In this document: one piece after another, positions 1 through 64,000 of the stretch
How positions within the stretch are numbered: the stretch's first letter is position 1
Layout: every line of letters begins with the position of its first letter
Assembly (NCBI GenBank): GCA_017506865.1
Contig: JAFCMP010000542.1
Location: 496,001-560,000 of the forward strand
Direction: 5' to 3'
Source of the DNA: Tribonema minus
Lineage: Eukaryota; Sar; Xanthophyceae; Tribonematales; Tribonemataceae
Length of the DNA: 64,000 nucleotides
Made by a program: the position numbers and the translations under genes
Notes under the pieces: model-generated
The model's database searches: none
Seen by the model: the letters and a program-made list of their open reading frames with translations, nothing else
What the model was told of the DNA's origin: nothing

Positions 1-280
1 AGTGCATGCAGGCACACACACTTTCATTTAGAGTGGCCAAGGACGACACAGCTGTGCCTAACATGCTGGTCAGGCAAACTGGTGACTCGAGAGCTGGTAT
101 GCACTGCCACAATTCACCATGCAGCGTTAAAGACAGTTAACAATTGTCTTCAAGCAGCATGTTGCACATTGGCTCAAGCTGAGCATCTGCGCGCTGATCC
201 CGCTGCCAGTCACCAGGCGTCATGACGCCCAGTTAGGGATGCTCAGCGAAGCACTCCCGCGCACCCGCCTCAGCGTCTGC
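1..280 (-). repeat. Dispersed repeat copy 1, probable gypsy-type pol scrap
   Basis: This segment is closely similar, with small indels, to 36971-37236. Read on the minus strand, both encode a short peptide containing MTPGDWQR followed by RADAQLEPMCNM. That pattern recalls the linker between RNase H and integrase in Ty3/gypsy polyproteins; this assignment is inference. Copy 1 carries an in-frame stop (TAA) where copy 2 has a glutamine codon, so copy 1 is dead. It may extend left of the window. Confidence 0.45.
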
Positions 281-2110
281 CGCCTCACCAAGCAAGGCAG
301 TTCACGTCTTCAATGAATCATACAATTTATGCTGACTTTGGCATGCAGCGCTGCAAACATTCTTCGTGCAGTAAAACATCCCTCTGTTTGCTGACATGTG
401 CCACATGTAACTATAAACACGCTTGTGCAGGTAATGAACCACATTTCTAGGTGCTACATAGAAGCAAGCGTACGGGAGGGTGCAGCGCAAGGCATGTGCA
501 CTTACATTGTAGCTGCACCTGCATCATATTCTGCACTATGGATGTTTGCATCTTCGCCAACTGGTCCTATACAAACGTCTCACAAACATTCATGTTGGCA
601 ACTGAACTCCAGAGGCAATTGATCTCGCCTGTTGCGCACAAAGTATACCATTGTCTTGTTGCAGTCACATGACAAGTACTCTTGTTTGCACGCTATGCGC
701 AGCCTCTTGCTGCTGCAGAGCATGACCGAAAACGTGCAATTCTGGTGTATGAGGGTCAAAGGGGCTCATATCATCTACCACCATCACCATCTAGCTTTGG
801 TGCAGGCACAGCAGTCAAGAGTTATGGTGCTTCAAATGCATGTGAAAATTTATGCTAGGGTTGCGCGCTTCGCGCAAACCCTAAGTTTAATTTGTAGAAA
901 ATTCGCCAGGAGTCGTGATAACCCTGGAAACATCCTGCCTTTTCTATCAATCTCAGATCCTACTAGGTGCTGTAGTCAGAGGCCCAGAAGCAGCAGCAGC
1001 AGCAGGAGGAACCGGTGAGGGAGGGCGATCAATCTGCCTCTACAGCGTGTAGGCTTGTTCACAATCAGGTGAGCACCTCGGCGCTTGCAGCAGCACATTT
1101 GTTCTTGTGGAGACATGTCTGTAGAGGTGCAGCGCAGGCGCGCTAGCCTGCTGCGCTGCTGCTGCTGCTGCTACTGCTGCTGCTGCTGCTATTTGGAAGC
1201 GCTAAGGCATCGTTGTCAGAGAGAGCGACGCATTTTTTGAAACACAATATGTACTGATATCCCTCTGAGTTGCATAGCAGCTTGTAGTGCTTTGCGATAT
1301 TTTGTCATGTTATTGAGCGTTAGGCCCCCAGCTTCTTGGTCTCTGACCAGCATATCAAGTTGAACGCAAACTGAGTGTTGGAACCATATCCAGCCACTCT
1401 ACCCCAGGGCCTGCACTACTACTAGACATACAGATCGACACTTTACAAATTCCAGGGACCCATAAGCACTCCTATCAATTAGCTAGCACATTCTTGTTGC
1501 TATTTTGGCTGGCAGTTCGTACGTGCCGCCAAAGTCATACATTGGCTTTTACCTCCTTCAATCCACAGCTAGCCTGAGGCTGGTAATGCATTTGCCGTAA
1601 ACTTGTTAGCCCCATCTTAAAGTTGCAATGGATGCGATGCCATGCTATGTATACCTGCTGGTGGTGGTCACCGCCACCTGTTGCTGCCAAATGCACTGGT
1701 GGCCGGGACTCCAGAAGCAGCAGCAGCAGCAGCTGTTCACCCGCACATGTCCGTCATGCAATGCTGCCCCAGACCGTTTGCACCATGTCGGTGGACCCGC
1801 AGGTACCAGCTTAGTGGCCAGAGCCTTGCAGTGGTGTGTTGGGCCTGTGTCTGCTGCAGCAGCTGCTGCTGCGCACGGCATATGATAGAACACCAAGGCT
1901 TTGTACAGCTCTAGGCTAGTGCTTTGCAAGGTCAGCAATGGCTTCACAAGCTTTCGCTTCTCTCCGCTAACGAGGAGTCGTTGCTGTTGGCAAAATCGGC
2001 CCGCCGTCAAACAGCATTCGCTTTCCATATATTATCGAACCTGATGACAGATTGAGTGAGTACCACACCAACACCAGCACTGCCGCGTGTTGACAGACGC
2101 GGCGGCTGCC

Positions 2111-2152
<42 letters not shown>

Positions 2153-2483
2153 CTAGTCAGAAGGCAGTCAGGGGGGCTGACAAAGTCGTATTCTTCGTGC
2201 ATTCTTGTGCACGCCTGCTTCAACACAAAGGCTTGATTGATTTTAGGTCCGGATTGTTCAGATATCCCTTACTGACAGTATCTAACATCCTGTCCGGCAG
2301 GCCCAAATAGCGATAAGACAGTGATGTATTTTCTGGGCTTTGGGCATGCATCGTACATCAAATTGAATGGGAAATAAGTTACAATTAATGGTGTTTAGCC
2401 ACATGTGCACCCTTCCGGACAGCATGCCACAAACTGTGCATACTGCACATGTGGGACTGTAACTCCTTTTGCTGCTGCTATAG

Positions 2484-2519
<36 letters not shown>

Positions 2520-2903
2520 GGGTGAACTTCAAGCTACTACAGTGTAATAGGCGTTTATGCAACGCTGCTGCTCAGTTGCTGCTGTTGTGACGGCCTCTGC
2601 TGCACCTGCTGGTGTGCTGCTGTGCCCGCAGCTTCGCAACTTGAGGCTTCGCCCTCTACCGTTCGTCAGTCAATGAGAGCTCGCCACTTTTGGCATCTTC
2701 AGAGAGTGAACATGTCATGTCCCGCGATTCCTGGAGTACACACGGGTCATGATGTTGCTACTGCCATTTTGAGCAATAAACATACTGCAATCAGTACAAT
2801 CAATGATTGTGAAGAGCGGCATCAAAATTTAGCGACCCTGAAGCAACCATCCTCACGCTGACACTCTCGATGCTTTTGCTGCAGTGTTGCGCGCGGCAGA
2901 GTC
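281..2903. other. Non-coding stretch with CAG/GCA tracts
   Basis: No recognisable gene was found. Open frames here come from triplet tracts (around 970-1005, 1153-1192, 1711-1733, 2112-2150 and 2483-2518) and have no domain content on either strand. It precedes the first exon of the beta-helix gene and may contain its promoter, but no motif could be assigned. Confidence 0.5.
2112..2150. repeat. (CAG)13 microsatellite
   Basis: Thirteen uninterrupted CAG units. It is one of many triplet tracts in this window and lies outside any supported exon. Confidence 0.9.
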
Positions 2904-3393
2904 ATGCCAGTGGCAACTAAAGGCAGCGGCCGCGCGTGGAGTCGTCTCCGCACATGGTGTCATGTTGGCAGTGTGCTGCTGGCACACCTGGGGGGCGGCG
3001 CTGGTGCACCCGCAGCATGCAGGCGTGTTGAGGGAGTCTTCAAGTTGGTCGTTGATGACAGAGCGTCGTATGCTACTCTGGTACATGCCGCTGCATGCCA
3101 GGGCTCCAACATCACTGTGCAGTGGCACGGACCAGTCACTGTTGACAAGCCCATCATTGTTGCCGAAAACACCCCTCTGGAGATTGTGGGTGCAGCCGGT
3201 GCTGCCATTGACGGCCACTCTTCAACGCGCCTCCTCCGGGTGAATGTCGGGGCGACTGTACTTTTTCGAAATATGACTCTCATGCATGGGCGCACAGATG
3301 CATCCGATACGCAGGCCAAAGGTGGCGGAGCTGCGTTTGTCGCAAGTGGAGGGTCGCTGACTGCTGTCTCAAGCAGGTTCCTGTCCAATACAG
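2904..3393 (+). CDS. Beta-helix gene, first exon (leader and N-terminal coil)
   Basis: The ATG at 2904 opens 163 codons plus one base. A short basic stretch is followed by a hydrophobic segment (residues about 15-30) and small residues, which fits a signal peptide. The rest alternates beta-type segments with the motif NITVQWHGPVTVDKPI, an IDGHSSTR turn and a first GGGAAF coil, ending FLSNTG at a GTACAT donor in phase 1. The same N-terminal pattern (a hydrophobic strand, then a G-rich turn, then FRNMTL) is common in Pmp-like and pectate-lyase-fold proteins. An ATG at 2884 opens another frame that lacks these motifs, so 2904 is preferred. A decayed copy of this exon is at about 17160-17350. Confidence 0.65.
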
Positions 3394-6300
3394 GTACATC
3401 GTGCTGGCATTGCTGAAGCAGACCGACGCAAAAGAATCATGCCCGCAATTGTATAGGTCGATGGGCCACAACATGCTACTCTTACACCAATCACGGCAAT
3501 GGTCTGCTGGTTAGTGATGGATGCTCAGACTCATGATGTAAGGCCGCATAACATCAATGCAAGCGCCGTGCCACTCGCAGCTAGCCTGTCTTGTTCATAT
3601 ACTTTGTAGTTGTAGAGTACACCGGAGCTGCTGGTCCCCTCTACATCAGCTGTATCTGGTGGTGCGGTGAATGAAGATACACTGGCAGCATGCAGCAAGA
3701 AGAATTCAGTTTTTTGATGATGTAGCGGTCCAACAGTATCTTCATGATGCATGTCACCAAACGTGGATTCCAAGCGCAAGTCGATATGTTGATGCTGTAG
3801 TTATGCACCATTTTCGCAATGATGAGTGCCGCTGAACTCAGGCGAGCCGCTGAACTCAGGCGAGGCTGCAGCAGCTGTTGCGTCTGCTTTTGTCGTATTG
3901 CCACTGCCATCGCATCATGATCATGCCTACTGTGTGTCAGCGGCGTGCTGTCCTCAGTGTGCCAGACGCCAGCAAGTTGAACAGTATTCCTCAGCATGTT
4001 GTTTCGGCGACGTGATCATTCCTGACGCTCTATGCTCCACCTCACTGCTGGTTCTTGCTCTTGAGCAGCTGAAGTCAACACCAACTTTGACACTACCGCA
4101 CCACCTGGCAGTGTCCTTGGTGGTGCCGTATACCAGGACCCCGGCGGGATATTTAACTGCACTGGCTGTGTGTTTGAGGGAAACACAGGTCAGAGTTTCA
4201 TGATGCCAAAATGGATGCCTCTTAACTGTGTTATGATTGAACCCCTGAGGAGTGCTTTCTAGGTGTAAATACTGTGTTTTCCTGTCCACGGTTAAAGCAA
4301 TGTGTGTTCAATACATCAGGATTAAGTCTGCGAATCCGGTTGCCGAAACCTGTGTTGTGAGCAGCATCATGGGCTTTATCAATGACATCGTTAAATACTG
4401 TACACGTCCTACTACAATAGTGACTGTCGTAAGTTCCCAAAAAACGGTCCCACCATGCAAGTGACCCATGGGCGTTTTTCCTGAAGCAAAATGGGCAGCA
4501 TCGCCACTCCCACTGCAGGCACCCCTTGGGGGGCATTCCGCCATCCCTGCCTCAGATTCTGAACTTGCTGAGAATGATCGCACAGCAGCTGCAGCTCCCA
4601 TAAGTGATGCTCACAGGGTAAGCGGTGTAACTTCAGGATTTTCGTTCCTGAGATCTTGTATGGGAGCTCTGCGAGATTGCAACGCCGGCGGCACCGCCCA
4701 GGTTAGGCGGAACTATCGGAACCCTTGAGTGCTTTTTGTGTGTGGACTGCCAAGCACATCGGCAAGGCTGGCTTCAGGACAGTGCGAGCATGAGGTAAAG
4801 GCTAGAACCCAGACACTACTAACATTTTACAGTAGTCTTGCGATATAATGCCGGCGGATATAATGCTGCTTCGGATATAATGCCGGTCATTTTGGGTGAA
4901 CGCACCAAAAAGTGAAAGTGTTGGAACGCGCTGTAAAGCTGTTTGCACTGGGTTGCGGGTTATTTGGGCAGTTAAGTGCCACTTCGATATAATGCCGCTT
5001 CGGATATAATGCCGTTTTTTTCTGGAGGGAACCGACCCAGCATTATATTGCGAGTGCACTGTACCGCCACAGACCTGCGCTCAGCAGCAGCAGCAGCAGC
5101 AGCAGCGCTGTGCAGCAGGCATGAGCTTAACGCAGCAGCAAAGTTCTCACGCAGTATGTGCTCAGCAGCAGCAGCAGCAGCCAGCACCCACCGGCTCTTG
5201 CTCAGCAGGCTGCTGCTGTTCTGCTTTCATGTCGGTGCTGCTGCTGCTGCTCTGCTGCGCAAAATGCCACCTCACATGACTCAGTGAGCGCTTGTAAGCT
5301 GCTGAGCAGCTGTGCTTGCTCCTGAGCACAGCTCTTGCTGCTGTGGCGGCTGCTACTGGCTTTTGAACATGCACAAGTGCCAACTTGGATCATGTTTGCG
5401 CCAAAGCAGCTACTGAAACCCCTTGCAGAGCACCTTGAGACCTGAGGCGGGGCCGGTGGCTGCTGCCAGGGTCGACAGGTTCCGACGGTTCCGACGTGGT
5501 CCTTGTGCCACATTTTGGCTCCAACGTCGGTGAATAGGTTTCATTACGCACTGCACTCTGATGCTAGATGATGGCTCAGGAGGTGGCGATTCCCGGATGG
5601 CAAAGATACCACGATTTGCTGCAGTTGCAGGAGCCTTGGCGACGCCGCCGCCCTCGTCGGAAGTGTGTGCCGTTGCCGCCACAAGTACAGTGCCTGCTGC
5701 TTCTGCTTCATAGACGACCGGAGCACTATTATATGCAAAGTTCAGATAGGCAGACCCCAGCACAGCAGCACAGCAGTACAACAGTAGCTGCTGCAGCACG
5801 AACACCATAAACACAACCACTGCTAGCAGCACAGCAGCAGCAGCGGCGGCCGTGACAAGAGGATCTGCTGACCATAGGCGTGCTTGAAGGACTGCAGATC
5901 CATCATCCTCTGGTATATTCATTACGTACCGTTCATGTGAGTTATGAGGTACCCACTGCTGCAGGTTGATGTTCAGCACTGCGACCGCACTCACTTTCCA
6001 CGTAGACTTCATATCCAAACAGTTTCGTCCATGTGCCTAGCACTTCTGCTGTTCAAGTTGGTCGCCTTTACACCAGCTGCATCTGATGCGGATTCAGTTT
6101 GGAATTGATGAGAGATGCGTGATGCCAAGACTGTATGCCAAGAGCGAGTCATTGTGTCTATGCTATAGCTGTCCACTAACTCACTGTCGTTGCGTGTTGC
6201 ATTCTCTCATTGAAAGCTTTCTACGGTGGTGCCATCTGCAGCTACGGCAATGCTTCGCTCACGTACTGCAACTTCACGTCAAACTCAGGTGAGACTGCAG

Positions 6301-9300
6301 CTCCGCGCGTTTGCACTTTGTTCCATTGCCACCGTCATCACATGCTGACCCACCCTCCTGTGGGGCGCCAGCAGGTTGCATTTGCCGTCAAGTCAATTGA
6401 CCCGTGAGCATGCTCAAGGTACTGCAGATCCGTCATCCTCAGGGACATACTTAGGAATACGATACATTTAAAGTATGGGGTGCACATGTTGTTTGCATAT
6501 GAATGCTCAGCAGTCACTTTCACATCAGTGTTGCATACAAACTGTTTCATTTATGTGCTTGATACTCCTACTGTTGGTATGCGCTGCACCAGCTGCATTT
6601 TATTTGAAAAATGCAGTTTGGCATCCATGAGAAATGTGTGACGTTCGTAAGTCAGGCCTGCATCCCAACAGCGTGTCATCATGTCACTGTCGACCATCGC
6701 ATGAATGTTGCATGGTGCATCCCAACATCGAAAGGTCCGTTCGGTGGTGCCAGTGACAATGATGGCGCCGCTTTGTTCACGTCCTGCATCTTCACGCCGA
6801 ACTCTGGTGAGGCTGCAGCTCTGGTTGCGTCTGCTTACTTCCCATGCCGCTGCCATCACACCACGATCCACTGTTATGTGGGGCGGTAGCGTGCAGTCCT
6901 TGTTAAGGCATACGCTCATCAGCATAGACCATTGATAGATACTGCCCATCAAATATCGGTGATTTATTTGTTGTTGGGGTGATTGGGCACCCCAAAACAG
7001 GGGCGGCTTCCCTGCTAAGTGTGCACAAGCTCTTTAGCTCAGTGGTGAAGCACAATCATCACAGTTGGTTCCGGTACAAACGGCGCAGTGTCGAATCCCG
7101 CGTGAGGCATATGTGCAAATTTCTTTCTGTGCGCCCAGATGAAGTAGAAAAGTTTCTGTGATGACCCCGAAGTAGGTGCCTCAAACACCGAACTGCCCGT
7201 TTGAGCAGAGTCGCACGCGTATGAGCCCCTTGGTGTTCGGCCACAAGAGTGACCCGAGGGACTACACCAAGGTAAGGGGGGTGGGGGGGGGGGGTGATAA
7301 TCGGGCACCCCAGAAGAGGGGCGGCGACAGAGGGGCGGCGACCCTGCTAAGTGTGCACAAGCTCTTCAGCTCAGTAGGAGAGCACAATCACCATATATGG
7401 CACACACTCAGCCACAGCGACCCTCGGTATTTATGTGGCAAAACAGCCATGCCTGATACACTGTGTTTCACCCGCTGCTTGTGCGTGCCTCTTCAGCTAA
7501 ATCACAAGGTGGTGCCATTATCCAGGCACCCGGCGGGGTCCTGGACTGCACCGACTGCGTATTTGCCAAGAATGCAGGTCAGGGGTGTCAACATTGTCAA
7601 TATGGCCCACCATCGGTCACTTCGTCAGCATCGCTTTGAAAGCGTAACTGATTACTACCTGTCCATATCCTTGCATCCCTGGTCAAGTGCCTGCTAGTAG
7701 AACAAGGTGTGTATGCGAAGACGCATCCTCGAGTCTGCGCAGTTTTTCTGGGGCCATTCCTGTCTAACTACCCGGTGCTGCACAAAAAATTGTCATGCAT
7801 ATCCTCCTGCACCTGACAATGTTGTAATCCACTGAGGTTTGGCGGTCAGTGTGCCCTGAATATGAACAATGCAATAGTTCGCATGTTAACAAGTTTCTGG
7901 TCGGTGTGGGTGTCTTGCATGATTCCCCGGTGGAAGTTGCAAGCATTCAAGACACAGAGAGTGATCACACCAATGGTGACAAAGACCAGCTGTTCCGTAT
8001 ACTACAAGTACTACTTCGTTGGAGTTCATCACAAACCATGATTTCGACGGCTCATTGCACCATCAAGATGGGCAAGTTAGTGCACATTGCACTGAGCAGG
8101 ATGGAAGACTACCTCTCAAATTGTTGATTCAGCATTTCAAACCTTCAAGTTGACGGAAAGGGAGTGCTCTGGCTGCAATTTAACTTGAATCTCCAAAAAT
8201 GTATTGTTGATGGCTATTGCGCGCCGGCTCGAGCGACGCAGGGGGTTTACACCTTAGCACACAGCCACTGGGTTTATCGGAGCCCATGGCAAGCTTTCTG
8301 GCCATTGCAATATTCCCAGTAACGTGTTTGTGCCGGTACACACCGTGCTGAACACACTGTGTGCTGCTTTTGACACCGCCAGCACCATATCCGGGAGCCG
8401 CTGCTGACGGCAACCGGCGAGCAGCGATTGTACTTGCATTTGAACATAGTGCACATTTGCGCGCCAGCTCAATCAGAGCGCAGTGTGCACCTACCCGCTA
8501 TGGTGCTCATGCTCTGGTGCAGCAGCAGTAGACCGACTCTGACATGGCCATCTGACCACGCGCTATGTGCCATGCGCTGTCAGCTGCTGCTGCAAGGGAT
8601 TCTCCATGTATCTGGTGCAGCAGTTTGTGCCGCGCCAATCCTTTGCGCTAGTACTGCCTCCTTCTGCTGCTGCTTTTGCTGCTACTTGCAGTTGCGAAGG
8701 GGTCAGTTTTCTATGTACAAAAAAGTCGGGCAGATGATGCTCAGAATTCGGGGAAAAAAACATGAACTTTGACACACGATAACTTTGCAGCGTCGCAATC
8801 AAAATCGGCGCAGACCATATCAGCATTTAGCTCTGCTTCTTGTGTTCAGCTTTAATCAGATGATAAACGCAAAGAAAGACGCTCATTGTGGTGCATCTTG
8901 AAATTTCCCAAACGGTTTGTAAATAAACTCCAAAGAGAAAGTATGTATGGACTTGTATTTATAAAGGCCCATGGCAGGCCGGGTTGCCTATGAATCGAAA
9001 AGCTTGCGTCAATGCAGCAGCTTAGTCTGCGCTGTGCCCTAGGAGCTTGGATACCGGCGCTGCAACACAGCCCAGCATTCGCGCTCCGCGTGTGTACGCC
9101 ATGACGCGCTCCGCCAACTCCCGCGCCAGCGATATGCTCAGCTCAATGAGGATCTGACGCTTAGCTAACCCGGCCTTGCGTAACACATCTGCCTCCCCCC
9201 CCCCTGAGCACAGTGCTGAATGCATTGCCAACTCCTTGACAAAATGTCTTGTCTGCTTGCCCAGCCGTCAGTACGCCTCCTGCACGAATGGCACAAAAGC

Positions 9301-12300
9301 CCCAAGACGACGTCAAGGTGCCGGTGTGGTGCTTGACCTTCGCGTCCTCCCCCGCCCCAGCAGCATAGCCGTCCGTGTTCGAGGCAATTGTTTTGCCTGT
9401 CAGGTACGAGCTCGCTGTGGGCGCGCGCACACTTGTGTCTAGCACTATTCCCTTGTTACGGTATGCACTGCTAAAGTGCAGACACCCTGGGTCAATGACT
9501 GTGTCCGCCCGATACCACGGTTCCTTGAAGACGCTAGCATCCTCATTGCGGACAATAGAGACATGGTGCTGTCTCAAGATGCGCTGCAGGCACCGCTTTT
9601 GGGCAGTGTGTGTCGCGTTGTGCCCCCGTATGTGCTGGCTGGGGCAGCTGATCGCATGCGTGGAGGTGGGGCTCACGTCACTGCACCGCCATGGGCACAC
9701 TTCGCCCTGTATGCCCCACCCGTCTATGAAGATCGCAACCAAAATCATTGTGGCTGCTGCCATCCTACACATGAGCGCCGCACCCGGGCGGTCATTGGCA
9801 GTGGGTGGCACGCTCATCCACGCCATTGCCCCGGACGCACGCTGGCTGCGCAGCTGTGCCAGGACCCGCGCGCTAGCCTGTTGGCGGCGGCGGCTGGTGT
9901 CGCGCGAGTCACCAATAGGTGCAGCCTGCGTCAGCTTGCCCCCGGCACCAGCCGAGGCAGCCTCTAGGTCCTTCACCAGGCAATCCTCGTATTGGCGTCG
10001 AAGAACATTTGAAAGGCCGGCCTGTAGTCCGTGCGTGAAGTGACCGCGCCGGCGGCGGGGCACTATCTTCCTGCAGATCTCGTCAGCATAGGCCTCCCAG
10101 TCGTCGTCGTCGTCCTCCTGCCCGCCGCTGCAGTTGCTTTCTTCCGCGCTAGTTTGTGTTTTAGCGGGCGTGGAAGAGGCAGCCGCGGCAGCAGCTTGAG
10201 GGCCAGGTACGGTCGCCGCCGCAGCGGCCGCCTCGGCGCCAGGCGCAATGCCGTGTGTGTGTGGGGCTGGGCCAGGCACAGTGGTCACCGTCTCCGTGAC
10301 GGCAGTTGCGGCGTAGATCGCTTGCACCGCAGTGGGGAGCGTCGACGCTGCGGCCGTCGTATCTGCTGCCCACCGTAGCAACGATGCTGGGAGCTGCTCG
10401 GCCACAGCTGTGCGTAATTTTTCGCTGCCATCAGCTGTCAGCGCTCGCTTACTAATAGTAGAGCGCCGCACGGCCTCGATGATTAACGGCAGTCCCTGGT
10501 CCTCGCGTATTGCGCTTGAGTGCTGCTTGAACCAGGTGACTGCGCCGTGTTCGTCAGTACCGAGCCTCAGGGCCCCTGCTGCCACAGTGGCATGAATTAT
10601 TGCAGGCCGCAGTGTTGTGCATGCCTGGGCCGTGTATGCGGCTGGTGCCAGTAGCCCCAAAAGCGGCATGCCCAGACCGCCTCGTCGCTCCGGCAACCGT
10701 GATGCCCGCAGCGGCACTGCGATGTCCGTGAGTTCTGGCGGGCCCAAGCGCGGCAATACCAGCACGCTGCCACTGCTGGCTTCCTCATTGTCACCAGCAG
10801 TGCAGGCGGCCAGCAGGTGTGACTTCATGGCTGCCGCGGTAGCGCAGCCGTGCAGGTGCAGCATGCGTTCGAGCGTCCATGCACAGAACCCGTCAAACGC
10901 GTGCAACCATGTCTCACTCAAAGCCGTGTCAACGACCCGAGCTAAGAAGCCCATGCGCTTCGTCAGTGACCTGCGCAGAATGAACTGTGCTGCCTGTAGG
11001 TGATGCCGCGCCATTCCAGCCAGCTGCCACGACAGTCGCCATGTCCCTGCGTCAACAAGATGCTTGCTCATGGCAGCATGCACATAGGCTGGGTGCCCTA
11101 CCGGTACCCCGACCGATGTAAAGCCCTGACTGGACTCTGGCATGGTGGCGTCCACAAACGGTATGTCAAGGGCGCGCAGGCGTGCTCTGGCCGCTTCATC
11201 AAACACTGTGCCGCGCATGGCGATGGCCAGCGACTTGTCCGGTCGAACGCGTAAGCCCCCTGCCGCCAGCCGGCGGATCACCTCTGCCACCCCAGCGGCC
11301 GCTGCATCGTCGAAATAGGCAGCTTGCAGCACGTTGAGGTCATCCAGGAAAGCGCAGTGCGGGGCTGGCGGTTCCGCTGTGCTGTGGCCGTAGGCCGGCA
11401 TACTGCCGGGCGTCGCATTCACTCCATCAGGGTAGAAGAGTAGGAAGGCCGCTGTCACTGCAAACCATAGCGGCCCCAGGGGGTCCCCTTGCTGGCACCC
11501 TAGGTGGGAGCAGATAATGCGAGCTTCGCCGTTCACCTCCACTCGCATCTTTGGGGCAGTGTCACCACAGTATACGGACTCAATTTGAAAGTGCGGGAGC
11601 AGCTCCGGACAGAAGAGCATAAGCCCCCGCACAATGGCAGCGTGATCCACGCTGTTAAATGCGTTCTCACAGTCCAGCTGGATTGTGGTGCCATACAGCT
11701 CGTGCCACACGCGCGCGCGCGCTGCCACATGCTCGACGCCAGACCGGTATCCTAAGCCAAACTGCGACATGGAGACCAGCAGCCCCGATATCTCGCCCTT
11801 GACGCTCCGTGCCGCTGTGGACCCGAGGAGTCTGCGCCAGACACTGGAGCAGGCGATCGGGCGCCGCTTCTGTCCTATGCCTGAGAGGGCTGCGGCGCGG
11901 AGAAGCCGTTGCGATTGCTCCGGCAGCAGTTCAGGCTCAACAAGCAGCGTCGTGAACACCTTGGCCAGGTGATGGGCGAATGCCGGTTCCATCACATCTG
12001 ATTCTGAATCACCAGCCAGTCATGCATGGCAAGGCACTGTCCACAGAGCGGGTGGCTGCTTTCACTGGTGCACCAGGCCCAGCGGCCATCAAGAGGTGTT
12101 CATAGCGTAGGCCGTCCAGCCCTCCTGCCTACATGCATAGTCCTCCTGCAGTTAGTCCCCTCTCCACCAGCTCATTTGGTGCCGTGGCTGAGGATGCAAT
12201 TGAGGATTATGAATATTGTGTCATACAAGACCTGAATCCCAGGATTGAGGAACTTTTGATGCTGTAGTTGCCCACTACCTGTTCACATCGAGATAACCTT

Positions 12301-15300
12301 CAGGTAGTGCCTTGCACATCTATGTAAAGCTTCGTTCACGTCCTGTAACTTCACAATGAGCTCAGGTGAGGCTGCTGCTACGAGCGTTTGTGTTCTGTTC
12401 CATTGCCACTGTCATCACAACGTGACCTAGGGCACCAGCAGGTTGTCCTCGACACGCCATGATCCTAATCATCACCTGATGCTGCAACTGTCCACTGACT
12501 TTGTATTGTTCCTTGTTGCATGTTCATGTCATACTTTCAAGGTGCCTACGGTGGTGCCTTGCGAAGCCATGGCAATTCTTCGTTCACGTCCTGCACCTTC
12601 ACATCAAACTCAGGTGAGGCTGCGGCTCTGAGCAAATCTGTTTCTGTTCCATTGCCACTGCCATCTCATGCACCCTGTCTTGGGGGGGCAGCGCATTGTC
12701 CTCAGCATACCACCAGCACGATCATACTTTGAAGTACTTGATGCTGCCACGCGTCCACTAATTTCGTATGCTTGCCTGCTGCATGTTGCCATCGAAAGCC
12801 TCCTCCGGTGGCGCCTCGGACAACTTTGGTGAAGCCTCATTCATGTCCTGCAAGTTCACATCGAACAGAGGTGAGGCTGCTGCAGGTCGTGGCGCATGCG
12901 CTTTTGTTGCATCGCCGCTGCCATCATCCCCACGCTCGTGTGGGGCAGCAGCAAGTATGCCAGACCTTCAAAGAACGATGTCCATTGGCATGCTATCTTG
13001 GCGACGTGACCATTCCTGACATCCTATGCTCTTTCCTACTGCTGGTGCTTGCCTCTTTAACAGCTGAAGACAAGGGTGGTGCCATCTACCAGAATAAAGG
13101 CGGGGTACTGCACTCCACCAACTGCGTGTTCGAGAATAATACAGGTCAGGGTCGCCATTATTGTCGTAATATCAACTTTGGTGAAGCCTCATTCATGTCC
13201 TGCAGGTTCACATCAAACAGAGGTGAGGCTGCTGCAGGTCTTGGCGCATGCGCCCTTGTTGCGCCGCCGCTGCCGTCACCCCCATGCTCGTACGGGGTGG
13301 CAGTACGATGCACCCGGTATGCCAGACCTTCAAAGAACAATGTCCATTGGTATGCTATCTTGGCAACGTGATCATTCCTGACACCCTATGCTCTTTCCCA
13401 CTGCTGGTGCTTGCCTCTTAAACAGCTCTAGTCGAGGGTGGTGCCATCTACCAGAATGGTGGCGGGGTATTGCACTCCACCGCCTGTTTGTTCGAAGGAA
13501 ATAAAGGTCAGGGTCGCCACTTTTGTCGTAATCTCATCAATTTCGCTTGTCAGCTGCATCAGAAATGTGATTCGTGAGCCATGGTGTAACCGCTGCGTTT
13601 CTTTGTCCGCAAGTAGCTGTCCGAGGCTCGCATACAACATCATAACCTTGTGTGCAAAACAGGCTAGCCAAAACCTGCAGTCTGTCTCACCGCACTCCTC
13701 TCGGCTCCTTGACTCTCCATCAACTGCCTTGTGCTGCACACATTTCCTTGTAGCCTCAGTACCGCCACTTCGTCATGACAGTTTGTATGCCGTTGCCACA
13801 CACATGCTATACCTGCTGCTTCTGCTATCGTTGAGTCAACCGCAGCAAAACTGAATGTGACGTTCAACGTAGGCAACCTGCAGCAGCGCACAACAGCAAC
13901 AGTAGCCGCAGCAGCAGCAGCGCCACCACGATTACTCTAGCAGCAGCAGCTGCGGAGCGCAGATGGCATGATGAGCTGGTGCTGCTGCCGTCCTGCTTTG
14001 GTTGCTGCAGCAGAAATTGCCCTTGAGTCAATTGACCCATAGGCATGCTCGAGAAACTGCAGATCCGTCATCCTAGGGACATACTATACAATACGATACA
14101 TTTGAAGGTTAAGGGACACCTGTTATTGCAGATGCATGCTCAGCATGTCACACCGCGGTCACATTCACATAAGCGTTGCGTGCAAAGAGTGCCATCATGT
14201 GCATAGCACTCCTGCTGTTGGTCTCTGGTACGGACAGCTGCGTCTGATTCGAAGATGCAGTTTGACATTAATGAAAAATGTGTTACGTTCGTAGGTCAGG
14301 CCTGCATCCCAAGAGCGAGTCATCACTGTCTATCAACGCATTGATGTTGCATGTAGCATTTTCACATTTGAAGGTCCGTTCGGTGGTGCCGTTGACAAAA
14401 GTGGTGCAGCTTCATTCATGATCTGCAGCTAGTCGAACTCTGGAGGCTGCTGCTGCTGCTGCTCTGAGCGTTTGTGCTTGGCTCCATTGCCACTGTCATC
14501 ACATCACAGCAGGTGGTCCTCTATATGCCATAATTATAATCACTACCTGATGCTGCGATTGTCCACTAACTTTGCATTGTTGCATTTTGCAAGTTCACAT
14601 CAAGAGGATTCTCCGGTGGTGCCTTGGACAACTATGTTGAAGCCTCATTCATGTCGTGCACCTCTGCATCGAACAGAGGCGAGGCTGCAGCAGCTCTTGG
14701 CGTATGTACTCTTGTTGCATCGCCGCTGCCATTTCACCTGCCCTCTTGTTGGGTGGCAGCGCGTTGTCCTCATATGCCAGATGCACGGCACCAATGCCCC
14801 CCAGCATGTTATTGCAGTGAAGTGACGCATACCTGACACAGTATTCTCCGCCCCGCTGCTAATGCTTGCCCCTTAAAAGCTACTGCAGAGGGTGGTGCCA
14901 TCTACCAGAATAAAGGCGGGGTATTGCACACCACCGCTTGTTTGTTCGAAGGAAATAAAGGTCAGGGTCGCCACTTTTGTCGTAATCTCATCAATTTCGC
15001 TTGTCATCAGAAATGTGATTCGTGAGCATGGTGTAACCGCTGCGGTCAGTGTGCCCTGAATATGAACAATGCAATAGTTCGCTTGTTATGGTGCCATCTT
15101 CCAGAACGCCGGCGGGGCACTGGACTGCACCGACTCTGTGTTTGCGGGAAATTTCGGTCAGGGTCATCAGCACTGTCATGATGTGCTCAACTTTTGCGCG
15201 TCTGCTGCATCACAAAGGAAATTCGTGATCTTGGTGTGACTGCTGAATTGTTTTGTTTGTCCATATGTAGTCAGGACAAGGTTTGCACACAAGTCATGGG

Positions 15301-18300
15301 TACGTGTGCAAAACATGCTACCCGCAACCTGCATCCTGAGTACACCCCCTTCTCTCGACTTGTGTTCTGTCCATCAACTGTCTTGTGCTGCACACAAGTT
15401 TCCTCGGAGCTCAGCACCTTCGTCATGTAAAATGTATGCCGTTGCCACACATGTACATCGCCTGCTGCTTCTACTGCCGTTGGGTCAACACAGCATCAAG
15501 GAATGTGGGGTTCAATGTAGGCAGATCGCAGTAGGGCACAGCAGCAACAGTAGCCGCAGCAGCAGCATGGCGACCGCAATTATTTTAGCAGCAGCAGCAG
15601 CAGAGTTGGCATGACAACCTGCTGGTGCTGCTGCTGCAGTCCTGCTTTGGTTGCTGCGTCTGCAGCAGTAATTGCCCTCGAGTCAATTGATCCGTAGGCG
15701 TGCTCAAGAAACTGCAGATTCGCCATCTCCAGAGACATACTTCAGAACACAGTACATATAAAATATATAAATACAAGACCATACGTACATATAAAATACT
15801 ACTATAAGGTACGTATGTTATTGTAGATGGATGCTCAGCGTGTCACACCGCGGTCACATAAGCACTACATGCAAACTGCCTCATCCATGTGCATAGCACT
15901 CCTGCTCTTGGTCTCCAGTACAGCAGCTGCGTCTGATTTGAAGATGCAGTTTGGCATCCATGAAAAATGTGACAGCTGTAAGTCAGGCCTGCATCCCAAG
16001 TCTTAGAGCGAGTCAAAACGTCACTGTCTATCAAGGCATTGATGTTGCATGCATCCTCACATCAGAATGTCCGTTTGGTGGTGCCATTGACAACAATGGC
16101 GCAGCCTCATTCATGTATACGTCCTGCAGTTGCTAGTCGAACTCTGGTAAGGCTGCATCTCTAAGCGTTTGTGCTCTGTTCCATTGCCACTGTCATCACA
16201 TGTACAGTAAGAACCAAAACTCTTGTGGTGCTCCCGCAGGTTGTCGTCAGTATGCCATAATCATGATCATTATTCAGTGCTGCAACTGACAGTGTCTACT
16301 GACTTTGTCTCGTTGCATTTTGCATGTTCACGTCAAAAGGTCGCTACGGTGGTGCCTTGAGCAACTATGGCAACGCCTCGTTCAGGTCCTGCGACTTCAC
16401 ATCAAACAGAGGTAAGGCTACAGCAGCTCTTGGCGCGTGTGCTCTTGTTGCGTCGCTGTTGCCATCACCCCCATGCTTGTGTGGGGCAACAGCAATTTGT
16501 ACCCGGTATGCCAGACCTTCACCAAGAATGTCCCTTGGCATGTTATCTGGCGAGGTGATCTTCCTGGCATCACATGCTTCGACCCGCTGTTGTTGCTTGC
16601 CTCTTCCAGTTGTTATGGACATTGGTATTGGTGGTGCCATCTACCAGCAGCACGGCGCATTATTCAGCTGCGCCGACTGTGTGTTTAAGGAGAATAAAGG
16701 TCAGGGTCAAAATACTTGTTTGATATTTACAACTGATGCTTTTCTTTTCACCTTAAAGGTGAAAACAATTTCTGCAGATATTATGATGAGTACGTCTGCG
16801 TTTCGGGTTGCCCGACACCCGCATCATGATGGTCAGCAGTTTTCCTTGAGGCTGCAGCTATCCATCACCCAGTTTTGTGCTGCGCAGAAGTGTCATCAGA
16901 CTGGAAAATGGCAGATGTGGTGTATGCAAACTTTAGTGCACATCCTCCGCTGATTGTTTCTGCTACAGTGCAGGCATCTAGTGTTTGAAGTACAATCGTA
17001 CCGATCCTTGCGATTCGCCTGCGGATACGTTGCCTGCCAGTGTAGAGTGATTTATGATGCAGGAACGATGGCCAAGGAGGTTTTAAATTACATCAGTTCG
17101 AAACTCTCCTCGTTCAGTGCTTACAGTAGACGAGTTGTTGCGATATCTTATGGGGGTAGGCAGATGGATGTCGCTGTGCAGAGGCACAGACCAGTCTCCG
17201 GTGAGGTCCATCTATCAATGTTGCAGAAGATGCTTCCTCTGTGCATAGCGGGCGCATCCGGCATGGACAGCCAGTCTAGCGCCTTTCTGAGTGAACGGCG
17301 GGTCAAATATTGTTCTGCGGAACGTGACACTCCACTGGCAGCACATCGTCGAGCACTTTGTTGCGACTTGGTTACCTGGTGGACTCGGAGGTGCATTGGC
17401 CGAGGGCCAGTAGAGCAACTAGCTTGCTGCCATTTGAAGTCAGTTTTGTTATGACTGTGCATTGTTGCCGTCGTGTCTTAACGACGTCTGGGCCGAACTT
17501 ACCAAACTGGTGCTCTGTCTGCGCCTTCTGCTACCGTTGAATCAACCGGAGCAAAATGTAAAGCGGGATATCCTGTCGACAGACTCAGCAGCACAGAGCA
17601 GTAAAAGTAGCCGCAGCAGTGCAGAAAGACAAGCTGTTGCCTGTTGCTGCCATGCTGTTCTGATGCAGCATGCTCCTCCTTGCGGTAGCCCCTGAGTGAA
17701 TCGATCCATATACATGCTTGACGGACTGCAGATCCGTCATCCTGAGGGACATGTTTCGAGTACCAATAACAGTATATGTAAGTCCCTTACCCTTGGTTTG
17801 ACGGCTAACTATGATTGTAAATTGAAGTATGCAATAAGTCTTAGAGAACAAAATATAATTATCACAAATGGCTACACATCTATGGCCCATTCCAATCTAG
17901 CTCCTCCTGCCTCCAGCGCCCTCCCTCACAAAGTCGTGATACCCGCCTGTCTCTTGTGCTGCAGCCATATGGCCCATGTGCAGAAAGCGTCATTTGCAAT
18001 CGAGGCTGACAACGCAGTGCTGATGCGGTGACATCCCGATGTCCTTTAGCGCACGTGGCGATGTTGAGCGTGGCGCCACGTTCTTTGAGTACAATGCCTA
18101 CACAAAGTCGTGTGAGGTACCTGTTGTTGCAAACTCAGCAACATGAAACCTCACTCGCTGTTCCGTCAGCATTGCACCTGACCTGTTTCATTAGTGTGCG
18201 TTGTCCTGCTGAGCTGCTGATGACACCCAGCTGCATCTGGTAGTGCAGTGACTGAAGAGTCAGTTAGAGTTGTAATAGTGATTTTGCCAGGCCTGGATTC

Positions 18301-21300
18301 CGAGAAAGAGTCAGTAATTTCAATGCCGCAGCTGTCCACTTACGTCACATCGTTGCATGTTGCATGCTCATGTCAAAGGTGCAGCAGGTGGTGCCATCGG
18401 CAACAATGGTGGCAGCGTTTCAGTTGCGTCCTGCAACTTCATAGCAAACTCAGGTAAGGCAGCGCTGAGCGGAACTGCTTTTGTTCCATTGCCATTGCCA
18501 TCACAGGTGGTGGAAGTACAGGTGATGGAAGTACAGTACTGACATTGCGCAAATCAAAGTTTGGTTGTAGGTTGCGGCTGTTTCACGTTAAACGGTCTGC
18601 GTTAGTCAAATCTGCGTTGGTCACTAAGCTTGTTTCAACATTGGGCGATTCAATTGACAACAAGCTTTTTGACTACAGTTGAAGCGACAGCAGCAAACAC
18701 AGCAGGCATGGTATCAGGCCCCAGCACGCATGCGCAGCATGACTAGGTACAGGCGGCGCACCCGCCAGGTGCCCTTGCTTAAAAGGCCAAGCGCGCCTTC
18801 CGCACGACAGCGCGTTCATCTGCAACAGCTCCTGAGGTGAGCCGCGATGTGCATCGGCGGCTGACAGTCGCGTGCAAGCTGCATGAGGACAAGAGTACAG
18901 TGTGCTGGGACCGTGCTGGGAACTTACAGCCGCTGGCAGTTGCTGGTGTGAGTTTGTTGGGCTGCGCAATCTATTGCGTTCAGCGCCCGCTGAGCCTCCA
19001 TCCTGTGGCTCAGCGGACCCATCAACTACTTCAGTGATGACGAATGCTGTACAGTGCACTCGCGATGTAATGCTGGGTCGGTCCCCTCCAGAAAAACCGG
19101 CATTATGTTCGAATGCTGGGTCGGTCCCCTCCAGAAAAACCGGCATTATGTCCGAATGCTGGGTCGGTCCCCTCCAGAAAAACCGGCATTATGTCCGAAT
19201 GCTGGGTCGGTCCCCTCCAGAAAAAACGGCATTATGTCCGAAGCGGCATTATATCGAGGTGGCACTTACCTGCCCAAATAACCCGCAAACCAGTGCAAAC
19301 AGCTGTTCAGCGCGTCCAGACATTTTCAGTTTTTGGTGGGTTCACCCAAAATGACCGGTTTAGGGCTGCAGAGACCAGCTGGTAAGCCACAGCAGTTGCG
19401 TGAGAGATGATGACTTGAGTGTTTGCCACAAGCTAGTAGCCCCCACTGGTAGTAAAGTCACATTGCAATGATTGCATGAGAGCTGATGAGCGAGAACCCC
19501 TGCGTGTCTGCCAAGGAAGTAGATGTACAGTAAATGCCTTGCAGTGCATGACAGCCGGCGCGCCATGCACAACGTGATGCAAGGCGCAATGCGACAGCAT
19601 CATTTTTCGGTAAGCTCGGTAAGCTTGCGGCGGCGACTCAACAATCGTTGTTTCTACAAAATTGTGTTAGCGCGTTACCAGTAAACTTGGGCAATGGTCC
19701 ATTTGCGGAATCATTCCAACGCATGCCCGGGCATGCCCGAAGCTCAGCGACCATGTCCAGCAGCAGAATCGTCAAAGCATAGTAGCCATTTATGACACAC
19801 TATTCTCTGCCCCGCTGCTGTTTCTTGCCGCCTGTCCAGTTGAAGCTTTGGGTGGTGCCATCATGCAGGGTACCGGTGGAGCATTGCGCTGCACCAACTC
19901 TGTGTTCACGCAGAATGAAGGTGAGAATTGATCGCAGTATCATCATGTCCTGCCATGCAAATGCTCCTTAGCCAGTTGACTCATGGCCGTTCTTGGCCGA
20001 TTGCAGATCTTTCATGCTCGGGCAATACAAGGTATTTGTTGTTGCACACTAATGCTCAGCCAATTGAGGTCACTCACCTTTGCATATCATTACATCAATT
20101 TCTCCTCATCCATGTGTGCAGTCCTCCTATTGTTGGTCCCCTGTACACCATCTGCATCTGGTAATGCCGTGCAGTTGGAAGTCGTACAAAGTATGTCATG
20201 TCGGCCTGCATTCCACGAGTGAATAATCATGTCGATGCTGTAGCTGTCCACTGACTCATTGATGTTGCATGCTGCATCCTCCCATTGAAAGGTCCCTATG
20301 GTGGCGCCATCGACATAGCTGGCAAAGCGTGGTTCACGTCCTGCAACTTCACGTCAAACTCAGGTGAGACTGCAGCTCTGAGCATATTATCCGCTTTTGT
20401 TCCATAGCTACTGCCATCACATCATGATTGGCCCTCTTGTGGGGTGGCATTTATTGTCGGTATGCTAGGCTCTCAGCACCAGCACCCTGAGTGTTGTCTT
20501 TGGCTGGTTGTGCCTGACAAATTATGCTCTGCCCTGCTGCTTTTGCCTGTGTCTTTGCCAGCTGCCATTGGTGGTGGTGCCGTCCACGGGGAACACGACG
20601 GGATGTTGAACTGCATCGACAGTGTGTTTGCGCAGAATACAGGTCAGGGTCATCAGCATTGTCATGATGCCACGTTGGATGCTTGTTGGCCGTGTCATTA
20701 TTTAGCCCGTGAGCATTGCTTGACATGTGCAATCACTGCATATCATTCATCGAAAGTTTAAACACTATAGTGCACTTCAGAGTATACCTACCACCTCTAT
20801 AATATCATCAACACGCGTGCAACACGGATTTGCGTGGTGCTCTTGCAAGCTGCTTGATGGTGTGTGCACTATGTCGCGCATTCTGCTAGCAAAACCCTTT
20901 GCTCAAAGCTCGGTTCGCAGCAAAGTGGCTCAGAGGAAGCGGAAGGTGTACATGCAGCATGACATGGAGTGCCAAACATCCACATGTCATGATGTACGTG
21001 TGTAACACTCTTATAACTGCTGGAAACTGAACAACAGACTCTGAGGCGCCGGTATGCAACTGACCAGGCTGGGCAAAGAACAGTATGGGTCAGTGTTCAC
21101 ATACGCATTGAAACATGATGCAGGTATGCCTGGCCCTTCATCTTCAGTCCAGCCATACATTGCACTGTGGGCAAGTGCAGAAGCAACTTCAGGTGTGCGC
21201 ACTTTATAATTTCGTCTTAGCTGCAGCAGCAGCAGCGCCAGCCCGACCATAAGCACTATTTTCTCGAATTGCTTGTTATCACCTTAGAAAGCCTCTGCCA

Positions 21301-23542
21301 TGCTCCCCATCACATCACAGACAGGCCTGAGATGGCTTTTGTATAGTATCCTGCAGCTGCTTGAACATGTTCTGCGGTTGCTGCCTGTCCTTCAGCTCAG
21401 TGTCTGCGCGCCTATCCTCCATACCCCACCTGCGCCGGCGGTCCTTCCTGTCTAGGCTGTTGAACCACGGCCATCAGCATATTGTCATCGCACGGTCCTA
21501 ACAAACTATTCTCCGCCCCGCTATTACTGTTACCCACCTCTGTACCAGCTGGAAGTCTTGGTGGTGCCGTCTGGCAGGAAACCAGCGGGACAATGAAGTG
21601 CAGGAACTGTGTGTTTGCGGAAAACACAGGTGCGCGTTGTCCGCATTTTCATGATCTCCTACCGTGCGCCAATTTGTCCGAACAATACCGTTCTTCAGGT
21701 GTAACTTCTGCATACGTCGTCCACGCGTAGCTAGGATAATATGTGAACAAGAAACGGCAAAGTGCATGACTCTGCTCAGATGGTGATGATGCCTCAAGGG
21801 ATTCCTCCCACAGACAGCAGTAGCACTTTGAGCTAACTTGACGCCTGGCATGGCTCTGAGTCCTCAATCTCACGCAGATCCAGCGCTGGCAGCAGCAGCA
21901 ACAAGCACCCCAGTGTTCTGCGAACTTCGGTCCTCGATATGCGCAATCGCTAGATGTCGCTCCTGGAGCTGGCAGGCACTTGCAAACCGCAGTTCTCTCG
22001 TCCCGTGCCTATGAACAGGAGTGGCAACGGTGGCTTGGGTTAGGGGTACTGTTTGACGCCTTAGGTGTGCCTTATACGCGACCGGGTTTGTGACACTTAG
22101 CCTGACAAAAGCTCCAGACATCTGCTTTAGCCACAGCCACCCCTCTCTGCACCTCCAAGAGCTCCGAATTTTGTCTTCAACAGTAAAAAGCAGCACGTTG
22201 TTGCCAACATGCATGCTCGCAGGAATAGCAATCGTTGGAAAGTAAGGCAAGCGTGGATTACCATATGAAGCGAACATGTTTACATGATTCGGCAGGGCAT
22301 CAAGGCTGCTCCCTGCGTCTCAGTCATGGAATGAAGCACACGTGCGCAAGTGTTGTAATTGTGCTGTCATAGGACATGTGCTCCAGCACGAGCACAGAGA
22401 CGTAACACAGCAGCGCCGGCACTGCCATCGTTGGGGTTGTTGGCCGTGGCCACCTTCTTCAGTGCCTGCTGCTGCTGTTGCTGCCGTCACGTCACCCTAG
22501 CGGAAAAACTTAATCGGATTTCATGCAACAGCCCAGCAGCGCACCGCAGCACCATAGCCGCAACAGCAGCAGCATCAGTGAGCAGCATTCCTGGCCCAGA
22601 ACAACAGCAGCACTACTAGCGGCGGCGGCAGCAGCAGCAGCATCACCACTAGCGACAGTAGCAGCAACAGAAGTGCAGTTGGCACCATGAGCTGCTACTC
22701 ACGCTGTTCCTTTTGTTCAGAGCTAAATAGCGATACGATCCTGGATTGCATATTTGCTGAACAAATCAAATCAAATCATTGTCGCAATGCGGGTACCTGT
22801 GCGAATCAATCACTTGTCCGCAGTCAGCACTGACGTGTCGATACAAAAACACGTTGCTCCAAGAGGGGGTTCATTCAGAATCCTGGGTTGAGTCAGATCG
22901 AAATTGCACGCACGTTGTTTGCAGAGCAAATCGTCGTTGACCGTTGATGATGCTGATGGCATGCATTAGCACGGCGGCGCAGAATGCGCTCATGCTGGCA
23001 GCCCTTTCAATTTGGCTTACCATGGTGCAAATCAAGAACCAAGTGTGTCCATAACTGATGTAACACCAGAGCTGTTGCAGACCAGCAGCAGCAGCAAGTG
23101 CAGTACGCAATGCTTCGGAAACGTTGTTGGCAGAGCGTTTTGTGAGGGAACCGCATTGTAAAAGGGTACACCGCACCAGTGCTGGCCCGCCAATATCATA
23201 TTGTACATCTGATAGGTTGCGCGCTGCTATTTGAATGGCTGCTGCTGCTGCAGCTGCAGCTGCTGCTGCTGCGGCTGCTGCTGTTGCTGCTGCTACTGCT
23301 GTATGGTGCTGTCAACTCTGCTGCTGCTGCTGCGACACGCTGCTTGCTGTCGCTGCTGCGATACAGGCTGCTTCTAAATGCTGCCTAGGCTGCAAGAGCC
23401 CACGCTTGCAGCAGCAGCAGCAGGCAGCAGCATGCATCAGCAAGCAAACATTGAACACAGGCAGCAGCAGCAGCAGCAAGTAACGCTGGCTTTAGCAGCT
23501 GCTGAGCTGCTGCAGCAAACACTTGGCAGCAGCAACACCGGC

Positions 23543-23576
<34 letters not shown>

Positions 23577-26500
23577 GCAAGCACAGCAGTGAAGCAGCAG
23601 CAGCAGGCGTGTGTGCGTGGCTCGAGCACCTCTGAAGGCTCAGTGCTCGTCACACTCTGCTGCTGTCGTTGCTAGCCTGCTTCGTTTGAATACATGATAT
23701 TTGCCAGCACGTCTGCTACTGGTTATCCAAGGCTGAGCTGACAAGGCAGGTGTATTCTTGGCTCCCTACTTTTTCAGCCGCAAATTACGGGTAAAAACTT
23801 GTTAAAATTTGACTGAGTCCACATTTGAGCCGTGGTCTCTATTGGCTGTACACAAGTGGCAAACCCGAACAAACTGAGAGCGTCAGACACCTGGTCCACT
23901 ATGCCAGACACAACTACTTATAGTGTATTGTCTAGCAGCAGTTTCTCGCTTACCAGAAAGGGTGCGCAGTGAGCATGCAGAGACTTGGTGATACCTTGGA
24001 AAATGTAGTGCGAGCACATGACACTGCCAATGTGCATGTGCTGAGTTTTACTTGCAGATCAGCAGAACAACAGGTGTACGTATGGACCTGTATTTATAAA
24101 GGCCCAAGGGAGGCCGGGTTGCCTATGCAATCGAAAAGCTTGCGTCAACGCAGCAGCCTAGTCTGCGCTGTGCCCTAGGAGCTTGGATACCGGCGCTGCC
24201 ACACAGCCGAGCATTTGCGCTCCGCGTGTGTACGCCATGACGCGCTCCGCCAACTCCCGCGCCAGCGATATGCTCAGCTCAATGAGGATCTGACGCTTAG
24301 CTAACCCGGCCTTGCCTAACACATCTGCCTTCCCCCCCCCTGAGCACAGTGCTGAATGCATTGCCAACTCCTTGACAAAATGTCTTGTCTGCTTGCCCAG
24401 CCGTCCGCACGACTCCTGCACGAATGGCACAAACGCCCAAGATGACGTCAAGGTGCTGGTGTGGTGCTTGACCTTCGCGTCCTCCCCCACCCCAGCAGCT
24501 TAGCCGTCCGTGGTCGAGGCATTTGTTTTGCCTGTCAGGTACGAGCTCGCTGTGGGCGCGCGCACACTTGTGTCTAGCACTATTCCCTTTTTACGGTATG
24601 CACTGCTAAAGTGCAGACACCCTGGGTCAATGACTGTGTCCGCCCGATACCACGTTTCCTTGAAGACGCTAGCATCCTCATTGCGGCCAATAGAGACATG
24701 GTGCTGTCTCAAGATGCGCTGCAGGCACCGCTTTTGGGCAGTGTGTGTCGCGTTGTGCCCCCGTATGTGCTGGCTGGGGCAGCTGATCGCATGCGTGGAG
24801 GTGGGGCTCACGTCACTGCACCGCCATGGGCACACCTCGCCCTGTATGCCCCACCCGTCTATGAAGATCGCAACCAAAATCATCGTGGCTGCTGCCATAC
24901 TGGACATGGGCGCCGCACCTGGGCGGTCATTGGCAGTGGATGGCACGCTCATCCACGCCATTGCCCCGGACGCACGCTGGCTGCGCAGCTTCGCCAGGAC
25001 CCGCGCGCTAGCCTGTTGGCGGCGGCGGCTGGTGTCGCGCAAGTCACCAATAGGTGCAGCCTGCGTCAGCTTGCCCCCGGCACCAGCGGAGGCAGCCTCT
25101 AGGTCCTTCACCAGGCAATCCTCGTATTGGCGTCGAAGAACATTTGAAAGGCCGGCCTGTAGTCCGTGCGTGAAGTCACCGCGCCGGCGGCGGGGCACTA
25201 CCTTCCTGCAGATCTCGTCACCATAGGCCTCCCAGTCGTCGTCGTTGTCCTCCTGCCCGCCGCTGCAGTTGCATCTTTCGCGCTAGTTCGTGTTGTAGCG
25301 GGCGTGGAAGAGGCAGCCGCGGCAGCGGCTTGAGGGCCAGGTACGGTGGCCGTTACAGCGGCCGCCTCGGAACAACAGGTGTACCTGTGCGTCGTGGCAG
25401 CATATCTTTAGATGCATCTCGAAGCAACAATCCAGATTCATCACAAACTGCAAGGCTGCTACGTATCAGTCAAGTATGAAATGTAGAGCAAGAGCTGGCT
25501 GTAATGTGACGTACACTTCTGCCACTGGCCAACTGGTGGCACGTTGCAATGACGATGTGGCAGCATGTTGATGCTCGCTTACTATCGACAACATAGCTCG
25601 TCAAAATGTATGACGGTGCATGACTCGTTCATACATTGTAAGTTTGTAGCTGTTCAAAAATGTGCTGCACAAGCAACATGATCACCTTCAGGTTTTAAAT
25701 CATTATGGACCACTTGCGCCTATTGGATGTTTGTGTACATCTCCATCGACATTTGTACGCAAAGCCTGCGCCACGCATCAGCAAAGTTGAAAGTGCTTTG
25801 CTGGTTGCATGAGAGAAGCATCCTTACACTAGAAGCAAACGCGTGCACTTGAGCATTCTTTACTGCATACAGTGGTGTCGCGCTAACTTTCCGGGTCTAA
25901 TTTTCCGCTTCAGCTATTTTGCCGTTTTCTTTTACGCTACACACAAGCGGCATGATGTTCCGGTTTTCCGATGTTCGGCCAAAACCGGAAATTAGCGAGA
26001 CACTGTGTCAAACAGGCCGTTCGAGCAGCGAGCAAGTGTGCATACACGTGTACGTTCCAGCAGGCGTTGATCAGCCTGAGGTTGGCAATGCGTTCAAGAC
26101 ACGTCAAAAACAACAGACACAAGAGATGTGCGCACTGTATGCCGTGCACTGCAGCTGCCAATTGGTAGTGGGACATGTGCTTCATACTGTTTTTCAATCC
26201 AACGAAGTCAAGGCAACCACATGGGCAAGTGGAAACCTTCCCCATCACACGAAATCCTTCATAGAGAGCTGGCGCGTCTTCTTTATCACTAGGGTTTGGA
26301 GCGCGCGCTTCACAGTGCGCAGCGCGCCACATGCCTGCGGCAGATCGCAGTCAACTGCTGCCTGCTCCAACCACGCTATATGGGGTGAAGCATTTGCAAA
26401 GGTCACAGCAGCTGCAGGCTTGACATCGTTTGCTGGTGACGTGCACCATGGTGGCTGGCTGGTGATTTACGCCATCTATGAAAACAAAAATGCTGCTGAG

Positions 26501-29500
26501 CAGCAGCCGCGCCGCTCAGCAGCAGTAGCAGCAAGGCAACTAGAAGTTTTTGTTTGAAACTTTGGCATTGGATTCCTGGCACCCTATATACATATACAAT
26601 CAATGCCTTGTATGCTTCAGGCCCCTGATGGGCTGTAGTTACGGGCACATCTCGCTAATTTACCGGTTCGGCTACTTCTCCGGTTTTTTGGGCCCTACAC
26701 TACCCGCAAAATTAGCGAGACAGTACTGTATGTGAATGTTGCCGCTGCTACCTGGTTGCAGCTTGTGGTGCAGCTGCCGCTCCTGCTGTTGTACGAGCAG
26801 CCACATGAGCTTGTGCTGCGAATTGTCTGGCCGTTTGCGGCCTTCCTGGGCCCCCTCCACCCTGCTGCTAGCCTCACCAGCTGCTGACGCTGCCCACATC
26901 TCATCAGCCGCACTAGTTGTTATGTGTCCTGGTGTGAACGTGGGCAATGAAGAGCTGAAGATTAGTTCGATTTGCTTTCAGTGGAATGCGTCAGCCACCC
27001 CCGCGCTGCAACTGTGACACGTTGGAATCAGTTCAAATTGCCCCAAACGGTTCGGATCAGCACTAAAGACCATTGGCAATATTTCCCTGCGGGCGAGATC
27101 AAATCGCAGATTCGACCCGTGACCTGTACAATGATCTGTCGTTTCTATGAACCGTGTTAAGCCGCGGTCTCGTTGCTGATTCTGCTGTATGCACCGCCTT
27201 GTAGATGCCCCTTAGTCAGACGATTCTTGGGCTTGCTTGGCTGGACTGCAGATTTGTCATATTTGGAGACATGACACCATTCTATTCCCTTGATTTTCAC
27301 TTGTGCGTTGGTCCCTTCTACATCAGCTGCATCTGGTGGCGCAATTGACAAGGGTGGAGATGGGGTTTCAACAACTGAGAGATTGGACATGCCTTGCCTG
27401 GATTGCGACAAGTCATTATGTCGATGCTGGTGCAGTAGCTGTCCACTGACTTGTAGGCTTCTCAACCGACTCGGTTGGACAAGGTCGGTTTTGGTCGGTT
27501 TGTGCTTCGGTTTACTGGACCGACATTGTTTCGGTTAAGTCTGTTTCTCGGTTTAAACCGACTTTGTCAGTTTTCCGTCGGTTTCTCGGTTAAATGTCGG
27601 TTTATCTCAGTTTGTCGACGGTTTTCAGTCTCATATCTCTGCTTTTTGATGCTCTGTCTAATATTGACAATGATTGCAGCGCTGCTGGCGGAGTTCGAAA
27701 CACTCAGCAAACAATCGCCTCTTGTAAGAACCAGTCACCCAACGGCACGATGGCAGTGTCTCTCCGAGTGCAAAGCCAGCTGATGCAGAGCTGCGGTTGC
27801 AGCAGTGAGCGCAGCAGCAGCAGCGCAGCGAGCTGCTACTATCGCTGTCGCTGCGCTGCTGCTGCTGTCGCTACAGCTGCAGCAGCAGCAGTGTAACAGC
27901 AACGCAGCGCAGCGCAGCAGCTTGGTGCAAAAGACAGCACTGACAACCACGCACGCACACACACACACTTCAGAAATGTACCGCTTTTGCGGAAGGCCTG
28001 AAAGGCGCACTATTTAACCTACTACTTTTAACTAACTGAAGCACGAGACTTACGCAATGAGCGAACAGAGTAGACAAGCGTCGTCACTGTCAGGCGCTGA
28101 GTTAGCAGCAAATGCATGAGCAAATATATATCACTCTGCACGGCAAAGCAGAGAAACAGGAGCAAAACCGCGCTACTTTGTTGCGCGCCATGCTTGCGCT
28201 GCTGATAAGGCGCTCGAGCTACACCATACACGTGCACAAAACCGTTGATGACAGTCACGGTGGTGTTCAACAAGTTGTTGTCGGTCAAAGTTCGGTTTAC
28301 CACAGTCAAACCGACGGTTGAAAACCGACCGTGAACCGAGAAAAACCGTAAAAAGTCGGTTTAGCCGACCGACTCAGTTGTCAAAGTCGGTCGGTTTCGG
28401 TCGGTTTTCGATTGGCAACCTACTGACTTGTCACTGTTGCACTCAGGTGAGGACGCAACTAAAATGCGTCTGCTTCTGTTCCATTGCCAACACCATCACG
28501 CCGTGATCCACTGTCTTATGTGGCGATGTGAGATGTCCTCGGTATGCCAGGCGCTCCATCACTGTGACAGTTGCTGAATATGTTGTCGTGGCAAAGTGTT
28601 CATGTCTTACACAGCAGCACGCCTGACTTACTCTGCTCCACTCCACTGTTGCTACCTTGCCCCTTCGCAGCTGAAGAATTTGGTGGTGCTATCGTTTTGC
28701 ACCCCTTCGCAAAATTGCGCTGCATCAACACTGAGTTTACAAGGAATCATGCAGGTGAGGGTGCGCTTTGTTTGTCATGGCATCGCATCATACCTCCTCC
28801 ATTTACTCTAGTGTTTAGCAGGCAGACCATATACTCTAGCCAATCTGCCAGCATTGCTTTGCATGTGCGGCCCTTGCAGCAGTGGTTGCTGTTGCGCGCT
28901 TAAAACTTGTCTCAATGATGACCATTACATGAAGTAGTAGAGATATTGATAGTCGGAGGAATTCGCACAGCGGGCCACGGGCTGAGACCAGGCATCTATC
29001 ATCTGTGTTAGCTGCCGCCTCATTGAGGGCGGCATCAACCGCAGAACGTGGACTCGTGGTTCTCACTACTTCCCAACATCAGCGCCGCACTTGCATACAT
29101 GCGAACGCGCTGATAAGATCGCTCGTCAGGGATGAAGTGAGGTGTACAACAACCCTATGAAATATGATGGCGGCCTTTAAGTTACACCTAATGGCGGTGT
29201 CACTCCCCCCACACACACCTGCGTGCACCGCCACTCGCGCAGACAGCCATGCGCTTGAGCCCCAGCCAGCCAGATAATGCCCGGACGTAATTCAAAAATA
29301 CAGACAGCCATGCAGCTGTGCAAGCGTGCCATGGTGACGATTGTACCTCGCTTGGTCAGCCGCTGCAAAAGAAATACCTGGTCAAAGGTATACTTACCAT
29401 GCAGCCGCGACTTGTTCAGTTTGTAAAATTTATGGCGATGTGACTCTTTTGCCTTCTCCCCCTCTGCCGCCGCAAAGCCGTCATTTCAGGCCGGTATTGT

Positions 29501-30335
29501 CTCATAGATTTTGGCGTTTTGGCACAATATAGAGCCACAGCTTAAATTTTAAGTAGCGGAGGAAGCTCACGAGGGCTGTCGCTGAGGATTACTGCGGGGG
29601 ACACCCCTAGTGGTCTGCAAGTGGCGCCTGCACAAAGGTGCCAAGTACCCTCATATTGTGCTGATACTGCAGTGCGTGCTGCATGCTAACATGATACTCC
29701 CTGACTGACTGGTACCAGCTGCATGGCGGCTTGGCGCTTTCCTCTCGCGCACCCGCGAGTACCGCAAGGAGCACAGCCAGCGAGGCCATTCAGGATGGCC
29801 ATGCATGCTCCCGTGCTCTGTCAAATGCAAACCTGAGCAAGGACAAATTCACCCATGGCTCCCTTCTAGTATCGCAAGGAGCACCGCCAGGTGGTGATTC
29901 AGGATGGCCGTGCTCCCGTGCTCTGTCAATTGTGAACCTGAGCAAGGACAAATTCACCCATGGCTTCCTTCTCTTGCCGTCGTTGCGACGTACTACTAGG
30001 CCGCCACGCAACTTTGTCCACTGCTCCTTCCTGTCACAGCCGTTGCGGCCTAGGTCGCCGCTTAGCTGCCGCCCGCTGCTGCAAATTTTTTTTTAAAGCC
30101 GCCTGAGCTCGTGAAGCACTCTGATGACCACGCGACACAGTACTACATGTACAAGCAAGAATTGTAAGTACAGGTCATGGCGTTTTGCGGCGGCTCTCCA
30201 ACTATCGCCTACTACTACTACTAGCCAGTTCAACAAGTTGCTACAGCATGCTGCCACTTATGCTGCAGCAGCCGGATGTTTGAAGTTACTGTAGTAGATG
30301 TTTACTGATGCGGCATCCTCTGAGGCCTCAAAAAC

Positions 30336-30409
<74 letters not shown>

Positions 30410-33091
30410 CAGCAGCGCAGCAGCAGCTTAGTGTGATCTGCTGATCTTTTTCAAGCGCAGTTATAACACGCGATTCGACCCAGCCTCCTTGCGGTAATGC
30501 AAGGATGGGGAAGATGACTGCTGCAGAGCTGAGGACGTTGTGGTCAGTGCGGTTCCTTGCTTCATGTCACACCAGAAACCTTGAGACATGCCTAGCCTCT
30601 CTACCAGAAGGCTTGTGACGCCAGAAAAGCATCTTACTGCCTGCGTTTCGTGCCTGTCTGCTATGCTGGTCTATGCGACGTGCAGGGCACCGAGGAGGAG
30701 CCCTGAGTTTGGATGCAGCAGCCACCGCTGCAATAGAGCAGTGCAGATTCAATGCCAATGCCAGTCCCCGAGGAGGAGCGGTAGCCATCAGTGTGCCGAC
30801 GCTGGATCGTACTGCAATTAGTTTCAGCGGGTGCCAGTTTCTCGGCAACATTGCTGAGTCCGGTGCGGGTGGGGCATTCGTCCAGGAGGGGACTGGCAGT
30901 GCACTGTTTGCGGAGGTCGACAGCGAGACGGTCTTTGCTGACAGCAGCGCCAAATGCTGCTATGCCGGTGGGCAAAAGTCCGGTGTTGGGCACTCCTGCT
31001 TGGATGTCTGTACCGGCTTTGACGGCGGATGGTGCGTAGTTCCTCAAAGTAGATCATTCGACAAACCGCTGCAGCGGTACATGCATACTACGCGTGAACC
31101 AGTTTCTAACCTTAATTGTTGTGTTGTTGCTATACCCAGGGAGTGCTGTGGCGACAACCAGTACATTGGAGCAGGTGCCACGAACGGCACTTCAGCATGC
31201 AAGGGGTGTGACGCTACAGGGCTGGCCTGCTCTGGAGTCGGAGTGACCATCCCGATGCTTGCCCTTGACCAGGGATACTGGAGGGAGACATTGACACAGG
31301 AGGTCATTCGGATGTGTTGGAACAGTGCTGCGTGCGGTGGGGGTGCAGCTGCTGCTTCTGTCGACGACTACTGCACCGCCGGCTACAAGGGACCATGTAA
31401 GCCATTGCATTACTGACATTGAAACTGCAAATAGCCAAAGTTCACGCGGATGGCCTGACGCTGCCGCGTTGTCTTTGCTGTTCTTTGTTGCAGATTGTGC
31501 GGTCTGCAGCGACAACTACGCTGCGCTGGTCGGGTATCGATGCGTCGAGTGCACGGATACCGCAGTTGCGGTGGCCTTCGTCGTCATCGCATTAGTTGCC
31601 GTCGTGGCCGTATTCCTAGCATGGGTGCTGGCATCGGCTGTGGGTGGTACTCACACTGCCTCGGAGGACAGTGGCGGCGCGAAGGGCACAGACATCAGGT
31701 CCAGGGTCATTCGCACGGTGTCGGTGTTGGCGAGGCGTCTTCGGGTGCCCGTCATTGTCTTCCAGGTGGTGACGCAGTATGTCAGCATCACTGGTGCGGT
31801 TCTGCCGCCAGCGTACACGCGGTTCCTCCACGGCATGAGCATCTTCTTGCTGGATCTGCGGTGGCTTACGTCGCCGGGCTGCGCGATGAGCGTCAACTTC
31901 TACGGCAGGCTGCTTATAGCCACGCTGGCACCACTGGCCGTCGTCGCCCTCATCTTTGTGCCCCGCCTGTGCTTGATCGCCCGTTCGCGGTCGGAGCAGG
32001 CGTCACGGGGGTCGCATGCCATGCTGCAAAGCCTCGCGGAGAAAGACCTGAACGCGGTGCTTGGCTTCACCTTCCTCATCTTCAGTGGCGTGTCAGTGAC
32101 GATATTCCAGACCTTCGCGTGCGACGACCTGCAGTTCATCGACAAGAGCTACCTGCGCGCGGACTACTCTGTAGAGTGCTACACCGCGGAGCACACGGCG
32201 TACCGCATCTTCTCTATAATTATGGTCGTCGTTTATCCGATCGGCATCCCTGCCCTCTACATGGGCACACTGTGGCGCTGCTTCGGAGCGCACAGAGTCC
32301 GAGAGCAGACGTCGCAGCTCACGTCGCAGCTCACAAAGGTGTCTTCCTTCCTGTGGCAGCCGTACCAACGCGGCGCGTACTACTGGGAGGTGGTGGAGTG
32401 CCTGCGCCGGCTGATGGTGACGGGCCTGCTCGTGTTCATCATGCCCGGAACGCCAGGGCAGAGCGCAGTCGCATGCGTCTTTGCCTTCTTCACTGGAGTG
32501 GTTTATGAGAGCAAGCGCCCGCACGAGGAGGGGTACGACACATGGCTCTACCGACTTGGTGAGCCAATCAACAATATGCGCATGGTCCATGATGATCGTT
32601 TTGAGGCTGGTAGGAGCCTCTGAGAGAGTGGTTTGCCTGATGCAGCACACGGGTATCCCTCACCATGGCATCGCACCGCTGACGCTGACGCTGACGCTGA
32701 CTGACTGACTGACTGACACTGCTGACGCTGACACTAATTATTTTTTTTTGCTCTGCGCCGCCTGTCTTGCCCGTGTTACCCTGGCCCCACAGGTTACAGC
32801 ATCATCTACATCACCTACTTCCTGTCGCTGCTGATGCACGTCAGCTACACGGACGAGCAGAGCGAGACCATTATCGGCAACCTGCTCATAGCGCTCAACG
32901 TGCTGCTCCTGATCATGGCGTTGGGCCAGGCCCTCCTGGTCCTCAGCAGCGTCAGAACTGACGATGGCCCGCTGGAGCAGGCGTCCATGTTCGGCATTTT
33001 CCATCGCAGTTCTCAGCTGTCAGAGTCTGAGCTGCGTGAGTCAGAGCCTCCTGAGGAGAACACTGTTGTAGTCAATGCGCCGACATCGTAG
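2904..33091 (+). CDS. Giant modular beta-helix (Pmp-repeat-like) membrane protein gene or tandem gene set
   Basis: Predicted secreted surface protein. The order is an N-terminal hydrophobic leader and beta-helix start (exon 1), many short exons each encoding one GGA(I/V)...C.F..N.G coil, a Cys-rich segment with GY.GP.C..C, and a C-terminal domain with about seven hydrophobic helices. GGA-I and FxxN repeats are the hallmark of polymorphic outer-membrane-protein repeats, which fold as right-handed beta-helices; algae and oomycetes have similar proteins ending in a polytopic domain. Supported exons: 2904-3393; modules listed in separate entries; 30686-31031; 31140-31396; 31494-32558; 32793-33091 (stop). 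All supported junctions keep frame. Whether 30 kb is one transcript is unsure: several modules contain stops, a relic of exon 1 lies at 17.2 kb, and transposons sit in introns, so it may be two tandem paralogues that have decayed or fused. Function is unknown; adhesion or sensing is only a guess. Confidence 0.6.
4069..7577 (+). CDS. Beta-helix repeat exons, block 1 (four coils)
   Basis: Four well-formed module exons, each bounded by AG and GT and carrying phase 1 at both ends: 4069-4188 (120 bp, GGAVYQDPGG...CVFEGNTG), 6217-6288 (72 bp, YGGAICSYGN...CNFTSNSG), 6735-6806 (72 bp, FGGASDNDGA...CIFTPNSG) and 7497-7577 (81 bp, GGAIIQAPGG...CVFAKNAG). Two sub-types alternate: a 72-bp type followed by GTGAGG, and an 81-bp type followed by GTCAGG. 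A third recurring segment (for example at 3650 and 6586, starting with an Ala-Ser-Gly-like sequence) contains stops and is not called as an exon. Two tRNA-like repeats and a MITE lie between these exons. Confidence 0.55.
4828..5063. mobile_element. Tc1/mariner- or pogo-like MITE, copy 1
   Basis: A 236-bp element bounded by TACAGT and ACTGTA. The outer ~27 bp form imperfect inverted repeats that share TACAGT and ATATAATGC. TA at both ends and CAGT termini are typical of the Tc1/mariner/pogo superfamily. Inside are several further copies of the ATATAATGCCG motif. There is no transposase ORF. The same element occurs in inverted orientation at 19050-19357. Confidence 0.6.
6981..7396 (+). repeat. 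Pair of tRNA-like (SINE-like) repeats
   Basis: Two related segments, 6981-7066 and 7295-7396, share GGGCACCCC, a GGGGCGGC stretch, CCTGCTAAGTGTGCACAAGC and then a tRNA D-arm/A-box (TTAGCTCAGTGG or TCAGCTCAGTAGG). A degenerate B-box (GTGTCGAATCCC) follows the first copy at about 7088. No complementary acceptor stem can be drawn, so these are not functional tRNAs. A tRNA-derived SINE or tRNA pseudogene is the best reading. Confidence 0.4.
7578..8943. other. Intronic stretch without recognised exon
   Basis: Between the 7497-7577 exon and the retroelement. Part of the sequence around 7845-7890 resembles introns elsewhere in the array (shared with about 15045-15085). No module with an intact GGA...FxxN coil was found, and no open frame is recognisable. 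Confidence 0.4.
8944..12022 (-). mobile_element. R2-like (REL-endonuclease) non-LTR retrotransposon, copy A, 5'-truncated
   Basis: A minus-strand element inserted within the beta-helix gene. Its 3' end is at about 8944 and shares the terminal sequence CTTGTATTTATAAAGGCCC (+ strand) with copy B at 24080. There is no poly(A) tail. The ORF lacks the N-terminal zinc fingers and begins just before the RT, so the copy is probably 5'-truncated near 12020-12100; the exact 5' end and target-site duplication were not found. Host-like array sequence resumes at about 12105-12190. Confidence 0.75.
9022..11995 (-). pseudogene. R2-like pol: reverse transcriptase plus CCHC/restriction-like endonuclease, frameshifted
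   Basis: The protein copies element RNA into the genome at a nick made by its own endonuclease. Numbered from the frame start at 11995 (first ATG 11992), RT motif A LDCENAFNSVD has its Asp near residue 108 and motif C FLDDL has Asp 218-219; GCQQGDPLGP is motif B-like. After a linker with an acidic run comes a knuckle C767-X3-C771-X8-H780-X3-C784, followed by RADTVIDPG and GIVLDTSV, the expected position of a PD-(D/E)xK endonuclease. This RT-CCHC-REL order defines R2/CRE/NeSL-type elements. Comparison with copy B shows a one-base insertion near 9295-9305, which shifts the frame, so the open frame ends early at 9161 while the true C-terminus continues to 9022 in another frame. The element is therefore dead as it stands. 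Confidence 0.8.
12542..16699 (+). CDS. Beta-helix repeat exons, block 2 (eight coils)
   Basis: Module exons in phase 1-1: 12542-12613 (YGGALRSHGN), 12799-12870 (SGGASDNFGE), 13064-13144 (GGAIYQNKGG...CVFENNTG), 13426-13506 (GGAIYQNGGG), 14607-14678 (SGGALDNYVE, with a GC instead of GT donor), 14880-14960 (GGAIYQNKGG), 16340-16411 (YGGALSNYGN) and 16610-16699 (GGAIYQQHGA). Decayed copies lie between them: about 12312-12365 (frame lost), 13173-13230 (hybrid lacking its GGA half), 14373-14435 and 16067-16150 (in-frame TAG), and about 15085-15160 (acceptor lost). The introns around 13380-13540 and 14850-14990 are also nearly identical, so exon and intron were duplicated together and recently. Confidence 0.55.
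17160..17350 (+). pseudogene. Relic of the beta-helix gene's first exon
   Basis: The nucleotide sequence tracks exon 1 (about 3110-3290). GTGCAG.GGCAC.GACCAGTC matches at the start; fragments in shifting frames read INVAED against IIVAEN, then NIVLRNVTLH against ATVLFRNMTL. At least two frameshifts and a stop are present. It marks an old duplication of the 5' end of the gene into the middle of the array, or the start of a second tandem paralogue. Confidence 0.5.
18379..21629 (+). CDS. Beta-helix repeat exons, block 3 (five coils)
   Basis: Module exons in phase 1-1: 18379-18453 (75 bp, AGGAIGNNGG...CNFIANSG), 19840-19920 (81 bp, LGGAIMQGTG...SVFTQNEG), 20292-20363 (72 bp, YGGAIDIAGK...CNFTSNSG), 20562-20642 (81 bp, GGGAVHGEHD...SVFAQNTG) and 21549-21629 (81 bp, LGGAVWQETS...CVFAENTG). 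These are more diverged from each other than block 2, so this part of the array is older. A MITE lies between the first and second exon. Confidence 0.55.
19050..19357. mobile_element. Tc1/mariner- or pogo-like MITE, copy 2, truncated, with internal 43-bp minisatellite
   Basis: Starts with TACAGTGCACTCGCGATGTA, the inverted counterpart of the right end of the 4828-5063 element, and runs through the same interior to the GGGTTCACCCAAAATGACCG segment, where it stops, lacking the second terminus. Near the terminus a 43-bp unit (ATGCTGGGTCGGTCCCCTCC followed by an AGAAAAACCGGCATTATG segment) is repeated four times, at about 19069, 19112, 19155 and 19198. The copy at 4828 has one unit. Confidence 0.6.
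21630..24064. other. Intronic or intergenic stretch rich in triplet repeats
   Basis: No module exon with an intact coil was found. CAG/CTG tracts are dense at 22453-22475, 22560-22665 and 23241-23610. A 135-codon minus-strand frame at 21870-22277 has no recognisable domain and is not called as a gene. Confidence 0.4.
24080..25369 (-). mobile_element. R2-like non-LTR retrotransposon, copy B, 5'-truncated with target-site duplication
   Basis: Near-identical to 8944 to about 10250 (copy A). It holds only the pol C-terminus: the acidic run, the CCHC knuckle, the endonuclease and the 3' end. It is flanked by the direct repeat AACAACAGGTGTAC at 24066-24079 and 25371-25384, a 14-bp target-site duplication (15 if the preceding G is included). 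Its reading frame has a TAA near 24501 and other lesions, but its extreme C-terminal frame (24158-24490) is intact and shows the correct end of the protein that is frameshifted in copy A. There is no poly(A) tail. Confidence 0.85.
25868..26006. mobile_element. Short MITE with CAGTG / CGCTAA-TTTCCGG inverted repeats
   Basis: The left end reads TACAGTGGTGTCGCGCTAAC then TTTCCGG; the right end, complemented, reads CACAGTGTCTCGCTAA then TTTCCGG. The length is about 139 bp and there is no coding capacity. CAGT ends suggest the Tc1/mariner/pogo group. The right TA is mutated to TG. Confidence 0.45.
26640..26730. mobile_element. Short MITE related to the 25868 element
   Basis: About 91 bp with inverted ends that share TCTCGCTAATTT; the right boundary is ACTGTA and the left is diverged (TACGGG). 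The terminal motif is the same as in the element 650 bp upstream. Confidence 0.45.
27454..28422. mobile_element. Non-autonomous hAT-like DNA transposon with 8-bp target-site duplication
   Basis: The direct repeat CTGACTTG at 27446-27453 and 28423-28430 flanks a 969-bp segment whose ends are TAGGCTTCTCAACCGA and, complemented, TAGGTTGCCAATCGA. Both ends are packed with CGGTTT/AACCGA repeats in opposite orientation. The 8-bp duplication, short TAGG-type ends and CGGTTT-rich subterminal repeats fit hAT elements. The middle holds CAG and CA repeats and no transposase. It sits in a beta-helix intron, and the sequence across the empty site is continuous with array introns elsewhere. Confidence 0.6.
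28671..28754 (+). CDS. Beta-helix repeat exon (84 bp)
   Basis: AG acceptor before 28671, GT donor after 28754, phase 1 at both ends. Encodes FGGAIVLHPF then CINTEFTRNHAG. This is the last clear coil before the terminal exons. Confidence 0.5.
29763..29975. repeat. Two-copy tandem repeat, period 110 bp
   Basis: Units begin CGCAAGGAGCAC at 29763 and 29873 and include CAGGATGGCC, CTCCCGTGCTCTGTCAA and GACAAATTCACCCATGGC. The second copy is slightly shorter and diverged. Confidence 0.7.
30339..30407. repeat. (CAG)23 microsatellite in the intron before the terminal exons
   Basis: Twenty-three uninterrupted CAG units, the longest perfect triplet tract seen in the window, about 280 bp upstream of the 30686 acceptor. 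Confidence 0.9.
30686..33091 (+). CDS. Beta-helix gene, terminal exons: last coils, Cys-rich segment, multi-pass membrane domain
   Basis: Exons 30686-31031, 31140-31396, 31494-32558 and 32793-33091; phases join exactly (1, 2, 1, 1). The first carries RGGALSLDAA, RGGAVAISVP and CQFLGNIAES coils. The second and third carry a Cys-rich stretch (ECCGDNQY, CKGCDATGLAC, GYKGPYCAVCSDNY, CVEC) of the kind that joins beta-helix ectodomains to membrane domains. From about 31555 there are about seven hydrophobic segments (around 31570-31640, 31905-31970, 32070-32115, 32205-32265, 32410-32500, 32797-32840, 32870-32945), with a YESKRPHEEGYDTW motif before the last pair. The tail is acidic and Ser-rich and ends at a TAG at 33089-33091. 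Such polytopic domains are sometimes likened to TRP channels; that is not shown here. Confidence 0.75.
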
Positions 33092-33133
33092 GTGCTGAGC
33101 TGACTGTGGAACGCATGCTGTTATGGAATATTT

Positions 33134-33138
33134 TGTAA
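33134..33138 (+). terminator. TGTAA polyadenylation signal
   Basis: TGTAA is the usual chlorophyte poly(A) signal. It lies 43 bp after the stop codon of the beta-helix/membrane gene. Confidence 0.55.
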
Positions 33139-34879
33139 TTTGTGCCAGTTGATGTATGCATCCTTCCCATGGCCCGTTAAGGCTCATCCAATTACAAACG
33201 CATTGATGCATCGCTTGTCAACACAGACTCCAAGTCCATGTGCCTGCTATGCTGACCATATGATATGTGTGCCAGGATGGCTTGCCATTTGATGGCTCCT
33301 GCTGCTGCAGCTACAGGTGGTTGCAATGCTGTATTGCCAACACAAAGAGCTGCGTTGCAGGTGTCACGTGGTAGCCAAGTGGAGGGGCGGCTCCCTACAG
33401 AAGGTGACGGCAGTTACTGTAGTGCATGCATATTGCCGAGCCACCGTGACGTAAGGCATATTTTCAGGTATTATAGTCTACATACTATATTATTAGTAGT
33501 ATGACCTGTTTTGTCGTTGCTTGCCAACTTTGAAACTGTTGGTGCAGCTGCTGTGTGCATGCATGCTGCCTGCTGAGGCCTAGCTTGGACAAGCAGTGGC
33601 ATGATTTGGTAGTGAACCAGAACGGCTTTTGGTGAACGCACAACACTTGTCTTGCCATCTTGCCTTTGTGCGTCTTCTCTGAATGTATAGATCACCCGTG
33701 CAGGTGAAAACGCAATCGGCCATGGTTACTTATTAAGCTTAGTCTAGTAGAGCACGAAACAAACTGCCCCTGATGTTTATTTTGCAGCAGTTTGCAAGCA
33801 CTCTCCATGATTCCCATGTGTGGATAGCACTCTCAGACTGGTGGCCCAGTAGTGCACTGGCATAAGTCATTGTAATACTGCTTTCAGCCAGTTGAACAGG
33901 GAGCTACCCACTTTGCATATACCATAGTGTGCTACTACTAGATCTCACTTTGAAGCCTGCGTGGGGGCAGGAGGCTGCAGTTTTTCCTGTCTTGCTTCCT
34001 TAATAAGCTAGTATTGATACCATCATGGCGATTTTTAGGTTCTACGTCCCTAATCGAACAGACTTGATGTGCCGTGCACCACAGTGATGAACCGAAAAAC
34101 AGATTGTAGGGCTGCCATCAGTGCCGCCCTTGGTAATTCCTTACACACCTGGAAGCGCCGCGTGTCACGCGCGCGCATGACACGTCGCCATCTAGTATTC
34201 AAGTCGAAGTTGCACCGGCTGCTTGAAGACCGCCAAGTTGCATTGCCTTTGGGTTGAGGCATCCCAATGATGGGAATTACAGCTGGAATCTCTGATCACA
34301 AGATGTCAACACGGGGCTGAAGAAGTCTAATGCGCCGGGACATGATGAGCATGCTATGTGGCATCCCTCACTTGAACAGCAGCTGACGCCGTAGTCAATG
34401 AGACAATAAGATGACTGCCGGATGAGAGCCGCAGCTATCATGTGTGCCGAAGATGTGAACGCCTGATGCGTGAAGACGCTGTTGCTTGTAATCAATCATG
34501 GCTGCCACCGTAACACAAGCCTTGAAGGAGCACACTGTCAGTCAGGGTACTCAAGTCAGCTTAACGAACCGGCATCTTGCAATGAATGCAGTGGTATATT
34601 TGCACCACACGTGTGCAAGTCCAGCTCAGCCACATGTTGGCAGCTGACAACACACTGTGCTGTGCAACTTGGTGACTGATTTGTTCAAGCGAAATGCGCC
34701 ATTTACTCTTTCTGCAAGGTAACGGTTAAGTCAATCCTCCTTGCTACTTTATTCATCGCTATCATCACGTTGCCATCGTTATCACTGCCTTCTTCACCAC
34801 TGCCTTCGTCGCCACTCCATCCTGCATGGCTGCCATCTGCCTCACCAGTACTGCGCTCATCACCAGTCTCTGCTTCGCC
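33139..34879. other. Intergenic stretch, nothing recognised
   Basis: Short frames on both strands without domain content. No RNA gene or repeat family was recognised. Confidence 0.4.
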
Positions 34880-35480
34880 ACCGCCTTAATCACTGGTATC
34901 ATCATCATCGTCGTCAACGTCATGGGGACAGCCGTTGGCGCAGGCCCACTCAGCTCCTTCCTCATGGCCATTCTGTCTTTGCGCGCCAGGGACAGCCATT
35001 GCTGTGCAGCAACTTAGTACCTCACGGTGGCCATGCTCAGCTAACAGCTGCTGCCGAATCGGATACGGCATCGCACAGCGCAGTAGTTAACGTGCACCCA
35101 GTGGCGCAGGCCCAGCTCACCAGCGGTACATCGCCGCGCTCCGCCGCTGCCACAGCGATGACAAACGGCAAGTCACAGTGATCGTCAAACTGCGGCGTAG
35201 CCACTGCGCAATGTGGAGGTGCCTCCGCATCCGCGCCAGACGGCAGACCTGTTGGCGTGAGCCCACTGCATCACCTTCAGATGCCCTTCATATGCTGCGT
35301 CTAAGCACAGATTCTCTGCCCATGGGCAGTTGGCCCGTAACCACTGCAGCACATGTACACGCCGCCCCGGGCAACGCCGCTGCACGTTTCTTTATTCCAC
35401 GGACAGCCGTTCGCACGAGCCCATTACAGAAGCGCCAGATGACCGTTGGCTTGCGCCCACTGCAGTACCTGCAGAGTGTG
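34880..35480 (-). pseudogene. Decayed ankyrin-type repeat gene
   Basis: Read on the minus strand, fragments in different frames spell the ankyrin-like repeat common in algal and oomycete genomes: LQVLQWAQANGHLALL, WARANGCPWNKETC, VLQWLRANCPWAENLCLDAA, YEGHLKVMQWAHAN, and further on WACATGC, SNGCPWRAKT and EWACANGCPHD. In-frame stops and at least three frameshifts separate them. No start, F-box or other domain was found. Such proteins usually bind other proteins; this copy looks dead. Confidence 0.6.
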
Positions 35481-36970
35481 ACAAGGCTGAGGCAAAGGGT
35501 GAGTGGGAATATTTTGATATTTGCAGAGAGCGAGTGGTAAACATTTGCAGCGCTGCATGCACTAGCGACTTAGGTCACGGTGCTGCGTGCTGTCGTTGAC
35601 ACCTTGTCATCATGACGTTCGTGCACAAGCGCTGCACATGAAAGTCTAGCGTGGCAAGAGTAACGACCGAAGATTTGGGATGAATGAGCCAGTCGCCATG
35701 CGGCTGTAGTGTGCTGTAGTGATGTAGCTGCATGACAAGCAAATGCCACATCCTTCGCATCTTACGGATACCAGTGCTTCCAAATAGCCATAGTTGTGCG
35801 CTACTGACCACGCATGCTTGCGCATGCAATCTGGAACAGCTAAAGCCAACAGCAGCACAGTGAAAGCATGACGACGACCAAGGCCATGGGTACGCATCGA
35901 ATTCAGCAAGGAAACACTAGTTGCGCAATTGCATATGTCCGGTACTGCGTCCACATGCGATTGTGCGGCTCAACACGTACAGTCAAGAGGCGTGGTAGTG
36001 ACCCCCCAGGCTACACATGGATGTCGAGGCGTCATCAAAGCGCATGGCAGCGCAGCTGAGCGAGCTGGAGCGACTTGCCATTGCATTGGACGGGGTCGTG
36101 TGCTGGCAATGCAGATCAACTACGTACAACTTGCTGCTGCCGCCGGCGTTGCAGTGCCAACAGTGCTGCTACCTTTACTGGCAGAATACATTACCGTGCT
36201 ATTGCTGCTGCTGTCTAAACAATGCAATGCAGGTGTCGCCGCCGGTGACCTGCCCACTCCTGAAAGTGTCAGAATCTGAAGCTGCTGCTGCTGTAGTGTA
36301 GCGGCCGCAGACTCTCGGAGCACACCAGCACGCAGGCAGCAGTACTACTAGTAGCACTGCAGCAGCAGCAGGCCCGCCCTTGCCAGTGCCACCAGCCGAT
36401 GTCAGCACACCAGATGCTGAGGTATCAATCGCTTGCGACTCAACAGCAGCAGCAATGATTGCTGCGACAGCAGCAGCAACAACAAACACTAAGTGACGGT
36501 CCCGCATCAAGCAGTCTCAGACTTGTAGTGGCTGTAGTGCCGGATGCACTGCCAGTGGCCAGTGGCTGTGTTGGTTGTGCAGCCATGTGCACTCAGACTG
36601 ATTGTGCTGTCATTCTCGAGCCTACAAGCGATCAGCGAGGACAGCGTGACTGGTCTTGAAGGAAAGAAAGCCTCCATGTAAATATATCTGCCTAATAGTA
36701 TTTATGTACTGACTATTATGTGCCCCTCCCAACGGCCGTGACCCCATTCAACGAAATCAAAATTGGGGGTGCATGAGATTAGGCCGTCAGTTGCCATTGA
36801 GCCTGAGGTTGCGGACAGGCAATACATTGTTGACAATGCATTGTGACGTCCTTGAGTCCGTGGTACATTACAAAGTTTAAGGTGAGGATTGGGGCTAGTC
36901 TAAGGGTAACAGTTACTGTTAAGGGTTCAACGAAGTTCACAGCAACTGTTTGAAGAGATCATCATTATGG
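35481..36970. other. Intergenic stretch with CAG tracts, nothing recognised
   Basis: Triplet-rich around 36270-36490. Short frames on both strands show no domain. Confidence 0.4.
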
Positions 36971-37236
36971 AGTGCAGTGCATGCAGGCACATCTAAAGTG
37001 GCCAAGGACGACACAGCTGTGCCTAACATGCTGGTCAAGCGAACTGGTGACTCGAGAGCTGGTATGCACCGCCACACACCAGCAGTTAATTTATACAACT
37101 GTCTTGAAAGCTGCATGTTGCACATTGGCTCAAGCTGAGCATCTGCGCGCTGCTCCCGCTGCCAGTCACCAGGCGTCATGGCGCCCAGTTGGGGGTGCTT
37201 AGCGAAGCACTCCCAGGCACCCGCCTCAGCGTCTGC
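36971..37236 (-). repeat. Dispersed repeat copy 2, probable gypsy-type pol scrap
   Basis: Pairs with 1-280. The minus-strand frame 37278-36937 (113 codons) is open through the shared part, including CFAKHPQLGAMTPGDWQRE. The resemblance to the region before the integrase in Ty3/gypsy polyproteins is an inference from a short motif. No LTR, integrase or RT was found next to it. Confidence 0.4.
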
Positions 37237-37517
37237 TATCGCTGAGATGAAGGTGCTTGTCATGGATACACAAGACACTGTGCTCGTACTCTCTCTGGCA
37301 GCGGCTTGCGCCCAGATGGTGCAGGAGGTGGTGACACACAGACGACCTGGTTGCAGCTGTCAGATCAGTCGCGCATGCGGAGGTATGAAGTCCTGAAAAC
37401 TCACGTACTCGCAAAGGATGTTCTCTGGAACAAAGATTAGATCTGTAGCTCGTCGCCAGCAAGAAGATACTCGTGAAAGACGCGGTATATTTGGCAAATT
37501 CCATAAGAGAACGTATA

Positions 37518-37600
37518 GGCACCTTTCCGGAGTGGTCTAACGGGCTGGTCTCGAAAACCAGTGTGCTACGCACGCGTGTGTTCGAATCACACAGGTGTCG
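37518..37600 (+). tRNA. tRNA-Ser(CGA)
   Basis: It folds as a class II tRNA. The acceptor stem GGCACCT/AGGTGTC has one G-U pair, with discriminator G. The D-arm CCG...CGG has the GAGTGGTCTAA loop typical of Ser/Leu tRNAs. The anticodon stem CTGGT/ACCAG has loop CTCGAAA, giving anticodon CGA (codon UCG). The long variable arm is GTGC-TAC-GCAC, and the T-arm GTGTG/CACAC encloses TTCGAAT. There is no intron and no encoded CCA. Confidence 0.93.
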
Positions 37601-37605
37601 ATTGA

Positions 37606-37611
37606 TTTTTT
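37606..37611 (+). terminator. RNA polymerase III T-run
   Basis: Six T residues, starting six bases after the tRNA-Ser end, followed by C and five more T; this is a standard Pol III stop. Confidence 0.7.
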
Positions 37612-38862
37612 CTTTTTGCTACAAAGGTTTTACCCCACTTGTTGAGAGATGCTCATCCATTCACACCCAGCACTCTTGGCAGCATAAATGTCAGTATGCG
37701 TCGAAGTACCGCATGAGCGATCTTGGTGCCTAAACATGGCAGAGCCTGTGCTGGAGACTCTCGACTTGCTAGGCAGTGGTGGCATCAGTGACTTGAGGGT
37801 TGGTGGACAGAAATAGTCGGTTCTGCAGGGATGTGTGCTGATGTGGAGAAATCACCTCCTGTACATGCAGCACACTCATACACGTACTGCATACATTGTG
37901 ATCGTGCCATACTTGATGTAGTTGCACTCAGCATCTATAGTAGATACTTTACCCCTGTTGGTACACTGTAAACAAATACTATTGTCAAATAGACACCTTT
38001 GAATGGATATTTTGGTGGTGCATACATCTTTTTTCTTTTTTCAACATTTCAAAGTCTCGTTCAGAGTGCACACGAGCTCACAAGGACAATGGCAACTGTG
38101 CTACATTACCTAAATCAACTTGTTCCCTTGTGCCTTGTGTGACTTTTGAAGAGCGTCAATTGATGCGCATGGTCGAATCTCTTGAGTGGGTCAATGCGCA
38201 TTGGCACTCATTTTGAAAGGGTCATTGTCGAATGGCATCAATCACCCCCCATCCGCCTCCACCTGTCCACTCCCTTGGGACCCCCATGTGTGCTTCAACC
38301 AAACATAAAGACTCTATGCCATGCGGAGTGGAGGCCGGAGAGGTGAGCGTACACGTGTGTGCACCAGTGCTAGTAGTACTTTTGCATTGAAAAAGCCTTG
38401 CGTACAGCCATTGTTAGCATGATGTTGCAAAAACACGTTCAGACAGTGGCATCTTTCAGATCAATTCATGTTGATCAACGTTGAAAGGGGCTGTAAATTT
38501 CAACTTAAAAGTGAAGCACAATTGAAGTGAACTAATATTCGGCAGCAGCCAATCAGATCACGAAAACGAGGTCACGCGAGTCTTGTGGTTACGCCATTGC
38601 AATGCACTGCATCACAGATCACGTACTGCAGAGGCATATGCCAAGAGCAGCTGCGATGCGCCACGACTATTAGTCACCAAGCTACTGCTGCTCGCCGGTG
38701 CGACACACTACACAGAGTGCTGCAAGTGTTGTTGCATTGGCCACGAAAGTTAAATTGACGACGTTCAGCGTTGCAATAATTAAGAACGCAATACATGGTG
38801 TGTTCAAAGAGCCCTCAGGTCCAGTCCGATGTTAGGTTTTTGCACATGGTCCCGCAAAGCCA
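37612..38862. other. Intergenic stretch, nothing recognised
   Basis: No domain-bearing frame, repeat family or RNA gene was seen. Confidence 0.4.
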
Positions 38863-38990
38863 AGCCCACCTTGATGCCCGCTACAAATAAAAGATCATTA
38901 GTATATTATGCGCCTCACGATTTGCACCTAGGTGCAAGCTGGCTGTACTTATGATCTTGTATTTATAGCAGCCCCAAGGTGGGCTTGATG
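38863..38990. repeat. Inverted repeat with ~38-bp arms
   Basis: The left arm (about 38863-38902) begins AAGCCCACCTTG and ends AAAAGATCAT. The right arm (about 38950-38985) is its near-perfect complement, ATGATCTTGTATTTATAGCA then CCCCAAGGTGGGCTT. The loop is about 47 bp. The right arm also resembles the 3' termini of the R2-like elements at 8944 and 24080 (CTTGTATTTATA then GGCCC or GCAGCCC). Confidence 0.6.
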
Positions 38991-39030
38991 CGTTGGATAA
39001 GATTGCAAAAAACTAAAATCGGACGGGCCC

Positions 39031-39555
39031 TTAGAGCCCTGCATTGCAGGCTTGTACTAGACTCATGGGGGGTAGACACAGCGGCACCCAGTCTGAGCCA
39101 CACCTATCGTAGCCGATGTCTCCATCTCTTGAGCGAAAACGCCGGAGGACCGCGGTTATGCCTCTAGTATACATTTGGGCCAGAGGCGCCCGGTCCTCGA
39201 TTCCTTGCCTAAGCACGCCGCTGACGTGCCTGGCCGAGGTTCTCTTTCTTGCGTGTTCAATCAAACGATCTACAGTGTGCCCTGATGCTATCCGCATCCC
39301 CATGTTCCAATATCCCCTGCTGCTGCCCAAAGCCGTATCCTCACCACACGCGACTCCGCAGCTCCTGCTCACAGTCAGAGCCAGCATCTCCCATCTCCTA
39401 GCTGCCTGATGCACCCTCGCCACCATCAGCGCCACCGCAAGCGCTGCCGCACCTCTCGGTGCTAACGAGCAGCTGGTATGTACAGAATGGGTACTCGGCG
39501 ATGTCGTACAGCGCCCAAAGGCTTCAGCCCAGATGTTTGTACAGGAGTACTTCAT
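39031..39555 (-). other. Unrecognised 174-codon open frame, possible 3' end of another non-LTR element
   Basis: An open minus-strand frame ending just before the element-like 3' terminal sequence at 38950-38990. The residues are basic (RKRTSARHV, VLRRFRSRDG) and I recognise no domain. Part of it (about 39370-39480) resembles the end of the 1,080-bp tandem unit nearby. It could be a C-terminal remnant of a retroelement protein or a chance frame. Confidence 0.25.
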
Positions 39556-39663
39556 TTACCTTTGCTTGAGAGGCGGACTACAGATACTCTATGCACGTGC
39601 AGGTACCATCATGTTGGATACGTCTCATGCTCCACGCATGCCTTCCCTCTGAAGCATTGGGAG

Positions 39664-41830
39664 TGTACTTTTATTATATTCCACTTGTGGCTGTGGAAAT
39701 GCCATGTTGTAGGTGTGTCGCCTTGTTCTCACTCTTGGATGTAGCATGCAAAGCTTGCACGCCACACCCCGCCCCCCACATCACCCCCAACAAAGCACCC
39801 GCAAGCGACTGTCCCCCACATACTAGCAGGGATACCAAACAAAGCTACAAGACTCTCCCCCCACAGACAGACCCGTCTTAGGGCCACCCAGCTCCACGCA
39901 GACTCCATCTCAAAGTTTTCATGCAGGCCAAGGTCACCATAATGGGCCCTGAACTGGAGATTGTGGCTATCTACGTGAACCCCGATATCATAAAGATAAG
40001 CAGAGGGAGTCACTGGGCGCCAGGCGCTGACGCTAGAAAGAAAGGCTATATAACTAAGCAAAGCATCGCCTCCTTGATGAGCGGGACGGTGGTTCACCGG
40101 GCCTCCCATATCACCCCCAACAAAGCATCCGCAAGCGACTGTCCCCCACACACTAGCAGGGATACCAAACAAAGCTGCAAGACTCTCCCCCCACAGACAG
40201 ACCCTTCTAAGGGCCACCCAGCTCCACGCAGACTCCATCTCAAAGTTTTCATGCAGGCCAAGGTCACCATGATGGGCCCTGAACTGGAGATTGTGGCTAT
40301 CTACGTGAACCCCGATATCATAGAGATAAGCAGAGGGAGTCACTGGGCGCCAGGCGCTGACGCTAGAGAGAAAGGCTATATAACTAAGTAAAGCATCGCC
40401 TCCTTGATGAGCGAGGTCACGGCTCACCGCAGGCTGCAAGCCTGACAAGATATTGCCATTTACCGCTGCGAGTAACTTGTGGTTGGTGCCGTGGCGTGCA
40501 GCCGACTCCGCTTGCTCTCCAAGCACGCCAAGCCGCTGCCTGTCCCTCCTCCGCACGCCAGCCAGGGCTTCCGAGACACCACCACACGTTTGAAGTTCTC
40601 TCGAAGGGGCTACGCACGCTGGCATCACCTGAGGGCCGCTGGTGCTAGCTCCTGCAAGCCCTGCAGCCCAGCCCACCCACCAAACCAGCCGCATTCGCTG
40701 CCACGTCTTTCGGCGTTAACGAGCTTGGGACGCTGTTTGTACTTGTACTTTTATTATATTCCACTTGTGGCTGTGGAAATGCCATGTTGTAGGTGTGTCG
40801 CCTTGTTCTCACTCTTGGATGTAGCATGCAAAGCTTGCACGCCACACCCCGCCCCCCACATCACCCCCAACAAAGCACCCGCAAGCGACTGTCCCCCACA
40901 TACTAGCAGGGATACCAAACAAAGCTACAAGACTCTCCCCCCACAGACAGACCCGTCTTAGGGCCACCCAGCTCCACGCAGATTCCATCTCAAAGTTTTC
41001 ATGCAGGCCAAGGTCACCATAATGGGCCCTGAACTGGAGATTGTGGCTATCTACGTGAACCCCGATATCATAAAGATAAGCAGAGGGAGTCACTGGGCGC
41101 CAGGCGCTGACGCTAGAAAGAAAGGCTATATAACTAAGCAAAGCATCGCCTCCTTGATGAGCGGGACGGTGGTTCACCGGGCCTCCCATATCACCCCCAA
41201 CAAAGCATCCGCAAGCGACTGTCCCCCACACACTAGCAGGGATACCAAAGAAAGCTGCAAGACTCTCCCCCCACAGACAGACCCTTCTAAGGGCCACCCA
41301 GCTCCACGCAGACTCCATCTCAAAGTTTTCATGCAGGCCAAGGTCACCATGATGGGCCCTGAACTGGAGATTGTGGCGATCTACGTGAACCCCGATATCA
41401 TAGAGATAAGCAGAGGGAGTCACTGGGCGCCAGGCGCTGACGCTAGAGAAAAAGGCTATATAACTAAGTAAAGCATCGCCTCCTTGATGAGCGAGGTCAC
41501 GGCTCACCGCAGGCTGCAAGCCTGACAAGATATTGCCATTTACCGCTGCGAGTAACTTGTGGTTGGTGCCGTGGCGTGCAGCCGACTCCGCTTGCTCTCC
41601 AAGCACGCCAAGCCGCTGCCTGTCCCTCCTCCGCACGCCAGCCAGGGCTTCCGAGACACCACCACATGTTTGAAGTTCTCTCGAAGGGGCTACGCACGCT
41701 GGCATCACCTGAGGGCCGCTGGTGCTAGCTCCTGCAAGCCCTGCAGCCCAGCCCACCCACCAAACCAGCCGCATTCGCTGCCACGCCTTTCGGCGTTAAC
41801 GAGCTTGGGACGCTGTTTGTACTTGTACTT
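39664..41830. repeat. Two-copy 1,080-bp tandem repeat with nested 330-bp repeats
   Basis: 39664-40743 and 40744-41823 are nearly identical (only scattered substitutions). Inside each unit a 330-bp segment occurs twice (starts about 39781 and 40111; 40861 and 41191). Both periods are multiples of three, so long frames stay open on both strands: minus 40694-39729 and 41774-40809 (321 codons each), plus 39921-40391 and 41001-41471 (156 codons). The plus frame repeats PELEIVAIYVNPDII, which faintly recalls the beta-strand core of APE-type endonucleases in LINEs. I cannot decide whether any frame is a gene. The array is flanked by TTGGGAGTGTAC (39656) and TTGGGGGAGTGTAC (41831). Confidence 0.8.
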
Positions 41831-41843
41831 GTTGGGGGAGTGT

Positions 41844-44800
41844 ACTTTTTATTAATTCTCGCTCAGGGCGCGAAAAAGCCCAGATGATTGGCATCTAGCT
41901 GTAAGGAATCTACATGTCGTATGACAGTCTGAAAGTGTCGCAACGACAACCACTCAAACGCCGCCGCCGCCAAATGGCATCTCGGGGTCCTCCCCTACGT
42001 CCTCCTCCATGTGCCCCCCCCCCCTGGATTCTGCCATGTGTGTCATGACACGGCCAGAGTACGCCATGTGGAGCGCTGCCGACAGTGCCGAGCGTAAGCG
42101 CGCCAGGGCGATGCCCTTGAGAGCTTTAGGGCGCGCTCCTCCGGGCACTGACATCCTGCTGGCATACTCCGTCGCCACAGCCTCCAGCAGCTTCCGCCCC
42201 TGCTCCCCGATGCTGCCAAATGACCCTATTGCCAATGTGGCAAGTTTGTAGCAATTCTGATCATAATGACCAGAATAGTGGGTAGTCTTGGCGGCCTCTT
42301 GGTCGCGGCAGCATCGCTCGGGGTCTGCTGCAGTCTTCGCCGCCCGCGACGCCACCTGTGCCTCGAAGCAGGTAACGTCCACCATGAGCGGTAGGTGGCG
42401 TGTCGGGTCGTCGTAGCCGGTCACCGGGAAGGCGTCGGCAGGCAGCACGATGTCCATCCTGCGACTCCCCGGCGGCCCGGCGGACCCCAGAAACGGCGTG
42501 TAGTCCTCGTCCACCAGTCCCGTTTTGAGGTATTGCCGCAGGAGGCGCTGCGTGGCCCTCTTGACGCTATTGTGGACAATGGTGTCGTGCGCCTTGACGC
42601 GTGGCGCTTGACACAGCCGTGCATGCAGGGTGCCGCCCGGCGACTTCCCGCACAGCTTGCAGCCTGCCGTCTGCTCCTCTACTCCGATGGCGCGTTTGAC
42701 GGCCAGCTGCCAGGATAGGCCATCGAACGAAGCCGTTGTGGAGTACATGGGCTCGTTGAGGAATGCCATGCCGATCGAGTGCATGTGGCGCTGCGACCGG
42801 AATCGAGCAAGTGCTTGCGTGCGTTGCGTGCCCTGCGGCAGCTGTTGCAGGTCCGCCTCCACCTTATCTGCAAGCTCGGTAGCGACGGCATCTGCAAGCG
42901 CACTCTGATTGGGGCGCTTCAGGCTACACTGCAACTGCAGAGCACTGGCGTCAAGTACGCAAGCAGCATCCGCACCAGTGCCACCACCTGCTGTCGGCCG
43001 CAGCGGCGGCTGCTGCGTAGGTGGTTGCTGCTGCAGTGGCGTTAGCGCTGGTGGCAGTATATGTTCCAGCTTGTCACCTGTTGCTGCACGTAGAGATGTG
43101 GCAGCTGTGGCGATCGTCCGCATGAGGGGCAGGCGCGCCACCTCTGCCGCTGCTGCGCCTTGTAGCATTGCTGGTGTGGAACGCGCAGCGCCTGCATTGA
43201 CGGCTGCCGCTGCTGCGTGCGCTGGTGCTGCAGCTGTGCCGCCTGCCGTTGCTGCTGCTGCCAGTGGTGTTGCTGCTGCCGCAGGTGTTGGTGCAGCACC
43301 TGCCGCATTGGCCGCTGCCACCGCCATTGCCGCTGTCGCAGCCGGCACGGTTGCGGCGCCGCCTGCCGACGCTGCTCCTGTTGCAGGTGCTGCAGCAGCC
43401 CTTAGGCTAGTAGGGCCTGTAGCAGCTGTATTGCCTATGCCCGCAGCCGCTGCTGTTGATGCTGCAGTTAGTGATGCCGCCGAGGCCACTTGAGGTGCAA
43501 CATGTGCTGCCGCTGCTGCAGCAGCCTCTGATGCTGGAGCAGCTGCTGCTGCCGCCGCTGCTGCTGCCGCCGCTGCTGCTGCCGCCGGAGTAGTTGCGCC
43601 GTGCGCCGCCGCTGCTGCTGCTGCCGCTGGTGCCGCCTGTGCTGCCGCCGCGGCCCCTGATCCAGCGGCAGCTGCGTCGTATGTTGCCGGAATGGCTGCG
43701 CCATAAGCGCGGCCAGCCGCTGATGCAGTTGCCGCTGCCGGAGCGGTCGCGCCTCCACTGGCAACCGCCGCTGCCGCTGTAACAGTTGCCGCTGCTGATG
43801 CTGCTGGTGCTGGTGCTGCTGCCGCTGCTGCCGGTGCCGCTTGTGTTGCCGCATCCTCAGCAGCGTTGTCTGCAGCCGCTTGAGGAGCCGCCTGCTGCAG
43901 CACCCCCGCCCATCCAGAGAGTGCTGGTTGCAGCGCTTGCAACGTGCCCGCCACATACGCAGCATCAGCGATGTCGCAGGCGCTGGTAATGCCAAGGCCG
44001 CCATGCCGTGTTGGGAGTCGCGCTTGCTGTAAGGCTGGGCCGTGCGCTGCCAGATGGAAGTGGGCCCCACTTTGCTCAAACTGGCGCCAGGTCTGGCCTG
44101 GTGGCTGCAGGCCCATTGAGTGCTCGAGCACCCACTGCGTGACCCGATCCCACTCCTTGGCGGCTGGCGCTGTCTGCGTAGTGGGAATGGTGCGCAGGCA
44201 GTACGTCATGCGAGGCACCACGCAGTAGCGCAGTAACCTGAACATAGCCCTCGGAGATGTCAGGCGCGCGCATCGCTCTGCAAATCGAGCCCCTGCCCCG
44301 CCTGCACCCGCTTCCCTGCGCAGCCATGCGTCCACAAAGCTGCTGTGGCCCACCGGCACCCCCAGCAGCACAGCTCCACGGTTCTGATTTTCATCCGTAT
44401 CCCCCACTAGCTGAACGCCCAGCTGCTGCAGCAGTTGCCGCTCGTGGTCTGTCACCACATGCCCCCTGCCAGGCAGCGCGCGTGACTTGGTGAGGTTTAG
44501 CTCCAGCCCCACCTCCGCAAAGTGTTGTTTGAGCTGCGCCACCGCCTGTATGTCATCCTGAGTCAGCGTGCAAGCGCCTGTTCGGACGTTGGCATCGTCC
44601 ATGTAGGCGCCCATCCGCCTCCGCGCGCGCTGCGCAGCCGCCGCCTCATTGAACCGTTTCAAGCACTGAGCAATGGCGCCGCAGAAGAGCATCGGTGCCG
44701 CGGGGTCCCCCTGCTTAAACCCGCGCTGAGACATGATGATGCGCGTGGAGCCGTCAACGTGCTGGAACAGCAGGCGTGGCCGAGTGCGAACGTATGTGCC

Positions 44801-47407
44801 GATGAAGTAGTCGAGGAAGTCCGGCAGCTGTGCTGCTACCCATTCCGCTGCCGCCAGGACGAACACCATGTTGAAGGCATTCTTGAGGTCCAGCATGAAC
44901 TGCCAGTGACCGAGCTCATACGCGAGTTTGCCGGCCATGGCCGCTTTCTCCGCTCCTGCTGAGACGGCTACCCCATACTGCCCGTCTGGCTCAAGGAGCT
45001 CCGCCAGGAAGTCTTTGCGGTCTGCCACGTACACCGAAGTGCATAGTCGCTGCAGCACCTCGCCGCAAACGATGGGCCGCTGCTTAGCTGTACCATCTTC
45101 CTGTTGTTCTGCAAGTGGCGTCAGGCGCCCCGCGCCATGCAACTGCCAGAAGGCATCCGGCAGCCGCGCAGCCTCCCGCATAACGGTCTGAAGCCACCGT
45201 GTGAGGACAGCAGCAAACTCATGCCGTCCCCAGCTTGTGCGTAGCGCATCCTGCAGGTGGCTGTAGCGCAGCCCCGATGGGCCTGCTCCACTGTAAGGGC
45301 TTGCTCGCTGGATGAGCTTGGCAACCGTCTCTGGCTCAATTCCCTCCCCCTGTAACAGGCTGAGTTCTGCTGGCATGTCGGCTGCTTTCGCCACAAGCTG
45401 ATCAACCATGCCGGATAGCTCATGGAGTTGTTCCCCTGGCGCAGCGGAGGGGTGTTTGGACTGCATGGCGGCAAAGCAGTCATCATCAGGTATCGCCACC
45501 GTTTTGGGCTGAAGGAAACGCGCTGCCTGCTGTAGCCCCCCCCGTGTGCCCATGCACTGTAGGACGTAGGCGTTGATCGCTGCCTCCGTTTGCTGGCGCG
45601 CGCGCCAGCGCCGGTGCGCACGCGCGTGTGCGAGGAGCGCTGGCACCAACCGGTCAAGCTCACCGCGTGCCAACATTCTGATTCTGTCGGAGCGAGTGAT
45701 GCCAGGTGCGCCATCGGTGGAGGTGATGAGTGATGGCATGAGGTGGTGTAGAATCGTGGATCTTTGCAGTCGCTGCACCCGCCCTGCAGAATCTGGCTCC
45801 CGCGCCGCATTGACGAACATCGTCATTGTGTGTGCCAACAGATGTGTTGCTGCGTTCTCCAGTGCAGCTCCCACATAGCGACGATTGCGTGGTCTAGCAA
45901 GGCTTCTAGTTGTCGCGAACTGCAGCTTGCACAGCTCATCGAGGCTGATGCTGTCAAGCACTGCTGCGACTGCGGGGGTTGAGATGGTCCACGTGAAAAG
46001 CCCACCTGCCCCACCTGCTGCGCCTGCAGGGCCTGGCGCTGCCGCTGCTGTCGCCGCACCTGCCGCTCTGGGACCCCCTCCGCCGCCGCCGCGGCCGCCA
46101 CGACCACAGCCTCGTCCGCCGCTGTCGCTGCTGCGACCGCTGCCACGACCACCGCGGCCGTTTTGAGTTCGCGCGCCACTGCCGCTGTTGCTAGCACCGC
46201 CGCTGCGGCTGCTGGCATCACTGCTGCGGCCGTTGCCAGCGCCGCTGTCCTTAGTACCGGCTGCACTGCCGCCGCCGGCACCGCTGCTGCTGCCGCCTCC
46301 GGTTCTGCTGCCGCTAGTCGCTCTGCTACTGCTGATGTCTGCATCATTGCTGCCGCTGCGAACGCGTCCTCCATTGCCACGTCCGCGCCCTCCACTGCGA
46401 CCCCGACCCCCTCGTGTAGCACTGCTGCCCCCGCGTTCCGGCCTCTTTGAGCTGCCGGAGGAGCTGCTGCCACCAGCCTGAGCAGCAGGTGCCTGCTGCG
46501 CGTGCGCTGGTCCCTTTGCGTAGGGGTTGCCGATGGGTGTGCACGCCGGTTGCTGCTGTGGCAGCGACGTGGTAGCTGTTGCCGTCGATGCATCAGGTGC
46601 TAGCGGTGCTGCTGATGCTGTTGTTGACAATGTTGCCGCCACTGCAGCGGGTGAAGTGATAGGCCTGCATTTGCGGCAGTGCTTGCCCGCGCTGGCATCG
46701 CTGCTGTCCACTCTGAATGTCTTGTTGGCATGAAACAGGTTTTTGCACAAGGCACACTCGGTGTAGATGGTTTGCAAGTGCGACGTGCTGAGGTCGGAGC
46801 GCTCCAGGAACGTTGTTGCTGTCCCACTGTGGTGTTTGCGCTGGTGCTTCGCCGCGATGTGGGCGTTTAACCTCTGCTGTAACGAGAGCAGCGACATGCC
46901 CTTCTTCACCACGAGGTCGCATAAGTTGCACTTGTACTCCGGGTCCGCACTGCCTCCACCTCCAGCTTCGTCGTCTAGCATCAGACGTTGCTGTTCCAGA
47001 CTGTTATGACCTGTTCTAGAGCGCTTGACTGCACTTTGCCCGCCCGTGTGCTCCCCTTCGCCTGTTTGATCGGAAATTGACCAACCGTCATTCTGTACCC
47101 TCTTGCGTTTGTGCGCTGCGCGTCCGTCTCCAGTTGCTCTGCTGCTGCCACTCGTGCCATCGTCCTGTTGACAAGCGCCATTGCCATCTGCAGCACTGGT
47201 GCTAATATCCTGCGCTTGTGCGCACGCTAGATCGGATTCCTTGCATTTCTGCGCTGATTCAGAGTTGGCAATACGGGCCTCCCGCCGCCGCCATGATATT
47301 CTTTTCATGAACTCTGCTACGCCATGGTGCTACATGCTACAGCTACATACCTATCCGCATCTCGTGGAGGCCTACTACGGTACTTTTATGGGGAGGTACT
47401 CATACGG
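41844..47407 (-). mobile_element. R2-like non-LTR retrotransposon, apparently full length
   Basis: The element carries one long intact ORF on the minus strand (41954-47308), with about 110 bp after the stop and about 100 bp before the start. The possible flanking duplication GGAGTGTAC occurs at 41835-41843 and 47408-47416, but the same word also occurs at 39659, so the ends are provisional. No poly(A) tail was found. It lies directly against the tandem array. Confidence 0.65.
41954..47308 (-). CDS. R2-like retrotransposon protein: zinc fingers, reverse transcriptase, Ala-rich linker, CCHC, restriction-like endonuclease
   Basis: 1,784 codons from ATG 47308, unbroken. It should bind target DNA, nick it and prime reverse transcription there. 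Order: C126-X2-C129...H149-X4-H154 zinc finger; a second Cys cluster C184-X2-C187...C210-X2-C213; a Gly/Ser/Arg-rich RGG-like region (about 275-435); RT (about 650-1010) with FMLDLKNAFN (Asp807), FKQGDPAAP and AYMDDAN (Asp904-905); an extreme Ala-rich linker (about 1180-1480); knuckle C1550-X2-C1553-X8-H1562-X3-C1566; and a PD-(D/E)xK-type nuclease with RRMDIVLP (Asp1619) and LMVDVTC (Asp1644). N-terminal fingers plus CCHC-REL identify the R2/NeSL/CRE grouping. It is distinct in sequence from copies A and B. A decayed 3' piece of this family is at 55500-55818. The intact ORF suggests recent activity. Confidence 0.88.
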   Translation of the reverse strand: MKRISWRRREARIANSESAQKCKESDLACAQAQDISTSAADGNGACQQDDGTSGSSRATGDGRAAHKRKRVQNDGWSISDQTGEGEHTGGQSAVKRSRTGHNSLEQQRLMLDDEAGGGGSADPEYKCNLCDLVVKKGMSLLSLQQRLNAHIAAKHQRKHHSGTATTFLERSDLSTSHLQTIYTECALCKNLFHANKTFRVDSSDASAGKHCRKCRPITSPAAVAATLSTTASAAPLAPDASTATATTSLPQQQPACTPIGNPYAKGPAHAQQAPAAQAGGSSSSGSSKRPERGGSSATRGGRGRSGGRGRGNGGRVRSGSNDADISSSRATSGSRTGGGSSSGAGGGSAAGTKDSGAGNGRSSDASSRSGGASNSGSGARTQNGRGGRGSGRSSDSGGRGCGRGGRGGGGGGPRAAGAATAAAAPGPAGAAGGAGGLFTWTISTPAVAAVLDSISLDELCKLQFATTRSLARPRNRRYVGAALENAATHLLAHTMTMFVNAAREPDSAGRVQRLQRSTILHHLMPSLITSTDGAPGITRSDRIRMLARGELDRLVPALLAHARAHRRWRARQQTEAAINAYVLQCMGTRGGLQQAARFLQPKTVAIPDDDCFAAMQSKHPSAAPGEQLHELSGMVDQLVAKAADMPAELSLLQGEGIEPETVAKLIQRASPYSGAGPSGLRYSHLQDALRTSWGRHEFAAVLTRWLQTVMREAARLPDAFWQLHGAGRLTPLAEQQEDGTAKQRPIVCGEVLQRLCTSVYVADRKDFLAELLEPDGQYGVAVSAGAEKAAMAGKLAYELGHWQFMLDLKNAFNMVFVLAAAEWVAAQLPDFLDYFIGTYVRTRPRLLFQHVDGSTRIIMSQRGFKQGDPAAPMLFCGAIAQCLKRFNEAAAAQRARRRMGAYMDDANVRTGACTLTQDDIQAVAQLKQHFAEVGLELNLTKSRALPGRGHVVTDHERQLLQQLGVQLVGDTDENQNRGAVLLGVPVGHSSFVDAWLRREAGAGGAGARFAERCARLTSPRAMFRLLRYCVVPRMTYCLRTIPTTQTAPAAKEWDRVTQWVLEHSMGLQPPGQTWRQFEQSGAHFHLAAHGPALQQARLPTRHGGLGITSACDIADAAYVAGTLQALQPALSGWAGVLQQAAPQAAADNAAEDAATQAAPAAAAAAPAPAASAAATVTAAAAVASGGATAPAAATASAAGRAYGAAIPATYDAAAAGSGAAAAAQAAPAAAAAAAAHGATTPAAAAAAAAAAAAAAAAPASEAAAAAAAHVAPQVASAASLTAASTAAAAGIGNTAATGPTSLRAAAAPATGAASAGGAATVPAATAAMAVAAANAAGAAPTPAAAATPLAAAATAGGTAAAPAHAAAAAVNAGAARSTPAMLQGAAAAEVARLPLMRTIATAATSLRAATGDKLEHILPPALTPLQQQPPTQQPPLRPTAGGGTGADAACVLDASALQLQCSLKRPNQSALADAVATELADKVEADLQQLPQGTQRTQALARFRSQRHMHSIGMAFLNEPMYSTTASFDGLSWQLAVKRAIGVEEQTAGCKLCGKSPGGTLHARLCQAPRVKAHDTIVHNSVKRATQRLLRQYLKTGLVDEDYTPFLGSAGPPGSRRMDIVLPADAFPVTGYDDPTRHLPLMVDVTCFEAQVASRAAKTAADPERCCRDQEAAKTTHYSGHYDQNCYKLATLAIGSFGSIGEQGRKLLEAVATEYASRMSVPGGARPKALKGIALARLRSALSAALHMAYSGRVMTHMAESRGGGHMEEDVGEDPEMPFGGGGV

Positions 47408-47915
47408 GAGGAGTGTACATGTCATGTGCGTGAACACGCACTAGTGCTACTTCTATCACAATGATACTAGTATGTGTGGGTGGGATTGCACTTGAGCTCA
47501 GCACCGCCCGGCCTGGAGGTGCTCTTCTCAGCAATTGTCAAGGCCATAAGGGATCTAAATGTCCTCGATGTCAGCAGTACACATGGCAACGGCTCTTGGT
47601 GATTGGCAACTCTCACTCTCTTTGATCATGCAGCTGAGTGGTCCCCTTGAGTGGACATGCCTGCTTGTCGTACAGCCTGGGAAGCTGCAGCTTCTTGGGG
47701 CATACAACTGTTTGGTGGTGAGAAAGCCAGTTGGACCTGGCAATGCGATAGAAGTAACCGCAAGTGGTAACTGCCAGAGCCAGAGCAGCAGGAAGTTCAG
47801 TCTGAGTTTGTCGCTTGTGAAGATGCATCAACCAGGTCGAATCTGCTGTGGTATAGCTGCGATGTCTGCGACGTAGGTCGGTCAAGAGTATTGTGGTCGC
47901 GTTCGGCCTGGGACG

Positions 47916-50900
47916 ATGGCCTCAGCAAGCAGTCATCTGAGCATAGCTGTGCACGGCATCAGATTTGAGCACACAGATGCAGTGTCACCAGCCGCTGTGG
48001 CGGGCAGCAGTATCACGCTCAAGTGTGCTGTCGAGGGAATTGCTGCTTCAGAGCTGTTCAGCCAGCTTGCTCCTGCTGAAATCACTGTTACTTTGGAGGA
48101 GGACGCTGGCGAGGCGGGGCTTCTGCAGGGCGCGGTGCATCATTCGGTGCACACCACTCCCTTTGAGCCCAGTGAGGAAACATTGGGCAGGATTGCTGCA
48201 GCTACGTACACCATACAGGCCTGGCTGGCGCAGGAGCTTCTGGGTGCAGCCCATGTTCAATTATCGGACGTCCTGGCAGGGGAGACGGAGGCGCACATAG
48301 AGGTGCCGCTCCTGCTGCATGGAAGCAACGACCCCACAGGATTCCTGAAGGTGGTGCTGTCGTGCGATGAGGCCACTGCGGACTACTGCATAGGATCCTC
48401 CAGGTTGACTCTCAGGGAGCTGCGCATTGCTGGACTGCCGGCGGCGTGGCGGCTAGCGCATGGCGAGTTGCAAGGTCTGGAAGGAGGTACGTACCTATGT
48501 ACCTGTTGACAGTGTCGCTCACCCCGTGCCATGGCATGAGTAAGTGGCCAGCGTGATGGTGGAGCAGAGGAAAATGATAGCTGGCTCTGCGAAGATTCGC
48601 CGTGGATTATGTGAGTGAGCATGGCCCACCGATCGTAGGCCTCTAGGTGACAAGGTGTGCTCATCGTCAACATTGAATGCCTTCCACTGATAACTGTGGT
48701 CGCCGCTGCTGCGGCAGTTGGCCACGAGTCAAACAGTGCCTCCATATCCACAGTAGTCATTGCTGTGTGTGCTGTCACTGCGGCTCAGTGCGCGCCATAG
48801 CATAGGTAATCAGCCAAAGTGATGGTGGAGCAGAGGAAAATGCAAGCTTGCTTTGCGGAGATTTGCCATAGTTTGCTTTGCGAAGATTTGCCATGGGTCA
48901 TATGAGTGAGCATAGCCTACACATTGACGGCAGCAGCTCGCACATGCAGCTGACCCTGCTGCCGTGTCATGTCATGTCATTCTACGCATGGAGCCACCAA
49001 GAAGTTTGTGCATGCAGACTAGTTGTGTATGCGAAGATACCGCCATATCTGTGCTGTTGACGCTGAATACTGCATGCAGTGCAGCAATTAATAAGGGATG
49101 CAAAGACAGGACTCCTTCTTGTTCAACCAGTCGCTTTGTCTATGATGTCAACACAACAGGACATGTCACTCACTACTTAGTTGGGCCACGTTCGCAAGAT
49201 CAGCAGTCCCACAGTGCAAAATCCACTGCACTTTGCTTCAACATTTTCCCAGCAGCTCGAAAATGCTCAATGCACTGCGCTTTGCTTCGGCATTGCAAGC
49301 ACCCCTTCAACAAATGTGCACCTGCTCAGCAGCAAGCACTTGCATCTGGTGTGGGCGTGCTTGAAGTTGAAGTACAGCAGCCCACAAAGCAAGTTTGAAA
49401 CGCTAAAGGCTACTGCCATGTGTACATTTGCGCTCTACTCCGCGAGCACTTGCTGGCTTTGCTGCGAAAACGGCCAGCGAACGCAGGTGATGCAGTATGT
49501 TACTTCAAGGCGAAATAGTGTCCTTCAAGGCAGCACATGCAGCAGTGCGTGTGGCCGTCAGAGGTCGCCTGCACAGCTGAAGCGAGACAATTCCCTGAAT
49601 GCCACAACAGGTCAGGCTGGGGTGACTGTCTCGGCTACAAATTGAGGATAGCCCGATGACAACAGCACATTAGTTTGAGCTTCTCATCCATCCTACCCTT
49701 GCGCCTCTGTGAACCCGTGCAGATGCGTGGCAAGCCAAAGTACAGGACCTGCTGGCCCAGCCCGCCAACCAAACATTCACCTACACCCTGGACTGGACAG
49801 CAGCAGGTCCCGCTTTCGACAACAACCACAACACCACCGCCACCAGCGCTGCCGACCCTCAACAACCCGATGCTGCTAGCACTGGCAGCAGCGCTCAGCC
49901 ACAACTTCAACTTCAACAGCCACCCGCCCTGCCGGGGGCGCTGGCGCGCTTCCACACCGCCTCCGGCGCGCTGCAGTGCCGCGGCGGCAGCAGCAGCAGC
50001 AGCAGCGGCAGCAGCGGCAGCGGCAGCGGCGACTGGACGATCGCCTTCGACGCGCCGCCGGGCGCCCTGTTCCTGCACCGCAGCAGCGTGCACGCGCTGC
50101 GCGCCGCCGCGCTCGCCGGCGCGCGCCTCTGCGCCACCGTCGTGCGTGCCCGAGCGGTGCCGCTCGTCGACCCCAAGGCCAAGAAGCCGCCGCCCCCCGC
50201 CAAGGGGAAGGGGGCGGAGCCGGCCCCCCCGCCTGAGGCGCCGTGGACGCTGCGTACATACCTACCCCTGGCGCCGCTGGCGGAGCGGCCCGACCTGCTG
50301 AATGCGGAGCTGCGGGGGGCGCTGGAGTACGGCGGAGGGGATTCCCAGTCAGATTCAGAGTCGGACGCGGCGCGCGCAGCACTGCTCAGCGAGAGCGGCA
50401 CGGCGCTGCGCCTCGGGGCGCGTCTGTCGCGCGCGCTGGTGACGCTGCCGCCGGTTATGGCAGTTACGCCCGGCGAAACGGTGCTGCGCGTGGCCCCCCC
50501 GCGCGAGCTGCGGCGCCCCAAACCTCCCGTTGATGTTGAACAGGACTGGCAGGATGAGATTGACGCGTTCGTACGCGCGGTGCTGGTGGAGTATACCAAG
50601 CTGTTCGGGGCGGCAGCGGCGGCAGGGGGGGCGGGCGGTGGTGGCGGCGGTGCGGAGGTGTCGGCGGAGGACAGGCGGCGGCAGCTGTTCTACGCGCTAA
50701 GCGCTGGCGGCATGTATCACAGGTATGTAGGTATCACTGTGATGATTCCAACTGATGAATTGTTGCAGGGATAATCATGTGGTAGAACGACAAGTACATG
50801 GGGTAAATGGAAGGATGCCAAATGGACGTGGGATCGATGAAGGAGTGCTGGTGTGAAAGCCCCCCCCTTGCTTTAAGCAAGTATTGTGACTTTCTTGTAC

Positions 50901-53900
50901 TCTGAAGGCCTCTGAAGCATCATGCCGCTGAATCTATGTACTTGACACACTTGGATGGTCCACAGCTCATGTTGCTGCCAATCCTGTCTGTTCGCCTTAC
51001 TTTTTCCTTAGGGTTAGCTGTACCTGATTGCTGACACACTTGTGAGACAAGTACCTGCAGTTTGGCACCAGAATACATGGGCACCCCAAAGAAGAATTCA
51101 TCATAATCTTGACATCAGACGGCTGCAAGAATGTAGTTGCATGTGTGGTACTTGAAGATTTCTCAAACACGCGTACTTAAGTATGTATACTTCTATATAT
51201 ATGCTTTCGAATGGGCACAATCATATACAGCAGTTTGAAAACCTGGCTGGCATACGCGCTTGTCGGTGTGGCGGCAACCCTAACCCTAACCCTAACCCTA
51301 ATCCTAACCCTAACCCTAACCCTACAGCCGCTGGCGCACTCCCTATTGTCATAGCGCTGCAATCTGACAGCGCCGCAACCATGAGGGCGCTCAAGCTGTG
51401 CACGTTGCGGCTGTCTCAATCTGCCCTGAGCCACTGTTACCCACCCCCAACACATTGAATTCACCGCACGCGCGCCGCCCCCCTTTAACTGCGCGCAGGT
51501 TCAAGGAGGCGCTCAAGCCGCGCATCCAGCGCGTCGTGCGCAAGCGCCTGAGCACTGCCGCAGCCCCCCTGAGCACCCCCACACCCCCCCCGGACCAGCT
51601 GGCCTGCGCCCTCTACTCCGACCTGGTGCAGCGCGCCAATGCGGTGCTGCTGCTGCGGCTGCGCGACATCGAGGCGGGGCTGCTGCCGCAGTACCTGAGC
51701 ACTGACGCGACGGCGGCGGTGGCGCAGCGCGCGCGTGCGCTGGGGCTGCTGGCCGAGGACGCCGAGGCCAGTGAGCAGTGGGAGAGGGCAGTGCTCAGGC
51801 ATCAGGACCGGTACGTATGTATATGTCCGTATGTTTCACAGTACTTGAGGCCAGTGCTCAGTGGGAGAGGGCAGTGCTCAGGCATCAGGACCGGTACGTA
51901 TGTATGCATGTGCTCGAAAGTGTTAAGGGTCAGTGCTCAGTGGGTGAGGGCAGTGCTCAGGCAGCAGGGTCGGTACATACGTATATACTTGTTTGGTAAC
52001 AGTGCTCAGTGGGTGAGGGCAGTGCTCCGGCACCATGATCGATGTGTATGTAGAAGCATAGAGTTTGGAGTACTGAAGGCCTGTGCTCGGTGGGAGAAGG
52101 CAGTGCTCAAGCATCAGGATACTGGTACGTATGTGTACGCTTGAGTGTGTTTGAGGGCAGTGCTCTGTGGGAGAGGGCAGTGCTCAGTCACCAGGACCGT
52201 TATGTATGCATAGAGTTTGGAGTACTGGAGGCCTGTGGTCGGTGGGAGAATGTGCTTGAGGGCAGTTCTTAGTGGGAGAGGGCAGTGCTCAAGCATGAGG
52301 ATGTGAATGTATACATAAATGCGCTGCAGACTGCTGAGTGGTGCTTAGGGTAACCTCAAACGGGACCCGCAAGCGTGACTCTCGATCTCAAGTCTGGCCT
52401 CAAAATGCCTCTTGTGCCACAGTTTGGCTATGCTATGTATGCACAAAAGGCTGCAGAATTTGAGCTATCCTTTAGAAAAGACTGAGTGTCCTGCTGGTAC
52501 ATGACAGGCTTCAGTAACTCTAAGGCATGTTTAGCTGGCAGCATCAGCTGCTGGTGCTGCTGACTACACCAGCGACTGCAGCGGTTACAGAAGGATATGC
52601 GGCTCTGTTGAGCATCGCCGAATGAGTTCATATGTTGTTACCAAGGTGTGACATGTGCACTTCAGCAGTGGTTAGCGCGAAATGTGTCGGCTCACGTCTA
52701 CTTTTTTTTTTAACACTCCTCACTGTACTCCTCACTGTCCCTATGCCCTCTCTCAGTTTTGTGCGACACATGTGTATATTCTCTCATGTTGCACAATTCA
52801 AGGCAGACGCTCATGGTTCCCCCCCCCCCCCCGTACCCGCCCCCAACGTCCAGAATCGACGCCATCGAAACCGCCATCGCCGCCCTGCCCCCCACCCCCA
52901 CCACCCCCTCCACCGACAACACCCCCGCCAGTGCCGACCTAGACGAAGCACGCGCCCTCCTCACGCAAGCGTGGCTCGACATGGCAGCGTGCTGCTCACG
53001 CCGCGGCGATCTCGACGCCGCAGCGCAAGCACTCACCGAGACGCTGCGCTGCGCGCCCGGTGGCGCTGCGCACCCGCTCAACCTTAACTACGTGCAGTTC
53101 TACGCCGCAGTCGCGCTGGAAATGGGCCGCGTTGACTCCGCGGAAGCAGTGCTGGAGGATGCGCTTGCGACGTGCCTGCCGCCGCCGTCAGAGTGGGGCG
53201 ACGGCTACGACACCGACGCCTATGCGGAGCGCTGCCCTGCGGACATGTGCGCGCTGCTCAGCATCGTGCGCGACAGGCAGCACCAGCCGTGCGCGGCGCG
53301 CGCCGCGCTGCGCCGCGCCGTCGCCGCGGCGCTCCGCCAGAGCGGCGGCGGCAGCGCGCAGCAGCAGCAGCAGCAGCAGCAGGAGCGGCCGCGGCGCACC
53401 GCCGTCGCGCTCCTGCTGGGCCTGTGCGAGTACCTGCTGCAGCGGGGGCTGCGGCGCGGCGCGGCGGCAGCGCTGGCGGCGGCGCGCGCTGCGGAGGGCA
53501 CCGCCGCCGCCAAGGCCGCGGAGAGGGGCCTGCCGCCCGCCGCCGGCACGGCGCAGCGCGCGACGTTGCTGCGCCTCGACAGTGCGCTGCGCGCTGCCGC
53601 CGCCGCCAACGATGTCGCCGCCGCCGCCGCCGCAGTGGAGTCCGCGCAGCTGGCGGCGGAGCTGGAGCCGCGCAGCGCGGCGGCGTGGGGCGCGCTGGCG
53701 GCGGCGCTGCGCGCGGCGCGCTACCCCGTGGAGGAGGCGGAGGCGCTGGCGGCGGCGCTGGCCTGCTGCAGCAGCGCTCAGGAGAGGGGGCCCCTCGCGC
53801 AGCACGCGCGGCTTGGCGCTCTGAACCTCGCGCTGGGACGCCCTGCGGAGAGCAAGGCGGCGTGGCTCGGGGGCGCGCGCGAGTGGCACGTGCCCAGCGT

Positions 53901-54912
53901 CTGGCTGGGTGCGGGGGTGGCGGCGATGGAGCTGGAGCAGTGGGAGGAGGCAGAGGCGGCGCTGCAGCAGGCCAATCGGCTCGATAACGCGGACCCCGCG
54001 GTGTGGGGGACGCTGGCGCTGCTGCTGCTGGCGCAGGGGGACGCGCGCGCTGCAGAGGCGGAGCGCGCGCTGGACCAGGTGAGAAGCCCAGGGCTGAGCC
54101 TCGCCCTGCTTGAGTTTCGTAAGGAGCAAGGGCTATACCTCGTCCTTAGTGTAACCCTGAGTAGCCCTGAGCGGCGAAGGCCGGGGCGGAGCGCGCATTG
54201 GAGCAAATCAATATAGCCATGTTTCGCCTCTGCTCCAGCTCTGCCGCTAGCCCTGAGCGGCGCACAGGCGGAGGCACGTTCGTTAGACAGGACGCCTAAC
54301 CCTGATCCTATTAATAACACCAAACCCTACCCGTAATCCTACTCAAGTAGATGTTTGTTCTGCATGTATGTCGTGCAGTGGATGCATGATGCGATGCTGC
54401 CTGAGTGCGTCGTGTCTGAATTTGCAGTGTATCTGAGTACTGTTCAGGCTCCTTTTAAAGCGCTGCGATTCGCAGGCATCTTGCCAATCACAACGCTCAC
54501 ACCCATACACCCTCCTCTTAATCTCACTCTCCTCACTACTCCTCATCTCCACCACCCACAGGCGCTGCGGCTGGGCCTCGCCGACGCCGCGCTGCTGCGC
54601 AAGCTCGGCAACGCCTTTGTCTCCGTAGACCGCCTCGCGCGCGCAGAGGACATGCTGCGTCGCGCACTGTCCCGCGAGACCGCCGCCGGCAGCAGCGGCG
54701 CCGGCGCGCATGTGCGGCGCCGCCTGGCCGACGTCTTGTCTGCGCAGAACTGCGTCGCGGCGGCGGTGGGCGAGTACAGGGAGGTGTTGCTGAGCACTGA
54801 CGCGCCAGCGGCGGAGCGGCAGGAGGCGCTGAGCCGCTGCGCGCCGCTGCTCAAGGCGCTCGGGCGCGAGGCGGAGCTGAGGGAGTGGCGCGCGGCGGCG
54901 GCGGCAGTGTGA
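47916..54912 (+). CDS. CFAP70: Cilia- and flagella-associated protein 70 (TPR protein of the axoneme)
   Basis: Five exons: 47916-48486, 49723-50722, 51499-51810, 52803-54078 and 54562-54912, joined in phases 1, 2, 2, 0; 3,510 bp, 1,169 residues, close to the ~1,120 of animal CFAP70. The N-terminal ~190 residues are a C2-like beta domain. The middle holds a basic, Pro-rich stretch (KAKKPPPPAKGKG) and the conserved block ending YHRFKEALKPRIQRVVRKRL. The C-terminal half is TPR: AEDAEASEQWERAVLRHQDR, then helices to WLGAGVAAMELEQWEEAEAA, NADPAVWGTLALLLLAQGDA and LRKLGNAFVSVDRLARAEDM. The VWLG(A/L)G...EAE.AL..AN.L(D/N)N block is the strongest match to the family. CFAP70 belongs to ciliary axonemes, where it is linked to outer dynein arm regulation. 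A Q8 run (about 53362-53383) is CAG-encoded. Exon 1's ATG is the first in frame with the C2-like domain. Introns 3 and 4 contain copies of adjacent exon ends. Confidence 0.9.
48537..48925 (+). repeat. Duplicated segment in CFAP70 intron 1
   Basis: About 48537-48630 and 48797-48925 share AGTGATGGTGGAGCAGAGGA-type sequence, then GCGAAGATT(C/T)GCC and ATGAGTGAGCAT or a close variant. The second copy has an extra internal repeat of TTTGC(G/T)AAGATTTGCCAT. No coding signal. Confidence 0.6.
51276..51325 (+). repeat. Interstitial telomere-like repeat (CCCTAA)n in CFAP70 intron 2
   Basis: About eight tandem CCCTAA units, one with a TAATCC variant. Human-type TTAGGG repeats are the telomere of some Chlamydomonadales; most green plants have TTTAGGG. 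Frames through it (repeated NPNP) are by-products. Confidence 0.9.
51849..52316 (+). repeat. Seven tandem echoes of the CFAP70 exon 3 end and splice donor
   Basis: The last ~45 bp of exon 3 and its donor (AGTGGGAGAGGGCAGTGCTC ... CAGGACCG|GTACGTATGTAT) recur about every 75 bp, at roughly 51849, 51927, 51999, 52079, 52154, 52229 and 52259, with increasing damage. At least two echoes keep a CGGTACGT- or TGGTACGT-type donor (about 51893 and 52131). The frame from exon 3 stays open to 52144, so use of these donors could lengthen the protein. Confidence 0.85.
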
Positions 54913-55499
54913 CGCTGCGGTTCAAGCTACATGTACCTCAAGTGTACCTCAAAGCTGTACTTCAAGCTGTACTTGAAGCTGCAGACTGGGAGGCTGTAGG
55001 GGGCCAGGAGCGGCGTTTGGGGGGGATGCAGCGTGAGCGCCAGTGCGGGATGGTGGTTTGGCAGGAGAGGAGAAACGCGCACTGCAGTTAATGCCGACTA
55101 ATTGCACTCTTTTTGTGAATGGCAAGTTGTGCGGCGGATGCATGCATATATCATATATGCCTTGTGGCTTGGAGTTGTGGTAGAGCATGATCCATTGCGC
55201 ACCATCACTGTACAGCACGGTGGCCTCAAAGCCCCCGTAGAGCTTGCGCGCGCACCGTTGAGAGCCTCGTGATATGACGTACATGCGTACACACACGTGT
55301 AGACTCAACGTTGCCACTTGCAGCAGGTATGCATCGCCATGAAGGTAGACAGGTAAGCATGTTCTTTGTATCAATCCTTGCTTAGGGTGAGAAGTAGCCT
55401 AAGCAAGATGGTGAATGTGCAGCCTGCTACCAGAATCTACATGCATCTTGTGAAAGAAAACCTGAAAGCGTCACCATGCACAGTGACAATCATTTCTGA
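54913..55499. other. CFAP70 3' region
   Basis: Begins with short tandem AAGCTGTACTT(C/G)AAGCTG-type repeats (54928-54985). No TGTAA signal was found nearby. A minus-strand frame at 54949-55374 contains LYGGFEATVLYSDGAQWIML, which looks protein-like, but I cannot assign it; it may be an exon scrap. Confidence 0.35.
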
Positions 55500-55818
55500 T
55501 CGACATCGCCAAATGGCATCTCCCCCCCGACTGTGTCCTCGTCCATCTGCCCCCCCCCTTGGACTCTGCCACGTGTGTCATAATATGTAGACAGTACGTC
55601 ATGTGCATTTCTGTCCAAAGAGCAGAGCGTATGCACGCCAGTGTGCTGTGCATTCAAAGCTACAGATGAGTCATCTGAGATGACTGGCTGCTCCGGGCAC
55701 CGACATCCTGCTCGCATACTCAAAGCGACAGCCTCCAGCAGCCTCCGCCCATGCACCCCGATGCTGCCAAATGTTCCAGTTGCCAAAGTGGCAGGTTTCA
55801 ACAGTTCTGATTACTTTT
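55500..55818 (-). pseudogene. Decayed 3' end of the 41.8-47.4 kb R2-like family
   Basis: The minus-strand frame ATLATGTFGSIGVHGRRLLE matches LATLAIGSFGSIGEQGRKLLE near the end of the intact element, and the tail GGGQMDEDTVGGEMPFG matches its GGGHMEEDVGEDPEMPFG tail. Intervening sequence is scrambled. The fragment begins mid-endonuclease, as expected for a 5'-truncated insertion. Confidence 0.75.
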
Positions 55819-56340
55819 AGAGTTTGCTGTTGCCTTTTGTGGCTGTCTCATCTGCGCCGTTGCAGATGCACTCAGCATGTGCGGATGCTGTTGGCGTTGG
55901 TGCTGCTGATGCTCATGTGGCGGACGATGTTGAGCACGTGCTGCGCAAGTGGACTGCTACTCACTACTACAGTAGTAGCTATTTCGTGTGACTCTCCACG
56001 GTGCGTTGACGACTAGCTGGCCAGCAGGAACCTCTGAAGGCGCACTTTACGTTTAGCTCTGCTGAGCTCACCCTTGTGCAACTTTTAGGGACTGACGAAG
56101 TCCCACAACACAAACTTCATCTTCAACTCAAAATCCGTTTCATTTCCGTGAAACCGTAATGAAGAACTTATGTTCCTTTGGTTTAGCGATGATGAGTGAG
56201 ATGAGAGCAACAGCGTGGCCAACACCAGCGCCCCCAGTACCCACGGCAGTATGAGACACTATGAGTCTAATAGAAAGCTGGCGAGGCTCAAAGCTGACAA
56301 GGTATAAGAAGTAGGTGGAGAGGAGAGCACAGAAAGCGCA

Positions 56341-59089
56341 ATGCAGGGTAGCGACGCCCTGGACGCTGCTTTGAATGACCTGCTCGGCCTCGCCAAGGCG
56401 CCACGGCGAGTCAGCCTGAAGATCACGCCTAGCAGCCCAGATGGCAGTCAGGCTGGCCGCCTCCTCAATCCTGACTCTGGTGGGTCCAGGCGCAGTCTGT
56501 TGCACTCGCCGCTAGGCTCGCCGCTGGGCTCGCCGCTGGGCTCGCCCTTGGGATCGCCGCTGGGTTCGCCTTTAGGCTCTCCACATGGAGCTGCGGGCGG
56601 CAGGCGCCCTTTTTTGAGCTCTGCGCGAACGTCATTGGCTCCCAGCCACACCGACAGCGACGCCCATCAAAGCGCGGGGCCGAATGGTTCCGCCAACTCA
56701 GAGCGTTCGCAGCTGAGGTCGCGGCCTAGCTTGAGGGTCAACACTGCACTGGAGTATGGCACTTCTACCACAGCAAGTCCTGCTGCACCGCTGAGTTCGC
56801 ATGGCGGCGTCGCAGGCACCGCTGGCCATGTCCCAGGCAGCCCGTCCTCGCCACTGGGCGCCAGGGGCATGAGCTCCAAGCAGATCAGCTTCAAATTTGA
56901 AGATGGCATGGGCAGCAGCGCTCGGCAGCTGAGTGCCCTGGATGGCTTTGGGGGCGAGGGCAGCTCCGCCGCGGCAGCCGCAGCGCAGCCCCGCTCGTCC
57001 GCTGGCCCCCGCAACCACAACAACTCTGCAGCAGCAGCAGCAGCAGCAGCACCAGGCAGCCCAAATGCCGCCGCTCACCAATACATAACCCTGGAAGCAG
57101 GCGGGTCGGCGCCCGGTGGCGCTCCCCATGCTGCGGCGCCAGCTTCGCCGATTGCTGGTAGGCGCAGCCAGTACATTGCTAATGCAGGGCCCGGCGGCCC
57201 TGCTCTTGCCAGCCCTGCAGCTTCACCTTCAGGAGCGTCACCTTCAGGAACTTCACCTGCAGGAGCGTCGCCTGGCTCGCCAATCGGCTGGCGGCGTAGC
57301 CAGTACATCAAGAACAGCGGGCCGGGCAGTCCAATAAATGCCGGCGCTGCTGCAGCGGGTGCTGGCGTTAGGGCCGCAAACGAGCAGCACGCAGGAGGTC
57401 ACCAGAATTCAGTGCCTGCAAGCCCCGGAGCGGGTGCTACGCCTTCATCGCCCATCGGCGGGCGTCGGAGCCAGTACGTCAAGAATAGCGGGCCGGGCAG
57501 TCCGATCAACGCAGGCGGTACGGCTACTGGCGTGAATGGCGCGGCAGCGGCAGTACATGAGGCGCATACAGGGAGCCAGACCCCATCAGCAGCAGCGGCA
57601 GTCCCCGCTAGTAATACTAGTAGTACGCCCGCCTCGCCGATTGGCGGACGCCGCAGCCAGTACATCAAGAGCACCGGGCCTGGCAATAGTCCACTTCTCA
57701 GTACTGCTAGCACCGCGACGTCAGCAACTGGCGAAACCGCCTCTACGCACAAACAGCCGCCATCGGTCCAGAATTCATCAGCCGTTCCTGCTAGCGCTGG
57801 CGCTAATGCTGCGCCAGCCTCGCCAACAGCAGGGCAACGCAGCCAGCACGCGGCCGCTGCGAGCGCTGCCATGCTGAGCACTGGTGCAACACCCACAAGG
57901 CAGCAGCAGCTGAGCACTGAGGACGGCAGAGGCATCGTTATCGGCAGCACGGGCAAAAGCGGCGCCGCGGTGCCACCGGAGACGGGGGGGAGCGGCGGCG
58001 GCAACGGCGGCGGCGGCGCTGGTGGTGACAGTGCGGCGGCTGAGCATCTGCGCTCAGTTGAGCAGCTGCGTGAGTTGTGGAATGCGCGCCAGGCGGACGT
58101 GCGCACGGCTCAGCAGCGGCGCGTGCAGCAGCTGGACCCGCTGTTGGCGGCGGAGAAGGAGCAGTTTGACAGGTGCGTGGTGACCTTGTGCATGTCACGC
58201 TGCTAATACACACCTGATAAGGGTATGTACAATAGTACATGTGGAGGCATGAATCGCTGGTGTCATGTGCAGTACGGGCCATTGCAGGCATTCTGAGTAA
58301 TGACGCAGACGTCTCCATGATACTTTGAAGCAAGTGCTTCTATGCATGCAAGCGTGTTGGCATCAGATTTGAAGCGCGGAGTATTGCAAGCAAAGTGCAT
58401 TTGAGCAGCCATATTGGCACCTTTCGTTTCACAAGTGGCAGATTACCAGCAAGGCTCCACACCAGCATGCGTTCGAGTTCGAGTATTCTTAGGGTTAGGG
58501 GTTTAGGGTTAGGGTTAGGGTTAACCCTATGCGTGCGCTCATAAGCTTTACCAGGCTTAGGTTTAGTAAGGTCTGTGTATACCTAACCCTACTCTGGCTT
58601 GCACTCACACGTAGCCTTGCCACAGTTCAGTGTCATCCTGCTGGGTACTTTCGATGTCACTTGAAGTGGCAATTCAGGCACTTAATAGGTTTGAAGTTGC
58701 GCAACCTCTGCCACTGCTCTTTGGAAGCCTGCTGATTGCGTTATAGTAACAATGTAGACTGTCATTGCTGATGCTCATGTGATGTGCAAGGCGACGGCGA
58801 TTGATGTGACAGTGCTCCACACTGCCTGAGGCGGCATAGCAGGGCGCCTTGAAGTTTGTGTAGTGCTTACAATCATTATCAGCATCTTAAGCCCGTGAAT
58901 CTTCGTGGGTGCTTACAAACAGTAGTGCTACTATCAATGTCATAGCCCGTGGTTGCGCATTGTTTTGTATGCCTCACAACGGAGGTCGGCGCGGCAGTGC
59001 GCACGTTCTGTAGCTGTAACTGCGCGTTGTGCTGTTGTGCTTGCCGCCTCCAGTCCGCCCGCACTGATGCCACCTTGCCTCATTGAACA

Positions 59090-59120
<31 letters not shown>

Positions 59121-62100
59121 CAGGTGCCTGACATCGCATTGGTGCGCGATGAAAGCTGTGCTATAAGTGCAACCGTAATCGAAACTGCAAGACATTTGCC
59201 GCCTCCATCCTGCCCGTACTGATGCTACCTCACCTCATTGAACATACACACAATACCAGGTGCCTGACGGCGGAGGTGGATGCAGCAGTGCGCGACGGCA
59301 CCGCGCAAGACGCGCTGCTAGGGCTAGCCGCCCGCGGCGCAGCCCCGAGCCCTAGTGACAGGCGCGCCGCCGAGACCGCCCGCACGGACGCGCAGCGCGA
59401 GAGGCTAGCGCTGCACCACGCAGAGGCGCGCGCCGCACTAGCCAAGGCCATAGAGGCGGAGGGGGCGCGCCTGGAGGGCGTCGCCGCGGGGAGCGTCGCC
59501 AACCTCAACTCCAATTTCAACACCAACTTCAACAATACGAAAGTCAACAGTGCGGCAGCGCTCCACGCCGCGGAGCTGAGCGCCGCGGAGTGGCTGCGCG
59601 GCGACGAGTTCGCGCGCATGACCTCTGTCCTCGTGCAGTACAGCAGCCCCAGCTTCGTGCGCGGCGCGCTGGAGGCGGCGGCGCGGCCGAGCACGCGCAG
59701 CGGCGCCGCGTCGCCCGCTAGCGGCGGCGTCGCCGCGATACAGGGCATGGCGCGCGCGGAGAGCGCGCGGCGCCCCAAGAACATCGTTCAGGTGCCCGGC
59801 AGGAGCTGCGACACTGGCGACGGGAATGCTGCGGCGGCAGCGCCGCCTGCGACGGCGGCGGCATCAGCAGGCCAGGCACCGGCAGCAGCAGCAGCGGCTG
59901 GCGCGTCGCCAGTAGCTGCTGCGGCTGCGGCACCAGCGCCGCCAGCGCAAGCGGCAGCGGCGGCAGCGGCGCAAGACAAGGCGAGCGACACGACTGGGGC
60001 TGCGCAGTCTGTTCCGCCTGCGCTTACGCGAGCTGACAGCGGCAGGAGCGTCGGCAGCCCTGGCGGCACCAGGAAGAGGGGCGACTCGGGCAAGCCGCCG
60101 CTGTCGCCGCCGCAGTCGGAGCCGCGGCGGCGCTCGCTGTCCAAGAACTCGCTGCTGCTGCGCGGCGGCGGCGGCGGCAGCGGCAACACCTCGCCCGCTG
60201 CAGGTGATGGCAAGGGGGAGCCTTCAGAGGGGACTACGGGCGGAACAGGCCCTGAGGCGTCTTCTGGTGCAGCGCATGCTCAAGACCCTAAAGCTGGTGT
60301 TAAGTCAGAGCCGAGGGAGTCCCTGCTTGAGCACACCACCAAGACTGGCAAAGCGGCCTTGGACGAGCTGTCTGCCAGCTCGAACGAAGCGTCCACGGCG
60401 GCGGCAGCGGCGGCAGCGGCGGCGGCGGCGGCGCACGGCCACGGCGGCAGCGGCGGCGGCAGCGTCAGCACGGCCAGCTCGGACGGAGCTTCCACAGCGG
60501 CAGCGGCGGCGTCGGCGGCGGCAGCGGCGCACGGCCACGGCGGCGGCGGCAGCGGCAGCACGGCCACCGCGTCGCAGCAGCAGGGCAGCCAGTGGGGCGA
60601 CTTCCTGGTTACCAGGACACGCGTTCTGGAGGAACAGCTGGCAGTGCAGCAGCAGGTCACGCACGACCGCTCCATGAGGCTCACGCAGCGCGCCGCCGCT
60701 GCCGGCGCCGCCGCCGCCGCCGCAGCTGCCGCCGGGACTGAGTCGCCGAGCGGCGACGCGAGTGCAGTGCTGCAGGCTACTGCGCCACACTCTCGCGCCG
60801 CAGACGCAGCGGACATGGAGGAGGAGCCTGATTTTGCTGTTGGCGATATTGTGCTGGTGCTGCCGGACAACGCGCCGCTGCCGCTGGCGCGGCCGCACGC
60901 GTCCGCGGCGCAGCAGCGCGGCAGCTTCGAGGGCGCCGGCGAGCAGGGCAAGGTCATCCACGCGAACCCCGACGGCAGCTTCGACGTGCTGCTGCTCAAC
61001 GGGCGGCTGCGGCGCGACGTGCCCGCCGAGCAACTTCACCTTCAACCCGTGGCTCGCGCGCAGCAGCATGCCAGTGCGCCGTCTGACGCAGACGCCGCCG
61101 CCGCAGCAGCAGCAGCAGCGCTCGACGACATATACGGCACGCACGAAGACGACAAAGTCGCGGTGGCGGCAGCGCGAAAGGCGCCCCCGCCCCGGCCCTT
61201 CAAGCGCGCGCCCACCACCGCGGAGCTCCACGAGCTGGGCATCGGCAGCAACGGCGAACTTCCAGCGGCGGACGCTCCGCAACTTGAAGTACGGCCGCTG
61301 CACGCCGGCGACGCCGTCCTCGTGTGGGACGAGGACCGTTACGAGCACGTTCCTGGGACCGTTCTCGTGGCGCGTTCCGACGGCGCCTGCGACGTGCGCC
61401 TGGACGACGGCTCGGAGAGAATAAACGTCCCCGCAAAGGACGTGCGCGCGGTGGCGGGGGACACCGCAGCGGAGGCAGGGGGGGCACCGGGGGGTGATGC
61501 CTACGGCACTGGCCAGGGTCCCGCGGAACAGGCGCCAGCGGATTTCAGGCGCGTCAGCAGGGAGCTGAATGGGAGTAGGAGGCGGCCAAGCCTGCAGGCG
61601 GCGCTGGAGGGTGCGCTAGGGGCCACCAAGCGCGCGCTGAGGCTCAGCGGCACGCTGTCTGGCGTAAAGGTGGCGCCGATGGAGGAGGGGGATGTGGAGA
61701 GTGGGGGGAGGGAGGGGGGGGGGCAGGGGGAGGGGGGGACGGAGGGGCGTGCGGGCGGCATGCAGGCGGCGGCGGCGGTGGCGGTGGTGGCGGCGGAGGC
61801 AGCTGCGGTCGCGGCGGCAGTGCAGGTGAGACAGTAGCCTTGCGCACATGTTAGTTGTGAAGCGCCGTGTATGTGAGCATGCACGGTGTTTGTGCAGATC
61901 AGCAGGCCAGTTGGATCTGTAACAATGCTCTGCTGTTGATGCATCATCTTCATGCGCGCTTGTCGCCACTAGCGAGAGGGTATACTTCTATGTACATACC
62001 GTAGCATGCATAGGTATTTCAGCCATTCGTCTGCATGCGACTGCTCCAACAGTCTTGACGACTATCATACACATACACACTCTCCTCTGCACCCCTTGAT

Positions 62101-64000
62101 GATTATGTTCCATGTACATGTTCTTGTCAACTCTACGTTCACGCGTAGTGCTTTGAAGTGTGTCCAGAGCATGCATGCCAGTAACATCAAATATATTCTG
62201 GAGCCTTTCATCTGTGTGAGTGCGCATGTCCAAACGCAAAACATAGCCATTATTTTCAACATGCACAGGGACGCGTTGCCTGGTTGGATGCCCGCTCATA
62301 GGGTTGGGGTTAGGGTAAGAGTAAGAGTGCATGACCTATTGTAGAGGATTGGGACGAGGGTTGCAATTTAAGTTTTGAGATTGGGGTCAATCAACTGCCG
62401 AATATCAGTTTCACTTTGATGTTTCAATGACAAATGGCCATGCTGCCTGCAGGGTTCCGGGGCCCAAGCGGAACAGCCACCATCCAAGGTGACAACCACG
62501 CCAGCTCAGGGCAACAGCAGCGATGCTGACACCAATGCAGATAGTGATAATGCAGCACCGCTCAACCCAATGGCGCTGTACTTTCAGCAGCAGCGTGCGC
62601 TCCAGGTGAGCTTGCAGCACACTCATGTTGAGGTTGACAACTTCAATTTTGAGGTTTAAGATTTCACGAGTTGTGCCGCTGTACACTGCTGCTTCTGTGA
62701 GCGCTGCGACTTCAGGTTGAGGTTTCAACTTCAAGGATTGTGCCGCTGTACGTTGCTGCTATCTGTGAGCGCTGCAGCCAGCAAGTGAGCAGTCACATCA
62801 TCAGCATGAATGGTTTGTTGGTCAAGCCTGTAGCTGGTGCCATGATGGAGAGCATGCAGTTAAAGACATTACTGGGGAAGGGCTAGAAAGCAAAGAGTAC
62901 GGTTGACATAAGTTCACCGGCTTGTTGCTCAACACAGCAGTCTACCCACATACAGGAGAAAAGTCATGAAAGACGCTGTAATATTGTTGTTTTGAAGCAT
63001 GCTGTGGCACATCTGGTACATGAAAATATACATACATACCCTTCCCTGCTGCACCACTCCAAATTGCAGGGCGCATCCTTGTAGACGTCATTGAGAGTAG
63101 TTGAAGTACACTGCATGACTGCCAGCGCTTCACCATGTGACTTGCCCCTACACACTCGCGCCCCTCCCCCCACAGCAACAACAGTCACCCCCGACACAAC
63201 CACCAACACCGCAAGCCACAGCCTCCACCGGCAATCCCAGCACCAGCACCAACACCGCCGCCATCATCGACCGTTGGAAGCGCAACGCCAGAGCCTCAGT
63301 GTCAAAAACCGGTCCCGATCAGAAGTACCTGGCTGATCAGCAGCAGCCTTCAAGCTCCTTACTGCGAAAGACCCCATCCCTGCAGTGGATCACCTCGTCA
63401 TGGAAAGGAAACAACGACAGCGCGCGCGCCAACGCAGATAGCGGCGGCGGCCATGCAGATACTATTCGCAAGCAGGAGTCGGGTGGGCAGCAGGGGCCTG
63501 CTGACTCTGGGGAACAGTTCTGGAACAGGCCGCAGCATATTCCTGAGCCGCAGAGGACGGAACTGCTGGCGAGCGCGTTGTGGATTCGCATCTGCGCGCT
63601 GCTCAATCTCATCTGCTCGGCCTTCTACCTGCACTGGCGGTGAGGCGTGGCGATGTGATGTCCATGGCTGTCCTCATGAAATGGAGGTTGAAGTATGTAC
63701 TTGAAGAATGTGTTCAATCATGTAGTGTGATGCATGGATGCAAGTTTTTTCAGACGCACTCGCAGGCGACGTAGAGTACTACTTCACTGTGTGCTGATGC
63801 TAGGCCTCCCCCCGTCCTTCCCCCCCCCTCCCCGCAGGCTCACCAAGTCTCTGGATGGCATCAAGTACCCCATCTGGGGCTACATCTTCTTTGGCGCCGA
63901 AGTGCTGCTAATAGTGGGCCTGCTTGTGAGCCACGTCAGTCGAGCCTTTCCAATACACCGGGAGAGGGTGACCATGGATGAACTCGTGGACTCTGATCCA
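56341..64000 (+). CDS. Large protein with repeat-rich N-terminus and membrane region resembling cellulose-synthase-like GT2 (3' end outside window)
   Basis: Exons 56341-58172, 59260-61825, 62453-62605, 63176-63639 and 63838 to beyond 64000; phases join (2, 0, 0, 2); 1,726 codons seen. Residues about 57-81 are seven S-P-L/H-G tetrads from a 12-bp repeat. Five blocks of (A/S)SPI.GRRSQYI.N(S/T)GPG follow (genomic 57139-57840), basic Ser sites that could be kinase targets. A helical region crosses the exon 1-2 junction (RSVEQLRELW...AEARAALAKAIEAE). Long Ala/Gly tracts follow. Two SH3/Tudor-like modules are seen: FAVGDIVLVLP...GKVIHANPDGSFDVLLLNG and HAGDAVLVWD...GTVLVARSDGACDVRLDDG. From about 1655 come two hydrophobic helices with LWIRICALLNLICSAFYLHW, RLTKSL and FFGAEVLLIVGLLVSH, then a short basic cytosolic start, as in the segment before the catalytic domain of cellulose-synthase-like enzymes. 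No catalytic motif is yet reached, so the enzyme call is inference. Confidence 0.6.
58488..58529 (+). repeat. Telomere-like repeat with head-to-head junction, intron 1 of the 56.3-kb gene
   Basis: TTAGGG/TTTAGGG units run to 58520 and then invert: AGGGTTAGGGTTAACCCTA. Both TTAGGG and TTTAGGG spacings are present. Confidence 0.85.
59040..59275 (+). repeat. Duplicated intron end and 3' splice site
   Basis: 59042-59140 and 59197-59275 share GCCGCCTCCA, TGCC(C/G)...ACTGATGC, CTCATTGAACATAC and then ATACCAGGTGCCTGAC or ATATCAGGTGCCTGAC. The second copy is the real acceptor (exon from 59260). The first has an expanded (CATA)n tract and an intact-looking CAG|GTGCCTGAC acceptor followed by a broken frame. 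Confidence 0.8.
62298..62318 (+). repeat. Short telomere-like stretch in intron 2 of the 56.3-kb gene
   Basis: Degenerate GGGTT units: AGGGTTGGGGTTAGGGTAAG. It is weak by itself but is the third clear intronic occurrence in 11 kb. Confidence 0.5.

Follow-up and report, generated by a model that had tools for sequence, protein, structure and literature searches.

A tandem array of the exon 3 end and splice donor of CFAP70 within intron 3 of the gene in Tribonema minus

The CFAP70 gene and the array in its third intron

The window analysed here is the whole stretch of 64,000 nucleotides of Tribonema minus, and it contains a gene on the plus strand (47916-54912) which was modelled with five exons and GT-AG introns and which encodes 1152 residues without an internal stop (Table 1). 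The window corresponds to C539:496001-560000, and the sequence has the look of an algal nuclear genome, judging from its spliced and GC-rich genes, its interstitial AACCCT repeats and the presence of a flagellar gene. A phmmer search with the first 732 of the 1152 residues matched 9ijj_k (CFAP70, PDB entry 9ijj) with an E value of 8.2e-8 over residues 412-629, and this match supports the identity of the gene as CFAP70, the name it had been given in the preliminary description. The comparison of exon 4 with PDB again recovered 9ijj_k (E 1e-10), ranked under an engineered TPR protein (2e-15), and the TPR_14 model scored 24.1 bits against its cut-off of 23.5 in the same exon, so the protein carries the C-terminal TPR repeats expected of CFAP70. 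The other TPR models in exon 4 all fell under their cut-offs, and no Pfam family was found in exons 1 and 2. The alignment with 9ijj runs to the last residues of exon 3 (AEASEQWERAVLRHQDRI vs AEVNEKFEIAAMYYEERL). The exon end is thus ordinary CFAP70 sequence, and judging from this homology the edge of exon 3 is likely the source of the repeated sequence described below.

Table 1. Positions of the CFAP70 exons, of intron 3 and of the repeat copies in the window
Feature	Position	Strand	Remarks	Basis
CFAP70 exon 1	47916..48486	+	begins at ATG	open frame, GT-AG sites
CFAP70 exon 2	49723..50722	+		homology to 9ijj_k
CFAP70 exon 3	51499..51810	+	last ~47 bases likely the array source	9ijj_k alignment; junction 51810/51811
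CFAP70 intron 3	51811..52853	+	1043 bp, GTACGT...CCAG, contains the array	gene model
Copy 1 (exonic)	51758..51840	+	donor 51810/51811, GTACGTAT	unit alignment
Copy 2	51841..51919	+	donor 51893/51894, same 17 bases as copy 1 donor; +83 nt, frameshift	
Copy 3	51920..51988	+	donor 51972/51973, GTACAT; +162 nt, in frame	
Copy 4	51989..52069	+	donor lost (ATGTGT)	
Copy 5	52070..52146	+	donor 52124/52125, GTACGT; +314 nt, frameshift	
Copy 6	52147..52221	+	donor lost (TTATGT)	
Truncated copy	52222..52251	+		
Last copy	52252..52322	+	in-frame TAG in exon-derived part; exon-equivalent donor lost	
CFAP70 exon 4	52854..54078	+	TPR repeats	TPR_14
CFAP70 exon 5	54562..54912	+	includes stop codon	gene model

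The end of exon 3 and its GTACGT donor had been noticed to recur downstream, and our analysis confirmed an array at 51764-52322. Within the intron, a unit that comprises about 47 bases of the exon 3 end, the donor and about 30 bases of the intron is present in six full copies and one truncated copy. TRF reported the region 51764-52212 with a period of 83, 5.8 copies and a score of 289, and in 100 dinucleotide shuffles of 51499-52853 no TRF array with a period of at least 20 was obtained at the reporting score of 30. The seven full copies, including the exonic one, are spaced by 83, 79, 69, 81, 77 and 105 bp, with a mean of about 82 bp instead of the period of about 75 bp that had been proposed, and the 30-bp truncated copy falls inside the last of these spacings. 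As an imperfect tandem array with units of tens of bases, the sequence in intron 3 has the structure of a minisatellite. A 321-bp piece of the array was searched against the 158-Mb genome of the alga itself at E values up to 10, and no match was found beyond the array, among the best candidates, which alone were scored in the own-genome searches, with very common words skipped. A dispersed element or an introner element was rejected as the origin of the array on the basis of this search.

The six full intronic copies are, in order, 96, 84, 78, 78, 84 and 78% identical to the exon over the exon-derived core of 45 bp. Nearly perfect early copies followed by decaying later ones had been described, and the first intronic copy is indeed nearly perfect, but the other five all lie between 78 and 84%, and no significant trend of identity with distance was found across the six (Spearman -0.62, p 0.19, n=6). 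One codon reads GAG in the exon, GCT in five of the full intronic copies and TCT in the last one, a pattern that would fit either descent of all copies from a single first duplicate or a substitution in the exon itself after the first duplication. When the intronic copies were compared with each other, pairwise identity was 64-89% in the exon-derived part vs 38-69% in the intron-derived part, where the alignments contained many gaps. The better preservation of the exon-derived part is not predicted by uniform neutral decay; it may be due to high mutability of the TATG-like linker, to errors in the alignment or to conversion by the exon.

Copied donors, reading frame and coding constraint

Intact donors are present in copies 2, 3 and 5, and the donors of copies 4 and 6 and of the last copy have been lost. 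The donor of copy 2 is identical to the real donor in nine exon and eight intron bases and lies 83 nt from it. Two alternative donors had been suggested earlier, of which the one at 51893 was correctly placed, but the one given as 52131 is in fact the donor of copy 5. Since two donors share the same 17 bases at a distance of 83 nt, some use of donor 2 is expected, with the resulting frameshift and without added protein function. We infer that the first donor (51810) is the one in use. The frameshift from donor 2 would lead to a stop after 684 residues, and that from donor 5 to a stop after 761 residues. Donor 3 is the only in-frame option, and the 54 extra residues would consist of one helix-like copy and much linker. 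The suggestion that alternative donors insert TPR-like turns into the protein was therefore not borne out, because donors 2 and 5 shift the frame, donor 3 adds much linker, the changes in the copies are mainly non-synonymous and the last copy contains a TAG. Given these frameshifts, the lost donors and the stop in the last copy, the copies were rejected as extra TPR-coding repeats. Tandem exon duplication of the kind that gives rise to alternative exons was rejected as well, because donors are lost in three of the six copies, one copy contains a stop and 29 of the 39 summed changes are non-synonymous.

The open frame continues for 110 codons beyond the real donor. It had been described as staying open past several copies, and copies 1, 3, 4 and 5 do lie inside it, but copy 2 lies outside. 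A frame of this length was rarely reached in 2000 dinucleotide shuffles (0.0015 for its own frame and 0.004 for any frame), whereas 17% of 20,000 random assemblies of the array units gave a frame as long (29% in any frame). For array units, which contain few stop codons when read in this register, the open frame is thus unremarkable, and with a frequency of 0.17 under random unit assembly the long open frame was not taken as a signal. Summed over the six full intronic copies, with shared changes counted repeatedly, the exon-derived core carries 10 synonymous and 29 non-synonymous changes; the synonymous share of 26% stands against 18% expected for random single changes, which is a descriptive comparison. 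No sign was seen that the intronic copies are kept as protein code.

Exon edges in a second gene and in the sampled sequence

The same anatomy was found in an unnamed second gene on contig C539, the contig of the window (347.7-355 kb, loci L013 and L026), in which exon edges have been copied on the acceptor side and on the donor side. No significant match to Pfam or PDB was found for the pieces of this gene that were tried. In L013, an exon start at 9396 together with its acceptor has four further copies upstream, of which those at 9256 and 9119 are near-identical and those at 8979 and 8739 are decayed; the end and donor of the same exon are repeated downstream, and the end of the preceding exon has a decayed copy. 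Three exon edges of the second gene have copies with a score of at least 40. The edge copies occupy L013 8739-9620 and 7950-8170, which correspond to C539:347.9-349.6 kb. Three more edges, two donors and one acceptor, were matched in L026 at 1500-1720, 2520-2650 and 4100-4345, with scores of 39, 39 and 67; these matches were found by eye, have no background and were excluded from the survey counts. They are weaker or of low complexity, and the last one, the acceptor, is rich in C runs.

Over 57 shared bases, every difference between the near-identical copies and the exon of the second gene is synonymous (6 of 6 for copy 9256 and 1 of 1 for copy 9119), as are all 5 differences between the two copies, and 26% of random single changes over 66 bases would be expected to be synonymous. 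Translation in the exon frame that starts at either of the copied acceptors runs into a stop before the exon (9337 and 9212), so these acceptor copies are unlikely to be coding; from their pattern of differences they may be a record of earlier states of the exon. The exon-derived and intron-derived parts of the copies are similarly kept in the second gene, unlike in CFAP70. Among its intron windows away from the edge copies, 2 of 60 scored at least 40 vs the three strong edges, so edges look favoured within this gene in what is a post hoc comparison of hand-chosen, unmasked stretches.

The wider survey covered 294,885 bp, made up of the 64-kb window together with 23 stretches taken from contig C539 (of which one measured 885 bp) and one stretch from contig C200. 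Exons were predicted by a simple codon-usage model trained on CFAP70 and the open frames of the sample, and many of the predicted edges are uncertain. Copies with a score of at least 40 in the adjoining noncoding DNA were found for 4 of the 110 predicted edges (40 donor and 70 acceptor edges); one of the four belongs to CFAP70 and the others to the second gene. Equally strong copies were found for none of the 94 exon-interior segments in their flanks, for none of the 110 edges when taken as reverse complement, for 2 of 1150 mismatched pairs and for 36 of 1031 intron-interior windows. Noncoding windows overall reached this score in 113 of 3909 cases, which does not differ significantly from the edges (Fisher p 0.56); at a score of at least 30 the counts were 8 of 110 edges vs 164 of 3909 noncoding windows (p 0.14), and vs 151 of 3833 after removal of the two echo loci (p 0.08), all of these being comparisons of non-independent windows that come almost entirely from one contig. 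The counts indicate that copying affects edges at roughly the frequency seen in other noncoding DNA, and a modest excess of edge copies over noncoding duplications is possible.

Self-comparison of the sample gave 110 nearby direct-repeat pairs, of which 82 were noncoding and 14 coding-coding; the remaining 14 were edge pairs, all of them confined to CFAP70 and the second gene. A first, coarser survey of other edges placed 8 of 79 edges above the background 99th percentile, a level exceeded by 1 of the 79 edges in reversed form and by 2 of the 66 segments from exon interiors. In CFAP70 itself, a similarity of intron 4 to the end of exon 4 had a score of 27, which equals the background 99th percentile, and it is not claimed as an edge copy. 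The first 244,885 bp contain 41 tandem arrays with a period of at least 20. Three of them touch a predicted coding edge, one of which (L011) is a CAG-rich stretch in which no exon copies were seen by eye, and 11 of the 41 lie wholly within predicted coding sequence, which means that short arrays occur inside exons too.

Origin of the array and relation to known systems

The array is probably explained by general local tandem duplication that is tolerated at exon edges. The founding event would have been the tandem duplication of a segment of about 80 bp, which comprised the end of exon 3, the 5' splice site and some 30 bp at the beginning of intron 3, and further duplication or unequal exchange would then have enlarged the array to its present size in the intron, with six full copies and a truncated one. 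As long as the exon-side donor is intact, each duplicate could be removed as intron and would be nearly neutral, and free mutation of the copies would have destroyed three of the six copied donors. Duplication within an exon would often be harmful and duplication within an intron harmless, and a duplication across the boundary would be nearly harmless if the exon-side site is used, because the original splice site survives; such boundary duplicates would also remain recognisable because the exonic copy is conserved. The array would then be one case of a background of short local tandem duplication that affects noncoding DNA and exon edges at similar overall rates. The order of the duplication events and their neutrality are our inference. 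Our results support the earlier proposal that the intron was lengthened by tandem duplication across the exon-intron boundary. The fit of general local duplication is imperfect in two respects, which are the better-kept exon-derived part of the CFAP70 copies and the clustering of edge copies in two genes.

A rival explanation is an edge-directed process, in which the edges would be copied outward by template switching or by repair that begins anew at the junctions between exons and introns, so that introns grow from their ends. The donor-side and acceptor-side copies at several exons of the second gene, the low count of strong windows away from the edges of that gene (2 of 60 at a score of at least 40), the p value of 0.08 for edges at a score of at least 30 once two loci were removed and the well-kept exon-derived part in CFAP70 are all consistent with such a process. 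We nevertheless consider it unlikely, as strong edge copies are overall no commoner than copies elsewhere (4 of 110 vs 113 of 3909) and are confined to two genes, and an apparent bias to edges is expected anyway, given that the copy in the exon, which serves as the reference, is spared from decay.

The use of the copies in isoforms, in which a longer exon 3 produced by alternative donors would supply the protein with additional ASEQWERAVLRHQD helix repeats, appears improbable. The identity of the donor 2 context to that of donor 1 over 17 bases, the in-frame and open extension from donor 3 and the rarity of 110 open codons under dinucleotide shuffling (0.0015) speak for it, but donors 2 and 5 shift the frame into stops, only half of the six copied donors survive, the changes are mostly non-synonymous, the last copy contains a stop and the unit bootstrap makes the open frame ordinary (0.17). 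Even less probable is that the copied donors would act as decoys or as extra U1-binding sites that tune splicing or shield the intron from early polyadenylation; three copied donors retain GTACGT or GTACAT, which speaks for this idea, yet the three others have been destroyed. An assembly artefact is the least probable of these explanations. Tandem repeats are error-prone in assembly, but all full intronic copies except one have diverged from the exon at 16-22% of the core positions and the spacings are irregular, and such divergence and irregularity are not the product of misassembling identical reads.

Intronic minisatellites consist of imperfect tandem units of tens of bases. The CFAP70 array resembles them in its imperfect units of this size, its unequal spacing and its one truncated unit, and it differs from them in that a splice site and coding sequence were part of the unit from which it arose. 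Splicing substrates with competing identical 5' splice sites have been engineered, and CFAP70 is similar to them in having two tandem donors with identical context, although it is a natural genomic array with more than two competitors. Among the literature matches listed, which cover the open-access literature in part, the closest precedent is the potato RdRp gene, in which a tandem duplication that crossed an exon-intron boundary produced a new intron, and for which a figure legend describes an 83-bp duplication inside an intron that left the gene structure unaltered (PMC4974935). Both cases involve a tandem duplication across an exon-intron boundary with its splice site, and the copies diverged later. 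The donor side was duplicated in CFAP70, whereas the acceptor side was duplicated in potato; moreover, CFAP70 has seven further copies, and its existing intron was lengthened with no new intron or exon indicated. A review that presents the AGGT model of intron creation treats tandem duplication as a genuine way in which introns are gained (PMC3443670). In that model, a tandem duplication supplies the duplicated splice-site sequence, as in CFAP70, but an exonic AGGT is duplicated to give a new intron, whereas in CFAP70 an existing junction was duplicated into an existing intron. Among the matches listed, within this partial open-access coverage, no case of iterated exon-edge copies that lengthen an existing intron was found.

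It is doubtful that introns of this alga have repeatedly grown through the copying of exon edges and that the intronic copies preserve, layer by layer, a fossil record of how the exon once was. If this were true, each copy would be a snapshot of an exon evolving under selection, in line with the synonymous-only differences in the second gene, and in genes of this kind donors and acceptors that are nearly identical would compete with each other in natural arrays. If such copies were common in the genome, they could be used to date changes in exons and to learn how the exon-side site is chosen by the spliceosome. The array would in any case illustrate that growth of an intron at its edge need not harm the gene, and it may serve as a natural test of splice-site choice, in which two donors with identical surroundings lie 83 bases apart, together with others, in one intron.

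Several other repeats and a neighbouring element were observed in the window. A direct duplication of about 98 bp lies within intron 1 of CFAP70 (48504-48867), outside the exon model, and a telomere-like interstitial short array (AACCCT/TTAGGG) is found at 51276-51324 in intron 2; a second telomere-like short array occurs at 58489-58523, just past the coding part of the frame that follows on the plus strand. Upstream of CFAP70, an open frame of 1791 residues on the minus strand (41954-47329) encodes a reverse transcriptase domain (RVT_1, 2.1e-10) and is probably a retroelement, and the adjoining region (39664-41830) contains large direct and tandem repeats with a period of 330 bp.
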